Shown here in pieces: positions 1 through 64,000 of a stretch of DNA of 64,000 nucleotides. Location of the stretch: positions 62,001 to 126,000 of the forward strand of contig JAMXHR010000012.1 in the NCBI GenBank assembly GCA_023955635.1. The letters run 5' to 3'. The notes under the pieces were generated by a model that made no database searches, was not told where the DNA came from, and worked only from the letters and a program-made list of their open reading frames with translations. This DNA comes from Methanosarcina sp. ERenArc_MAG2. Lineage in GTDB: Archaea > Halobacteriota > Methanosarcinia > Methanosarcinales > Methanosarcinaceae. Made by a program: the position numbers and the translations under genes. Position 1 is the first letter of the stretch, and each line of letters opens with the position of its first letter.

Positions 1-405
1 CTGATTTAATTACTTTTTTAGGGCGGGGTGGCCTCCTGCAATTTTGATTTTTTAGGCGACAGTCCCATCGAATAAATTCCAGACTATTTCAGATTTCTAA
101 GTAAAACATCGCTGAGTTAATGATTAACGGAGTTGCATTAGGCTGTCTTTTTTGCTTCTCTCAAAAGGATTTAGAATGGCCCATTTTCTATTTAATTTCT
201 AAACTCTGTCAGCAAATGTTGTAAAGTTGCTTGATTGCACTTTCTGAATAAACGATTAAACTTTCATTTTATATACCATGAAGTATATTAGAATTCTGGG
301 CATCTGGGCAAGTCATAAAAGACTTGTTTGAAAACTCTTTTTATAACCCCCATACCCCCAATACTCCCCACTCCCCAAATACCGGATGCCCATCCCATAT
401 CACCA

Positions 406-573
406 GTATAGGACTTACGCACTTCAGATTCAAAATCAAGCACAGTAACCATTAGATTTAGAATTTGAATTTCAGAAAGTTGTAAGCCTACTCATCAGAT
501 TTAGAATTTGAATTTCAGAAAGTTATAAGCCTACTGCAGTTGATTTGGTACTTCAAGTGCGTAAGTCCTACAG
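406..573. repeat. MITE-like element, TAGGACTTACGCACTT termini
   Basis: A perfect 16-bp inverted repeat TAGGACTTACGCACTT occupies 409-424 and, inverted, 555-570. Between them two 39-bp copies of a direct repeat (454-492 and 497-535) differ by one base. Related ends appear at 10653-10668 (single) and at about 60088-60206 (imperfect pair), so this is a dispersed family. No transposase is inside; it may be mobilised in trans. Confidence 0.6.
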
Positions 574-677
574 TATTGTTATCTATATCGTTCTCAACAT
601 GCTTTCGGCAAGTGGACGTAAAAATTCATTTTATTCCATCGCGAACGTGGAGGGTCACAAATATTCCTTCCTTTACA

Positions 678-798
678 GGCTGTCCGAAAATTACTACCAG
701 TAGTAACCATATTCCTTCTTTTTCAATTTAAAGGCTTTAAATATCTTATTTATTACGTATTTTTGCCCTGAAATTTAATTATCAGACAGCCTTTAAAG
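678..798. repeat. Short inverted-repeat element
   Basis: Ends AGGCTGTCCGAAAA (about 678) and an inverted AGGCTGTCTGATAA (about 780-795) enclose about 95 bp of AT-rich DNA. The motif AGGCTGTC also appears alone near 139. This is consistent with a degraded small insertion element. Confidence 0.35.
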
Positions 799-870
799 AG
801 TGGGGTTGCCGCCTGCAATTTGATTTTACAGTTCTCAAAAAAAGCCGAGAAAATATTTTAGATGTACTTT

Positions 871-1050
871 TAGTATCCTCTTTAAATTCAAGGGAGAATT
901 TTCCAACCCGTAAAGTATACAACAATTTTGTCATACAGTTCTTAAGTTAAATACATTGCTTGAGGCTGTTTTTGAGACTTGATTAAATTCTTAATTTTTC
1001 AGTAAATATGTGAAATTTACTTTTACCCATACAATTTGAAGAGGATACTA
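871..1050. repeat. MITE-like element, TAGTATCCTCTT termini
   Basis: TAGTATCCTCTTTAAATT at 871-888 is matched by its inverted copy at 1033-1050 with one mismatch in 18. The 180-bp element has no coding capacity. Confidence 0.5.
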
Positions 1051-1528
1051 CTTTTATGTGGATCAGAGAAAAAGCTCATTGAGTTGAAAGTGAGAGCTTT
1101 CCACTCAATTTGGAGAGGGCACCAATTTATCATTATTTCTCGCATAATCAAACATGTACGAATTTAAATTCTAAACTTAGAGAATAAATGAAAATTAAAC
1201 ACCTTTGAAGAGAAAATTATGTGAAAAATACATTTAGTATGTCTAGTATTGATAAATCTCTACTATATATAAATTACTTTATAACGATTATTTAAACCCA
1301 TCCTATAATTATATTTCTGCTAATATTATAATGTATGAATAATAACTGTTCTATTGCATGTGTTTGAAATCGCTTTCGTTGGCAAATACCGGTGCTTCGA
1401 TTCCAAAATAAATTCATTATTTATTGGACGATTTACTGGTAAATGGACGCATCTGCCAACACTGGATGAATTGAAAAACCAACACTTGTAAAATTGATTA
1501 AGTTGAAACAGATTAGGGGAGTCAACAA

Positions 1529-2055
1529 ATGAATCTAAAAAAGACACTGGGTATTTTGCTGGGAGTTTGTTTTTTACTGTCGGTAACAGTAGCGGCAGTA
1601 AGTGCTAAAGAACTGCCCAATATAGCTGAAAAGAAAGCAGACAAGACCGAAAAAAAGTGAAAGGATATTCTATTGATATCGAAAAGGCCACTTTGGAAAA
1701 TAATAACTTCCGCAAGGTGCTCTATACTGCAAAGCACAGCCAACTAGTACTTATGAGCCTCAAGCCCGGGGAAGAAATCGGGATGGAAGTGCATAAGGAA
1801 AACGACCAGTTTTTCCGTTTTGAAGAAGGGCAGGGGAAATGCATAATTAACGGTAATGAATATAAAGTCGGTAAAGGATCTGCGGTGGTTGTGCCGGCCG
1901 GCGCCCAGCATAATGTCATCAACACTTTGAAAAGGGGTTCTCTGAAACTGTATGCAATCTATTCACCGCCTGTTCACAAGGATGGCATCGTGCGAGCCAC
2001 GAAGGAAGAAGCCGAAGCCAATGAAGCGGAATTCGACGGAATAACTTCGGAATAA
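1529..2055 (+). CDS. Secreted cupin-domain protein (frameshifted)
   Basis: An ATG at 1529, preceded by AGGGGAG, starts a 43-residue signal peptide (hydrophobic core LGILLGVCFLLSVTVAAVSA) that stops at 1658-1660. The mature domain follows in the -1 frame from 1657: a 132-residue single cupin barrel with the fold motifs H46-x-E-x-D (VHKENDQFF) and a late PAGAQH histidine, resembling mannose-6-phosphate isomerase-type cupins. Adding one A to the A7 run at 1650-1656 fuses signal and cupin into about 175 residues. The heptamer A AAA AAG stands in the right phase for -1 slippage, so recoding is possible, but similar one-base losses occur throughout the window. The substrate is unknown. First member of a secreted redox cluster. 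Confidence 0.6.
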
Positions 2056-2556
2056 TACCAAAAAGTAAGAATAATGCTTTATTTTCATAAGCGCTTCTCT
2101 TTTTTATATTGAAGTGAAAAGCCGGAGTTTCTTCGAAAGCGTTCGTTAGCAACTATTGCGGGTTCTGTTGAGTTTATATCCCAATGTTTCAATCATTTTT
2201 TAGTGGATCACGAAGCTTTAATCATGATATGCCATTATTGCGGTCGAGCATGAGATTCAAAAATCAAATTGTAACTATTCAGCCTATCAAAAAATGTTCC
2301 TTGATATTGATTTTAATAAAACGAGGAATATCATAAATAACTGATGAACAATGAAAAAATATTTATAAATTCCCAAACCGCAAGATTTGTTTACGATTCC
2401 AACCAATATAAATCACCCAGTTTTTTGGCAGTGGAAACATTTCAAAGGCAATTTGGCATCCGTGACCAAAGTAACATTTGTGCTTTTGATAGCAATTTAC
2501 TGGATCTTTTTGGAACTGAGTCATTAGAAAGCAAGTTATATTGGAGGGGTGAATTA

Positions 2557-2990
2557 ATGAGAAAAACACTGATTATATTGATAGTGTTGTTTGGCGTATT
2601 CCTCGCAATAGGATGCACGGGAAATAAACCGGTAACTCCAAATGAAACAAGAACTCCAGAACAGGCTGCAACTCCAGCTGAAGTAACTACTCCAACTGAA
2701 AAAAGGTAACTGAAAGACAGACTCCAGCTAAAATGCAGAACGTGACAGAGAAAACGGAAATAAAAGAATATACACTTGAAGAACTTGCAAAGTACAATGG
2801 TAGAAATGGGAAGATATACGTTGCCTATCAGGGCCAAGTCTATGATGTCTCAGCTAGTAGTTATCGTTGGAAAGATGGCAGTCATAATGGATGCAATGCA
2901 GGGAAGGACATCACTGAAGAGATAAACAAGACACGGCATGGGCCTGAAGTATTAAAGGCTTTTCCTGTTGTCGGGACTTTGAAAAAATAA
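2557..2990 (+). CDS. Cytochrome b5-like heme-binding lipoprotein (frameshifted)
   Basis: The start is the ATG at 2557 behind TTGGAGGGG, not an earlier in-frame ATG at 2344. The N-terminus has a lipobox (FLAIGC) and a Pro/Thr-rich linker, then stops at 2707-2709. The -1 frame continues the same linker style (VTERQTPAKMQN) into a cytochrome b5-like domain: YTLEELAKYNGRNGKIYVAY, then GQVYDVS and HNGCNAGKDIT, ending near 2990. One A added to the A6 run at 2699-2704 restores a protein of about 145 residues. The family (pfam00173-like) usually binds heme or steroid outside the membrane. The canonical HPGG heme loop is degenerate here (SHNGCNAG), so heme binding is uncertain. Probably an extracytoplasmic electron carrier. 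Confidence 0.6.
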
Positions 2991-3266
2991 CTCCACTCTG
3001 TAACCTATAGTCCCTGTTTTAAATAATGCGACATTTTGTGTATCATGAATCCTATCCTTGTAGAAATGGTTTGAATTTTAAGCCAGTCTTTTAATAATCA
3101 AATAATTTTTTAATTTTTTTAAGACACTTATTGTTATTCCTGCTTTTTATTATATATGTTTATTTATACTTCTAAATCTTTTTCTTCTATATAATTAGTC
3201 CGGATATTCAAATTTGTGGGGATTTATTTAATTGCTTGAACAGGGGAAAATACAAAGAGGGGTAAT

Positions 3267-3500
3267 ATGGTCTGTCCTGTGTGCGTAGTTGGAGGAATTG
3301 GGTTTGTTCTCAGTAGGATTTTTGGGTTCCCTGACGTTGTTGTGTCTTTTGTGATCGGGATGGTGGCAACTTCGACGGCATACTGGGTAAATCACATCAT
3401 GACGAAAAGATGGAATAAAAGAAAAGGCCAACTTGTAATACTCAATATCGTGTCAGGGATTATTTTTTTATATACTCTCAAATGGATTGGATTGTGGTAA
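3267..3500 (+). CDS. Small membrane protein with CPVC motif
   Basis: 77 residues, ATG preceded by AGAGGGGT. The N-terminus MVCPVCVVGGIGFVLSRIFG carries a CxxC pair directly before hydrophobic segments; two to three membrane helices follow, separated by a basic loop (TKRWNKRKG). I do not recognise a named family. The CPVC motif and position between a b5-like lipoprotein and a thioredoxin lipoprotein suggest a membrane thiol relay or metal site; this is inference from context. Confidence 0.6.
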   Translation: MVCPVCVVGGIGFVLSRIFGFPDVVVSFVIGMVATSTAYWVNHIMTKRWNKRKGQLVILNIVSGIIFLYTLKWIGLW

Positions 3501-3700
3501 AGTCGAGAAATCGTTTCTCCAAAAATGTATGCCACACTCGTCTACATATTACGCAGAAAAAGAGTAAAATTTGGATTTGTTGATCTAAAAATAAGGATAT
3601 TTAATCTAAACAATTTACAAAATAAATTGCTATGGATATCGCACATATATTTACATTTACGAATTTTAGAATATCAATTTTATAGTGGTGGACGACCAAC

Positions 3701-4179
3701 ATGAAGAAATTAGTTGTATTGATTTTACTTGCATCTATGCTCTTTACTGCAGGATGTGCTGAAAAAACTCAGGAAAAAATCCGGTTGTAGTGATAACCAA
3801 TTTGGAGCAAATAAATACCTCACTCCAGAACGGCCCGGTCTTTGTGAAGATGGGATCTATATGGTGTTCAGGGTGCCGGTCTCTACAACCTACCATTAAA
3901 AAACTGGCAGCAGAATACGACGGAAATGCCACAATCGCGTCTATAGATGTAAATAAAAATCGTGAACTTACGGAATATTTCGGAGTAACATATATTCCGG
4001 ACTCATTCGTGATCGTGGGTATTGATGATGGAAAATATGTTTACATGCAAGAGAATGGGAATGTCAGTATGGACAGATCTGAAGTCAATTTTGTTGGACT
4101 AAATGAAAGTAATGAAAAAGTGTTTGAAAAAGTTCTGGATCTTGCTCTTATTCAGCAGAGGAAGGACGAATCCAAATGA
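3701..4179 (+). CDS. Thioredoxin-like lipoprotein (frameshifted)
   Basis: ATG at 3701 begins a lipoprotein signal (MKKLVVLILLASMLFTAGC) that stops at 3788-3790. The -1 frame runs from the same point (EKNPVVVITNLEQ) into a thioredoxin fold: FVKMGSIWCSGCRSLQP gives the WCxxC active site, and VTYIPDSFVIV carries the cis-Pro-like loop (IP). One A added to the A6 run at 3774-3779 yields about 158 residues. Such lipoproteins reduce or oxidise exported proteins and are often fed electrons by a DsbD/CcdA membrane protein. The next start codon (4176) overlaps the stop of this gene, and that downstream gene is truncated. Confidence 0.7.
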
Positions 4180-4265
4180 AGAAAAGCATCATCCTCGCAG
4201 TTCCTATTAGAGTCCGAATTGTTTTTTCGTATAAAAAACGCATCGTATCGGCAGAGTACTTGTAG
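4176..4265 (+). pseudogene. Truncated fourth gene of the redox cluster
   Basis: ATG at 4176 overlaps the TGA of the thioredoxin gene (AAATGAAG), a typical translational-coupling arrangement. Only about nine residues look like a membrane N-terminus (MKKSIILAV) before the frame turns basic and stops after 29 codons. The rest of the gene is absent. A CcdA/DsbD-type partner would be expected here; that is inference only. Confidence 0.35.
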
Positions 4266-4950
4266 GGAAATGAAAAATGAAAAATGTCAAAAAATGCACG
4301 AAATAACTTTTAATTGTATATAGAAAACAGAAGCATGAAGCCCATTTACACATTGTGAAATGTATGCTTCTGTCAAATTAAGGTTACTACTTTTTTGTTC
4401 GATCCACACAAAAAGAGAAAGCCAATTTTATTCAGCCCACTTTCAGCAGAAGTCCACAAACATGCCACTTATTTTCTCAATATGGTCGTAGCTTAAAAAC
4501 GAATTCCCCCTCTAATGAATAATAGTGGACAAATCGGTAAATAAATTCTACATCTGTGTACATCTGCGGAACGTCTGATGCAGCTCTGAAAAATGTAGTT
4601 TCACATTATTATTTCTCTCTCGCATCCCAGGCAAATTACATCTGCCATAGTCCTGGGATGCTTAATACAAAGCCCTCCGTATTTGCATTGAACTATTAAT
4701 TTTATTCCATCTTTTACCAAATTGCTTTTATCTCTTTTTCTTTTTATCATCATTTCTCCGATTCTATCTTGTTAATCTGCGCTGTCAACTTATTAAGCTG
4801 CTCATGTTTTTTTTCAATTTTTATTATTTAAACTTTTTAACCCCAACTTTTCTACATTTCTCTTTTTAAACTGGAAAAAATTTTTTATACTCAAACAGAC
4901 TAAATTTGTTATCTAAAGTCTCCATATTCTTTCTATGCTCGGGGGAGTAG
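4266..4950. other. Spacer with one perfect hairpin
   Basis: No gene seen. A 10-bp perfect inverted repeat GCATCCCAGG (4622-4631) / CCTGGGATGC (4652-4661) with a 20-nt loop could be a terminator or repeat end. The rest is AT-rich. A purine-rich GGGGGAG at 4941-4947 precedes the next reading frame. Confidence 0.45.
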
Positions 4951-4956
4951 TTTACG

Positions 4957-5457
4957 ATTAATCAGACTTCAATTTTAGTCGGTCCGATTGAAACTGACGA
5001 ATCCGCAGTTACTTCGCTTCCTTTCAGGCTTACGGTTTCAGGCATCCTTTTTGCTGTACTGGTGCTGCTCTCTTCTGTTTCCCTTTTTGATTTCCTGGAC
5101 GGGGCAAAGGAAAAAGAAGCCCTGGACGAGGTTTCAAAGCTTACGGCTGCTGCCGAACAGCTCTCGATGCGTGGAGAGGGAAGTGAAGTTATGCTGGAAC
5201 TCAGGATTCCCGAAGGAACAAGAGTTGATTTTGGAAGTCTGCCCGGGCGTCAGGACAAATGGCCTGCGGATGCGAATGATTACTGCATTCGCACAGGAGA
5301 AAAGACCACCTTCTATTATTCGGATGCCTCTTTCTCAAATCCTGAACTTAATGGGCCAGTATCTTTTGGCTCAGGCAGGCACAGACTGCTTCTTTCAACA
5401 AAGATCGAATCGAAATCAGGAAGGCTTTTCGTACTCATTTCCGAAAAGGGGTTCTGA
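4957..5457 (+). CDS. Membrane-anchored protein, pilus/secretion-like cluster gene 1
   Basis: The frame is open from 4951 and contains no ATG before the first hydrophobic segment; the first GTG (5062) would cut that helix. An unusual start (ATT at 4957, ten bases after GGGGGAG) or a lost base near the start must be assumed. The protein has a short cytoplasmic head, one membrane helix (VSGILFAVLVLLSSVSLFDF), then a helical stalk (KEKEALDEVSKLTAAAEQ) and a beta-rich exported part. This design recurs in the next three genes and resembles archaeal pilin or type II/IV secretion accessory proteins. No named family recognised. Confidence 0.45.
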   Translation: MNQTSILVGPIETDESAVTSLPFRLTVSGILFAVLVLLSSVSLFDFLDGAKEKEALDEVSKLTAAAEQLSMRGEGSEVMLELRIPEGTRVDFGSLPGRQDKWPADANDYCIRTGEKTTFYYSDASFSNPELNGPVSFGSGRHRLLLSTKIESKSGRLFVLISEKGF

Positions 5458-5502
5458 AAAAAGGATTTTGAAGAAAATCTGACGTTAAGGAGAATATTTG
5501 CT

Positions 5503-6132
5503 ATGAAAGATTTTGCTCGCGACGATTCAGCATGGGCCGATTTTCTGATCTCAAAAGCGGCTCTTATTCTTGCAAGTATTATCCTGTTTGCAGCGCTCTT
5601 TCATCTGGTTGCAGGTTTTGAGGACCTTGAGGCACAGGAACAGCTTGATTCTCTAGCTCGGGATTTCAAAAATGCAGTAGATGAAACAGGGGCAAGAAAC
5701 TTCCAGGAGGAATCTCAGCAGGAGTTTCAAGGTGAATTTCAGGAGTCTTCCTATTGTTTTGAAGAAAAAGAACTTTTCAGGGATTCACCTTTTGGAGGAG
5801 ATCTAAAAATACGGGTTTCAGGAGAATATGTCTATCTGGAAATCGAGGCCGATGGAAAGAGTTTCAGTGCTGTAAGGCCCTTTGCCTTTAGAGTCCTGCC
5901 CTTTAATGAATCCGTACTTCAGGAAAACCTTCGCATAAGGTTTGGGGCTGAAGGCAGCAGGGAATCTCCCATTATAGCTGATTATCGGGAAGTTGAGGCT
6001 TTTCTTCAGGTGCTGGGGACAAAAGAAGCAGTTTTAAACCCGGGTAAGAATATCTCCTTGAATAAAGAACTTATCTATGTGAAGGATCAGGAGGGAGCTT
6101 CTGCTTTTGTTTATATCCTTATTTTTCAGTAG
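5503..6132 (+). CDS. Membrane-anchored protein, pilus/secretion-like cluster gene 2
   Basis: 209 residues; ATG follows AAGGAGA at a 10-nt spacing. The short cytoplasmic head (MKDFARDDSAWADFLISK) leads into one membrane helix (AALILASIILFAALFHLV) and a Glu/Gln-rich stalk (FQEESQQEFQGEFQESS), then a beta-rich exported domain. A conserved Cys (SYCFEEKE) is also found in gene 1 (DYCIRTGE). Architecture and clustering match small proteins encoded beside archaeal type IV pilus/secretion ATPases, but no ATPase lies in this window. Function unknown. Confidence 0.6.
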   Translation: MKDFARDDSAWADFLISKAALILASIILFAALFHLVAGFEDLEAQEQLDSLARDFKNAVDETGARNFQEESQQEFQGEFQESSYCFEEKELFRDSPFGGDLKIRVSGEYVYLEIEADGKSFSAVRPFAFRVLPFNESVLQENLRIRFGAEGSRESPIIADYREVEAFLQVLGTKEAVLNPGKNISLNKELIYVKDQEGASAFVYILIFQ

Positions 6133-6676
6133 TCTGCTGGAAGCTGTCAAAAAATTTGTAAAAACAGTGTGCACGTCAATGTTCAGGGATGAAAGAGGAG
6201 TTCTTGAACCTCATGCCGATCTTCTCTCCGTAGCCCTTGCGGTTATAGGTTTCATGGTTCTTGCAGCCTTGATGTCACAGACGTATCTGGGGTATGAAGA
6301 CCGTTCTTTTGCCCTGGAAAATTATGAGAGTGCTTCCCTTCTTGCAAAGAACCTGGCAGAAGCCCCTGCCCTGAAAGCGGAAACTTCCAGCCTGCTTTCT
6401 GCAGCTGCTCTCGATGAACTTTCGGGCCCTGAGGGAATCAGGGAAAGAGAACGATTTTTTGCAGCTTTTTCCGGAAATTATTTGTTTCTGGTTGAAATCC
6501 GAACAGGAGACGGCCAGTGGCACTGGCGGATCGAGCCAGATAATGCTGAGCCCGAATCTTTAATGGAAGGCCTGGAAAAGGTTGCAGCCTCTGTGCCTGT
6601 GGTCATTGAACTAAATCCAGCGGAATCAGTCCCTGGAATCCTTACTGTAGTGCTCTATAAAACGGCATGGAAATAA
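6107..6676 (+). CDS. Membrane-anchored protein, pilus/secretion-like cluster gene 3
   Basis: 189 residues from a TTG at 6107 that overlaps gene 2; an alternative ATG at 6179 (MFRDERGVLEPHADLLS) would give 165 residues and still retain the whole membrane helix (VALAVIGFMVLAALMSQTY), so the shorter form is plausible. After the helix comes an amphipathic stalk (ENYESASLLAKNLAEAP) and an exported domain. Same layout as its neighbours; likely co-translated with them. Confidence 0.55.
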   Translation: MFISLFFSSLLEAVKKFVKTVCTSMFRDERGVLEPHADLLSVALAVIGFMVLAALMSQTYLGYEDRSFALENYESASLLAKNLAEAPALKAETSSLLSAAALDELSGPEGIRERERFFAAFSGNYLFLVEIRTGDGQWHWRIEPDNAEPESLMEGLEKVAASVPVVIELNPAESVPGILTVVLYKTAWK

Positions 6677-6752
6677 GAAGGCGGTATGGAGTGAAAAAAC
6701 TGGAGAGGTCCGAAAAGAAAACCGGAAATTCAGAATTGCGGGACAGATCAAG

Positions 6753-8015
6753 GTGGTCGATTTGAAATTTCCTGAAATACCTGAAGGATTCCGAGAGAAA
6801 AAAGACATATTCGTTACTGAGAACTCCGGTTATTCCACTGTTTTCGATGCCCTTTTTTTACTCGTGCTTATTTCGCTTGCAGGTGTCCTGCTCATGCCTT
6901 CCATGCAAGCAGAAAAACAGTACACTGCAACGGGATACGTCACTTCTTCAGAGCTCGATATCTATCTGCTTGAGTCTATTCTTTCCTGTAAACTTGAGGA
7001 TTTTGAGTATGAAATTTCCCCTCTTTCGGCAGTTAATATTTCGATACCTGAAAACTCGGTTGTGGAAAACCCTTCTAATACCCTTTTCGAGAAAGAACAG
7101 AAACACAGGACTTTTTCGGACCTGATAGCGGAATATCTTGCCCTTTACCTTACAATCTCAAGTAATGATTCAATTAACGATTCAAATAATGGTTCTTCAA
7201 TTCTTCTAAACCCTCTTGCTGCAGACTATTCTTTTCGGGAAGCAGAAGCTATTTCTGCCTATCTGGACCAGAAAGCTGCAGGAAGGTTCTCTTACAGGTT
7301 TGAAGCATACTGGCAGCCTGTGGAAGCTTTTCCAATGGAAAGCAAACTTATTATCGGGGAAGAACCTCCTGCAAATGCAATCCGGCAAAGTGCAAAGCTT
7401 TCCATGCCTCTTTATGCCAGTACTCCCTCCAGGGATGTTCTCCTTGCCTGCGTAAATGATTCCGTGCTTGAAGCTTCTCTCAACTCTTCAGAGGAAGAAA
7501 CCGGACAGATGCTTATTGAGGCTTTTAATGCTTCTCTTGATGCTGCAGCCCTGGAAGGCACAGAGGCAGTTCTTGGACTGCTTTTCCCATCGGATTATTT
7601 CGGGTCGGTTTTCGGGCAGGAAACTGACGAGTCTTTCCAAACCTTGCTTTACGGGATTTCCGATGAATCTGATGAGGAGAATTCAACTTCTGCGGAAAAA
7701 CTTTTTGCGGCATATTTTTCGGATATGCTTGAAGCCGGGTTTCCGATTGATTCCGGAGCCTTCCCTGAAAACGCATCAACAGACGATTTTCCTTTGCTTG
7801 AAGATCTAATGGCAGGCTATATAAAAGATGAAATCAGGACAGAACTTGAAGCTGAGTTTTCAGGTGAGCTTAACGGAACTGCTTCTTCTATCCTTGAAGC
7901 TGAAAATCTCTCGGAAGCCCAGGCTCTTCGAGATGCACGCATCGAGTCAATTTACAGGCGAATAAATCCGGGTGGGGCGCGAATAGTTTTGAGCCTCTGG
8001 AACCCTGCTCCATGA
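6753..8015 (+). CDS. Membrane-anchored protein, pilus/secretion-like cluster gene 4
   Basis: 420 residues from GTG at 6753. The head LKFPEIPEGFREKKD precedes a helix (TVFDALFLLVLISLAGVLLM), then a long exported part rich in Asn-x-Ser/Thr sequons and acidic residues, with two Cys (LSCKLEDFE and LLACVNDS). The C-terminus RIVLSLWNPAP is short and hydrophobic. It is the largest of four consecutive, same-strand, single-helix proteins, and could be the distal structural subunit or a scaffold. No family name can be assigned from sequence alone. Confidence 0.6.
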   Translation: MVDLKFPEIPEGFREKKDIFVTENSGYSTVFDALFLLVLISLAGVLLMPSMQAEKQYTATGYVTSSELDIYLLESILSCKLEDFEYEISPLSAVNISIPENSVVENPSNTLFEKEQKHRTFSDLIAEYLALYLTISSNDSINDSNNGSSILLNPLAADYSFREAEAISAYLDQKAAGRFSYRFEAYWQPVEAFPMESKLIIGEEPPANAIRQSAKLSMPLYASTPSRDVLLACVNDSVLEASLNSSEEETGQMLIEAFNASLDAAALEGTEAVLGLLFPSDYFGSVFGQETDESFQTLLYGISDESDEENSTSAEKLFAAYFSDMLEAGFPIDSGAFPENASTDDFPLLEDLMAGYIKDEIRTELEAEFSGELNGTASSILEAENLSEAQALRDARIESIYRRINPGGARIVLSLWNPAP

Positions 8016-8087
8016 GCCTGAAAATCGGTGCCTGCTGCTGGATCTTTCCATGTGAGAAGGGGCCGAATTTCTTTTTCATCCCAACAC

Positions 8088-8102
8088 AAAGTATATATGT
8101 TA
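8088..8102 (+). promoter_or_regulatory. TATA box of rps15
   Basis: AAAGTATATATGTTA is the only strong archaeal TATA-like element upstream of rps15. It implies a start near 8125 and an untranslated leader of about 170 nt, long for an archaeal ribosomal gene. The leader holds a possible hairpin around CCGCAGCAGTTTGCTGTGG (8168-8190). Confidence 0.5.
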
Positions 8103-8240
8103 TGGTGCGCTCTCTAGTGATGTTTTTACCGAAAAACTCACGCTTTCGCAGGAATCCCTGAAAAGCCCGCAGCAGTTTGCTGTGGCGGATTTAAATCTCC
8201 CGATCGATGTGTTGGTCCGTTATAGTCGGTAAAGATATAA

Positions 8241-8756
<516 letters not shown>

Positions 8757-8938
8757 ACCTGGAAATTTCCTTTTGGTCGGTTTTGCCTCGTCTGCAAACC
8801 GTACCTTCAACTATTTTTTAAGTTGCTGCTTTTACTCTTTCCTTACTGAAGGAATAATCAAAAAAAGTAAGTTTCACAGTGACTTTTTCTGCAAAACTGT
8901 GCTTTCTTATAAACCATGCTTTCTTATTTTCTTTAAAA

Positions 8939-9053
8939 TCGTACTTTCTTTATACTGACCTCGCTTTTTTTAGCTGGTCATCTATACCGTCCCATTCAGG
9001 GCTCCCGGGGACCACACACCTCATACCTGCAATTTTTCCTATAACTACTGGCT
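8939..9053 (-). pseudogene. 3' remnant of duplicated ABC ATPase gene
   Basis: This stretch is near-identical to about 18776-18890, the last ~35 codons of the ABC ATPase gene. At about 9052/9053 it joins directly to sequence matching 20566 onward, the start of the permease gene. The permease and most of the ATPase were therefore deleted from this copy of the operon. Confidence 0.75.
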
Positions 9054-9172
9054 TAGCATAATAAAAAAGAGTAGAAGCCCTCCATTATCCAGACGTACTT
9101 TCTCCTCACGTATACTAGGTAATCTTCGGGAACTGCTCCATCGGCAAAATGCACTTGTTTATATCCTCCGTC

Positions 9173-10387
9173 TTATTGTGGAATCTGCTTGAATCCCAGG
9201 TTTTTATACTGTCCGTTCAGATCAGAAAATACCGGTTTTCCAAGGAAAAAGGTATATATCTCGTCGGCTTTGGCTGCAGGGTCTACATCTTCAAACCGCT
9301 CCGGATAAAGCACTTTTCCTACAAAATAAGCGTTTGCAAGCACTGACTCATAGTTGGTGCTGTAGAAATTGTAGGGGATCACTCCATAGACCTTGTTATT
9401 CTTTACAGCTGACAGCCCTGTGAGTGAGGTGTCATTCTTGAGTTCTCCTATGGCTCCTTCATTTCCCAGTTGGAGGGTTCCTATATCGATAAATATGTAC
9501 TCGGGGTTCCAATCTACAAGTGCCTCTTTAGCAATATCCGCATGGTCCGTGCCCATTCCGGCTGCAACATTATTTGCATTTACCCAGAGGAATGGCGGAT
9601 AAGCCGGTTCTGTTGAGATTATTCCATGAGCTCCTGCAATGCTCACACCACCAACATAGGCAGTCTTTCTTTCGGATTCAGGAATGTCTGCTGTTCTGTT
9701 TTCGAGGTCTTGCATTGTAGCGTCGATATAAGCGATTACTTCTTCTGCCCTTTCCTGTTTGCCTACTGCCTCTCCCATTATCCTGAGAGAGCTGTACATT
9801 TCGGTTTTCTCTTTCTCGTTGCTCAAAGATCCATAAGGTAATGAGACCACCGGGATATCGGTTTTACTCTGAAGGGTGTCGGCTTCAGCGGCAGTTGGTG
9901 CCGATGACTGGCCAATCATACTGGTTTTCAGGATAACCTGGGGATTAATTTCAATTATCTTCTCTGGATCATCTTTGCCTCTGGCTTCCCCAATAAGGGG
10001 ATAGTTCTTAAGCTGCGGGTTTGCAAGGACATAGGGGCGGCCTTCTATTTCATTTTTCTTTTTCTCTATGCTGTCAACCCCTACTACGTATTCCTGGGCT
10101 TGCAGGTATACAAGGTAGCGCAGGCATCCCGCCCCAGAGCAAACAACCTTTTCTGCTTTTTCAGGTATGGTGACATTTCTGCCGAACCCGTCTGTAATCG
10201 TAATTTCAGCGGACTTTCCTGAATTACTGCTCATTGTGACTCCAGAAGTCTCTGCTGAAATTGTGCTTTTTGCATTTTCAGGAGATGCAGATTTTTCCGC
10301 GCATCCTGAACTTGCGACCAGGACAGCTGTAATGAGCAGTCCTATGAACATAATTTTTTTAAATTTAATACTCGAGAGTATTTTCAT
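9173..10387 (-). CDS. Metal-chelate/cobalamin-type ABC substrate-binding lipoprotein (copy 1)
   Basis: 404 residues with lipobox (AVLVASSGC), a Ser/Glu-rich linker, and a periplasmic-binding-protein type III fold (BtuF/FepB family, pfam01497): GFGRNVTIPEKAEKVVCSG, an inter-lobe helix, and a C-terminal lobe (WVNANNVAAGMGTDHADIA). The family captures siderophores, cobalamin or heme for FecCD-type importers. The last ~230 residues are almost identical to the copy at 20682-21890, while the N-terminal third has diverged. Its own permease and ATPase have been deleted, so it either serves the intact operon's permease or is an orphan. The upstream region shares TTACATAAA(A/G)TTAACTAAATT with copy 2, suggesting common regulation. 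Confidence 0.85.
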   Translation of the reverse strand: MKILSSIKFKKIMFIGLLITAVLVASSGCAEKSASPENAKSTISAETSGVTMSSNSGKSAEITITDGFGRNVTIPEKAEKVVCSGAGCLRYLVYLQAQEYVVGVDSIEKKKNEIEGRPYVLANPQLKNYPLIGEARGKDDPEKIIEINPQVILKTSMIGQSSAPTAAEADTLQSKTDIPVVSLPYGSLSNEKEKTEMYSSLRIMGEAVGKQERAEEVIAYIDATMQDLENRTADIPESERKTAYVGGVSIAGAHGIISTEPAYPPFLWVNANNVAAGMGTDHADIAKEALVDWNPEYIFIDIGTLQLGNEGAIGELKNDTSLTGLSAVKNNKVYGVIPYNFYSTNYESVLANAYFVGKVLYPERFEDVDPAAKADEIYTFFLGKPVFSDLNGQYKNLGFKQIPQ

Positions 10388-10855
10388 GTTACTTTCCTCT
10401 TATTTTATAAAGAGAGAGTGTTACATAAAATTAACTAAATTAATCCCTTAACGATTAAAGTCTCAACAATTTTCCCGAAATGTACAAATTATTGTGATTT
10501 TTCGGTTAATTTATCATCGGGATAGATAGCATTTAGAGCTGCAGGACTTTTAGAATGGGCTTTATACGTGAAGAAAAGATCATAGATATAGGGAAGCTGA
10601 AGAACGTACTTTTCCATCTCACTGAAAATGAAAGGATCAAAGCTGATTCAGTTTAGGACTTATGCACTTGAGGAACAAAATAAGGCAAGCTCAAGTCTGT
10701 TATTTAGCTTTTGACGTAATTTGAATCGATACATTATTTTCTTCTTTCAATTGCTTAATGCAATATGAAGGCACTCTGGGCTTGTAATTGGTGGAAATGG
10801 AAAATGAAAGACCTTAAATTGCTTATAATGCCTAATTTGTTACGAAGGTGAAACA
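10388..10855. other. Spacer: shared promoter region and repeat end
   Basis: Holds the upstream region of copy 1 of the binding protein (10410-10510), conserved with 21920-22010. A 33-codon open frame at 10555-10656 (MGFIREEKIIDIGKLKNVLF) ends inside a TAGGACTTATGCACTT repeat end at 10653-10668, and may be a gene fragment cut by that element. A TATA-like GCTTATAATG lies at 10821-10830 before the next gene. Confidence 0.4.
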
Positions 10856-11185
10856 TTGACAGAAAAAATCGACATGGATGAAAAGCTCAAAATTATGGCC
10901 GGACAACTTCCCGAAGTAATGGCTGCGCTTTCCGGACTCCATTCTGAAGTTGTTAAAGATGGAGCTTTAAGCGCCAGAACGAAGGAACTCATGATGGTGG
11001 GGATTGCAGTAGCTCTGCGTTGTGAATACTGTCTCTGGAAGCATGTTCCTGAAGCTGTAAAATTGGGGGCAAATCGTGAGGAAATTCTTGAGGCTGTTAG
11101 TACTGCTATAGTGATGGCTGGTGGGCCTGCAGTAGCTTACGGGTCGATAGTTGTTCTTAAGATTCTGGATGAACTGGGCATTTGA
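10856..11185 (+). CDS. Carboxymuconolactone decarboxylase/AhpD-like protein
   Basis: 109 residues from TTG at 10856 with GAAGGTG upstream. All-helical CMD fold with the AhpD-type signature: C56-E-Y-C59-L-W-K-H63. In AhpD relatives this pair is the redox-active site that recycles peroxiredoxins or acts on organic peroxides. A typical single-domain member by length. First gene of a tight three-gene operon with a zinc-binding protein and a small winged-helix protein, which suggests a redox-sensing or stress role. Confidence 0.85.
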   Translation: MTEKIDMDEKLKIMAGQLPEVMAALSGLHSEVVKDGALSARTKELMMVGIAVALRCEYCLWKHVPEAVKLGANREEILEAVSTAIVMAGGPAVAYGSIVVLKILDELGI

Positions 11186-11204
11186 GAAAAGAAGGTGATA
11201 TAAG

Positions 11205-11411
11205 TTGATCGAAGAAAAAATCAGTCTTTGTAAATGCGGGATCTGCGGGTGCGAACTGGAAAGGGAAGATGTTATTGAAGAAGAAGGCAAGACTCTCTGT
11301 GGGGATTGCTTTATCGAAGGTCACCATAGAATTCAGGCTTGTAACCCCTGGGCTGTACGTTCCAAAAAATATTTAGGGAAGAAGCCGGGCTTGAAGGAAC
11401 TGAAGGCTTGA
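11205..11411 (+). CDS. Small zinc-ribbon protein
   Basis: 68 residues from TTG at 11205, with AAGGTGATA upstream. Four or more Cys in paired knuckles: CKCGICGCELE and TLCGDCFIEGHHR. This is a treble-clef/LIM-like zinc site. The basic C-terminus (RSKKYLGKKPGLKELKA) may touch nucleic acid. Its TGA overlaps the next start by four bases (TTGA), so translation is probably coupled. Confidence 0.7.
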   Translation: MIEEKISLCKCGICGCELEREDVIEEEGKTLCGDCFIEGHHRIQACNPWAVRSKKYLGKKPGLKELKA

Positions 11412-11593
11412 CTGAGCTGCAAAAAGCCATTTATGAATTCATTGTCTCTAGTGGTGGAGTAAAAAAGGAAGAAATCGCAAAAAAATTTGGAATATCTTTA
11501 CTGGAAGCAGAGAATCAGTTCGCTCTCCTGAGGCATTGTGAGCTGGTCAAAGGGCAAAAAAGGGCAGATGGAGTGCACCTTGTACCTTTCTGA
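11408..11593 (+). CDS. Small winged-helix DNA-binding protein
   Basis: 61 residues from TTG at 11408, overlapping the previous stop. The sequence folds as one winged helix-turn-helix: QKAIYEFIVSSGGVKKEEIA, recognition helix KFGISLLEAENQFALLRHC, wing VKGQKRADGVHLVPF. Length fits a stand-alone domain. Likely an autoregulator of the three-gene operon; this is inferred from position. Confidence 0.65.
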   Translation: MTELQKAIYEFIVSSGGVKKEEIAKKFGISLLEAENQFALLRHCELVKGQKRADGVHLVPF

Positions 11594-11849
11594 AATAAAT
11601 AGAGAGCGTCTGAAAAGTCCATAATTGTCAATTTTAATATTTATTTTATATATTTTTGGTGCTCCTGTAATATATAGAGGGTTTCGAAAGCACCATCGAG
11701 TTTCTAATCATAAAAAATAGTGCTGAAATTCTTATTGATTGAGAATACAATCGATGTTGATGAGCTCAATTCTAATATATAATTTCAACTAAATATAAAA
11801 AAGACATCCCTTATTTGGTTTAGTTTTTACTTTTTATAACCCTTTGCTT

Positions 11850-12221
11850 TTACTTCTCTTGCTGGATCTCATCGGTTACCTTATTTCCTTCGCAAATAGG
11901 ATTTTTCTTTTCTTTTCCAAAGAAGCTTTTCGTGGTATACACGATCCATTTCCAGTGGAAGATAAGGTGAACAACAGTAAGAGTTGCCATCAGAATTCCG
12001 GCTCTGCTATGTATCCAGATCCATGTAGCCTTCGTTAACCCCAGATACATCAAATGTCCTCCCCTTGGAATTCCTGAAGGCATAAAAAAATACATGAATA
12101 AGCCTGTGCTCGCAACGCTAAAGAACAGGGTTGTTAAAATAAGATCGATTAAATAATTGGTTCTCGTTCTGTTCAGCTTTTCACTTCCACTTTCATTTTT
12201 GTATTGACAATGAAAGTACAT
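11850..12221 (-). CDS. DUF4405-type small membrane protein
   Basis: 123 residues with three predicted membrane helices: LIDLILTTLFFSVASTGLFM, a loop with histidines near IWIHSRAGILMATLTVVHLI, and a last helix ending FHWKWIVY. The spaced helical histidines resemble b-type heme ligands in DUF4405 and related cytochrome b-like proteins. A charged cytoplasmic tail ends the protein. It stands alone on this strand, 0.4 kb from the P-type ATPase gene. Confidence 0.65.
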   Translation of the reverse strand: MYFHCQYKNESGSEKLNRTRTNYLIDLILTTLFFSVASTGLFMYFFMPSGIPRGGHLMYLGLTKATWIWIHSRAGILMATLTVVHLIFHWKWIVYTTKSFFGKEKKNPICEGNKVTDEIQQEK

Positions 12222-12597
12222 GAGAGTATGTTCCTCACATACTCTTTTTTCTTTGTCCTGAACCTTGCGTATTAATTTTTCGGACTATTACCGTGTCCTG
12301 CACGAATAGAATCTATAGCTTTTTCAGGCTCTGTATAAATTCTTTAAATTTAATTTTTATACTATATTTTTACAGCTAATATGTTATAATAATATAGCTC
12401 CTTACTTAATGAAGTCAAATATATTAATCAATTATTTGGTATAGTTTTGTAATATTGGTACATTTACCTCGAATCTTTTGCTTTATTCAATATTCATAAA
12501 TTTATATGCTCATTTTGAATTTTTTGCAACGGAACCCTGATCATGGAAATAGTTGTGAAACTTTACTTATTTGAGGATAAAATTGATTGGGATAGGC
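12222..12597. other. AT-rich spacer
   Basis: Between two convergent-free minus-strand genes; no reading frame or repeat stands out. Confidence 0.4.
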
Positions 12598-14925
12598 TCA
12601 TTGATAACGATGATCCGCTTTGAAACGTTCTAGTATGCTGACCTTGAACATATCATTGACGACAAAGGACCATACAAAATACCATACCATTGCCAACAGT
12701 ACATAACCGGCAGGAATTGGCATCAATCCCGGAATCCCTAATGTTGAGATTATATAAGTTACTACAAGATCTCCGCTTATGGCTGCCATGAGTGTTTTGC
12801 TGGGGATAGACTTCCAGAAATAGCCCTTCTCTCTCACCACAAGTATCGTGAACATGCCTCCGAAGATTAGCATGTCAAAGACAAATGTATGCAACCCTGT
12901 ATGGCTGGTGAGTCTCAAGTGGCTCATCCCAATATATAGTAGCCCGAAAGATTCGGCTACTATCAACATACCCAGCAGTACCGCGACTCTTGCCATCGAT
13001 GCTATATTCCATGACTCGGGTTTCCTGGCAGGCCTGACGTTGTCCGTTGCTATAGCTATGGTAACGAAATCGATCAAAAAAAGTAGCAGGACGATCTCAA
13101 AAGCGCCTATGACGTATTCTCCGGTAATCAGAACTTCGTGTGTGAGGACTACACTGGCAGCACCTTTTGCAATGTCTGTGGCGTTACTCACTGCAATTCC
13201 CACTTCAGCCTGCCTTAATGCAGGGGCATCGTTCACCCCGTCTCCGGTCATGCCGACGATGTGCGCTTTTTTCTGGAAATCTTTTACGATAAGGTACTTA
13301 TCTTCCGGGTAAATTTCGGCAAAGCCGCCGCTTTGCTCGCTAACCTGCGTAGCTTTTTTTGTTGCCGAGCTCTCGATTTCTTTTAGTTCAGCTATCCTGA
13401 TGATTCTCCCTTCGATGCCCGCTTCTTTCGCAATTTCGTTTGCCACCGACAGAGAGTCTCCAGTAAGCATTTTTGTCGTGATTCCGAGTTCTTTAAGCTC
13501 GGCAATCAGCTTCGCAGATTCTGGCCTGGGAGCATCGTAGAGGGCTGCCATACCAACAAGCTCCATCCGAGACCCACTTCTTTCCACCGCAACGGCCAGG
13601 GTTCTGTAGCCCTTTTCAGCATATTCCCCAATTTTCGTCTCCAGAATGGAGATTCTTCCGGCATCATAGCCACATAAAGCTGCCAAGGTCGTTACTGCAC
13701 CCTTGGCCACCTGAATACGCTCATTATTTTTTTGTACGATCGATTCCGTTCTCCGGCTGGAAGGGTCAAACGGCGTGAAGCTGATCTGGTCATACTCGCC
13801 GGTATCAAGCTCTTTCTGCTTGGCGGCCGCAATGAAAGCGATGTCAATAGGATCCTGGTTTGCTTCACTGGATGCAAGTGCTCCGTAAAGAACTACATCT
13901 CCTTTCGTATAGCCATCCATAGCAGTTATGTCAGCTACTGAGAGCTGGTTCAAGGTAATTGTGCCTGTTTTATCTATGCACAATATATCCATCATGGATG
14001 CATCCTGCGAGGCATTGAGTCTTGTCACTAGCACGCCTTTCTTAGCTAGTTCCAGCGATCCCAGGGCCATGGTCACTGTGAACATAGTGGGCAGTGCAAC
14101 GGGGATGGACGAGACCAGCAATATAAGAGCTAACGGCAATATCTCCACAAGGTTAATGCCCCTTATATAAGAGATAACAAAGGCAACGGCAAGTAAAACG
14201 ACTACCAGCGAAAGAAGCCATTTGAGCAGGTTAGTAATAACTTCTTCGACGTACATTCTTGGTCTGGCAATATGAACTAGCTGCGCCGTCCGGCCGAAAT
14301 AAGTTTGCACACCAGTCGATACTACCACACCGGTAGCCTCGCCCTTTCGGATAATTGAGCCAGAGTAGAGAATATCCTCTTTCGTTTTTTCCACTGCAAA
14401 AGATTCTCCAGTCAGTGCCGATTGATCTACCTCCGTATTTTCATCAATGATCTTAACGTCTGCCGGAACAAAATCGCCCTTTCTCACTCTTACTATATCA
14501 CCAGGTACCAGATTTCTTGACTCTATGGTCGACCAGTTTCCATCCCGGAGCACTTTTGCCTTAACATTGAGCTTTCTCTTAAGCGATTCCACTGCCCGGG
14601 AGGATTGCTGCTCCTGGAAAAAGCTAAGCACAGCATTCATGAACAGCAGGAAAGCTATGACGACGAGGTCAACATATCGTCCTAAAAAGTAAGAAAGAGC
14701 TATGGTGATTTCGAGCATCCAGGGCGTCAGACCCCAGAACCGTTTTAAAAAATTAAGCAGAGAATTTTGTTTTTTCTCAGGTACCTCGTTGTAACCTGTC
14801 CTGCGAATTCTCTCTTTAACGCTTTCCATCGATAAGCCTGTTTTCAGGTCAGCACTTAATCGCTTGATAGCTTCCTCGATTGATATCTCTATATACTCTT
14901 CAGTAGGAGATTTCTGCCCAGCCAT
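12598..14925 (-). CDS. Plasma-membrane-type H+-exporting P-type ATPase (type IIIA)
   Basis: 775 residues, the compact length of prokaryotic PMA1-like pumps. In order: actuator domain with LTGES, membrane helices including PVALPTMFTVTMALGS (PVAL, as in proton pumps), phosphorylation site D318 in DKTGTITLNQL, nucleotide-binding KGA, then TGDGVNDAPALRQAEVGIAV, and a last six-helix bundle. It probably exports protons using ATP, or a related cation. The N-terminus (IEEAIKRLSADLKTGLSMES) is the usual cation-ATPase leader. No regulatory partner adjoins. Start ATG at 14925. Confidence 0.9.
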   Translation of the reverse strand: MAGQKSPTEEYIEISIEEAIKRLSADLKTGLSMESVKERIRRTGYNEVPEKKQNSLLNFLKRFWGLTPWMLEITIALSYFLGRYVDLVVIAFLLFMNAVLSFFQEQQSSRAVESLKRKLNVKAKVLRDGNWSTIESRNLVPGDIVRVRKGDFVPADVKIIDENTEVDQSALTGESFAVEKTKEDILYSGSIIRKGEATGVVVSTGVQTYFGRTAQLVHIARPRMYVEEVITNLLKWLLSLVVVLLAVAFVISYIRGINLVEILPLALILLVSSIPVALPTMFTVTMALGSLELAKKGVLVTRLNASQDASMMDILCIDKTGTITLNQLSVADITAMDGYTKGDVVLYGALASSEANQDPIDIAFIAAAKQKELDTGEYDQISFTPFDPSSRRTESIVQKNNERIQVAKGAVTTLAALCGYDAGRISILETKIGEYAEKGYRTLAVAVERSGSRMELVGMAALYDAPRPESAKLIAELKELGITTKMLTGDSLSVANEIAKEAGIEGRIIRIAELKEIESSATKKATQVSEQSGGFAEIYPEDKYLIVKDFQKKAHIVGMTGDGVNDAPALRQAEVGIAVSNATDIAKGAASVVLTHEVLITGEYVIGAFEIVLLLFLIDFVTIAIATDNVRPARKPESWNIASMARVAVLLGMLIVAESFGLLYIGMSHLRLTSHTGLHTFVFDMLIFGGMFTILVVREKGYFWKSIPSKTLMAAISGDLVVTYIISTLGIPGLMPIPAGYVLLAMVWYFVWSFVVNDMFKVSILERFKADHRYQ

Positions 14926-15556
14926 AATATTTTATCCCGAATAACCCCGCCCAAGCAAAATGATATTCAATATTATGTAGAAGCCTATATAAAAATCCCT
15001 ATTTGGCAGATCGACATTATGAATTAGAGTAGTTTTCATGATTGTGTTTTTGGGGTTGTGGGAAAATTAATCGGCTCTGCAGAAATCCTATGAAATATCG
15101 AATTTCCATTAGCTTGCACTGAGTGACCTGATGTATTTTTAATACATCTTTTCAGCTTCAAAAAGCTGATTTAGATAAGTTTTCTACAAAACCGATTAGT
15201 AAACTATTAGGATCAAGATACTTGCTTTTATGTTTGCCAAAAATATCACAGAATTAAGCTTTTCATAAAAAGTTGGACCGCAAGAATAGATCCGATAAGA
15301 ACACATATATTTTGTTATGAATTGTAGAAAATGCTCTATATTTTTTGATGTTCATTGGACCGAATAACACAAAACAAAGAGCACTTATTTTTATCTAACA
15401 TTCAAAGTCAGGCTGGTTCTTGAAAAACTACGGAATCTGGGGATCAATCGTTTATTCGGGATTTGTTCTCAAATATCACTATTAGTAGTATCAATAAAAA
15501 TGTACAACAAATTGCTCACTTTGAAGTAAAGGAAGAGAATTTTCAAGAGGATATTT
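14926..15556. other. Spacer with a small inverted-repeat element
   Basis: Imperfect terminal repeats TAATCGGCTCTGCAGAAA (15068-15085) and inverted TAATCGGTTTTGTAGAAA (15181-15198) bracket about 130 bp, a MITE-like unit. The remainder is AT-rich upstream DNA of the chagasin-like gene; no other gene seen. Confidence 0.45.
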
Positions 15557-16072
15557 ATGAAGAACATTTTGAAAGCCATAGCAATGCTTCTTGTTGTCGT
15601 TGCTGTTGTCTTTGCAGCTGGATGTGCCGGAAAGACAGGCAACACTGAAAATGAAACTCCGGGAAATACCGATCAGTTCGAGCCCATAAATCCGGAAATT
15701 CCCGAAAACGTGACTGAAAACAACACAACTCAAGCTAATGAAACAATGGGAACAGGTCAGGTAGTAACCGAAGCTGATAGAGGAAAAACCATAAGCCTCA
15801 AAAACGGAGAGAATTTTACCCTCAACCTTACTGAAGATCCTACAGCAGGCTATACCTGGAAACTTAACCTGAGCGAGGGGCTCATCATTCTCGACGACGA
15901 ATATGTCGAAGGTCCAAACCCTCAAAACCTTGAAGGTGTCCCCGGAACTCATTCATGGTTAATCGAAGCCGTGTCTTCGGGCAGTCAGAAGGTAACAGGA
16001 ATATATAATCGGTATTGGGAGAACACAACCCTCGTGGAGGAAAACTTTACGCTCAATGTCGATGTTGTCTGA
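15557..16072 (+). CDS. Chagasin-like cysteine protease inhibitor lipoprotein (I42)
   Basis: 171 residues. Lipobox AVVFAAGC, a Glu/Asn/Thr-rich linker of about 45 residues, then an inhibitor I42 domain: loop 1 is DPTAGYTWKL (family NPTTGYxW), loop 2 is near GVPGTHSWL, and loop 3 near the RYW segment (IYNRYWENT). These three loops plug the active-site cleft of papain-like enzymes in characterised chagasins. Membrane anchorage outside the cell suggests protection against external or self cysteine proteases. Start ATG at 15557 behind AGAGGAT. Confidence 0.85.
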   Translation: MKNILKAIAMLLVVVAVVFAAGCAGKTGNTENETPGNTDQFEPINPEIPENVTENNTTQANETMGTGQVVTEADRGKTISLKNGENFTLNLTEDPTAGYTWKLNLSEGLIILDDEYVEGPNPQNLEGVPGTHSWLIEAVSSGSQKVTGIYNRYWENTTLVEENFTLNVDVV

Positions 16073-16122
16073 GAAGCATTTTTACTTTCCAGGCCCGATT
16101 TCTTTTTTTAATTATTTAATGT

Positions 16123-16252
16123 GAGCTCATCCCAAAACCAATTTTGTCCTCTATCGGCAAAAGTTTAAGAACCCGTTTTCACGATCCGAAAATCGATTAA
16201 TTATTCCAAATTCGAGCATCAGAGAAGTAATTTTGAGTTTTGGGATCAGCTC
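16123..16252. repeat. MITE, GAGCTNATCCCAAAAC termini
   Basis: GAGCTCATCCCAAAAC (16123-16138) and inverted GAGCTGATCCCAAAAC (16237-16252) bound a 130-bp non-coding unit. One mismatch in 16. Confidence 0.6.
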
Positions 16253-16285
16253 AACAAAAGTTGTTACCAGGCCCTGTAGGAGCAT

Positions 16286-16960
16286 AGCTGTCACAAAGTG
16301 TAAAGTAATTTCCACATAAATAGAAGTGCCTCAAATTTGATAAGAGGTACTTGGGGTCTGTCTACCAATGGAACAGAAAATCAAAATGAGCATCCTAGAA
16401 ATTTCCAAATTGGGTGTTTTTGCACAACCACCCGCAAAGGCATATTAGTGTATTAGGTATCTGGGGTTAGCTCTGAGTTGACCTTCAATTCCATTATTCA
16501 GGGTAAGTGACATGAAACGTCTGTTTAGGAAGTTAGAAAGCAAGTATAATCTCGATGTTCTTTGAACAAAGAACATGTAGATGATGGAGGTTTTAATCTG
16601 AAAGGCGATATTGACATATTGATCTGCATGTAAAGGAAAAGGTTTAGAGATGAATGATTTATACGAAATTAACTGATCAATTGGATTAAAAATGTAATGG
16701 GAGAATGAAATAGGTTTTTAACCGATGTCTGATGAACACTAATATACCTTTTAGTAACTGTCACAAAATAAATTAGGCATATTTTTCAGAAAGTTCATCT
16801 TCAATTGGTGATGTTGATCTTGAAAATCAAGGCATCCAATTGAAACCTGTGCATAGTTTGTTCTGTGACGACTCCTTAGAGAGATTGGGCAAGAATACCC
16901 TACTTCTATTATAAGCTCTAATTCTGCAATATAGATGTTACTTTGCACTTTGTGACAGCT
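16286..16960. mobile_element. Degenerate inverted-repeat element
   Basis: AGCTGTCACAAAGTGTAAAG (from 16286) is inverted at 16938-16960 with one mismatch over 23 bp. A third related end, ACTGTCACAAAATAAATT, lies at about 16757, so a 200-bp unit may be nested at the right. Reading frames inside are short and interrupted; any transposase has decayed. The TCACAAAATAA core also occurs at the end of the ISAzo13-type element at 42396. Confidence 0.45.
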
Positions 16961-17009
16961 TCGCTGGTACTACCCCAAGATCGGATTCTGTAGTACTTCT
17001 TCTCTGCAA

Positions 17010-18271
17010 TCAGACTCTTTTCTGTGCAAATACGATTCTTGATGCATCCTTCATGTCAAGTGCAGCGAATACTTCAAGCCCGTACTCATTCAGCATTTCT
17101 ATATATTCGGTAAAGGAAACACTGTTCTCAAAGCTATATCCTGATCCTCCTTTTTTCATATCTTCAAAGGTCCAAAGGTTCCAGTCAAGACTAAGAAAAG
17201 AATTGGACTTCATTTTTTCATCAAGAACCTGTCTAGTTACAAAAATGCCTCCCGGGTTTAATGCTTCAGTAATTTTTGGGAGAAGTGAAGGCACTTTTCC
17301 TCCTGGATTAAAAGAAGAGAAGATAAGATCATATCCGCTTCCAATTCCATCTTTAAAGAAGTCTCCAGGAATCACATCTACGTTTGATACTCCATATTTA
17401 TTGATGAAATTTTTTGTTTTTTCCGTTATAGAGGGAAGATCGAAGACGGAAGCCTGGATATTTTCGTTCAGTTTTGCAAAAGCAATAGCATATAGCCCAT
17501 GCCCTCCACCAAGGTCAAGCAACTTATTAATTTTCCTTAAATCAACGTTTTCCATAACGACCCTGACAGTATCCTGAAGCAGTCCACAACGTACGTTTTC
17601 AGCCATGCATGTAATAACTCCACCGAAAAAGGGCTCTTTCTCGAATATTTCAGGTCCTCTCCTCATAATCTGGGTAAGGCGAGCCCAAAGTTCCGTATTC
17701 CTGAGCTTTTCAGCAAGATAATGCTGCTGTGAAAATGGAGAGCTTTCCAAAAATAGGTAGCACTAAGGTCTGATACCATATAGACGGGACCTCCTTTTTC
17801 TGTATCTGTATGTTGGATACTATCTTCAGATCTGTTTTCGCACCCAATTTCGTTTTTTTCCTGCTTCTCTGTGTTCTCTACTACCTTATGTGGATATTCT
17901 TCAAATCTATAAAGAAGTCCAAGGATGCAAAGAGCCTCACAGAAGTGGGGCATAAGAACAGGATTGCAACCAAGTTTGTCAGCCAGAGCTCCTGCTGACA
18001 AAGGAACTTTAAGAGCTTCAAATACTCCTAGCTCAAAGGCAGAAGAAATCAGCCTGTATTCCCTCGAACCTTGAATAGAAGAATCAATAAGTTTAAAAAA
18101 GAGATCGGAATCTACCTTAGGTTTTTGCATCAAGTCAATCACTGTTTCAGTTTTATTTCCTACTTCGTTCTCTATTCTGATTTCCAAATTGTTTTCCACC
18201 CTAGTTTTCTCATTATTTTGTGCTTTTCTTTCCACATCAGGTTCTGGTTTTTCTTGAAATTCATTTTCCAT
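17010..18271 (-). CDS. O-methyltransferase with winged-helix dimerisation domain (frameshifted)
   Basis: Start chosen at 18271 (MENEFQEKPEPD), with GGAGAG six bases upstream. After a charged leader, a winged-helix dimerisation region (LISSAFELGVFEALKVPLSAGALADKLG) is followed, across a break near 17749-17753, by a SAM-dependent class I methyltransferase: LLDLGGGHGLYAIAFAKL (motif I), FSSFNPGGKVPSL, and ALNPGGIFVTRQ. One base added to the run of five T/A at 17749-17753 joins MVSDLSATYF to LESSPFSQQ. Total about 420 residues. The family methylates small O- or N-nucleophiles; the substrate is unknown. Monocistronic. Confidence 0.75.
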
Positions 18272-18389
18272 GCTATCTCTCCTTTTCATTACCTTCTCAT
18301 CTCTTTTTGATCCGTAATGCGTGATTTTGTAATTATATATAATATAAACTATACAAATAAATGAGTAAAAATGCATTAATCCGGCTCAT

Positions 18390-18690
18390 GGGTGCAAAAA
18401 ACTGTAAAAAAACCGTAATATCGTAGGAAATGAACAGAAAAATCATCCTGAGCTCGGTTTGTAGTTCTTTATGAAGGGATAAAATCTGAGCCTGGACAAC
18501 CGGATCAAGCATGGAAGTAGGCTCATCTGCAACTATAAACTTAGTTTTCATCTCAAGAACTCTCGCGATGGCAACTCCCTGAAGTTGTCCTCCACTGTTC
18601 TTTGGGATAGCGGAAAAGTATCATCCCTTCAATAAGAGAAAAATACCTCAATAAGCTTCTGCAGAGTTTTTTCCGTGTCCACCCGTTTTG
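18390..18690 (-). pseudogene. Remnant of oligopeptide-type ABC ATPase
   Basis: A 72-codon frame contains a Walker B segment typical of OppD/DppD (FIVADEPTSMLDPVVQAQIL). Just upstream in a shifted frame is a decayed signature (NSGGQLQGVAIARVLEMK). The Walker A half and the C-terminus are missing. Distinct from the neighbouring FecE-type ATPase. Confidence 0.6.
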
Positions 18691-18793
18691 AAGATGATTT
18701 AGAACTCCGAATGTCTTTAATGTAAATTTTTGAGTTCAAAACTATAATTCTTTCCTGAATTATGCATTTATTTTGGAATCGATACTACTTTCT

Positions 18794-19597
18794 TTATACT
18801 GGCCTCGCTTTTTTCAGCTGGTCATCTATACCGTCCCATTCAGGACTCCTGGGAACCACACACCTCATACCTGCAATTTCTCCGATAACTACTGGCAGAC
18901 CGTACACCTCTTCGATCATCTCAGACGTGATTACTTCCACTCCTCCATGAGCATGAACTTTTCCTCCCTTCAGAAAGATAAACCGGTCCGCATACCTGAG
19001 AGCCTGATTGAGGTCGTGCATTGTCATCACAGCTGCAATCCTGTGCTCGAGAACAATCTGCCTGATAATGGCAAGGATTTCAACCTGATTCTTCAGGTCG
19101 AGGCTGCTTGTCGGTTCGTCAAGGAGAAGGACTTTTGGTTCCTGTACTAGTGAACGTGCGATTGCAACCTTCTGGAGTTCTCCCCCGCTTATTTCATCGA
19201 TACAAGACAGGCGCAGTTTTTCCATCGAAAGTAACCTGAAAACCGAATCGACTATACGAAGGTCTTTTTCGGTAATATCCCATTTGATATGGGGCCGCCT
19301 TCCGAGCAGGACTGCATCAAAAGCGGTAAGTCTTCCTGTTTCCACATGCTGGGGGACATAGCCAATAAGGCGCGCAATTTCCATTGTTCCAAGGTCGAAC
19401 AGATTTTCTCCATCAATATTGATTGCTCCTCCTTTTGGGTGGAGAATCCTGTTAAGGCATTTTAACAGGGTGGTCTTTCCAACTCCGTTGGGCCCAAGGA
19501 TTGCGACAATCTCTCCGTCCTCTATGGAGAAAGCGATTTTATGAAGGATTTCACGGTTACGATACAAAAACTGGAGTTCTTCTACAGAAAGAATCAT
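18794..19597 (-). CDS. Metal-chelate ABC transporter ATPase (FecE/BtuD type)
   Basis: 267 residues: Walker A GPNGVGKTTL, signature ISGGELQKVAIAR, Walker B VLLLDEPTSSLD, switch His in MTMHDLN. The C-terminal extension (VEVITSEMIEEVYGLPVVI) is typical of the FecE/BtuD/HmuV group. It powers import of a siderophore, heme or corrinoid delivered by the binding protein encoded two genes upstream. Its ATG overlaps the permease stop (ATGA). A remnant of a second copy is at 8939-9053. Confidence 0.9.
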   Translation of the reverse strand: MILSVEELQFLYRNREILHKIAFSIEDGEIVAILGPNGVGKTTLLKCLNRILHPKGGAINIDGENLFDLGTMEIARLIGYVPQHVETGRLTAFDAVLLGRRPHIKWDITEKDLRIVDSVFRLLSMEKLRLSCIDEISGGELQKVAIARSLVQEPKVLLLDEPTSSLDLKNQVEILAIIRQIVLEHRIAAVMTMHDLNQALRYADRFIFLKGGKVHAHGGVEVITSEMIEEVYGLPVVIGEIAGMRCVVPRSPEWDGIDDQLKKARPV

Positions 19598-20663
19598 CTA
19601 CGATATCCCCTAAGAAGCAAATATATGAATGTAGGTGCCCCCATGAAAGCAGTGAGGACTGATACAGGTAGTACATAAGGTGACACTATAAGCCTGGCTG
19701 CAGTATCCGAAACCAGAAGGAGAATTCCTCCAAGCAAGGTGGAACCAGGTATCAGGTATCTCTGGTCGTCCCCTATGACCCGCCTGACCATGTGAGGACA
19801 GATCAGCCCTACGAACCCTATAACTCCAAGAAATGCAACGATCACTGCAGAGACCAGGGCTGCAATTACCATGCCGATTAACCTTATCTTTTCGACATTG
19901 ACACCGAGGCTCTTTGCAGTTTCATCTCCTGCATCTATGGCATTGTAATTCCAGCAGTTGGCAATGAAGAATATAACTGCAAGCAGGACAACTCCTGTCA
20001 TTATCTCAAGTTCCAGCCAGTTAACTCTCCCTACATCTCCAAAAGTCCAGAAGACAACTGCTGCAAGTTGGGTATCGTCAGCAAAGTACTGAAGGAACAT
20101 CGTCCCGGCGGTGAAAAGGGAAGAAAGCGCAACACCTGCAAGCACCATCACCTCGGGTAAAGCTCCCCGGATCCTGGAGATGAGCAGGATTACTCCGGTA
20201 GCCAGGAGGCAAAAAACAAACGCTACCATCGTTGTTAGGTAAGGATTGTTGATTATGACAGCGTCTGCAACCGTGGACTGCATCTTTCCACTCCCCAGGA
20301 TAACAACCGAGAAGGCAGCCCCGAAAGCGCCTGCATTTGAAATTCCAAGGGTAAACGGAGATCCAAGCGGGTTGCGCAGGATCGACTGCATCACTACTCC
20401 TGCTACTGAAAGTCCGGCTCCTGCAACTATCGCAGCCAGGGCTTGAGGTAGGCGGATGTTCCATATAATTGAATCCCATTTTGTAGAGACACTCTGCCCC
20501 AACATTGTTTTCAATACCTCCTCAGGAGGTATTGTTACCGCTCCTACAGAGATCGAGTAGATTAGCATAATAAAAAGGAGTAGAAGCCCCCCATTATCCA
20601 GACGTACTTTCTCCTCACGTATACTAGGTAATCTTCGGGAACTGCTCCATCGGCAAAATGCAC
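19594..20663 (-). CDS. FecCD-family ABC permease (5' end frameshifted)
   Basis: The clean frame begins at ATG 20568 and has 324 residues, nine helices, and the FecCD signatures RLPQALAAIVAGAGLSVAGV and GFVGLICPHMVRR. The first helix would then be cut. A GTG at 20663, eight bases after GGAGGG, starts a frame (VHFADGAVPEDYLVYVRRKY) that joins the permease if one base is added at the C6/G6 run 20587-20592, restoring GGLLLLFIMLIYSISVGAV as helix 1. The truncated copy near 9080 has the same length here with CCCTCC instead of C6, so the break may predate the duplication. Middle gene of the importer operon. Confidence 0.8.
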
Positions 20664-20681
20664 TTGTTTATACCCTCCGTC

Positions 20682-21890
20682 TTATTGTGGAATCTGCTTG
20701 AATCCCAGGTCTTTGTACTGTCCGTTCAGGTCAGAAAATACCGGTTTTCCAAGGAAAAAGGTATATATCTCGTCGGCTTTGGCTGCAGGGTCTACATCTT
20801 CAAACCGCTCCGGATAAAGCACTTTTCCTACAAAATAAGCGTTTGCAAGCACTGACTCATAGTTGGTGCTGTAGAAATTGTAGGGGATCACTCCATAGAC
20901 CTTGTTATTCTTTACAGCTGACAGCCCTGTTAGTGAGGTGTCATTCTTGAGTTCTCCTATGGCTCCTTCATTTCCCAGTTGGAGGGTTCCTATATCGATA
21001 AATATGTACTCGGGGTTCCAATCTACAAGTGCCTCTTTAGCAATATCCGCATGGTCCGTGCCCATTCCGGCTGCAACATTATTTGCATTTACCCAGAGGA
21101 ATGGCGGATAAGCCGGTTCTGTTGAGATTATTCCATGAGCTCCTGCACTGCTAACCCCTCCAATATAAACAGTCTTTCTTTCGGATTCAGGAATGTCTGC
21201 TGTCCTGTTTTCGAGGTCTTGCATTGTAGTGTCGATATAAGCGATTACTTCTTCTGCCCTTTCCTGTTTACCTGTTACTTCACCCATTATCCTGAGGGAG
21301 CTATTCATTTCGGCTCTGTCTTTTTCATTTGTCAAAGACCCATAAGGAAACATGACGACCGGGATGCCGGTTTTACTCTGGAGGGTGTCGGCCTCAGCGG
21401 TATTGGTTGCTGATGACTGGCCAGTTATGCCTGTTTTCAGGACAACCTGGGGGTCGATGGCAATTATCTTTTCGGGATCGTCTTTGCCTCTGAACTCTCC
21501 TATAAGAGGATAGTTCTTAAGTTGCGGGTTTGCAAGGGCATAGGGGCGGCCTTCAACATCTTCTTCTTTCTTCTCCAGACTGTCAACTCCGACTACGCTT
21601 TCTTGAGCCTGCAGGTATACAAGATAGCGCAAGCATCCTGCCCCTGAGCAGACAACTCTTTCGGCATTTTCAGGTATGGTGACATTTCTGCCGAACCCGT
21701 CTGTAATCGTGATCCCAGCCGGCTCTACTGTCGCATGGGTATTTGCAATTTCTGAAGACTCTTCGGCGGGGGCCGAAACTGCCGAATCTTCAACAGATGT
21801 GGATTTATCACTGCAGCCTGAGGTTATTATCAGCGCAGCAATGAGTACTCCTATTAAAATATTTATTTTATTACTATAATCTATTTTCAT
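20682..21890 (-). CDS. Metal-chelate/cobalamin-type ABC substrate-binding lipoprotein (copy 2)
   Basis: 402 residues, lipobox AALIITSGC, linker, then a BtuF/FepB-type fold (GFGRNVTIPENAERVVCSG; WVNANNVAAGMGTDHADIA). First gene of the intact operon binding protein-permease-ATPase. Nearly identical to the protein at 9173-10387 over the C-terminal two thirds, with clear divergence in the N-terminal linker and lobe. Concentrated divergence in one lobe while the other is homogenised points to gene conversion or recent duplication. The substrate (iron chelate, heme or corrinoid) cannot be decided from sequence. Confidence 0.9.
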   Translation of the reverse strand: MKIDYSNKINILIGVLIAALIITSGCSDKSTSVEDSAVSAPAEESSEIANTHATVEPAGITITDGFGRNVTIPENAERVVCSGAGCLRYLVYLQAQESVVGVDSLEKKEEDVEGRPYALANPQLKNYPLIGEFRGKDDPEKIIAIDPQVVLKTGITGQSSATNTAEADTLQSKTGIPVVMFPYGSLTNEKDRAEMNSSLRIMGEVTGKQERAEEVIAYIDTTMQDLENRTADIPESERKTVYIGGVSSAGAHGIISTEPAYPPFLWVNANNVAAGMGTDHADIAKEALVDWNPEYIFIDIGTLQLGNEGAIGELKNDTSLTGLSAVKNNKVYGVIPYNFYSTNYESVLANAYFVGKVLYPERFEDVDPAAKADEIYTFFLGKPVFSDLNGQYKDLGFKQIPQ

Positions 21891-22855
21891 ATTACTTTCC
21901 TCTGATTTGATAGAGCAAACGTCTTACATAAAGTTAACTAAATTTTCTGTTTATTGTTATAATCTCAACAGTTTTCTGAAAATGGTGTGAGCAGTTGTGA
22001 CTTTTAATCAAATTAAAAATAAATTAGCTAAATTAACAGTATACACCTGGAATCATTATTCTTTGAACTACTGAAAACATCCCACATGCCTGCGGCTGTT
22101 TTTTGATTAATTGATGCCTGCAAAAAAGTGGCCCCCACAAAAATTACTCCGGTAAAGTATTAGTTAAATGGTCCTCCCAAACAAATGTGTAAACTAAGGA
22201 TTTACAATGCTTATTTTAGGTAATAGGCATATATTCAGAGTTTTCCCCAACAAAAGTACATTCCAAAAATCGATTTTTACAGAAATAAACTGGATTAAAC
22301 ATTAAAAGTGATAACTGAGTGAGATATGAGCTTTATTTTTTGACAAATCCTATTTATTTGTAATCATGGTATTTTATTCAATTTTCCTCCATAAAAATTC
22401 AATGTTAAATATAAGGATTAATAAGCTTTTAATTTGAAAAATGAACCGATTAATTCCCTTTTAATAACAACTAAACTATTAAAAACATGTATTTCTATTG
22501 AGGAAGCACTAAAACCACATTTAATCTGGTAAATAAGATTCAATAACCCTTAAAAATGGATCATTTTTTGAGGACCCTATAGTTAAAGCATTATGTTGGA
22601 AAATCGCTATACATGGTACGAAGTTGTGCATAAAATTCGTTAACTGATGACCATGGGGTACATTCTAAAGAGAATAGTCTACTTGAGCGAGCAAAGCGAG
22701 TGAAATAGACCGCGTACTCCCGAGGCGCAATTCGGGCGAGGCGCAATTCGGGCGAGGCGCAATTCGGGCGAGGTGCAATTTGGAAGCCTAAACTCTGCTG
22801 GTGCAATTCGAGAAACGAATCGTAGCAAGCAGCAAGGTGTAAAGCATTCGGGTGT
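21891..22855. other. Spacer with conserved promoter region and 16-bp tandem repeats
   Basis: The first 120 bp upstream of the ABC operon resemble the region upstream of copy 1 (TTAACTAAATT block). The rest is AT-rich up to about 22660, then switches to a GC-rich stretch carrying the tandem repeats listed at 22721-22784. No gene recognised. Confidence 0.45.
22721..22784. repeat. Four tandem 16-bp repeats (CGAGGCGCAATTCGGG)
   Basis: Three exact copies (22721-22736, 22737-22752, 22753-22768) and a fourth with three changes (22769-22784). Related fragments (GAGCGAGCAAAGCGAG; GTGCAATTCGAG) flank them. The GC content differs sharply from the AT-rich surroundings. It lies just beyond the 3' end of nadA. 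Confidence 0.8.
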
Positions 22856-23770
22856 TTAGCGGATTTTTACTGCAAGCATTCGGTCAAGCGCCTTTTTTGC
22901 CCTGGCTCTCACATTTTGGGGAACAGTCACTATATGCTGCATTTCATTAAGAGATATCAGGACTTTCTCCAAATTGACCATTTTCATGCTCGGGCAACAG
23001 GTAAACTCTGATATACAGTAATATGTTTTTTCTGGAGCTGCCTTAAGGAGCCCATGGATGAGTCCGCATTCCGTACCTATAATGAACTCGTTTGCAGGAG
23101 AGTTTTTTGCGTACGTTATCATTCCTCGAGTGCTTGCTATGTAGTCTGCGAGTTCGAGGACCTCGGGACGGCACTCGGGATGCGCAATAAATTTGGCTTT
23201 TGGGTGCTTTTCCTTTATTTTCAGTACATCTTCTCTCAGGATCTGGTGATGTGTGGGGCAGTGCCCTTCCCAGGGAATAACTTTTTTGTCAGTCCGAGCT
23301 GCAACATAAGCAGCCAGGTTTTTGTCGGGCACAAAGATTATCTCGTCTGCTTCCAGGGAATTTACTACCTCTACAGCATTGGCGGATGTACAGCAGATAT
23401 AAGACTCGGCCTTGATAGCCGCCGAGCTGTTCACATAGCAGACAACCAGGGCATCAGGATGGTTTTCTTTTTCTCTCTTAAGACCTTCTACACTCACCAT
23501 GTCAGCCATAGGGCAGGTGGCATCGATTTCCGGCAGGAGGACAGTCTTGTCAGGACAGAGAATTGCAGCACTTTCCCCCATAAAGTGGACACCACAAAAC
23601 ACAATAACATCAGCACTCTGACGGACAGCTTCCTGACTCAGGCCGAGAGAGTCTCCTACAAAATCTGCAATGTCCTGAACTTCAGGACGGGAATAATAAT
23701 GAGCAAGAATAACTGCATTTCGTTTTAGCTTGAGTTCTTTGACCCTTTCTATAAGCTCTGCTTGCTGCAT
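22856..23770 (-). CDS. nadA: Quinolinate synthase NadA
   Basis: 304 residues, normal for archaeal NadA. It condenses iminoaspartate with dihydroxyacetone phosphate to quinolinate using a 4Fe-4S cluster. Visible hallmarks: [20 protein letters not shown] at the N-terminus, [32 protein letters not shown] and a C-terminal [14 protein letters not shown]; Cys residues for the cluster sit in the last two segments and in IVFCGVHFM. Start ATG at 23770 with GGTGG upstream and a TATA-like element GAGATATAAATC at 23801. It forms a NAD-synthesis cluster with nadX and nadC. Confidence 0.95.
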
Positions 23771-24248
23771 GGGACCACCGTAAGTTTTTGAAATAAGATC
23801 GAGATATAAATCATAAGATCAAGATAAGCCGATTAGCTCAGCTGACTAACGTAAAGGAATTTAATACAATTTAACACAAAGGCACGTTGAACGTAAAAAG
23901 AGTGCAACAAAGGTAATCTCATCCAGCACGCTCTTTTTGCACACATGCCATCTGCTTCTGAGAACGTACCTGCTTAACTCCCCCGCACTATATATTATTT
24001 GTGAGCCTCCGGTGTTCCTCTTCGGGATCACAGGAAATCGAAGATTTTCCGGGAGTTGCGATGTAATCGCAAAGCACGAGGTCCTTCTTACTGCGCTCGA
24101 GAGGACAAATTTGCAAAGTTACAACTTTTCCATGTCTGACATGCTTTCCGCGGTTATAGAAGATGAAATGAGTTAGTCACAACATTGAAGTCTTATCTAT
24201 AATGAAAAAAATAAGGCGGCAGGCTAGCCGCATAGTCCTCCTGCCACT
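23771..24248. other. Spacer between nadX and nadA
   Basis: Contains the nadA promoter (TATA-like at 23801-23812). A 79-codon open frame at 23937-24176 shows no recognisable protein features. The sequence GCCGATTAGCTCAGCTGA near 23829 resembles a tRNA 5' half but has no matching 3' half. Confidence 0.4.
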
Positions 24249-25064
24249 TTAGGTTCCAAGCTGGACAGGGCTCAGAATCTTATTGAGGGTAGAAATTGCA
24301 GACAGGGCTGCAAGGTAGCTGGTTTTAGGGTTTTCCGGGGAGGGAAGATTTTCTACCCTTGTGAAAAACTTGCCGAATTTTCCTTCAACAGTAATCTCAT
24401 GTACGTTTCTGGACAGGGCAGGGTCAGCAATGACTCTCACTTTTGTCCGCTCAAAGCCTATGCCTGCAAGGCTTATTGTGGCTGCCACATTTACATTTGC
24501 AGGAAATGCTTTTACTGCGTCTGAGGCAGGACCTTCGAAAAGCAGGGTTTCTTTTTCGATCTTGTCGAGTTCGATTCCCAGTGCTGTAACATGTGGAGCC
24601 CCTATGAGCCCTGAAGGCGGTTTTCTGGTAGTAAGGGTAACTGATGAGATTTCCGCTGCTGACGCGGAATTTATTCCGTCTATGCCAACAACTGCGCCTG
24701 AAGGGAAATAGAGCTTGCAGTTATTTTGCTTTGCAAGTCTAAAGAGCCTTTCTCTGAGCTCTTCGTCCGCAAGAGCACCTACGCTGAGAACCATCACATC
24801 GCGCCCCTCTTCAAGGGCCTGCGGTACTATGAACCTGACAGCGTTTTGAGAGGCACTTTCTATAACAAGATCCACGCTACGCAACAATTCTTCGATCTTC
24901 ATACAGGCAGGACTGCACTTTTTCAGGGAAGCTGCAAGTTCAAGGACCTTGCTCTCAGACGAGTCCGAGAGAGCATACAGCTCCGCATTAATAGTCCCGT
25001 CGTCAATAGCCCTGCAAATCTGTCCGCCAATAAATCCGCAACCAATAATTCCTATTTTCAGCAT
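24249..25064 (-). CDS. nadX: L-aspartate dehydrogenase NadX
   Basis: 271 residues from ATG 25064, chosen because CAGGAGA lies directly upstream; an upstream in-frame ATG (25100) lacks a site. Rossmann motif IGIIGCGFIGGQICRAI, then the DUF108 catalytic domain with SGAVVGIDGINSA and KAFPANVNVAATISLAGIG. It oxidises aspartate to iminoaspartate with NAD(P), the substrate of NadA, replacing the oxygen-dependent oxidase NadB, as expected in an anaerobe. Divergent from nadC across a 258-bp promoter region. Confidence 0.93.
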   Translation of the reverse strand: MLKIGIIGCGFIGGQICRAIDDGTINAELYALSDSSESKVLELAASLKKCSPACMKIEELLRSVDLVIESASQNAVRFIVPQALEEGRDVMVLSVGALADEELRERLFRLAKQNNCKLYFPSGAVVGIDGINSASAAEISSVTLTTRKPPSGLIGAPHVTALGIELDKIEKETLLFEGPASDAVKAFPANVNVAATISLAGIGFERTKVRVIADPALSRNVHEITVEGKFGKFFTRVENLPSPENPKTSYLAALSAISTLNKILSPVQLGT

Positions 25065-25240
25065 TCGAGTCTCCTGAGAAATAGTCAATAATTTGATCAT
25101 TATTTATATCATTACTTAGCATCAGGCTTCATAAGCCTGAGGACCGGGATACTGTATTCTGTTCTCTCTCTTTAAATCTTCTGTTGGATTTCTACTCTTT
25201 CCAAAAAAATGTATCCTACTCTCTATCCATTCATAATCCA

Positions 25241-25250
25241 TTTATAAATA
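25241..25250 (+). promoter_or_regulatory. TATA box of nadC
   Basis: TTTATAAATA followed by TACAAAACC; the predicted start near 25272 leaves a leader of about 50 nt. A second weaker CTTATAAATT lies at 25284. Confidence 0.45.
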
Positions 25251-25322
25251 TACAAAACCTGAAAGTAAAAAACACCGTACATCTTATAAATTCGGGAAAC
25301 ATAAAATACCGGGGTAAAAATC

Positions 25323-26147
25323 ATGCTTATCAAAGAAATTGAAAGCTTTATAGAAGAGGATCTGGGGTACGATGATGTTTCATGCACTATTGTGCCTGAC
25401 AGACCTTCAGAAGCCGTTATTTTCACAAAAGAGGACTGTATCATTGCCGGGATTAAAGAAGCCGGATCAATTTTCTGCTATCTTGGGATTCAGGCCGAAA
25501 CCAACCTTAAAGACGGGGACCGCCTCAAAGAAGGAGATGTAATTTTCAGGCTAAAAGGTGGGGCAGTTTCCATTCTCAGGGCAGAAAGGCTTACTCTGAA
25601 TTTCCTCGGGCACCTGAGCGGGATTGCAACCCTTACCCGGGCCTGCATGGATATAGTAAGGCAGAATTCGGAAAATACGAGGGTGGCATGCACCCGAAAA
25701 ACCACTCCAGGCATAAGGAAATTCGAAAAGCTGGCTGTAGTTGCAGGCGGAGGAGATCCCCATAGGTTCAACCTTTCGGACTCAGTGATGATTAAAGACA
25801 ACCATATCAAACTTATGGGAATCGAAGCCGCAATTGAGGCAGCGAAAAAAACCGGCTTCACCCGAAAAATAGAAGTTGAAGTCGAGTCTGCAAACGACGC
25901 TGTAATAGCTGCGAAACTCGGAGCTGATATTATCATGCTAGATAACATGAAGCCCGATGCAGTCCGAGAAACTCTGGAGATACTTAAAGAAAAAGGGCTT
26001 AGAGATCTGGTTATTGTGGAAGCGTCCGGAGGAATTTCTCAGGCAAACCTTGAAGGTTATGCAAAAACAGGGGTGGATATCATATCTATGGGTTCCCTCA
26101 TCCATAAATCCAGATGGATAGACATGAGCCTGGAAATAATCAATTGA
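25323..26147 (+). CDS. nadC: Quinolinate phosphoribosyltransferase NadC
   Basis: 274 residues, full length. It converts quinolinate plus PRPP to nicotinate mononucleotide and CO2. Motifs: EDLGYDDVSC near the start, TLNFLGHLSGIAT, ACTRKTTPGIRKFEKLAV with the PRPP/quinolinate-binding Arg and Lys, HRFNLSDSVMIKDNHI, EVEVESANDA, MLDNMKPD and the C-terminal GVDIISMGSLIHKS. Completes aspartate-to-NaMN together with nadX and nadA. Confidence 0.95.
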   Translation: MLIKEIESFIEEDLGYDDVSCTIVPDRPSEAVIFTKEDCIIAGIKEAGSIFCYLGIQAETNLKDGDRLKEGDVIFRLKGGAVSILRAERLTLNFLGHLSGIATLTRACMDIVRQNSENTRVACTRKTTPGIRKFEKLAVVAGGGDPHRFNLSDSVMIKDNHIKLMGIEAAIEAAKKTGFTRKIEVEVESANDAVIAAKLGADIIMLDNMKPDAVRETLEILKEKGLRDLVIVEASGGISQANLEGYAKTGVDIISMGSLIHKSRWIDMSLEIIN

Positions 26148-26164
26148 AAATCACGAATTAAGAA

Positions 26165-26487
26165 AGCTAAAAAGTGTAGTAGGCTTTTTCCGAGCTGACA
26201 GAGAAATATCTATTAAAACCACAATTCAGAATATCTTTTCTCCGACAGGTCTTCTTTCTTCCACAGATATCTATAAAGAGGCTAGCAGAGCAATTGTCAT
26301 TATCAAAGGTGACCACAAATACCTGAACATAGATGACATCTCAGCTGAAATATAAATTCTATCAAGAGCCGTAGGGCATGTCTTTAAGGGAATAATCATG
26401 CGCATTGGCGCGTATCCTCAGGTCCTGTCCGTACTCACTCTGGAGTCAGCCCGTGACTCCTCTGACATCACCAGCTCTGAAAGTTGA
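26165..26487 (+). pseudogene. C-terminal remnant of a tubulin/FtsZ-like protein
   Basis: Without a start codon, the frame ending at 26355 reads VVGFFRADREISIKTTIQN then GLLSSTDIYKEASRAIVIIK, and a second frame reads ILSRAVGHVFKGIIMRIGAY with PQVLSVLTLESA, stopping at 26487. Order and spacing resemble the C-terminal half of FtsZ/CetZ-like proteins. Truncated at the 5' end and frameshifted; the IS630 element starts 74 bp further on. Moderate recognition only. Confidence 0.4.
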
Positions 26488-26560
26488 TTTTTGAAAACTA
26501 TCTGAATCCCAATTATGGGAAAAATAGTGAGGAGTAGGCGAGGAACAAAGTCTCACCTAG

Positions 26561-27729
26561 TGTCGCGAAAATTTAATTCTTTGTTAACTTTATAAGCTCT
26601 GAATCCCTTTACATCTTCATGCTTACTATTAACCTTGAAGATCACGAGGTAAATTTCCTTCTTGACTTTGTGAGAAAAGGACATAAAAGTGCACGAGAAA
26701 TCACCAGAGCACGTGTCCTCCTCCTTTCAAACCAGCATAAAACAGGTACAGAGATAGCGAAAACATTAGGTATTTCCAGGAATACTACTTTTAATATCAG
26801 GAAACGATACGTTGAAGAAGGTCTTCCGAGTTCTCTTTTGACAAACCACGACCTGGTCAACCTATAAAATACACCGAAAAACATGTTGCAGAAATAATTG
26901 CGCTCGCATGTACCAGTTCTCCCGATGGAAGCAAGAGATGGTCGCTTACACTGCTTACTGAAGAACTGAAGAAAAAAGAAGGATTTGAAACAATAAACAA
27001 AGAGAGCATCAGGCTTATTCTAAAAAAGCAAAACTAAACCCTGGTTAAGACGTATGTGGTGCATTCAGACGATTGATACCGAATATAGAGACAGGATGTA
27101 CGACATTCTTAATCTGTACGAAGAGGATTACGACCCTAAAAACCCTATTATCTGTCTTGACGAGAAACCAAAGCAACTGCTTGGAGATAAGAGAATTCCC
27201 ATTCCTATGAAGCCTGGAAGTTCAGAAAAATATGATTATGAATATGTCAGAAATAAAACAGCAAACATATTCATGGCAGTAGAGTTCAAAGCAGGAAAAA
27301 GGGTGACTCAGGTAACCAAAAGAAGAACTATGAAGGATTTTGCACAATTCGTGAAAATTCTCGTTACCGAAGAATATTCTGAAGGTGAAGTCATCCGACT
27401 GGTTACGGATAATCTCAACATCCATAAAGAAAAGTCCTTCTACGAAACATTCAGTGAAGAGGAAGCAAAACAGATTCTGGACAAGATAGAATTCCATTTT
27501 ACGCCAAAACATGCAAGTTGGCTTAATGCAGCAGAAATAGAGATCAATGTGATGGATATTGAATGTACAGACAGAAGGATCGGTGATATGGAGAAACTTA
27601 CCCGCGAAGTGAATGCATGGGCAAAGAGAAGGAATGAACAAAAAAGAAAATAGAATGGAAATTTACGAAGAAGAATGCAGATGAGAAAATGTCAAAATAT
27701 TATGTGAAATAATTAAATTGCCACGACAC
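26561..27729 (+). mobile_element. IS630-family insertion sequence
   Basis: 1,169 bp. Terminal inverted repeats GTGTCGCGAAAATTTAATT (26561) and inverted GTGTCGTGGCAATTTAATT (ending 27729) are flanked by a TA duplication (26559-26560 and 27730-27731), the hallmark target of IS630/Tc1 elements. It carries one frameshifted transposase and has inserted in the 3' end of a surface-protein gene. Confidence 0.85.
26619..27653 (+). pseudogene. IS630-type transposase, frameshifted
   Basis: N-terminal helix-turn-helix (TGTEIAKTLGISRNTTFNIR) from ATG 26619, then a break near 26838 (CTTTTGAC; one T added gives LFDKPRPGQPIKYTEKH), the second HTH region (DGSKRWSLTLLTEELKKKEG), a further frame change at the A6 run 27022-27027, and the DDE domain from about 27030: CLDEKPKQLL (first D), VTDNLNIHKEKSF (second D) and FTPKHASWLNAAEIEINV (final E). 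The catalytic triad is complete once the frames are joined. The end RREVNAWAKRRNEQ-like tail is normal for the family. Confidence 0.8.
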
Positions 27730-28847
27730 TAGTTTCAAATCTTTCTCATATTTTTTCTTCAACATACAATATCCTACAACAATCATAAACAGCGGTAGAG
27801 AAATTGCAATAAGTATTCTAGCTGCTCCCATTGGATTCTTTATTCTACTGTTCCCTTTTCCTGCGCTTCCGTTCAAAGTTGCCTTTCCTTCGTCTCCCAG
27901 CAGCATTTCCTGTATTTTTTCTGCTCCCCTAATTTCCTTTTTTCTTCCTGTCCGGAATATTCCGTTATTGCAAAAGAAGAGTAGCCAGGCGTTTCCGCTT
28001 TAAAATAAACGTAATTCTCATCTTCTTTAACTTTTTCCGTGTGAAGAGGCTGCCAACCTTTATCGTACAATTGAAGGGTCACCAGGGATTCATTGATATT
28101 CTTATCTTCAATCCATGCCTTTTCAACTTTAAACCCTACAAATCCATTTTTAAGAGAAGTAGGAAGTCCTGCTCCTTTATTTCCTACCCATATATTCACA
28201 TATTTATATATTTTGCCAGGAGAGGCTTTTGGGACTAAAACAGATCTATTCTTGAGTACTTCTGCAATCGTTGTCGTTTTCTTAAATGTCATTATTGGAT
28301 CAAATTCGATATATGTAATGGTGACATTTTCTACGAAATCGAATCTGACAGGATAACCACTCATAATACTCCTGGTGACAAGCTCCTTGGCATAAATATT
28401 TGTGGCTGGTTCTCTGGAAACAACGCCGCTTCCTGAACTGCTGCTGGAGGAACTGGAACTTCCGCCTCCTCCGCTTTCTTCGGTACTTGAGTTCTCTGTA
28501 CTTGAATTCTCTGTACTTGAATTCTCTGTACTTGAATTTACATTACTTACATTTGCATTACTTACATTTCCGTTACTTGAGTTTTCTTTACTTGAGTTTT
28601 CGCTACTTGAATTTCCTATATCTGAATTTCCTGTATCTGTATTTCCTGTATCTGAATGTCCGATGTCTGGATTTTCAATAGTTGAATTTCCGATGTCCGG
28701 ATTTTCAATAGTTGAATTTCCAATAGTTGAATTTCCATCATTTCCTAGATTTCCATCTAGAGCAGATGCCATGCCAGGAGTCATTCCAGGGATTATTAGC
28801 ATCATCAATAATATATAAATTAAAGAACCAAAAAAACCAGCTTTCAT
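27700..28847 (-). CDS. PGF-type surface protein, C-terminus altered by IS630
   Basis: Signal peptide (IYILLMMLIIPGMTPGMASA), then about 100 residues of Asn/Ser/Thr/Glu repeats built on NSTIENPDIG and NSSTE units, a Gly/Ser tract, and a PGF-pre-PGF-like domain (PVRFDFVENVTITYIEFDP, EKVKEDENYVYFKAETPGYSSFAI). At the T6 run 27915-27920 (minus-strand A6) one added base joins EEKRKLGEQ to KIQEMLLGDEG and a C-terminal membrane helix ARILIAISLPLFMIVVGYCM. The last codons and stop lie inside the IS630 right end, so the native tail is lost. Probably a cell-surface protein with sequon-rich, heavily glycosylated stalk. Confidence 0.7.
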
Positions 28848-29607
28848 TTTTATCGGCCTCCGCCTGTGTGTCCTTAAACAGGACTCTCTGGTACATCAGT
28901 AAGTTATTTAATAACTAATCATGTAGTCACCGAAAATAAAATTTAGGATTTTATTTGAGTAGATTTTCCATAAATTGTTGGTCCAAGACATTAATATTTT
29001 ATATCACATATAGTAGTTCCGAATTCTCTTATTACTTCGGGAATGCGGAGGTCATGAATACCCCTACTTCAGTCGGGGATGAGGCAAACTCTCTTCGATT
29101 TTTGTTTTTGTTCCTCTCTTTCTATCAGTCAGTTGGAAATGTGACAACTTACACAATCAAACACTATATTAAGTAATCGCAGAGGAAACCGAAAGCAGAG
29201 TTTCAATCGTGTAGATTAAGGAAATCGGGTAAATGAGACTCAACGATTTTCTGAAAACCGAACGTGCGGCCCGGCAGCAGTCCCCATCCTTTAGGTGGTG
29301 TAGTCGCATTCAATTTGATTTGGGTTCCGCGGCGGTGATCATGTGCCCCGCGGTCAGGTGACTCTAAAAATAGCCACAGGATCGGACAGAAACAGATGAT
29401 GAGTCAGATATCAGGGGATCACATTGGCTATGTCTGGCTGTCTGCTGAAACTGGCCAGCCCTTACCAGGTATCAAAAGATAGAATGGCAAAATATAATAC
29501 TTTACTCCAATACTATCTTTTTGATAAGTGTGTTACATAAAAGATAGTGCAAGTCATCTGTAAACTAATCCGATAATTTTAATACTTTATAACGCTGCTT
29601 TCTTCTG
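28848..29607. other. Spacer with GC-rich segment of short open frames
   Basis: The AT-rich background is interrupted at 29233-29481 by a GC-richer segment. It has a 42-codon frame (29233-29361, MRLNDFLKTERAARQQSPSF) and a 28-codon frame ending 29481 (MSQISGDHIGYVWLSAETGQ). The segment also has a CCGCGG pair (29327-29353) that could form a stem. I recognise no family: it could be a decayed small gene or a structured RNA. Confidence 0.3.
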
Positions 29608-30476
29608 ATGTCTGCAGGCGTACGCACATACCTGGAACTGATGAGATACGGAAACTGTCTTATGGCGGGTTTCGCAGCCGTAATTGGAACACTGATAGCT
29701 TTTAACATCCTGGCATCCGATGCCCTGAGTACTTATAGCCCTGATAATTTCCCTTTCTTTGATTCAGGCCTGGTATTTCTGGCCGTATTCCTGATTTCAG
29801 GTGCAGGAAATGCCATTAATGATTATTTTGATCTCAGGATAGACTCCATCAATCGCCCTGAGAGACCTATCCCTTCCGGAAGGGTAAAGTTACAGGAAGC
29901 ACTTTATTTTTCTTATTTACTGTTTGTCCTTGGGACTCTTCTTGCTTTTTCAATTAATCCGATTTGCGGGTCTATTGCTCTTTTTAACTCTCTGTTACTT
30001 ATCTTCTATGCAAAAACTCTCAAAGGAACCCCTCTTTTAGGAAACCTGAGCATAGGCTACCTTACAGGTTCCAGTTTCTTGTTCGGAGCTTCTGTTTTCG
30101 GATATGGAGGGCTTGAAGCTCTTTTCGTACTTTTCTTGCTTGCAGCCCTTGCGATTACGGCCAGGGAAATCGTCAAGGACATCGAGGACATGGAAGGGGA
30201 TAAAATAGAAGGGGCAGATACCCTGCCTCTCAGGATCGGAGCTAAAAAGCAAGCTATCTTGCAGTACTTATAGGGTTTTGTGCTGTGTTTTTGAGTCCTC
30301 TTCCTTACCGTATGTCAGTACTCGGCCTGCATTATCTCTATCTTGTCCTTCTGGCAGACCTGGGTTTCCTTGCAGCTATTTACCAGATCCTTGCTCGCAA
30401 CAATCCTGCGAAATCTTCAAAAATGTTCAAAATCGCAATGTTTTTTGCTCTTCTAGCTTTCATTGCGGGGGTGTAA
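29608..30476 (+). CDS. Archaeal-lipid UbiA prenyltransferase (DGGGP synthase; frameshifted)
   Basis: UbiA-fold membrane enzyme, about 289 residues after repair. First Asp motif [21 protein letters not shown], second [17 protein letters not shown], with multiple helices. In archaea this family transfers the second geranylgeranyl chain to geranylgeranylglyceryl phosphate, giving digeranylgeranylglyceryl phosphate for membrane ether lipids. The frame breaks near 30258 (ATCTTGCAG): one added T restores [19 protein letters not shown] and the final helices to 30476. An essential function, so a base-calling error is likelier than a true mutation. Start ATG 29608. Confidence 0.85.
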
Positions 30477-30577
30477 ACTCTTCCCTGCTAAATCTCTAAT
30501 CCTTCCTTCATAATTCTCATCCGGGCAATTCCGTCCGGTTCAGACTTTGTAGTAGAGGACCTTTCAAAACTGCACTT

Positions 30578-31810
30578 TCAGCAGATAGAAATTTTTCCTG
30601 CAGCCAGTTCCATTGAGAAGGCATGTATGTTCTCAAGCTCTTTTTCTATTATCTCAGTTGCTTCTTTTTCTGCTTCGCTTAAAGATCCTTTTTTCAGTAT
30701 GAGCTGGGCAGTTGCAATCTGGGGCTGGTCAATCGGAGTCCCGATTTCACTCAAAAGCCAGACATAAACTTCTGAGACATCGGGCACCTGCCTGTAGATC
30801 CGGGCTGCAATTCTGTGGGAAAGAAGATTATAGATCTTTCCGATGTGGCTTACAGGATTTTTTCCTGCCGCAGCCTCACTGCTAACAGGGCGGTTTAAGG
30901 GAATTATTCCGTTTACGCGATTTCCGCGCCCTACCTGTCCGCAATCTGCATCTTCTGCGGATGTACCGGTTACAGTAGTATAAATCCCCTGCAGTTCCCT
31001 CCCTGGAACATCCAGCGTATTCAGGGAAGCAGTGGGCTTTAAACACATACAGCCTTCAAATTCTGCTCTTTCTTTTTCTGCAAACCAGGCGGCGAATTCC
31101 TCGATCTGCGCATGCAGTTCTATCTTCTTTTTAAAATAGTCTCCTTCAGATTCGACAAACATGTCCACAAGCGGCATTGCCACTGTCAGGTGCATATCTT
31201 CCTTATGCCGGAGCCCCATAACTTTTATGTCTTCTCCGGATTCGGGATATTCTTTTTTGAACTCCCTTGAATTAAGGTGCCGTTCGCATTCAAAAACAAG
31301 CTTTTCAGTCGGGCTGAGAGGTGCATATCCAACCGCTGCAGAGGTATCGTTTGCACCGAGTATTTCTCCGCCTCTGGAAAAAATATCAGTCAATTCTGCA
31401 GAGCCTTTTTTTAGCTCTACCTGGTAAAATAGATTTTCAGGGTCCACAAAACGGAGGTTGTCTAAGAGCCATTCCTGTGCCGTACTGATTGCAAGACCAG
31501 GAACATCGATTTCAATACCCTGTGCTTCAAAGGTAGCTCTGTCCCCGATGATCAGCCTCATAGGGTTTACTATTCTGCCTCCTCCGAATTTTCCTTCCAC
31601 TTCGCCTGCAACGAGCATACCTTTGTCTATATTATGGTGCAGTATGGTCCCGAAAGTTTCAAGGTATTTCTGGCTCAGGTTTACTGAAATCTGTTCCATA
31701 ATCGCATCGCAGATGTAGTCCGGATGCCCCAGCCCTTTTCTTTCAACAACCTCAACCTTCTGGCGGTAAACTTCAGATGCTTTCAACTCTTCTATAACTA
31801 TATTTCTCAA
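30578..31810 (-). CDS. Archaeal S-adenosylmethionine synthetase
   Basis: About 410 residues. Archaeal-type methionine adenosyltransferase (pfam01941), making SAM from ATP and methionine. Conserved blocks: [86 protein letters not shown]. The conserved family start (RNIVIEEL) favours the TTG at 31810, behind GGGGGT; an ATG at 31840 would add ten residues and is also possible, with GAGGGG close before it. Two 23-bp direct repeats lie 60 bp upstream (31871-31916). Confidence 0.93.
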
Positions 31811-31870
31811 ACTCTTACCCCCAAATTCCCTTAAAAACATAATCCCCTCAAAGGCATGATGCCCTTAAGG

Positions 31871-31916
31871 TGTGATAGGTTTTGCATGTACGCTGTGATA
31901 GGTATTGCATGTACTA
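31871..31916. repeat. Two 23-bp direct repeats upstream of SAM synthetase
   Basis: TGTGATAGGTTTTGCATGTA (31871) recurs as TGTGATAGGTATTGCATGTA (31894), exactly one 23-bp unit apart, about two helical turns. The position 30-60 bp before the gene start suggests a regulator-binding tandem site; no matching motif is known to me. Confidence 0.55.
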
Positions 31917-32002
31917 TATCTCAATGATACAGGTCGTTGAAGACAATCCCCGGATTTAATTTCAAGCCTTCTATTACGCTTCTGGCTTCGAAATTGAACC
32001 TG

Positions 32003-32752
32003 TTAAATGAATTCCAGTTCTTCTGAAGGTCCTTTTTTCTTTTTGTCTCCATTTCCAGGCTCGGGCTCTTTTTCACTTTCCGGAAGATGCTTAAGATACT
32101 CTTTAATCATCATAGGGAAAGTATTTGCAGGCACAAAGCGGACTCCAAGCTGTTCTGCCCATTTTTCAATCCCGTAATCACTTGCAATAACTGCCGCATC
32201 AAGTTCCTTGGCAAGAATCAGGACATCAATATCAGGAGCACTGTCAAGAATTCCATACCTCAGGGCAGCTCGATATTTGTTCCTGAATTTGCCAATGATC
32301 CCTCCGATTACTTCTCTTTCAACCTCTTCCTTGTACTCTTTTTTCTTGTTTTGCGGATTTTCCATAAAAAGGCATTCAGTAGCTGCTTCCCATATCGCAT
32401 CCTCTGCAACCCCCATCCCCCGGTTAATCCTCTCCCGCATATAAGCTACATATTCATGGAAGATCTGCGAAGTTACATTTACTCTGTAGCGGTCAGGAGA
32501 TTTTTTTACAAGCCAGGTATCTATTTTAGCCATAACTTCCCTGTCACAGCCATTGCGACTTGCAAATTCGTGCATCTCTTTATATACTGACGGATAGGGT
32601 ACGTAACAACTTATCCCGAATTGCAGACGGGCATCGGCTATCAGGTCAAGAATTGCTTTCATTCCTTCGCAGAGGGAAGCATAGCCCATGACCTCACGTG
32701 TCTGCAGATCCGTTAATGCTGTTGTATCCAGCACAAATCTCTGCTTAAGCAT
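32003..32752 (-). CDS. RNA ligase partner protein (PIN-like)
   Basis: 249 residues, matching the archaeal family that accompanies an ATP-dependent RNA ligase. PIN-like nuclease fold: [16 protein letters not shown] with the first Asp, conserved acidic [27 protein letters not shown] and [15 protein letters not shown] with the last Asp pair. The C-terminus is a charged tail ([20 protein letters not shown]). The ligase itself is not in the window. The role is presumed in RNA repair or processing. Confidence 0.85.
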
Positions 32753-33356
32753 TTTTTCAAACCCTTTTGAATAATCTTATTTATCCGTGTTATATATTAA
32801 TCCTTGATCAATTAAATTCTTTGTTTTATTCTCTTTATTAACTAACTTTTTATTCTTTTTCTGTTTTTATTATCATTATTCTTGTTATCATTCACCCAAT
32901 TTTGATCAAAATCAATAACTGTATATAGTTTTAGGCCCTATATTTATATAGGGAAGTTATAACCAGAGGCTAGAAAGCGGTTTAAAACGTATTTTTATGA
33001 AGTGTTTTCTAATGTTGTTTCGATTCAAATGCGGAAAGTATTTCGGAGATAACATTTTAAAAAAATTTAAATGTATAAAAGTGTATTATATTCATTGTTT
33101 GCCTTTCCAGCTCTGGACCGATCTTCTCAAGACTGAAATGCTGGCAGGTCGAATGTCAGCAGAGTGAGAAACACAGCTCAATGGTGTGAAAGACTGAGCC
33201 GGATTGGACATCTTAAAATAGCCCGGTTCGGTACGAGTATGGATAACAAGCTGAAAATGGGGAATTAAATTGAGTGCAAACACGGAGACATTGAAACCTT
33301 TTGTAGGCTCAGCACAGGGTTTGGTGAGAAATCCTCTTAACACAGGAGGCGACACA
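32753..33356. other. AT-rich spacer
   Basis: Pyrimidine-rich, AT-rich DNA between divergent genes. A short frame from 33270 reads MSANTETLKPFVGSAQGLVR into the zinc-protein gene but lacks a ribosome site and is unlikely to be the true start. Confidence 0.4.
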
Positions 33357-33703
33357 ATGAAAGAGTATTGTAATATTTGTGGTCGGAAACTGCTGGAAGA
33401 CGTGCTGGTCGTGGATACCAGCCTGGATATGAAACCAATAAAGTTCAAAGATGTTCACGGAGATAAGTCCGATCTGATATGCATTGAGTGTGCGATTGAT
33501 TCGGTTGAAAATCCCCCTTCGTATGTTCAAGGTGCGGGCAGCCAGTCGAATTTAATGAAAAGTTCTATGTACTCAGAGAAGCAACCACAAAACCGGGCGG
33601 CCCCAAACTTGACTTTAAAGAAACATGCCTTGAAGATAAATACATCTGCAGCACATGTTTTTGCGAGATGATGACCCCTGAAGATAAAGATGAAAGAGTC
33701 TGA
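33357..33703 (+). CDS. Small zinc-ribbon protein (frameshifted)
   Basis: ATG at 33357 with AGGAGG eight bases before it. N-terminal knuckle YCNICGRKLLEDVL, then LICIECAIDSVENPPSYVQG, a break at the GGG of 33535-33538 where one added G gives GAGQPVEFNEKFYVLREATT, and a last knuckle YICSTCFCEMMTPEDKDERV. Restored length about 115 residues with three CxxC pairs. Function unknown; likely a structural zinc protein. A hairpin TAGAACTG/CAGTTCTA at 33812-33834 lies downstream. Confidence 0.6.
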
Positions 33704-34108
33704 AGGATATCTGTCTGTGAAACTTTATTCTCTCCTACCCTGAACTTTCTGGTCCATGGACAAAAAACCGGGCTCAAGGGTCCGAGACGATTCGATATAA
33801 CCTGAGAAAGATAGAACTGATTTTTCCAGTTCTATTCACCAGCTTTTTTCTGATTTTTCTCGATTCTCTTTTCTTCTTTATTTACCTAGAGTTTTTCGTT
33901 CTAAAAAGCAATTTTTCACGAACATTTTTCAAGGGATTTATGCAAATGAGTGAACTTTAATTTCATGAAGCAGAAATATTGGTCTTATGAAAGCACAAAA
34001 TATTAATCTTATAAACAGAATTACTGATTTATCCAAGCTTAAAATTCTACTAACTTGACCCTATTAACTTGATCCTATTAACTCGTTCCATAATTTGGGG
34101 GTAATTGA
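33704..34108. other. Spacer with a possible terminator hairpin
   Basis: TAGAACTG (33812-33819) and CAGTTCTA (33827-33834) form an 8-bp stem with a TTTTTC-containing loop, followed by T-rich DNA. Downstream GGGGGT at 34097 serves the thioredoxin gene. Nothing else recognised. Confidence 0.4.
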
Positions 34109-34501
34109 TTGAATGAAAACAATGTAGTTGAAATTGAGGATATGACCTGGGAACAGCTGGTAGAGGCCTCTTTAAAACCGGTTATTGTAATGTTTTACAG
34201 CCCGACCTGCCCTTATTGCAAGGCGATGGAACCTTATTTTATGAGCTATGCACAGGAATTCAAAAACTCGGCAGTTTTTGCCCGAATGAATATTGACACA
34301 AGTCCATTGACTGTAGGAAGGTACGGAGTCCAGGGCACGCCTACGTTCAAGTTTTTCTGCCACGGAAGGCCTGTATGGGAACAGGTTGGTCAGCTCTATC
34401 CTTCTATATTGAAAACTGCGGTTGAGAATCTAGTCGATTACGGAGAAGACTGCATACGAAAAAGCACTCCAATCGGGCAGAATATCACAGGATATGCGTG
34501 A
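34109..34501 (+). CDS. Thioredoxin-like protein
   Basis: 130 residues from TTG 34109, seven bases after GGGGGT. Thioredoxin fold with active site C34-P-Y-C37 in YSPTCPYCKAME, the central strand SAVFARMNIDTSPLTVGRYG, and the cis-Pro GTPTFKFF. No signal peptide, so cytoplasmic, in contrast to the lipoprotein at 3701. The CPYC site is glutaredoxin-like. Substrate unknown; monocistronic. Confidence 0.85.
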   Translation: MNENNVVEIEDMTWEQLVEASLKPVIVMFYSPTCPYCKAMEPYFMSYAQEFKNSAVFARMNIDTSPLTVGRYGVQGTPTFKFFCHGRPVWEQVGQLYPSILKTAVENLVDYGEDCIRKSTPIGQNITGYA

Positions 34502-34577
34502 AGCATCCCCAACTGAAGTAGAGTGCATTCTCAATCTTTTACACTTTTATAGTCATAATTTTTTCAGGCATTTTTCC

Positions 34578-34878
34578 AGTACAGCTCCTTATTTACGAGT
34601 CCATATTCGTCAAAGGCTGTCCTGAATCCCAGTTCATGTTTTGGAATCAATTACCCGGTTACGGAAATAGAGGGTGCCTTCCGCAGGTTTTGTAAAGCCG
34701 AGCAGCATTTTTTAAAGAGTAGTTTTTCGACTCCGGATTTCCCTCGCAGGAGGACTTTTTACTTTTTCTTTACGCTCAGGTTGAAATCTGAAAGGACCTT
34801 TCTATTATCAAACGAAATCCTCATATTTTCGTATTTAATCAGTTCGTTATCTAATTGTTCAACAAACATATTCTTCAT
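34578..34878 (-). pseudogene. Remnant of an ABC transporter ATPase
   Basis: From ATG 34878 the frame reads LIKYENMRISFDNRKVLSDF and NLSVKKK then stops; in shifted frames follow KVLLRGKSGVEKLLFKK (a degenerate Walker A) and MLLGFTKPAEGTLYFRNRVI. This is the N-terminal ~80 residues of an ABC ATPase, decayed and truncated; the signature and Walker B motifs are gone. Confidence 0.6.
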
Positions 34879-35086
34879 ATCTTTATCTTGTGGGGTAATA
34901 TTACATGGTTATATTCTAGCCTGATGCTTTCGCTTATTGCATATACGCATTTCGTCAGGGATGTATAAAGAGAACGTTTATCATATACTATGTGTTTCAG
35001 GTAATCCAATCTCGATTCAAAAATAACCTAAAATTGATAGTTCTCAAAGATATGGTCCTATCATACCTTTTCATGAGGGAAATAGA

Positions 35087-36039
35087 ATGGATTTTAATAC
35101 TCCAAACAAAAAACTTTCAACTCCAGTCAAAGGTGCAAAGATAGTTGCGAATATGACCGCAGATGAGCTTGTAAGGGAATACGGCGGCTGTGCCTTTGGA
35201 GCAGGTAGGTTGGCTGAGGCTGTGGACATCTATTATGAGATGCTGGCTTCCGAGAAAACTACGAAATTTTTCGGGCTTGCAGGGGCAATGACTCCGGCAG
35301 GCATGAGAAATATTGTTGCGGATTTGATTCGCGACGGTCATATCGATGTCCTTGTCACAACCGGAGCCAATATGGTACACGACACTGTTGAAGCTCTGGG
35401 CCTTCACCATTATAAGGGTACGGACTGTGCAAACGATATCCAGCTAAGGCATGAATGCATTGACAGGATTTACGATGTTTATCTTCCTGATCAGCACTTC
35501 ACAGACCTTGAAGAATTTTTACAGGGCGTTTATGCCGGGCTTCCCCAGGAAAAGCTTTCTATCCGGCAGGTCCTTACAGAAATCGGGAAAAACCTCAGTG
35601 ATGACTCCTCGATCCTGAAAACTGCAGCAGAAATGGGTGTGCCAGTGTATTGCCCTGCTCTGCAGGATTCGGTAATAGGGCTTCAGGCCTGGCTTTACAA
35701 AGAAGGAAATCCTTTGCATGTAGACGCCTTTGCTGATATGCACGAGTTCATGGAAATCTGCTTTGAGGCTGAAAGTGCAGGTGCCCTGCTACTTGGGGGT
35801 GGGGTTCCCAAAAACTATATCTTGCAGTCCATGCTTGTAACTCCGAAGGCCTTTGACTATGCAATCCAGTTAACCATGGATCGCCCTGAGACAGGGGCCT
35901 GAGCGGCGCAACCCTTGATGAAGCCCAGTCCTGGGGAAAGGTTGGGGAAAACGCAAAATCAGTGACTGTCTACGCAGATGCTACTATTACTCTTCCGCTG
36001 ATGGTTGCGGCTGTGCGAACGCGTCTTTCAAAGAGGTGA
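35087..36039 (+). CDS. Deoxyhypusine synthase (frameshifted near 3' end)
   Basis: About 317 residues after repair. Transfers the aminobutyl group of spermidine to a lysine of initiation factor aIF5A. Clear blocks: [51 protein letters not shown] and, after the break, [20 protein letters not shown] with [16 protein letters not shown]. The catalytic-lysine block ([12 protein letters not shown]) lies beyond the frame break at the GGGG of 35896-35899; adding one G gives [10 protein letters not shown]. Since the modification is essential, a sequence error is probable. The end TGA (36037) is followed four bases later by pyrF. Confidence 0.9.
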
Positions 36040-36043
36040 TTTA

Positions 36044-36709
36044 ATGGAAAGGAATACCTGTGTGATTCTTGCTCTGGACGTAACCGACAGGAAAGAAGCG
36101 ATTAGGATTGCAGAAGATGTCCGGGAATTTGTGGATGCTATAAAGGTAGGCTACCCTCTTATACTTGCTACAGGGCTCGGGATTATCAGGGAGCTTGCTG
36201 AATTTGCCCCTATCATAGCCGATTTCAAGGTTGCCGATATTCCCAATACCAATCGCCTTATCTGCGAGCAGGTCTTTGAAGCAGGAGCTGATGCGGTCAT
36301 CGTCCAGGGCTTCACGGGAAGGGACAGCCTTGATGCTTGTATTGAAGTTGCTTCCGAGTACAGGAAAGACGTGTTCGTTGTAAGTGAAATGAGCCACCCC
36401 GGCGGAGCCGAATTCATGCAGCCTGTCGCAGAAGCGATTGCAAAGATGGCTGCTGAAGCAGGAGCTTTCGGCCTTGTTGCCCCGGCTACCAGACCGGAAA
36501 GAGTAAAGAAAATTAGAAAACTCATCGGAGACAAACTTACTATCATCTCGCCCGGAGTGGGCGCTCAGGGAGGAAAAGCTTCAGACGTGATTGCTGCAGG
36601 CGCAGACTGGGTGATTGTAGGAAGAAGCATTTATAATGCAGAATCTCCAAAAGAGGCTGCCTGCAAGATTGCTGCTGAGATCGAGGCCGAGCTCAGGGGC
36701 GAAAACTGA
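36044..36709 (+). CDS. pyrF: Orotidine 5'-phosphate decarboxylase
   Basis: 221 residues from ATG 36044 with AGAGGTGA upstream; earlier in-frame starts overlap the deoxyhypusine synthase gene. Decarboxylates OMP to UMP. Motifs: [13 protein letters not shown], catalytic Asp-Lys-Asp array in [16 protein letters not shown], the flexible phosphate loop region [14 protein letters not shown], and [20 protein letters not shown] with [11 protein letters not shown]-barrel of normal archaeal length. Probably co-transcribed with the gene upstream. Confidence 0.95.
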
Positions 36710-37273
36710 AGAATATTTTTCTGAAACATATTTCTTATATTAACCGCGCATATTGTCTGAACATTAATCGAGTGCCTGTGATGAAAAATTTGGCTGATTT
36801 CGTGATGAGCCCTATGAGTTCTGAGGCACCAAAATTGAGTACTCATACTTTTATGCATTAGAAAACTACACTTATACATACAGGCCAGGTTTAGTTTAAC
36901 TATAACCTGCTTGTGGTTATATTGATAGGAAAAACAGAGATACACAGGGGTAGTGCTGGTTTTTCTGTAAAACTACAAATCTCCAGAAGTTATTGGATAG
37001 ATTATTCCATATCGGAAGATCAATTTTCCCTATCGTACACAAAAACTTGACTTCAAATTTACAGCAAATTCGCGACACTGCCAACAAAAGCCTCTTTTTC
37101 CTGCCTTGAAGGTGGTCATACTGAAAGTGCTGATTTCAACGCTTCAAAAAATATAATATTTAGGGCAGTTGTCAACCTGCCTATTGTGTTCTGCTTAGGA
37201 AACTAAGACCTAGAAACGCAAGTGTCGATGCTTTAGCGTGGAGAAATTGACTAATCAAATCGAATCCAATCGG

Positions 37274-37390
37274 TTATTCGTATACTCTCTGTCTCCGGTA
37301 TTCATAGATGTTTTCTTCATTAAAGCATTTTTTAAAACGTTTAAGTAGTTCTTTAGTTTCTCTTTTTGCTCCAAAACGGATCTGGTCAAT
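37274..37390 (-). pseudogene. C-terminal transposase fragment
   Basis: On the minus strand, DQIRFGAKRETKELLKRFKK and CFNEENIYEYRRQRVYE end at a stop (37274-37276). The basic, Arg/Lys-rich tail resembles transposase C-termini; only about 37 codons remain. Confidence 0.35.
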
Positions 37391-37407
37391 TATAGCTTGT
37401 TAGAAAG

Positions 37408-37437
37408 CCCCTGAGTCTTTAGCTCAGGGGTAATTGA
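37408..37437. mobile_element. IS200/IS605-type end hairpin
   Basis: CCCCTGAG (37408-37415), loop TCTTTAG, CTCAGGGG (37423-37430), then TAATTGAC. The stem with a TCTTTAG loop and trailing TTGAC is characteristic of IS200/IS605 subterminal structures. No complete tnpA or tnpB gene is adjacent. Confidence 0.45.
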
Positions 37438-37550
37438 CTAAATACGGTTCCTTGAGAGATTTGACATTCATGCAACCATCAATTCGAGCCTCAATATATT
37501 CTTCAATTTGAAGCTGCCACAGTCGCTCTTTTCCAGACGCCGGTTGGTCA

Positions 37551-39386
37551 CTACCAGTCCCGGGTACTCTCTTTTTCTCCCGGAAAACCACTTATGCTCA
37601 CATCGTTGGCCGGGCAGTTAGTTTCGTGCACGTACCGTTCTCCCCTCATCGCCGATAGCGCCGCAGCTATGCCTGAGAATACAGCCCCGATTATGAAAGA
37701 AATCCGCAGCGCTGGCATGAATGCCTGCTGTAGTGTCTTTGGGAACCAGTAATTGCTCTTCAGCGTGGTCACGATCTGTTGCGGTATCGAGTTTACGATG
37801 CTGGGGTCTATTGCACCCAGAATTGAATCCATAGGGTTGTAGCCCAGGAAGGCGGAGAACAGTGCGTTGGTCGGTGACATGGTGGCCAGATGATCCGCAA
37901 GTTGTTGCACAGCAGAGGTAAGCTGTAAAGACCCAAAGCTGGCGAACGAGCTTTGGATCGCGCCCGGAAAAGTTTCCTGAATACCTACTATCACGATGGT
38001 GAAGAATACGGCCATGCTCAACGTATTGGCCGAGTTCGACAGTGTGAACATCATGCCCGACGCGACGCCCCGATCCTCAGGTGGCACGGAATTCATTATC
38101 GATGAGCTATTAGGAGAGCTGAACATCCCATTGCCGATGCCCATGAAGAAGATCAGTATTCCTAACTCCCAGTAGTCAAAGTTATACGGAAGCAACGCGA
38201 GCCCGATGAAGACCAGTGTCACGATGACCATCCCAGCAGTGGCAATCCATCGGGGCCCATACTTATCCGAGAGTATCCCGGAGATTGGCCCCATGACGAC
38301 AAAGCCCAGGGTCATGGGCAGCATGTAGATACCTGCCCATAAAGGCGTGTCCTCGAAGCGGTAACCGTGGAGAGGTAGCCAGATACCCTGCAGCAGTAGA
38401 ATGAGCATAAACATGACACCACCTCGCGCAATAGCTGCAGTGAAATTGGCGATATTCGCGTAGGCGAAAGCCCTGATCCTGAAAAACTCCAATCGGAACA
38501 CGGGGTTCTTCACCTTACTCTCTACAAATGGGAAACTAATTAGCAGCAGTAGTCCGACAACGATTGCAGCAATCACCCAGGGACTGCTCCAGCCCATCGC
38601 ATCGGTGATGCCATCGTGCTCGTAAGGCATCAAGCCATATGTGACGCCGACCAGAAGCGAGGTCAGCCCGCCGACAAAGACCAGGTTGCCCACAACATCG
38701 ATACTTGTCTTGGATGCCTGGAACGAAACCTCCTTCATCTTCCAGTAAGACCATACTGTTCCGAGAACGGCAAATGGGATATTGACCAGGAAAACATAGC
38801 GCCAGTTGTACGTAACCAGTATGCCACCCAGTAGCAAGCCGATGAATTGGCCCGACATGATGGCGACCATGTTTATGCCTAGTGCCTTTCCCCTCTCGCT
38901 GACCGGGAATGCGTCTGTGATAATGGCTGCACCGTTCGCCATGGTGAATGCTCCGCCAACAGCCTGTATGAGCCTGAAAATAATTAGCTCCAGCGCGCCA
39001 GTATTGCCTGTGCTAGGCGTCAGGTAGAGCAGGATTGAGCCGATGGTAAAGATCAGAAAGCCTAGCCTGAAGAGCTTTACCCGGCCATAAATGTCAGCCA
39101 GCCGACCAATACTGAGGAGCAATGTCGCCGTTACCAGACCGTAGCCCATCAGGATCCACAACAGGTACTGGAATGCATTCGGAGCCATCGGGTTAATATG
39201 GATGCCGTTGAATATCGCAGGCAGCGAGACCAGGATAATGCTGCCGTTTATTGTGCCCATCAGCGATGACAGGGTCACATTGAACAATGCAATCCACTTG
39301 TACGAAATATTGTCCCCAGATCCTCCCGCGGATACTTTATCTGTCAAATTGCTATTTTTACTCAATTTATTACCTTCTATCTTCAT
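37551..39386 (-). CDS. MFS multidrug exporter (DHA2, 14-helix)
   Basis: 611 residues, the length of EmrB/QacA-type drug:H+ antiporters. Features: first helix region [20 protein letters not shown], motif [18 protein letters not shown], motif C-like [33 protein letters not shown], and a large exported loop before the last helices ([20 protein letters not shown]). It overlaps the upstream PadR gene by 17 bases, so both are one transcription unit. Probably exports toxic hydrophobic compounds under PadR control. The GC content and codon use look richer than in neighbours, which hints at acquisition. Confidence 0.9.
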
Positions 39387-39813
39387 CTGTTTTTAGAGTC
39401 CGAGAATCGCAGTCATGCGTCTCCTCAGGCTGCTGCACAACGCCCTGGATATTGTCGCCCTTCTCGCCAGTATCACTATTATCATTATCTTCAGTCACAC
39501 TGTTGATGATCCGAGACATTTCATTCAGGAGTTCCAGTTTCTCCTGCGTCATGCGATCTAGCCCAGCCACTCCCTTTGGGGTGATCGTGTATACCTTCCT
39601 GCGTTCGATCCCCTCGCTCTGAATAAAGCCTTTTGACTCAAGTCCTTCCAGGATCGGATAGATTGAACCTGCACTCGGAGTCCAGCGCCCGTTTGAGAGG
39701 AGCTCGACCCTCTTGATGATGTCATAGCCATGAGTAGGCTTATCCTTAATAATTTTCAGCACGATATACTTGAGAAAAGACCGCCTGATCTCTGTACACA
39801 TTTTTTCTTCCAT
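39370..39813 (-). CDS. PadR-family transcriptional regulator
   Basis: 147 residues. Winged helix with the PadR signature: [78 protein letters not shown]. The family represses a neighbouring efflux or decarboxylase gene until a ligand binds. The C-terminal helix ([16 protein letters not shown]) is the usual dimerisation element; a disordered acidic tail follows. Controls the MFS gene it overlaps. Candidate operator at 39831-39853. Confidence 0.9.
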
Positions 39814-39830
39814 GGTTTGTATCCCTACTT

Positions 39831-39870
39831 ATCGGCAATCGATATATCGGTAGACAACATAGTATTTATA
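39831..39870 (-). promoter_or_regulatory. padR promoter and palindromic operator
   Basis: On the minus strand a TATA box (GGTATAAATACT, about 39860-39871) is followed by the palindrome CGATATATCG (39840-39849) inside ATCGGCAATCGATATATCGG. The palindrome overlaps the expected transcription start. Similar CCGATCGG and CGAGTAACTCGG motifs flank the TATA box. This is consistent with autorepression by PadR. Confidence 0.5.
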
Positions 39871-40028
39871 CCGATCGGTTCCAAAAAAATCGAGTAACTC
39901 GGTAGTAAAAAAGCCGTACCGTTAGGTGCGTATCCTTCAATTATCCTTCAATAACTCTTACTTGTCAGTAAGCCGTACTTGCCCGGTTATAATATCATAA
40001 AGACCATAGGATTTAGGTGGGGCCTAAT

Positions 40029-40135
40029 CGTGCGGAGTCGCGGACTCGGGTGAAACATAAATACCGGCCTCCATCAATTGTCGGTGGCGAAAGCCCGGTA
40101 CGGCTCAGTTGAGGGATAGACGATAGTCATGTCAA
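40029..40135 (+). ncRNA. Possible group II intron 5' fragment or other structured RNA
   Basis: GTGCGGAGTCGCGGACTCGG starts with GTGCG, as group II introns do, followed by GTGAAACATAAATACCGG and GGCGAAAGCCCGGTACGGCT. GAGTC/GACTC and GGCGAAAGCC can form stems. No intron-encoded protein or domain V-VI is found nearby, so at most a fragment. Confidence 0.3.
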
Positions 40136-40225
40136 CTCTGTGGGTTTATCAGGATCATGGATCTTATGTTTATTGATGTCAATTTTAAAATCGGCATCTC
40201 TGGCCCGCGGCAGGATATCCGATAA

Positions 40226-40383
40226 CCAGGTAAATGTTTTTTGCCTTCGTATCCTCAAAATGAAAAATGACTAAATTTTTGTACAGGAACCACATAATAA
40301 CTTACCGGGTAAATGTTTTTGCCTTCGTATCCTCGATGAAAAACAAATAAATAAATTTTTGTACAGGAACCACATACTAACTT
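40226..40383. repeat. Two 79-bp tandem direct repeats
   Basis: Unit 1 (40226-40304) and unit 2 (40305-40383) share GTAAATGTTTTT, GCCTTCGTATCCTC, and AAATTTTTGTACAGGAACCA with only a few substitutions and balancing indels. They lie 220 bp before the kaiC-like gene. Confidence 0.75.
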
Positions 40384-40555
40384 CCTAACTTCCAGATTTT
40401 GAAATGGCAAAACAGTCCTCTAAATGTTTGTTTTTGACCTTGATTTTTACCTGGAGAAGGGAGCCAGAATTATTCCCGACACCTATTCCTCCATCTTCTG
40501 GTACTTTTAATTGAGTATTTTCGATTCGATTCGCTATGTATTTGATACGAATATT

Positions 40556-40571
40556 TGAAAAATATAAAAAG
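40556..40571 (+). promoter_or_regulatory. TATA box of the kai cluster
   Basis: GAAAAATATAAAAAGC is a good archaeal TATA/BRE match 40 bp before the ATG at 40606; AGAGGGG forms the ribosome site. A leader of under 20 nt is implied. Confidence 0.5.
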
Positions 40572-40605
40572 CGCAGTTAATTTCTGAGTTAAAGAGGGGC
40601 GTTAA

Positions 40606-42318
40606 ATGATTGAAGAAAAGAGCACGACTCTAAAAGAAAAACGTCTGGAGAAAACCCTAACAGGCATAAACGGCCTGGATGATATCACCTATGGCGGACT
40701 GCCAAAAGGTCGCCCGACTTTAGTGTGTGGAAGTGCGGGCTCAGGAAAGACCCTTGTGGCCATGGAGTTTCTGGTCAAGGGAGCCAAAAAGTATGACGAG
40801 TCGGGTGTCTTCATGGCCTTCGAGGAAACCGAAGAAGAGCTGGCTAAGAATTTTGCCTCTTTGGGATTCGATATTAATGACCTGGAGGCCAAGAACAAAC
40901 TTGTAGTTGATTATGTTCACATTAATAAGAGCGAGATCGAAGAAACAGGCGATTATGACCTTGAAGGCCTGTTCATAAGGCTTGGGTTGGCCATAGATTC
41001 TATAGGTGCCAAGCGTGTGGCTCTGGATACCCTAGAAGTTCTGTTCTCCGGGTTCCAAAACGAGGCCATACTGCGCTCTGAACTGCGCAGGCTCTTCCGC
41101 TGGCTAAAGAACAAAGGAGTTACGGCCGTAGTCACGGGCGAACGGGGAGAACATTCTCTCACCAGATACGGACTCGAGGAATACGTCGCAGACTGTGTTA
41201 TCCTTCTTGATAACAGGATGCAGGAGCAAATAGCCACCAGGCGCCTGAGGATCATCAAGTACAGAGGATCCAGACACGGCACCAACGAGTACCCCTTCCT
41301 GGTAGAGGAAGATGGAATATCGGTCCTGCCTATCACGTCTCTGGGCCTGGAGCACGAGGCATCCGAAGAGAGGATATCGACGGGCGTAGAGCGCCTGGAT
41401 ACAATGCTTGGAGGCAAGGGCTACTACCGTGGCTCCACCATACTTCTTTCCGGGACAGCAGGTACAGGCAAGACCAGCTTTGCAGCCGAGTTCGCGAGAG
41501 CTGCTTGTGAACGGGGAGAACGCTGCCTGTACTTCGCTTTCGAGGAATCGCCAAGCCAGATAACCAGGAACATGAATTCCATAGGTATAGACTTCCAGCC
41601 CTACATCGACACCGGCCTCATGCAGATCAGTGCCTCTCGGCCCATGGCCTACGGCCTGGAAATGCATCTAATAGCCATGCGCAGGCTCATAGATAAGTTC
41701 GAGCCAGCCATCGTGATTGTAGACCCCATATCCAACATGACCAACGTGGGCACTCAGGCCGATGTCATGTTCACGCTCACTAAGCTCATCGATTACCTGA
41801 AACTTAAGAATATCACAGCTGTGTGCACCAGCCTGGTAGAGCACGAGAGCATCGAGGGCATTAACGCCCAGGGTATATCTTCCCTCATGGATACCTGGAT
41901 CGGCCTCCGCTTCTTCGAGAATGACAACGAGCGCAACCGAGGCATTTCGGTGATCAAGTCAAGAGGCATGGAGCACTCCAACCAAATCAGGGAGTACCTA
42001 GTGACTGATGATGGCATAAAGATCCAGGACGTGTACCTTGGCCCCTCAGGAGGCCTGCTTATGGGCTCGTCCAGGGCTGCCCAAGAGGCGAAGGAGATAT
42101 CTGAGGCTGCAGTTCAAAGCAAGAATGTGGTCCGGAAGAAGAGAGAGCTTGAGAGCAAGCTAAAATCCCTGGATGCTCAGATAACATCATTAAGCTCTCA
42201 GTTTGAGGCGGAGAAAGAGGAGCTTAATAAGCTCAGCTCCGAGGATGCGCTCAGGACTGAGGCGCAGACCAGGGACAGAAGTGAGATGGCCCGAATAAGA
42301 AAGGCCGATGCATTTTGA
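40606..42318 (+). CDS. KaiC-like double RecA-domain ATPase
   Basis: 570 residues with two KaiC domains. CI: Walker A G42-T49 (GSAGSGKT), catalytic pair in FMAFEETEEEL. CII: Walker A G283-T290 (GTAGTGKT), FAFEESPSQI, and GISSLMDTWIGLRFFE, which aligns with the cyanobacterial autophosphorylation segment; the Ser-Thr pair is Ser425-Ser426 here. ISVIKSRGMEHSNQIREYLV closes the core. The C-terminus is not the cyanobacterial A-loop but a coiled coil (RKKRELESKLKSLDAQITSL) of about 60 residues. It probably forms hexamers, hydrolyses ATP and may autophosphorylate. It heads a cluster with three kaiB-like genes and a histidine kinase, so it likely acts in signalling or timing. Confidence 0.9.
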   Translation: MIEEKSTTLKEKRLEKTLTGINGLDDITYGGLPKGRPTLVCGSAGSGKTLVAMEFLVKGAKKYDESGVFMAFEETEEELAKNFASLGFDINDLEAKNKLVVDYVHINKSEIEETGDYDLEGLFIRLGLAIDSIGAKRVALDTLEVLFSGFQNEAILRSELRRLFRWLKNKGVTAVVTGERGEHSLTRYGLEEYVADCVILLDNRMQEQIATRRLRIIKYRGSRHGTNEYPFLVEEDGISVLPITSLGLEHEASEERISTGVERLDTMLGGKGYYRGSTILLSGTAGTGKTSFAAEFARAACERGERCLYFAFEESPSQITRNMNSIGIDFQPYIDTGLMQISASRPMAYGLEMHLIAMRRLIDKFEPAIVIVDPISNMTNVGTQADVMFTLTKLIDYLKLKNITAVCTSLVEHESIEGINAQGISSLMDTWIGLRFFENDNERNRGISVIKSRGMEHSNQIREYLVTDDGIKIQDVYLGPSGGLLMGSSRAAQEAKEISEAAVQSKNVVRKKRELESKLKSLDAQITSLSSQFEAEKEELNKLSSEDALRTEAQTRDRSEMARIRKADAF

Positions 42319-42395
42319 ATGAGTAATGGAGACTTAAATAATGAATACAGAGCAGCCAGGTGATTCGGCGCAAGACCAGCACGATGAAGATATTT

Positions 42396-43686
42396 AGGGC
42401 TCGTCACAAAATAATTTAATTAACTCACTCCATTCTTTGGTTTGAATGTGTAATTCCATTCTCCGTGAAACTCATCAAGTATAATGCCCAATTTTTCAAC
42501 CTGTTTTTTTCGATTTTAATTCCTGTTGGATACTTATTCGTGTCTAACATGCATTTTACTTCAAGCCCTTTTGATGTAGTTGTTGCTGCAATAAGGTTTA
42601 CAACTACTTCATAGCTTGTTAGTGGTTTTCCTCTCCAATTAAGAGTAATCTGGGAAAATAGTCTATGCTCTATTTTATTCCATTTACTTGTACCTGGAGG
42701 AAAGTGACAAACCGAAATCTCCAATCCGATTTCATCCGTTAATTTTTGTAATTCTGTTTTCCACAATTTTACTCTTGATCCATTGCTTCCCCCACAATCT
42801 GCAGTAATTAAAAGTTTTTTTGCATCAGGATATGATTTACACCCCATTAGATTCCACCATCTACGTATACTTTCAACTGCAAAAGACGCTGTATCATGAT
42901 CTATGCCGACGTTTACCCATCCCTCATTATTAGCAATGTCGTATACCCCATATGGATTTACCTTTCCCAGTTCTTTATCCTTAAAATCATATACATTGAC
43001 AAGTATTGGATCTTTTTTTGGACGCAATTCACGGCCAACATTCTTGAAATTTCCGATTAACTCTTTCTTTTTAGTATCTACTGAGATTACAGGCTGATGT
43101 TCACCTTGAAATATTTTACATTTTTCACTTATATGCTCAAATTGTTTGTCACGATCAGGATGCTCAGTTCCTTCTATGGTTTTCTTATTCGCTTGTAAAC
43201 TGTAACCAAGCATGTGAAGCATATCCGCAACTCTTGTATGGCTTACTTTATGTCCTATATTCTGAAGTTCCCCTGCTATATTTCGAAGACTTTTACAAGT
43301 CCAGAGTAAAGGAGATTCCGGATCCCCACGACTTGTTGGTTCAATAAGTGCCTCAAGATCGGACAAAAGAGTAGGGTCTTTCTCAACAATCTTTTTACGA
43401 CCTCCTCCAGGAGCACGTATTTTATCATCAGAAAGAGATTTGCCACTTTCCAGTTCAGTGCAACCTTTTTTAATTGTATTTTCAGAAATACCAGTTGCAC
43501 GAGAAACTATGCTGATGTTGCCTTTGCCAATACTAAGCGCTTCTGCAGCTGCAAATAAACGTTTGCTTTTTTCATCAAGAAAAGGTTTTAGCAAGTTATA
43601 TTTTTTGGAAATAATTTCCTCAAGCATATAGACCAAATAGGATTAACTTATATAAAAAAATACTCAATCTATTTTGTTACGAATAC
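42396..43686 (-). mobile_element. ISAzo13-type insertion sequence in kaiB 1
   Basis: 1,291 bp. The ends GGGCTCGTCACAAAATAATT (42396) and inverted GTATTCGTAACAAAATAGAT (ending 43686) match imperfectly. A 3-bp duplication TTA (42393-42395 and 43687-43689) flanks it. It contains one transposase gene on the minus strand. Confidence 0.85.
42420..43627 (-). CDS. ISAzo13-type transposase (one frameshift)
   Basis: About 403 residues. N-terminal helix-turn-helix (GNISIVSRATGISENTIKKG), spacer, then a DDE domain: VISVDTKKKELIGNF (first D), LLITADCGGSNGSRVKLWK (second D) and FPPGTSKWNKIEHRLFSQIT (E). At the T7 run 42504-42510 one added base changes the tail to KIEKKQVEKLGIILDEFHGE and WNYTFKPKNGVS, ending at 42420, which fits the family C-terminus; as written it ends at 42425. 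Start ATG 43627. Confidence 0.85.
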
Positions 43687-44221
43687 TTACGAACTGAGAC
43701 TCTATGTGGTAGGCAATAACAGGAAGAGTCAACTGGCCTTTGAAAACCTGAAGGAGATCTGCTACAAATATCTCGTGGATAAGTGCCATATCGAGGTTAT
43801 AGACCTCACAAAAAACCCGGATCTTGCCAGAAAGGATCAGATCATAGCCATTCCCACCCTTATGAGAAAGAATTTCCCCGAGAGGAGGATCGTAGGGGAT
43901 CTCTCAAACCTTAAGAAGGTTCTGGAGTTCCTGAATTTACGTACCCCTAATCTCATGGATGCCGTTAATGAGAACGGCGCTGTAAAGAAGATCTCCGCAG
44001 AGGAATCAAAAGCCCGCATCATGAAGAGCAAGAGTTCGAAAGACGATCTTCAGCCTTACGTTGGCAGTGATTTATGCAGGTGGCTATCTCAAAACCTGAA
44101 TAAATGGATATATCCTTTGTCCCATAAACCATATTAATATAATCTATGGATTCCAAAAGTTTTAGGGAAAGAGCCTGTCCGGGAAAGGGGTTGCCTTATC
44201 AGGTTCAATTGGTGGAAATGA

Positions 44222-44578
44222 GTGGTGAAAAATTCAATGAAAGATGCAGCACAAAATTATGAAGAGCCTGAGCCTATTGACTCCGATACTACGTCTGACC
44301 AGGACTTTTACATCTTGAAACTATATGTGGCCGGCCAGACCAAGAAGAGCCTGGCTGCCTTCGCCAATTTAAAGAAAATCTGCGAGGAGCATCTTGGCGG
44401 CAAGTACAGAATAGAGATTATAGATCTGCTGGAGAATCCGCAACTAGCCAAAGGAGATCAGATATTAGCCATCCCAACGCTGGTTAGAAAGCTTCCTCAG
44501 CCAATAAAGAAGATCATAGGAGACCTCTCTAATACCGAGCGCGTTCTGGTAGGCCTGGATCTGCTTCCTGGGAAGTGA
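44222..44578 (+). CDS. KaiB-like protein 2
   Basis: 118 residues: a flexible acidic N-terminus ([20 protein letters not shown]), then a complete KaiB domain of about 90 residues with thioredoxin-like fold: [60 protein letters not shown] and VGLDLLPG. No CxxC. In cyanobacteria KaiB switches fold to bind the KaiC CI ring; the same surface residues (K-x-x-G-D-L-S) are conserved here. Start GTG 44222; an internal ATG at 44237 is an alternative. Confidence 0.9.
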
Positions 44579-44584
44579 TGTTCA

Positions 44585-44953
44585 ATGCCCAAGAATGAAG
44601 AAACAAAGATATCGAATGTCAAGGACTCCACAGCAGTCTTTGAGGAGGCCCTGGCAAAAGCAGGAGACGGCAAATACGTTCTGCGCCTGTTTGTTGCGGG
44701 GATGGGCCCGAAATCGGTGCAGGCGATAGATAATATCAAGCGCATATGTGAAGAATACCTGCCTGGAAAGTACCAGTTAGAGGTCATCGATATATATCAG
44801 CATCCGATCTTCGCCAAAGATGGTCAGATAGTAGCAGCTCCCACCCTCATAAAAGAGCTTCCGCTACCCTTGAGGAAGCTCATAGGTAGCATGTCGGATA
44901 CCGAGAGGGTTCTGGTTGGAATGGACCTGAAATTCAAGGATGATAAAGAATAA
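44585..44953 (+). CDS. KaiB-like protein 3
   Basis: 122 residues, six bases after KaiB 2. Domain: YVLRLFVAGMGPKSVQAIDN, QLEVIDIYQHPIFAKDGQIV, AAPTLIKELPLPLRKLIGSM, VGMDLKFK. It is more divergent than KaiB 2 (IGSMSD in place of IGDLSN). The tandem duplication of kaiB paralogues next to one kaiC suggests that different KaiB proteins compete for, or sequentially bind, the KaiC ring. Followed after 26 bp by the histidine kinase gene. Confidence 0.9.
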   Translation: MPKNEETKISNVKDSTAVFEEALAKAGDGKYVLRLFVAGMGPKSVQAIDNIKRICEEYLPGKYQLEVIDIYQHPIFAKDGQIVAAPTLIKELPLPLRKLIGSMSDTERVLVGMDLKFKDDKE

Positions 44954-44979
44954 CCGACCTTTGGAAGGACAGTGTAAAC

Positions 44980-47900
44980 ATGAGTTCTAAAGTGGCAAAA
45001 GATCAGGAGCCATTACCGCATCAGACACTGTTAGATGAGAATCATGCCTTACAGGATGAGGTACAGAGCCTGAGAGCACGTCTGGCAGAAGCTGAAGAAC
45101 TCAGGCGTGCTATCAGCGAAGGGGATCTGGATGCTCTGGTGATACCTGGACCGGAAGGGGAGATGATTTTCACCCTGGATAGTGCCGATCGTGCATATCG
45201 TGTCCTGGTGGAAACGATGAATGAAGGCACTGCCACTCTGGGATGTGACGGCACCATTCTTTACTGCAACCGTCACTTTGCAGATCTCCTGAGAATGCCT
45301 ATACAAGCCGTAATAGGCACATCTATCTATCGATTCATTGTGCCTGATAATGTAATCATCTTTAAGGCACTCATGCAATATGAAAAGGGAAAGAGTGAGA
45401 TCAACCTCCGGGCTGAGGATGGCATATTTTTGCCCGTATACCTGTCCATCAACTCATTGCAGGCAGAGGGACATCCAGACTCCTGGTGCATCGTGGTCAC
45501 AGACCTCACGGAGCAGAAGAAGAGTGAAGAGATCCTCGCTGCCGAGCGCTTAGCTCGATCAATCATAGAGCAGGCTGCCGAGGCCATAATAGTTTGCGAC
45601 ACTTCAGGGAGGATCATTCGCTTCAGCAATGCTATGTCCGGGCTATGCGGGTGCGATCCGACATTCCAGCGATTTGAAGATCTCATAGATTTACGGTTTT
45701 CAGGAGGGGCAGATGACGGCAAGAGGATTCTTCCTATCTCCTCAGCACTGAAGGGATCTGCCACTCTCGGGGTGGAAGCGACTTTCGAACCTGAGAACTG
45801 CCAGAAGTTCAATTTGCTTTTAAACTCAGATTCTCTGAAGAATGACGATGGCAAGGTCATAGGCTGTGTGATAACTCTTACGGACATAACCGAGCGCAAG
45901 CATGTGGAAGCTATGCGCGGGGCAATCAACTCCATAAATCAGATCATTCATTCTACTCTTGATTTCGATGAGATAATGCGGAAAGCTATTTCAGAAACTT
46001 CAAAAACAATTGGGTGCGAAACGGCTGCTATCTCTCTTAAAAAAGATGATTGTTGGATAGTCAGCTACGTGTATGGTTTTCCAGAGGATGTAGTTGGAAC
46101 GCGGATGAACGACGAAGGAGAGCAGCATGCTGTTCTTGCCATTAAAACAAGAAAGCCTATAGCCATCAACGATGCCTTCAACGATGAACGAGCGAATCGC
46201 AACCATATGAAGAAGTGGGGAGTCCGTTCCGTACTTGTTGTTCCTCTTATCAACAGGGATGAAGTTATCGGGGTTATCTTTTTCAATTATCAAAGGTCTA
46301 ATTTTGCATTTAATGACAGCCACATTGATTTTGCAGCCCAGCTTGCATCGTCGATATCAATGGCTTTGGAAAACGCTCGCCTTTTTGAGAATCTTAAAAT
46401 ACAACTCACCGAACGCAAAATAGCAGAACAAGCTCTTAAAGAAGCACGCGACTGTTTGGAAGAAAAAGTTAAAGCACGCACAGCCGAACTTGAAGAAGCT
46501 TATAATTCATTACTGGAAAATGAGATAAAACTCAATGAAGCTCAAAAAATAGCCCATATTGGAAATTGGGATTGGAATCTTATAACTGATAAAGTATACT
46601 GGTCTGAGGAAATGTATTATATTTTTGAACTTGATCCTCTAGAAGTCGGTGCAACCTACAATGCATTTTTTAATTATGTTCATCCGGACGACCGAGACAA
46701 TGTGGATAACGCCTTTAAAGAAATCTCAAGTGGAAAGTCCTACGACATTGAGTATCGGATCATCTTAGCTAATGGAAAAGAACGCATAGTCCATGCAATT
46801 GGAGAAGTTACTTTTGATGAAAAACGTACTCCTGTTCGTGTCAGAGGAACACTTCAGGATATCACTGACCGCAAGAAAGCAGAAGAAATAATTAAGACAT
46901 TAGCGGAAGTTGTGGAGTCATCAGACGATGCAATTCTAACTAAGTCTATTGATGGTATTATTACCAGCTGGAATAAAGGGGCAGAGGAGGTTTATGGTTA
47001 TTCGGCTGAAGAAATTCTGGGAGAAAACATATCCGTACTTGAACCAGATAATATTAAAGGAGAAACAAAGCATTTAATTGAAAAGATTAAACAGGGAGTG
47101 GGTATATGCCACTACGATACTGTCCGTTTAAAAAAGAATGGTACCATTATTAATATTTCAATAACTCTTTCTCCGGTTTTTGATGCATCTGGGGAGCTTG
47201 TGGCTATCTCATCTATTGCCAGAGACATAACCAAAAGCAAAGAAGCTGAAGAAACTATCAGGTTGTCATATATTTATAATCGTAGTTTAATTGAAGCTAG
47301 TTTGGATCCTCTTGTAACCATCGGGCATGATGGTAAGATTATGGATGTGAACAATGCCACAGAGACGGTTACAGGCTATTCTCGAAATGAACTAATAGGA
47401 ACCGACTTTTCAGACTATTTCACTGAACCTGAAAAAGCCAGAGACGGTTATCGACATGCGTTCCATAAAGGATTTGTGCGAGATTATGCACTGAAAATTC
47501 AGCATAAGGATGGACAGATAACCCCGGTTTTGTATAATGCTTCAGTTTACAAAAATGAATCAGGTGAGGTTGTTGGTATTTTTGCTGCAGCACGTGATAT
47601 CGCTGAGCGTAAAAAAGCTGAAGAAGCCCTCGCAAAAATCGAAATTGTCCGCAAACAGGAAATCCACCACAGGATAAAGAATAATTTGCAAGTTATCTCC
47701 TCCCTGCTGGATCTTCAGGCTGAAACGTTCAACGGTAAAGAGTGTATTAAGGATTCGGAAGTTCTTAAAGCCTTCAAGGAAAGCCAAAACCGTGTGATAT
47801 CTATGGCTCTGATCCATGAAGAATTGTATAAGGGTGGCGGGTTTGAAGCGCTGAATTTTTCGTCGTATATTAAAAAACTCGTTGAGAGTCTTTTCCAGAC

Positions 47901-48288
47901 ATATGGTGTTGGAAATATCGATATCAGCTTAAATATGGATCTAATGGAAAACGCGTTCTTTGATATGGACACTGCTGTCCCATTAGGAATGATAATTAAC
48001 GAGCTCGTTTCCAATTCCTTCAAGCACGCATTTAATGGGAGAGAAAGAGGAGAAATTCAAATAAAACTCCATCGAGAAGAAAGCGAAAGTGATGAGAGTA
48101 CCAGTTTCATTTTGACCGTTTCAGATAACGGCATTGGAATTCCTGAGAACCTTGAGATTGAAGATCTTGATAGCCTTGGAATGCAGCTTGTAACCACGCT
48201 TGTCGACCAGTTAGATGGAGAACTTGAACTTAATAGGAACAATGGGACGGAGTTCGTTATGAAATTCAGAGCAACAGAAAAGAATTAA
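44980..48288 (+). CDS. Multi-PAS/GAF sensor histidine kinase of the kai cluster
   Basis: 1,102 residues, no membrane helix, so cytoplasmic. Order: N-terminal coiled coil (LQDEVQSLRARLAEAEELRR), PAS (~70-180), PAS (~182-300), GAF (~317-470), coiled coil (ELEEAYNSLLENEIKLNEAQ), PAS (~515-635), PAS (~637-755), PAS (~762-880), HisKA_2 with the HHRIKNNLQVISSLLDLQ box (H896/H897), and a HATPase with N-box MIINELVSNSFKHAF (N1007) and G-box SDNGIGIP. ATG 44980 follows GGAAGGACA. No receiver domain or response regulator is adjacent. It may read redox state or a ligand and couple to the Kai proteins. Confidence 0.9.
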   Translation: MSSKVAKDQEPLPHQTLLDENHALQDEVQSLRARLAEAEELRRAISEGDLDALVIPGPEGEMIFTLDSADRAYRVLVETMNEGTATLGCDGTILYCNRHFADLLRMPIQAVIGTSIYRFIVPDNVIIFKALMQYEKGKSEINLRAEDGIFLPVYLSINSLQAEGHPDSWCIVVTDLTEQKKSEEILAAERLARSIIEQAAEAIIVCDTSGRIIRFSNAMSGLCGCDPTFQRFEDLIDLRFSGGADDGKRILPISSALKGSATLGVEATFEPENCQKFNLLLNSDSLKNDDGKVIGCVITLTDITERKHVEAMRGAINSINQIIHSTLDFDEIMRKAISETSKTIGCETAAISLKKDDCWIVSYVYGFPEDVVGTRMNDEGEQHAVLAIKTRKPIAINDAFNDERANRNHMKKWGVRSVLVVPLINRDEVIGVIFFNYQRSNFAFNDSHIDFAAQLASSISMALENARLFENLKIQLTERKIAEQALKEARDCLEEKVKARTAELEEAYNSLLENEIKLNEAQKIAHIGNWDWNLITDKVYWSEEMYYIFELDPLEVGATYNAFFNYVHPDDRDNVDNAFKEISSGKSYDIEYRIILANGKERIVHAIGEVTFDEKRTPVRVRGTLQDITDRKKAEEIIKTLAEVVESSDDAILTKSIDGIITSWNKGAEEVYGYSAEEILGENISVLEPDNIKGETKHLIEKIKQGVGICHYDTVRLKKNGTIINISITLSPVFDASGELVAISSIARDITKSKEAEETIRLSYIYNRSLIEASLDPLVTIGHDGKIMDVNNATETVTGYSRNELIGTDFSDYFTEPEKARDGYRHAFHKGFVRDYALKIQHKDGQITPVLYNASVYKNESGEVVGIFAAARDIAERKKAEEALAKIEIVRKQEIHHRIKNNLQVISSLLDLQAETFNGKECIKDSEVLKAFKESQNRVISMALIHEELYKGGGFEALNFSSYIKKLVESLFQTYGVGNIDISLNMDLMENAFFDMDTAVPLGMIINELVSNSFKHAFNGRERGEIQIKLHREESESDESTSFILTVSDNGIGIPENLEIEDLDSLGMQLVTTLVDQLDGELELNRNNGTEFVMKFRATEKN

Positions 48289-49008
48289 GGATAAAAAGCA
48301 GTAAAAGTGTATTCTTTGAATTCTACTCGATCTAGGGTGAGTTATTGATGAAATCTGATAAAGACGACAGATTTGCCTTGTTTGAGTATGTTTATAATTA
48401 GAGCTCAAATACCCGACCTGATACCAGAATTACTGCAAAAAGAATCAAAACATGCGCAATTATATACTAAAGGTTCATAATTCTTTATGGGGAAATCGCT
48501 CACCCCAGTTACATCCCATATGCCAAAAACGGAGATGGTTTTCAGATCGTTTACCCTCCCACGATCATATATTAATCTCCATTTAAAAACGGAACTTTTT
48601 TCTCAATATCTGATATTCATTCCTTTGTTCCCTTTCTCCTTTGTTTCCTTTGTTTCCTTTCTTCTCTTTTCTTCTCTTTTCTTCTCCCTTTCTTCTCTTT
48701 TCTTCTCTTTTCTTCTCTTTTCTTCTCTTTTCTTCTCCCTTTCTTCTCCCTTTCTTCTCTTTTCTTCTCTTTTCTTCTCCCTTTCTTCTCTTTTCTTCTC
48801 TTTTCTTCTCTTTTCTTCTCCCTTTCTTCTCTTTTCTTCTCTTTTCTTCTCCCTTTCTTCTCTTTTCTTCTCCCTTTCTTTTTCCTCTTTCTCTCTTTTT
48901 CTCCTTTCTTTTTCCTTCCTTTTCCTTCTTCTCCTTTCTTTTGGGCGAATGTTTAAAGGAAGCGTTTTTAATTCAGCAGAATTAATTACTGGAGTAGGTG
49001 AACTGAAT
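48289..49008. other. Spacer with long polypyrimidine tract
   Basis: Open frames cover 48487-49010 on both strands only because the tract at 48620-48945 is low complexity; they are not credible genes. The cooC-like start at 49009 has its own ribosome site. Confidence 0.6.
48620..48945. repeat. Polypyrimidine/polypurine tandem tract
   Basis: About 325 bp made almost wholly of TTTTCTTCTC and CCCTTTCTTCTC units on the plus strand, so the minus strand is pure purine. Mirror-symmetric homopurine DNA of this length can form triplex structures and is prone to replication slippage. It sits just upstream of a P-loop ATPase gene. Confidence 0.85.
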
Positions 49009-49815
49009 ATGAGAATAGCAGTGTGTGGAAAAGGAGGAAGCGGAAAAAGTACGATTTCTGCTCTCCTGGCAAAGCAGATGGCAAAAACGAAAAACGTGCT
49101 TGTACTTGATATTGACGAGTCCAATTATGGACTGCACAGCCAGCTGGGGATGGTAGCTCCCCGGGATCTTATGGAGTATTTTGGGGGGAAGAAGGGATTT
49201 AAAGAAAAGCAGAAATCTCCCAAGACTACTCAGTTCTGGGGGCTTGCAGCCAATGAGAATTCAACAGGGAAGCCAGCGCAGCAGCAGTCCCGGTTTTTTA
49301 AGAACAGGTGGGGTTTTTCCGACCTCCCGGCGGAGTTTGTGGAAGAAAAAGAAGGAATCCGGCTGATGGCTGTTGGTAAAATTCATGATTTTGGGGAGGG
49401 TTGTGCTTGTCCAATGGGTGTCCTGACCAGGGAGTTTCTTGAAAACCTCGACCTTGGAAAAAATGATGTGGTAATTGTGGATACTGAAGCTGGCACCGAG
49501 CACTTCGGGCGCGGGGTTGATAAGGACTTTGACCTGATTCTCGTAGTTGTTGACCCTTCCTACGAGTCCCTCAAGCTTTCGAAAAAGTTTGATGAGTTTG
49601 GCAGCCAGTGCGGATGCAGCGTCTATTTTGTGCTTAACAGAGTTGAGCCTGATATCAGGGAAGAAATGCTGAATTCTGTGAACTGCGCAAACGTAGTGGC
49701 TGAAATCCCGGCAAAAAGAGAACTTTTTAAAGCTTCCCTTAAAGGTGAAGAACTTGACATTGAGCTGGAAGAAATTGCAAAGCTTGCAGAGTTTCTGGGA
49801 CATGTCAGGTATTGA
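49009..49815 (+). CDS. CooC-type MinD/NifH-like ATPase
   Basis: 268 residues from ATG 49009, with GGAGTAGGTG upstream. Deviant Walker A GKGGSGKST at residues 7-15, VLDIDESNYGL, a CACPMG segment (EGCACPMGVLTREFLENL) that supplies the metal-site Cys pair of CooC proteins, DVVIVDTEAGTEHFGRG and VVDPSYESLKLS. CooC-type ATPases insert nickel or mature carbon monoxide dehydrogenase; methanogens with acetyl-CoA synthase carry several. The CODH genes are not in this window. An insert around residues 60-110 (KEKQKSPKTTQFWG) is longer than usual. Confidence 0.85.
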   Translation: MRIAVCGKGGSGKSTISALLAKQMAKTKNVLVLDIDESNYGLHSQLGMVAPRDLMEYFGGKKGFKEKQKSPKTTQFWGLAANENSTGKPAQQQSRFFKNRWGFSDLPAEFVEEKEGIRLMAVGKIHDFGEGCACPMGVLTREFLENLDLGKNDVVIVDTEAGTEHFGRGVDKDFDLILVVVDPSYESLKLSKKFDEFGSQCGCSVYFVLNRVEPDIREEMLNSVNCANVVAEIPAKRELFKASLKGEELDIELEEIAKLAEFLGHVRY

Positions 49816-50225
49816 TCCACTCTTTTTACTTTTTTCAGCGGGCTTTTTTCAGGCGATTTTAATCGGGGATAATCATGAATGATCCGGAATATGTAAATCT
49901 CAGGAGCCAGAGCCGAAATTGTAAAGAGGAACGTATCTGAGATGTTTCGCCGACTTCCATAATCCGAAAGTATATTATTAATCATGTTCTTTGGATAATG
50001 CAAAGTTTTACTTCGTTTGCCTAACAGAAGGCGTTATCAGATGGAACTTCATCAAGGTAACATTACCTTTATGTTACTGTTGCCTGTTTTCCGATAACTA
50101 TTCACGGAACAATAAATTTGATGAATTGTACTGAATAAAATATTCTGACAATTTAGGGAATCAAGTATCCGAATAAACTATATAATAGCTGCATTTTCCC
50201 TGTTTAAATTCTGGAGATAATAATT
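49816..50225. other. Spacer with iorA promoter
   Basis: No gene. AAACTATATAATAG at 50175-50188 is a TATA box for iorA, giving a start near 50210 and a short leader with CTGGAGA as ribosome site. Confidence 0.5.
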
Positions 50226-52026
50226 ATGACAATGCGTGAGTACATGCTTGGAAACGTGGCAATTGCCCGCGGGCTTCTCGAAGGAGGCGTGCAGGTTATT
50301 GCAGGCTATCCCGGAACCCCTTCCTCGGAGATTATAGATACGCTTGCATGCCGGGAAGACCGGGACTACCATATTGAATGGTCTGTTAACGAAAAGGTCG
50401 CAATGGAGGTTGTAGTCGGGGCCGCCTGGGCAGGGGTCCGCTCTGTAGTGACTATGAAGCACGTCGGGCTGAATGTTGCAGCCGACCCTTTTATGACTCT
50501 TGCCTATGCAGGGACAAAAGGGGGTTGATTGCAATCGTAGCCGATGATCCTTCGTGCCATTCCTCTCAGAATGAGCAGGATACACGGCGTTATGCCCAGT
50601 TTGCCCTTGTACCCTGTTTTGATCCCTCAACCCCTCAGGAAGCCAAGGATATGCTTCCCTATGCCTTTGAGTTTTCCGAAAAGTTCGAAATTCCTGTGGT
50701 CTTTCGGCCTACAACTCGGATCTCGCACGGGAAATCGGATATCGAACTCGGGGAGATTCCCGTAGAAAAACCGGCTCCTAATTTTGAAAAACTTCTCGAC
50801 CGCTGGGTCATGCTACCCAAAAATGCCCGTACACGCCATACCCACCTCCTCTCTATCCAGCAGCCCATCGAAGATGCCCTTTCCGAATCTCCCTGGAATT
50901 CCCTGGAAGTGAAACCCGGCGCAAAACTGGGGGTAATAGGCGCAGGTATTGCCTCGGTATATGCAAAAGAAGCTCTTGCAGAACTTGAGATTGAAGCTTC
51001 TTTCCTGAAGATCGGAGCTTATCCGGTTCCGAGAAAGTTGATTCTTGAGTTGCTTAAAACTGTGGATACTATCCTTGTGTTCGAGGAACTTGAGCCTGTT
51101 GTGGAAGAACAGGTAAGGATGATTGCGCAGGAAGCAGGTCTTAACATCTCTATTCTAGGGAAAACAGGCGGTTTTGTCTCCAGGGAAGGGGAACTGGACG
51201 TAAATGCCTTCCTTGAGGCTCTCAGAAAAGTCCTTGGCCTTAACATAGAACCTGAACCGTCAGGCACGACTCTTGAGCTCGCTCCTCGTCCGCCTGCTCT
51301 TTGTGCAGGCTGCTCTCACAGGGCAACCTTCTATTCCATGAAAAAGGTCTTTGGAAAGGATGCTATTTATCCCAGCGACATCGGCTGTTATACTCTGGGA
51401 ATCCAGAGCGGGACTGTTGAGACAACGCTCTGTATGGGCTCAAGCATCAGTATTGCCTCAGGACTTTACCATGCCGGAGAAAAGCGCCCTATCTGCTGTT
51501 CTATAGGGGACTCAACTTTTTTCCACACAGGCATGAACTCGTTTCTTAACGCAATTTTCAATAAAGCAAATATCACGGTTACGATTTTAGACAACCGCAT
51601 TACGGCTATGACAGGGCACCAACCAAACCCGGGTGTCGGTTTTACAGTAACAGGAGAGCCAACTGTACAGGTCTCGCTTGCCGAACTCTGCAAAGCCATG
51701 GGAGCAGAATCCATATCTGTTGTTGACCCTTACAAGCTTGAAGAAACTCAGGAAGCTTTCAGGGCAGCAAAAATTTCGAAGGCACAGCCGTGGTTATTGC
51801 CAGGCAGCCCTGTGTGATCTCCGGAAAAAGAGCAGGCATATGTCATCCGACATATGTCGTTGACCCTGAAAAATGCGAAGGCTGCAAGCAATGTGTAAAG
51901 TTCGGATGCCCTGCAATTGAGTTTGATGAGGAAAGCAAACGCGCTGTAATCACTGCTCTTTGCAGTGGGTGCGGGGTCTGCGCCCAGATCTGTAAGTTTG
52001 AAGCTATCCTGGAGGTGAAGAAATGA
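50226..52026 (+). CDS. iorA: Indolepyruvate:ferredoxin oxidoreductase alpha subunit (two frameshifts)
   Basis: About 600 residues after repair. Oxidatively decarboxylates aryl-2-oxo acids, reducing ferredoxin. Blocks: N-terminal pyruvate-binding YPGTPSSEIIDTL; after the first break (G5 at 50520-50524, one G added: GTKGGLIAIVADDP) the DPSCHSSQNEQDTR segment, thiamine-diphosphate site GDSTFFHTGMNSFLNAIFNK, and GHQPNPGVG; after the second break (A5 at 51769-51773: AAKNFEGTAVVIA) two 4Fe-4S motifs CEGCKQCVKFGCP and CSGCGVCAQIC. All catalytic and cluster motifs are present, so the breaks look like base-calling losses. The stop overlaps iorB. Confidence 0.93.
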
Positions 52027-52622
52027 GTCCGGTTGAGCAAAAGAAATTCGACCTCCTTATCACAGGAGTCGGGGGGCAGGGTGCAATCCTTGCTTCGGAT
52101 ATTATCGGAAAAGCCACAGTTGCCGCAGGGTTGCCTATCAGGGCTGCGGAAACCCACGGAATGGCCCAGCGTGGAGGCTCGGTTGTAAACCACATCCGCA
52201 TAGGGGAAGATTTCGGGTCCATGATCCCGAAAAAAGGTGCAGACCTTATGCTTGCCTTTGAGCCCATGGAGGCAGTCCGGTACCTGGATTTCCTGAAAGA
52301 TGGGGGAGTTGTCATAGTAAATACTCAGACCGTGCTCTCTGTTACTGTCACTTCAGGCCTTGCAAAATACCCTGAGGTTTCGGATATACTTGACGTCCTT
52401 TCCAAAAAATACATAGTCAAAGCATTCAACGCCGATGAACTGGCGTTTGAAGCCGGGAGCAGGCTTGCAATGAATGTAGTGATGGTGGGGGCAGTTTCAG
52501 GCCATCTGCCGATTCCAAAAGAAACCCTGCTTGAAAGCGTTAAAGCCCTTGTGCCGCAAAAAACAGTTGAAGTAAACCTCAGGGCTTTTGAAATGGGACG
52601 GAAAAAAGTAGAGGAATGTTAA
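52023..52622 (+). CDS. iorB: Indolepyruvate:ferredoxin oxidoreductase beta subunit
   Basis: 199 residues, usual for IorB. The gamma-type oxidoreductase domain shows ITGVGGQGAILASDIIGKA and AETHGMAQRGGSVVNHIRIG, then a Rossmann-like region with AFEPMEAVRYLDFL. Forms the heterodimer with IorA. ATG overlaps the iorA TGA (ATGA), indicating coupled translation. Confidence 0.95.
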   Translation: MSPVEQKKFDLLITGVGGQGAILASDIIGKATVAAGLPIRAAETHGMAQRGGSVVNHIRIGEDFGSMIPKKGADLMLAFEPMEAVRYLDFLKDGGVVIVNTQTVLSVTVTSGLAKYPEVSDILDVLSKKYIVKAFNADELAFEAGSRLAMNVVMVGAVSGHLPIPKETLLESVKALVPQKTVEVNLRAFEMGRKKVEEC

Positions 52623-52917
52623 ATTTCTTTTCCTGCTAGTTTGCGGTGAAGAAATAACTTCCGGTGAAAGTTGTGCTATTTGAATAGTTGTGTTGATTGC
52701 ACAGCTATTCCTCTTATATCCTTTGTCGTAGTTGATCATCATCGATAGACTGTTTAATTCGTCTATAGTTAGAAGTCTCTTCACATTATTAAATGAATAA
52801 TTTTTTATACTACATTGTATTATTACTTCAATGGTGTATTGTCATTCCAATGGTTATTTATTATCCCACTGGTTATACAATATTTGTTTGTAGGTTATAG
52901 TTCAGAAGGTGTCTCTA

Positions 52918-53171
52918 TGTTGCTAAGCAGTATCTCCATTGTTTCTTCGAGCGCGTCCTCGAGCGCAGTTTCTATGATTACAGTCCCCGGTCTTCCTCAA
53001 TATGGGGCTGCAGTTGTTGTTGGATTAATAGCTCTCCTTTCTTTAAAGGTGATCCTTTCAGCGTCTGGAAAGTGGAGCAAAAACCTAAGTAGCTCATTTA
53101 ACGCGGCAATCCTGCCTTTGCTTTTCAGTTTTGTAGCGATTCTCTACTTCAAAGTTACTATGATTATCTGA
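52918..53171 (+). CDS. Small two-helix membrane protein
   Basis: 84 residues from ATG 52918, preceded by AGAAGGTG; a longer frame from 52815 lacks a site. A Ser-rich N-terminus (ISIVSSSASSSAVSMI) and YGAAVVVGLIALLSLKVILSA precede a basic loop and a second helix (AAILPLLFSFVAILYFKV). No family recognised; the style resembles small methanosarcinal envelope proteins encoded near surface-protein genes. Confidence 0.5.
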
Positions 53172-54283
53172 TTCCGGGCTTCCGGATCTCTTCTATAAAT
53201 TTCTATTTTTTATAGAGATCAGCTATTATCATATCTTTATTTTTTGATATTTGTCTTGAGATTTTCTGTCCAGTTCTTCTTTCTAAATTATTTATTCAAA
53301 TCTTTATATAACAGTTTTTAACTTTTTTGCATAATTTTCTTTAATTCTCAAGCCCATCTGTAAGTTGCTTAAGGTTTATTATTTCCCAGACTTCCGGGCA
53401 TGCAGAGAGCGCTATGAATCTGACTTTCCGCAGATGTCTTCAAAAAAATAACATTTTTCCTGTTATCGTTTTTGGAGAAATATTCGAAAATTTGCAGTTA
53501 TTATCTTTACTGAAGCTTAAGAAAATGGCTGCTATAAGTCCTAAATGAAGGCAAAAGGTCGAAAGTTTTGGAAAAAATTCAAAAACACATTTTGAGTAAC
53601 CAAGTAGGTTTTCAGAAAAAACGATAGCAGGAAAAATTATGAAAATTGAAAGGACATCTGCGGAAAGTCAGATGAATCAAAAGGAATTGAAAAATTATGA
53701 AACGCGAATGACTTATGCGACTGAGCTAAAAAATCAATATCATTAGACTCTGAATCATATATTCGGCAGGTAACTTATTTTTGTCCGAGAATTTTTACTG
53801 AGACTGTTTTGAGGGAAACTGATCACCTTTTATACTAAACATTATTGCAAAAATGGTTCGCTACTTAGGAATGATTCAAATATAATGTCAAGGATTTTTG
53901 TTACCATGAATGATTATTTGGGGAAATTAAACTATAGAACAATTCCCGAACTGAAAATTTGAAGTTATATGTTTATTATTCCTTATGTACGTAGTGAGAT
54001 TTGGGCCATAAGTTAATCAGTTCCAAAAATAATAATTATTTATATAATGTCTGAAAAACGCTCTCATGAAAATATCCATATCTTAATGTCGACCTGTCGA
54101 ATATGGCTTAATATATAAAGAAAACTTCAGCCAACATGTACTGTATCTTATTTTGTACCTAAATGTTGGATAAAATAAATAATAAATTAGCTGTAATAAC
54201 TAAAAGAAACTTGAATAGCACCAGGAAAATGCAACCTTAAAATGTTTAAGAGTTAATATTGCAAAACGATTTTTGAAAAATAG
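53172..54283. other. Long spacer with a palindromic element
   Basis: Apart from the inverted-repeat element at 53418-53673, this 1.1-kb stretch is AT-rich and shows no gene on either strand. Confidence 0.45.
53418..53673. repeat. 256-bp palindromic element
   Basis: ATCTGACTTTCCGCAGATGT at 53418 is perfectly inverted at 53653-53673 (21 bp), and similarity continues inward (TTTTTCCTG(T/C)TATCGTTTTT), giving about 60 bp of imperfect arms. Non-coding; MITE-like or able to form a long RNA hairpin. Confidence 0.65.
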
Positions 54284-55489
54284 TCAGAATCCTGCCCAGC
54301 CACTTAGATAATAGGGCAGGATCCCGAAAAGGAAAACATTGACTAGGCCGTGCAGTACAGCAACAAAGGGAAGGCTCCTTGTTTTGTAGAAGGCAAAACC
54401 CATAAGTAATCCTACAAAACCTGTATAGAGAATTTCATAGAAGGTGCCGTACCCTGAGTGCATGAGTCCGAACAGGAAACTTGTAATTAAAATGGATTCA
54501 ATGGCACTGAGCGCTTGCTCGAGCCTGGTCTGGATGATCGACCTGAAAATAAGCTCCTCAACAAGACCCACAAAAAAAATCATAATAATGGAGAGTATAA
54601 GCAGACTTTCAAAAGTGAGGTCAGGGATCAGGGACTGTGGGCGGATGGTCAGGTATTCCCCGAGTCCAACCAGAAAGCCCAGGGGAATCGAAAGAATCAT
54701 ATAGACTCCAATATTCTTTCGGGAAATTCCTATCTGCTCTAGGACTTTCCGTTGATTCATTATTATAACTGCCACCGGGATTGCCAGGGGGCCGTAGACA
54801 AAAATGAAGGTATAAAGGGTTTTATCATAAAACACAGGCATTGAAAGGTTTACAAGCCTCAGGACCGGGAGAAGCATCAGGGACTGGTAGATGTTGTGTA
54901 TTTTAGGATCCTTTATGTATAAATTGGAAAGAGAAAGTGCAATCAAAGTTATAATGTGAATCCAGACAGCTGTCCCATTCCTGCCTGAAAAGAGAAGAAG
55001 TTCAGCAAAGGCTATGAATAGAATCGGAACTGCAGTAAAAAGCCTGATTCTCCTCGTCTCGGATTTTTCCTGGTCAGTTTCCTCAGTTTTGCTTATTTCC
55101 CGGGTTTGATGTGAATAGAGACCTTTCAGAGGATTTTTTGTGAATTTTTTTAGCTCCTCCATAGTCATGCGTCGATACAAAACAAGGATCAGAATTGCTA
55201 CTACAATCCCTTCAAGCGTGTATACGATATCTATATATTGTCCTATTTTTTGGAAAAGTCCTAGATTTCCATACGAGACTGAAGTAACTCTGGAATCTCC
55301 GGATTCCTCCAGGGCTTTGGTAGATATCTGCTCTTGAACATGCCCTATCTGTGGAGAAGAAGATGACTCTAAATTACTACTGGATGCAATTCCAGGAAAA
55401 ATTACCAGCAAAGTCAGAATCAGAACTAAGACGCTTATCAAAAGATTCGGTTCTTTTCGCCTTTTATGAAAATTAATTAAATTTTTCAC
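54284..55489 (-). CDS. CPBP-family intramembrane metalloprotease
   Basis: 401 residues. Cleavable or anchor N-terminal helix (LISVLVLILTLLVIFPGIAS), an extracytoplasmic segment, then about eight membrane helices. CAAX-protease/Abi motifs: VEELIFRSIIQTRL (motif EExxxR), FLFGLMHSGYG and LHGLVNVFLFG (conserved His and Asn). These residues bind the catalytic metal in Rce1-like enzymes. The substrate is unknown; possible roles are membrane-protein processing or defence against antimicrobial peptides. Start ATG 55489; monocistronic. Confidence 0.85.
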   Translation of the reverse strand: MKNLINFHKRRKEPNLLISVLVLILTLLVIFPGIASSSNLESSSSPQIGHVQEQISTKALEESGDSRVTSVSYGNLGLFQKIGQYIDIVYTLEGIVVAILILVLYRRMTMEELKKFTKNPLKGLYSHQTREISKTEETDQEKSETRRIRLFTAVPILFIAFAELLLFSGRNGTAVWIHIITLIALSLSNLYIKDPKIHNIYQSLMLLPVLRLVNLSMPVFYDKTLYTFIFVYGPLAIPVAVIIMNQRKVLEQIGISRKNIGVYMILSIPLGFLVGLGEYLTIRPQSLIPDLTFESLLILSIIMIFFVGLVEELIFRSIIQTRLEQALSAIESILITSFLFGLMHSGYGTFYEILYTGFVGLLMGFAFYKTRSLPFVAVLHGLVNVFLFGILPYYLSGWAGF

Positions 55490-55792
55490 GGAAATTACTC
55501 CTTTTTTAATCGGGACAAGTTCAGATCTACTGTGTACCTCTACAAGTTTTTTACCGATTCTTACAATAGATCATTAGAAATATTGCGCAGACCTGATACT
55601 TCAAGTCTTTATTGTAAATTTTACATAAGATCTTATTGGTAGTTAACTGATTTAGAGTATAATAGTTAAGTTTTGTTAATATTTGGAAAACTGGAATGAA
55701 TCAGGTTTTTATTCTCCTGTCTTCATGTTTACGTTGCCGAATTTCGCTTATTCTTTACAGAATATTCAGCTTAAAATCGCATGTAAAGGTTT
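55490..55792. other. AT-rich spacer
   Basis: Upstream region of the protease gene; no gene or strong repeat seen. Confidence 0.4.
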
Positions 55793-56785
55793 TCAAGCTG
55801 TGGATTTAACTGTCTGATTCTTTGCAGTTTGTTCTTCCGCAGTCTGGACTTCTGAATCTTTAGCTATTTCTTTTGTTGCATTTACATTTATCCAGAGATG
55901 GAGGTCCCTGTAGGGTACACTGCTGTCTGTATCGTTGAAAAGCAGGAACTCAAGCTTCATATTCTTTCCCTCAAATGGAGGATTGAGCGTAATTGGGTTT
56001 TCCCATGTCTCATTATTATCAAGCTTTATCTGCTGTATATTTTCCGGCAGGGATCTGTTTTCAAGCTTTACCTGCATTGTGTAATTTACTGGCCTGTATT
56101 CGTGGTTCACAACTCCTACAATTACGGTCCCATTATCCCCGAGCGTATAATTTGTGGGGTAATTGTCTGCCTTTCCTCCCTGTCCAAGAAGATAGAACTC
56201 GGTGAAATGTTCTCCTTCTTTTGGGGTTACTACTACATACACAAGGGTTGCGACAGACAAGAGAATTGACAGAATCAGGAAAACAGTAAGTACTTTATCC
56301 AGCTTTGACTCCGATTTTTCCATAACTTCAGCTTTGAGCGAAAATGCAGCTGCCTTGAAGGAAACATTGAAAGCCTCATTTTCAGGGAGCTTTACTCGCC
56401 TGAGATATGCAAGCCCGCACATCATAAAGGTGAAAACTGATAGGCTTATAAGAATTGGCAGGAGCTTGATCCCCCATGGAGTATAGTTAAGACCAAGTCC
56501 AATTAGGGGTACGACTGCAATACTCAGCCCGAAGGAAAGAGCAGTCCTTTCGATTCCGTCAAGGTCGGATTTTGCAGGAAATAGAGCTGCAATCAGAGCA
56601 TACCCCGGCAGAAAAAGCACAAGGGGAAGTCCAAGTATGTTCCGGAGTACAGTTTCACTTAGTCCGGGTGTGAGCACAAAGATATCTGTAAGGAGCACAA
56701 GCCCCATAACAATCAAGAGATCTGAGGAAACTTTTCTTCCAGTCATACAGGTCATCCGGGTTATATCAAAGCTGGTTGTAATCAA
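55793..56785 (-). CDS. DUF1616 membrane protein
   Basis: 330 residues (or 316 from the second Met, MTGRKVSSDLL). Four N-terminal helices, including VLRNILGLPLVLFLPGYALI and ALSFGLSIAVVPLIGLGLNY, match DUF1616, a family frequent in Methanosarcina and often fused or linked to surface glycan genes. A fifth helix (VLTVFLILSILLSVATLVYV) is followed by an exported Ig-like beta domain with GEHFTEFYLLGQGGKADNYP and NSN-type sequons. The tail is Glu/Gln-rich. Function unknown. Confidence 0.8.
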   Translation of the reverse strand: MITTSFDITRMTCMTGRKVSSDLLIVMGLVLLTDIFVLTPGLSETVLRNILGLPLVLFLPGYALIAALFPAKSDLDGIERTALSFGLSIAVVPLIGLGLNYTPWGIKLLPILISLSVFTFMMCGLAYLRRVKLPENEAFNVSFKAAAFSLKAEVMEKSESKLDKVLTVFLILSILLSVATLVYVVVTPKEGEHFTEFYLLGQGGKADNYPTNYTLGDNGTVIVGVVNHEYRPVNYTMQVKLENRSLPENIQQIKLDNNETWENPITLNPPFEGKNMKLEFLLFNDTDSSVPYRDLHLWINVNATKEIAKDSEVQTAEEQTAKNQTVKSTA

Positions 56786-58287
<1,502 letters not shown>

Positions 58288-59685
58288 TTATTTTTTAATT
58301 CTCATTAGTACCATCCCAGCTGCGAGCGTTCCTGCAAATCCTACTAAGAACGAGGTAGCTTTAGGAGGGTTTTTCACAATGTCTGCTACTTTTCCTGCAA
58401 TAGATCCAGCATCCACGATCCCGGCTGCATTGGCAGTTTTGAGGTTGGAGCTTTCCTCAAGAGTGGAAGCTTTGTCTTCTACTGGGCGGGTATCCGAAAG
58501 GCTGGAGTCAGAATCAATTGGCTGTGAACTGTCTGTTGCAGCACATATGCTCAGCTCTGTCTGGTCTACACCCGTAATGCCTTTGCCTTTTTCATAGGCG
58601 CCTGTAAAGAGGAAGTAGTCGCCTGCGGGCAGGTCAAAGGTTGTCAGGGAAAGAGTGCTCTGGCCCTTCTCTCCTATGGTTATCGTACCATTACATTCTC
58701 CAATAACGGTCTGGATTTCCTTTGTCAGCTCATCTTTGTCGAGTTTGGACTCAAAGTTTGTGGAATTAATGCCGAAATCTTCGATAATGTCAATCCCATT
58801 TACGCAGATTTCAGTCCCTTTTCTCGTACCATTTGAGTTGACTTCTATCAGTGCCCTGTAGGCGTCTTTACTTATCAGCACGGCACCGTATTTGGAGTTT
58901 TCCGGCTCTGTGTTCTTCTTCAGATCCAGGTTGACTTCAAGGTCTTTGCCTTCTTCCAGAGTGTTTGCAACTTTTGTTTGCAGGTCGTATTCCAGGACTT
59001 CAAAACCGGTTGCTGAAAGGACTTTTTTCTCTATTCCGGCAGGTTTCGTACTTTCGTTTTCTGCAAGTGTCATTACGATTCCATAATGGCCTGCAGGAAG
59101 AGATTTAAATTGCAGGGGAGCAGACAGGTCACCATTTTTGTCCAGAGTTGCAGATGTCACGGTGTAATTTAAACTCAGGTTTTTTTCATCCGTGATTTCC
59201 TTAACTGCCTTGCCAAAGGAAGATATGCCGAGTCCCTTGATAAGGTAAACGTTCACTTTCTGCTGCCCGAAAACCGCAGGTCCTTTATAATCCATCTTCA
59301 CATTCTGATTTACAGTATAAAATGGATGAGTGCAATACGGGTATGTAAATGTGAGCTCAGTATTGTTCTCCTGTGCCCCTGATTTTAGTTCAAGGTTTAT
59401 TCCTTTGCTTTTCAGGTTGTCTGTCCCGCAATACGTGAAAGTAAATGGCTGTGGGAGCTGGATTTCTTTTCCTCCGCTAAGAAGGATCCAGCCGCCTTCA
59501 GTCAGGCTTTCATTGTGGTCTGCGAAAAGAACGTTATCGCCATTTTTTTCAATGGATGCAACCCAGGGATCTTTTACCGAATAAGCTGCTGATACTGAAA
59601 TAAGTGAAAAGACAAGGATCAAAACTGTCCAGGTTACTCTCCACTTTCTACTATATATTCCATTCATTCCTGTTATTTTCTTCAA
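58288..59685 (-). CDS. Methanogen surface protein (TIGR04279-like)
   Basis: 465 residues. Signal peptide (WTVLILVFSLISVSAAYS), an extracellular region beginning DPWVASIEKNGDNVLFADHN with YPYCTHPFYTVNQNV and several sequons, two repeated beta modules each ending LPAG(H/D)Y (LKSLPAGHYGIVM-like and FDLPAGDYFLFTGAYEKG), a Ser/Asp-rich stalk, and a C-terminal helix (FLVGFAGTLAAGMVLMRIKK) as anchor. It resembles methanogen extracellular proteins of the TIGR04279 type. Probably part of the cell envelope. Start ATG 59685. Confidence 0.7.
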   Translation of the reverse strand: MKKITGMNGIYSRKWRVTWTVLILVFSLISVSAAYSVKDPWVASIEKNGDNVLFADHNESLTEGGWILLSGGKEIQLPQPFTFTYCGTDNLKSKGINLELKSGAQENNTELTFTYPYCTHPFYTVNQNVKMDYKGPAVFGQQKVNVYLIKGLGISSFGKAVKEITDEKNLSLNYTVTSATLDKNGDLSAPLQFKSLPAGHYGIVMTLAENESTKPAGIEKKVLSATGFEVLEYDLQTKVANTLEEGKDLEVNLDLKKNTEPENSKYGAVLISKDAYRALIEVNSNGTRKGTEICVNGIDIIEDFGINSTNFESKLDKDELTKEIQTVIGECNGTITIGEKGQSTLSLTTFDLPAGDYFLFTGAYEKGKGITGVDQTELSICAATDSSQPIDSDSSLSDTRPVEDKASTLEESSNLKTANAAGIVDAGSIAGKVADIVKNPPKATSFLVGFAGTLAAGMVLMRIKK

Positions 59686-60379
59686 TTACTACACCCCTTA
59701 ATTACTGTCATTCCTGCTTTATCCAGGCTTTTCTGCTTCGGTTTGACATTTTTGCTTATTTAGGGTTTTAGCTGTTAATATCTTTTAATTTAGTATTTTA
59801 TTTAATACCATTCAACATTCATATATTTATTTAAAGTATGTGTTCTATTAAAGATATTTTGCAGGATCTCTAAAGTATCTTTAGATTTTAAATACTCTTT
59901 TACCCTAAACCACTGGTACTTTTTAATGCTTTCTTATTCTCAAATAAAGCAGGAATTATACAATTAGTATTCTATTTAATACCATCCAACATTCATGTAT
60001 TTATTTAAAACATCTGTTTCCTATTAATATATTTTTGCAGGATTTCTTCGAGCCTGTCTTAAAATTAAATTTGAGTGTATTGGGATAAGATTTACGCATT
60101 CGAACCGAATAACGGGGGCATTAACCTGTTATATGTCTAATATGTAATTTTAACCATGATGTTTCTTGTAATTGATTTTATACATCAAGCGCGTAAGTCT
60201 TTGGGATAAAGTACTATCTTTAAAGTCAATGTGTACCTGAATTTCGGAATAATTTATGATCTGAATTTGAAATTAACGTTGCTTATTATCCAATTGTGGA
60301 AATGGTTTGAATTTTAAGGCACGCTCTAAGAACTTTAGATTTTTAAAGACTTTTTTGCCCTATAAAAACCTTTTTTCTT
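59686..60379. other. Spacer with repeat copies
   Basis: A diverged direct repeat: TTTAATACCATTCAACATTC (59801) recurs as TTTAATACCATCCAACATTC (59974), followed in both by ATTTATTTAAA. An imperfect pair related to the TAGGACTTACGCACTT family lies at about 60088-60206. No gene. Confidence 0.5.
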
Positions 60380-61257
60380 TTAATTTTTCCTTGTCCTCAA
60401 ATAGAACCGGAACACTACAATTCCTGCCAGAATTCCTGCTATCGGCATATATGAGGCTTTCCAACCCTGCAAATCTTCTTTTTCCCTTCTCCGGTTTCAG
60501 TTCCATTTATTTTTGTTTCATTTGTTTCCGTTCCATTTGTTTCCGTTCCATTTATTTTCGTTTCCTCTTTTTCGGGATCCGTTTTTTGCTCTGAAGAGGG
60601 CACTATTTCCGAAGGCAGGCTTTCTCCAGGCTTCAGTTTGATCTGTTTTTCAACGTCTCCAACCTTTACCTCAAAATTGCCTGCAGGTATGGATTGACTA
60701 TCGTATTCATAGCTAAAGCTCCCATCGGAATCCACCTTGACCTGCTGGAGCCCCGTAATCTTAATTTTGACATTTGAAGTACTTGCTTTTCCGTCGATTT
60801 TGATCTTGTATGTTCCCGGAGGGACATTTGATTGAGAAACGGTAGTGGCACCGTCCTTTGCCTCTCCAGTTTTGGTTACCCATAGTAACATCTTTACCCT
60901 CAAGTTCAGGTCATCAGCTCCTGTAGCCTTCACGGTAAAGCGGTTGTTAAAGTCCGGGATTGTTACGCCCTCAAGCAGATATTCGTACCTGCCGTCCGAG
61001 ACCGGAACATCCTTTTCAAACGTCACCTGCACTTCCGCTGTCTCTCCCGTAAAATCGGTTCCCTTTATTTCTATAATATCCCCGACGACAGGGTTTTCAG
61101 GGGTAAGTTCCCAATTATTAGTTGCGGCAGTTACGGGAAAGGCGATCAGACACAGAAACACGGGAAGCCAGAACAAAAATTTCAGCATTTTTCTATTCTT
61201 CAACATCTGGACAAAAGTAAAAATGAATCTCAAGAGAGCAACTCCATCAGAAAGCAA
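60380..61257 (-). CDS. Surface protein with Ig-like modules and C-terminal anchor (frameshifted)
   Basis: Start TTG 61257, nine bases after AAAGGAGA, gives a long N-terminus before the signal helix (FLFWLPVFLCLIAFPVTAAT). Beta modules: WELTPENPVVGDIIEIKGTD, YEYLLEGVTIPDFNNRFTVK, VPPGTYKIKIDGKA, SIPAGNFEVKVGD; then a Glu/Thr/Asn repeat stalk (GTETNGTETNETKINGTE). As written it ends at 60439; one base added at the T5 run 60479-60483 restores KKEDLQGWKASYMPIAGILA and the anchor GIVVFRFYLRTRKN, ending at 60380. Cell-surface protein of unknown role. Confidence 0.7.
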
Positions 61258-62595
61258 CTTTTTTAATCTCCTTTTTCAGCGTTTTTATCTACCATTCTAC
61301 TGGTTACATAATTTCTGGGTAATGTGCAGATATATCATCATGACTTATGTGTTTTGCTTTTTGATATTCCTGGCTATATAATGAAAGAGATTTCACGAAA
61401 TCCCGGCTAGTATGCCATAATTTTTTAGGAGAGATTATTTCCAGGAAGAAGCGTTCACCCTCAAGTCTTTAGAGAGGTAGTTCACTTCTTATGATATTAC
61501 ATATCACTTTTACTCAAAAGACGGATAAAGTTGTTGATAAAAGTTAATAGGTCCAGTCCAGTGTTGTATCTTTAAAAAGAAAACCTTTCAAATCCGAATA
61601 TGAAGTCAACTTCTTAGCAGTTCTTTTAATCTTGCAATTCTGCTTTTATTTTTTAATTTTACAGCAACTATATTTTCAAGTTTCTTTCTGTAAACGGCTA
61701 TGTATAATACTGTTCTTGTATCTTCTAATCAGACTTTTAAATCCCTATTTGGTTATTAATTATGGTTGGCATTTTTATGGCTGGATTCCATGTTTCAATT
61801 CTTAAATCCAATAATTCTGAACTCTAAACTTGTGATTTGTCTACTTTTTTCTCACCTGTGACTGATTCTTCTTTCAAAATTCCCTTTTTCCTACAAAGGC
61901 TTTATATATTAGATGTGCTATTTAAAGGCAAAGTACATCCGAGATGGAGATTTCATGCATTTTAGTGCTTGAAATTATCTAATCATATCAATGTGATGCT
62001 TAATGCTAACTTCCTGGAAGTTCCCAGGAAAGATGGGGTTTCTGTCGTTAATTCGGTAGAATTTCCTGCATTGAAGATAAATCCAGTGAGAAAAGTCGGA
62101 TCAACATGAGTGTCAAAGGGCCAATGCTTTGAAACGCCCGCTTTTGGCGCCGTTACGGCGCTTAAAATCGCACGAAACTGTTCAGGTTTTCGATGAGCCG
62201 CGGTTGCAGTCACTGAATACTGAAGTTTCAATCAGGTTACTGAGTTCAAATCAGGTTACTGAATACTGAAGTTTCAAATCAGATTACTGAATGTTTCAAA
62301 TCAGGGCCGGATGCCTGGATTTGGGTCTGCCAGGATCGTGAAATCGGTCCTTTAAGCGTATGCTCCTGCTAGACAAGCTAGGAAGAGGATCGGATATTTG
62401 CAGATGCCTGAAGGAATTAGGGTACCGGGAGCATAAAGCTCTGGTCTGCTCGAGGCAATTCTCGCCAGGCAGGTCTGAAATTCATCCCTCCCCCACCTGG
62501 TAGCGTTCGGGGAATCCAGTGCGTTTTTCTTTTGCCACTCAAGTTGTGCCGACCGGAGGGGCTGGTATTTCAATTGAAATTTACGGAGTAGAAAT
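61258..62595. other. Long leader region of the ribosomal-protein operon
   Basis: A TATA box GCTTTATATATT lies at 61899-61910, leaving a leader of about 650 nt before rpl3. It holds GGCGCCGTTACGGCGC (62147-62162, hairpin), the TCAGGTTACTGA repeats at 62213-62310, and a structured-looking GC-rich part at 62345-62590. No protein gene recognised. Confidence 0.5.
62213..62310. repeat. Short repeats TTCAAATCAGGTTACTGAA
   Basis: AATCAGGTTACTGA occurs twice and AATCAGATTACTGA once, interleaved with three copies of ACTGAA(T)ACTGAAGTTTCAA or close variants. Lies in the presumed rpl3 leader. Confidence 0.55.
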
Positions 62596-63609
62596 ATGGC
62601 AAGCATACACCGACCAAAACGAGGTTCCCTCGCATTCAGTCCGCGCAAAAGGGCAAAGAGCCACATTCCACGGTTCAGAGCCTGGCCGGAGGCTACAGGT
62701 GAACCAAGGTTACAGAGTTTTGCAGGGTACAAAGTGGGGATGACCCACGTGATCATGGTTGATGACATAAAGTACAGCCTTACCCAGGGTATGGAAATTT
62801 CCGTGCCGGTGACTGTCATCGAAACTCCTGCAATAAGGGTTGCAGCGATCCGGGCTTACACAGAAGACAGCACCGGGGAAAAGGCAATCGCAGAGGTATG
62901 GGCAGCAGATCTCGATCCTGAACTCAAGCGCAGGATCCATGTACCGGCAGCCGAGAACCTGGCCGAAACCCTTGAAACGATTGGGAAACTGATCGACGAA
63001 GGCAAAGTAAGTGATATCAGGGCAGTTACCTATACCCTGCCAAAGAGTCTTACCGGTGTCCCTAAAAAGACGCCCGATATCATGGAATCCGGAATTAGCG
63101 CCAGGGACCTTAACACCAAATTCGAGTACGCAAAGTCGATTCTTGGTACCCTTGTAAGAGTTACTGACGTTTTCAAGACCGGAATACTTGTTGACACAGC
63201 CGCAATTACCATAGGAAAAGGTACCCAGGGTCCTGTCAAACGCTGGGGTATCCAGCTGATGAAAGGCAAACACTCCAGACAGGGCAGCCTCAGGCAGATC
63301 GGTACTCTTGGTCCCTGGCATCCTGCTCATGTTTCCTGGAGAGTTCCCCAGATGGGTCAGATGGGATATCACCAGAGGACCGAGTTCAACAAGCGCATCC
63401 TTAAGATCGGGTCCGACGGGGCAGAAATCACTCCTGACGGCGGTTTCCTTAACTACGGCCTTGTCCGTGGGGAGTATGTGCTAATTAAAGGCAGTGTTCC
63501 CGGACCTTCCAAGAGGCTTATCAGACTCAGAGACCCTATCAGGGCAAAGAAAGCTGACCTTGGCGAACCGAATATCCTTCACATAAGCAGGGAATCCAAG
63601 CAGGGGTGA
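62596..63609 (+). CDS. rpl3: 50S ribosomal protein L3P
   Basis: 337 residues, archaeal length. Starts [20 protein letters not shown], with GGAGTAG upstream. The core includes [34 protein letters not shown], and [20 protein letters not shown] with the long loop reaching the peptidyl-transferase centre. First gene of the conserved S10/spc-type operon, followed six bases later by rpl4. Confidence 0.97.
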
Positions 63610-63615
63610 AGTTAA

Positions 63616-64000
63616 ATGGCTACAGCAAAAACAATAGACCTTACAGGGAAGGTTGTCAGGGAAATTGAGCTTCCTGACGTGTTTGATGTGGATTACCGCC
63701 CTGACCTGATAAAAAAGGCAGTGCTTGCGGCACAGGCAAACAGGCTTCAGCCCTACGGTCCCCGTCTCTACGCAGGAATGGATACTTCTGCACGATCCTG
63801 GGGATCCGGAAGGGGTGTTGCCCAGATTCCAAGGCTTATAAATAGCAGCAGAGCTGCAAGAGTCCCGCACGCAAGAGGCGGAAGAAGAGCCCACCCGCCA
63901 AAACCCGAAGCTGACAGAAGCGAGAAGGTCAACACCAAGGAACGCCGCTATGCAATCCGCTCTGCAATAGCAGCAACCCGGGACCCGACTCTCGTAAGCC
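63616..64000 (+). CDS. rpl4: 50S ribosomal protein L4P (partial)
   Basis: ATG 63616 with GGGGTGAAG upstream; runs off the window after 128 codons. [20 protein letters not shown] and [20 protein letters not shown] start the archaeal L4 family; [10 protein letters not shown] and the Arg/Gly-rich loop ([19 protein letters not shown]) follow, which penetrates the ribosome near the exit tunnel. Confidence 0.96.

Follow-up and report, generated by a model that had tools for sequence, protein, structure and literature searches.

A lone binding protein left by operon collapse in Methanosarcina: a putative accessory to the iron-type ABC importer of a mosaic paralogue

How did an intact substrate-binding protein gene come to stand without a transporter of its own, on the same contig as a complete operon of the same type, and does it still have a role? 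The two loci, referred to below as A and B, lie within the 64,000-nucleotide stretch of Methanosarcina sp. ERenArc_MAG2 DNA that was analyzed as a whole (the window). The binding protein of locus A (9173..10387, minus strand) comprises 404 amino acids and is intact, as proposed in the initial annotation, its frame being open over 404 codons. It starts with what we take, from its motif, to be a lipoprotein-type N terminus, and its closest solved structure is 2etv. Permease and ATPase genes are replaced at this locus by two leftovers on the minus strand. The first (9053..9172) corresponds to 120 bp of the permease 5' region, with 97.6% identity to locus B over 123 bp, and ends at position 9053. 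The second (8942..9052) corresponds to 111 bp of the ATPase 3' end, namely, ~35 codons and ~10 bp past the stop, with 94% identity to the same portion of the intact gene. A gene for an rpsO-type ribosomal protein S15 (8298..8756, plus strand; Pfam PF08069 and PF00312) is a landmark that adjoins the intact operon in relatives, as indicated by synteny.

Locus B contains, in a row and on the minus strand, the three genes of a FecCD-type operon, of which locus A has leftovers only. These genes encode a second binding protein of 402 amino acids (20682..21890), a FecCD permease (19594..20568; PF01032, E 8e-88), whose N terminus is in doubt, and an ATPase (18794..19597; PF00005). Both binding proteins contain a Peripla_BP_2 domain scoring above the curated cut-off (PF01497, E 1.6e-19 for A and 2.9e-18 for B), and no NCBIfam model reached its cut-off for either of them. 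The block separating the two loci (10856..18376) comprises open reading frames (ORFs) for a carboxymuconolactone decarboxylase-like protein, a short ORF, a P-type ATPase, another small ORF, and a methyltransferase-like gene in two frames, for which all family matches are below curated cut-offs.

Comparison of the two loci by blastn returned two blocks, one aligning A 10482-9053 with B 21984-20562 (86% identity, E 0) and the other aligning A 9052-8942 with B 18896-18786 (94% identity, E 1e-44). These blocks and their E values indicate an exact junction at 9052/9053 that does not result from chance. The 1,665 bp of B located between the blocks (18897-20561) are entirely missing from A, and the two sides of the deletion join do not share a single base. 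The ATPase tail had been described as fused to the permease start at this position. The junction holds in the DNA, but a fusion protein does not, since the permease leftover ends in a stop there and the frame crossing the junction has no start before it. A plasmid search of the sequence returned no match.

The proposal that a complete operon collapsed to a lone binding protein was supported by the leftovers of both lost genes and by the presence of an intact operon at the corresponding address in 20 of 24 annotated loci of relatives (genomes designated by G numbers, the genome under study being G000). In these 20 loci, the end of the ATPase gene faces rpsO/S15 at a distance of 0.2 to 1.8 kb, as does the leftover of A. 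Thus, A occupies the genus-typical place, and B lies at the far side. The four other loci consist of a broken remnant beside S15 in G002, a contig ending inside the ATPase gene, another G014 locus, and a contig with S15 and no operon. The methyltransferase-like gene found here between A and B is directly upstream of the binding-protein gene in G012 and G009. In G002 (L094, 10799-11689), the N terminus of a binding protein is located beside ATPase residues 82-264, adjoining S15, and the genome contains no close copy elsewhere; judging from this sequence, G002 has independently lost the system save for the remnant. In G001 (L092, 12577-12702), an ATPase fragment is present upstream of the first tandem binding-protein gene, at a distance of about 1.2 kb, and is perhaps the leftover of another copy of the operon.

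The quality of the assembly deserves attention, since A and B might be the product of a mis-joined or collapsed repeat and ordinary genes in this sequence are split between frames. Split ORFs accounted for 4/10 of the genes matched from one G001 stretch, 3/14 of those from G006, and 0/12 of those from the G001 stretch surrounding the operon, in comparison to 0/9, 0/11, and 0/12 in controls between relatives, which suggests indel errors in the assembly. The genes at 29608-30473 (presumably prenyltransferase-like), 35087-36036, 50208-52023, and 17010-18376 are each divided in this manner and have a single frame in relatives. Against an artefact, the two loci, each with flanks of its own, are located some 11.5 kb from each other on a single contig, the flank of A toward S15 matches that of relatives, and single-base differences between A and B occur along the shared stretch, leftovers included. 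On account of the distinct flanks and of the bases at which A departs from B, assembly collapse is unlikely, and we give artefacts of this type, mis-joining included, very little credence.

Frame integrity also bears on the permease of B. In comparison to all of the 20 relatives to which this gene was aligned, the usual GTG start (about position 20663) is one base out of frame, the shift mapping to the run of C residues at 20587-20592 or its vicinity. The permease leftover of A carries the same one-base shift (about 9080-9090). Because genes split between frames are common in this assembly, the shift in B may be a sequencing error, the alternative being an old frameshift shared by the two loci. 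If the frameshift is real, the genome may not encode a full pump. A programmed frameshift was also considered, as the shift recurs in the leftover, but it is no more than a possibility, given the frequent frame splits and the homopolymers of four or five bases next to those inspected. The dN/dS ratios to G012 (0.07 for the permease and 0.12 for the ATPase) indicate strong constraint on both proteins of B, which are sisters of their G012 counterparts (FastTree support of 0.996 and 0.971, respectively). The genome encodes no other permease close to this one, the next being at 46% identity and the others at 40 to 46%. Copy A is therefore a binding protein whose own permease is absent in a genome that encodes one close permease elsewhere.

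The relationship between the two binding-protein genes varies along their length. A and B differ at 165 of 1,203 aligned bases, and the distribution is not uniform: the strongest single break in identity, at aligned base 177, the end of a very divergent linker, was reached by none of 1,000 shuffles. The step between the N-lobe and the C-lobe is visible in dS values and not as the strongest break. At the protein level, 69 of the 74 residue differences and gaps are located in residues 1-208 and 5 in residues 209-404, in agreement with the divergence of the N-lobe and linker originally noted. The near identity ascribed to the C-terminal two thirds of the proteins was correct in kind but too broad in extent, as close agreement begins only at about codon 208, and ~99% DNA identity only at about codon 251. 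Four codons differ among the last 154, of which one changes a residue, on the side of B. Polarization of the A/B differences with G012 and G009 likewise left few beyond codon 250. Agreement continues past the binding-protein gene through the permease start and the ATPase tail, indicating that the 3' half of the operon, and not a portion of one gene alone, is shared.

Silent sites were compared over six segments bounded by alignment columns 0, 60, 120, 210, 245, 330, and 413. The dS values between A and B were 0.91, 0.70, 0.62, 0.21, 0.07, and 0.06, versus 0.69, 1.22, 0.30, 0.07, 0.75, and 0.28 between A and G012. At these sites, A is closer to G012 than to B in columns 120-210, whereas the C-lobes of A and B are far nearer each other than that of A is to G012. 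Columns 60-120 reverse the order (A dS of 0.70 to B and 1.22 to G012) and depart from this simple picture. Residues 208-237 of copy A display unusually few silent differences among A, B, and G012 (dS of about 0.1) in comparison to most neighboring segments. In the tree of the N-part, A grouped with the single copies of G012 and G009 (support of 98/91), and the test of A and B as one clade, named after earlier trees had been inspected, gave a p-AU of only 0.034 against it. In the C-part tree, A and B formed a clade (100/98), and the groupings of A with G012 (p-AU of 0.0008) and of A with G012 and G009 (0.005) were rejected.

A simple recent duplication of the whole operon, after which one of the two N-lobes diverged quickly under selection for another ligand, would account for the near identity of the C-lobe and flanks. 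It is highly improbable, as silent sites of the N-part differ strongly (dS of 0.62 to 0.91), an effect for which selection on the protein offers no explanation, and as A clusters in the N-part tree with two other species instead of B. The view that A is a copy of the operon at 18776-21890 was accurate with respect to the C-lobe and flank, which were recently common to both loci, but not beyond, since the address typical of the genus is that of A and since the N-parts appear older than the split of A from the two relatives. In particular, the N-lobe of B looks older than that split. Gene conversion, also put forward in the initial annotation, is compatible with both trees, the C-parts of the paralogues being each other's closest and the N-part of A being closest to G012 and G009, but it is inseparable from unequal crossing-over or from duplication of the 3' half. 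The C-lobe and flank were shared recently by one of these three routes.

The distribution of the system was surveyed in 30 genomes of the genus, G000 included. A binding protein was detected at an E value of 1e-60 or better in 26 of them, and exactly one permease of at least 84% identity was found in 26, the two sets being identical; G014 has a second permease at 70%. Two or three binding proteins of at least 69% identity are encoded by 8 of the 26 genomes (G000, G001, G013, G014, G016, G021, G039, and G040), and in 6 of these 8 the binding-protein genes are in tandem before the single permease gene. We looked in relatives for the reduced state found at A, and the outcome was mixed. Behind the first tandem binding-protein gene, a clear, degenerate leftover of the permease start is present in G021 (about 130 bp, E 3e-18), and weak short matches were obtained in G013 (47-56 bp, E 2e-4) and G040 (E 5e-4 and 0.008), but none in G001, G016, or either spacer of G039. 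It may therefore not be the first time in the genus that a permease was lost while the binding protein before it was retained.

The tandem proteins form an alpha class, distal to the permease, and a beta class. These classes have no residue in common at 16 alignment columns, 12 of which are located between residues 110 and 189, in the N-lobe. Some of these columns are at or just after strands of the structural model (156 and 182), and strand ends such as these would face the cargo cleft in this fold. B is alpha-like in its N-lobe, with the alpha state at residues 121, 135, 146, 156, 165, 167, and 182 and not at residues 110, 112, 157, 158, and 189. FastTree and the class residues favored a simple orthologue of the alpha class; this assignment was not retained, because the careful N-part tree grouped B with G014_x (87/86), outside both classes. 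That placement is weakly held, leaving the origin of B unsure.

A motif of 22 to 24 bases, ending about 30 bases before the start codon, precedes both binding-protein genes (10418..10441 for A and 21921..21944 for B, minus strand). A search of the whole G000 genome with up to 3 mismatches returned these two sites only, indicating that the box is private to the two genes. With a slightly shorter version of the box and up to 2 mismatches, 36 sites were found in 26 of the 30 genomes, in comparison to 1 site for the reversed control pattern. All but two of the 36 sites (G008:C32 and G003:C15) are found immediately before a binding-protein gene from the set of 36 with at least 69% identity. Two genes lack a site, namely, the second one of G014 and the one of G003, just upstream of which the contig ends. 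The four genomes with no binding-protein gene had no site. The box may be a promoter core, an operator, or both.

Could copy A be a dying leftover? The operon would have become redundant once its 3' half had been copied to B, the pump would have been deleted, and the binding protein would have yet to decay. The event linking A and B is recent, as the C-lobe dS (0.06 to 0.07) and leftovers that differ from B by 2 to 6% leave little time, and G002, with its binding-protein/ATPase remnant beside S15, illustrates loss of the system. Nevertheless, the reading frame of A remains open in a seemingly indel-rich assembly, the box before it has been kept, and several relatives keep extra binding proteins that have no permease of their own. 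Decay in progress is unlikely, if less so than the alternatives dismissed above. The evidence for selection on A after its loss is itself thin, because the event is recent and few codons differ past codon 251. In favor of a continuing role, the frame has been kept while the leftovers diverged.

In our best reading, copy A remains functional and acts as an accessory binding protein to the permease and ATPase of B. We assign a probability of about 0.6 to the whole explanation, in which an older second binding protein gained the 3' half of the operon, A lost its pump, and A serves the pump of B. The ancestor would have contained a complete operon for a TM0189/YiuA-like, iron-type ABC importer beside rpsO (now A) and a second, older binding-protein gene toward what we assume to be nad genes, which now adjoin B. 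Once the lineage had separated from the nearest relatives compared, both loci would have come to share the 3' half of the operon, defined as the last ~150 codons of the binding protein, the permease, the ATPase, and about 10 bp. In the simplest history, the operon at A would have been the donor, and the older gene at B would thereby have acquired an A-type C-lobe behind its N-lobe together with a full transporter. A would then have lost the 1,665 bp comprising the permease gene and most of the ATPase gene. Still expressed from its own box, A would be exported, anchored as a lipoprotein, and capture its cargo before docking on the B permease for import, by means of a C-lobe that is almost the same in both proteins. 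One pump would then take cargo from two N-lobe variants. Docking by the equal C-lobe alone is a simplification, since both lobes of such binding proteins touch the permease.

The nature of the cargo was approached through the fold. The best sequence and fold match of copy A is TM0189 of Thermotoga maritima (PDB 2etv), with a phmmer E value of 2e-78 and, for a model of A with a mean pLDDT of only 64 and several loops under 50, too low to resolve the pocket, a VIA-align Z of 26.4 (rmsd of 3.1 over 296 residues). TM0189 is annotated only as the putative binding protein of an Fe(III) ABC transporter, and A differs from it in having no linked permease. The iron-type binding protein YiuA (6b2x and 6b2y; Yersinia ruckeri 9hrj, 9hrp, 9if3, and 9ht5) has the same fold (Z of about 18), although its identity to A is about 20%, and the titles of its structures report complexes with iron and iron chelates. 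By analogy, the cargo of A is probably an iron chelate. Among the papers listed by literature searches on TM0189 and on the importer of methanogens, no account of the cargo was found, and those listed for the paralogues showed nothing on them. Selection of A and B for different ligands, as originally suggested, is plausible in view of the clustering of class-separating residues in the N-lobe.

Within this lobe, a stretch of ~90 codons (about residues 114-202 of A) stands out, with alpha/beta dS values of at least 1.09 in all six tandem genomes, although some flanking segments are equally high (1.16 and 1.18 before the stretch and 1.11 at the end in G001; 1.24 at the end in G039). Circular-shift checks gave 2/350, 11/350, 14/350, 22/350, and 25/349 in five genomes, 84/349 in G001, 66/351 for the A/B pair, and 117 to 349 in nine orthologue controls, values to be read with the knowledge that the stretch was picked after the data had been seen and that the genomes are related. 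The hypothesis that the entire C-lobe has evolved in concert in the six tandem genomes was rejected, as the careful C-part tree separates the alpha and beta classes and only patches are homogenized. We tentatively propose, as a possibility against which we still lean, that the Methanosarcina importer is modular: one permease and ATPase would work with one to three binding proteins having private boxes, sequence exchange would patch the flanks and spare the N-lobe stretch that sets the cargo, and the permease could switch partners, as at the present loci.

Parallels exist in other systems. In Synechococcus WH8102, a single Pst transporter is accompanied by three PstS homologues that differ in affinity (PMC10846223), i.e., one importer with several related binding proteins, as proposed here. 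That system concerns phosphate in a bacterium, and the available part of the report describes neither a deletion scar nor an N-lobe/C-lobe mosaic. The methanogen genes mtrA-1 and mtrA-2 are, like A and B, old paralogues of which one part has been homogenized and another has remained distinct, but they are methyltransferase genes (PMC4632066). Concerted evolution in prokaryotes has been treated more generally (PMC6053082), in a paper whose main text does not contain the terms "ABC transporter" and "binding protein." The situation at A is a neat instance of an arrangement that is common, and it is ordinary in kind. It offers a recent, readable case for the origin of extra binding proteins, with the pump shed and the binding protein and its upstream box kept. 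The genus-wide box and the distinct N-lobe stretch provide a handle on differences in cargo or affinity between tandem binding proteins and on their control.

Two further features of the region beyond B were recorded. Short direct repeats, identified by eye, are present at 22680-22850, between the upstream region of copy B and the next gene. The adjacent block of three genes (22856-26457), which we take to be nadA, an aspartate dehydrogenase gene, and nadC, is inverted in comparison to relatives, having been turned around relative to G001 and G006, and a transposase-like ORF, also recognized by eye, is located near one of its ends (27054-27653).
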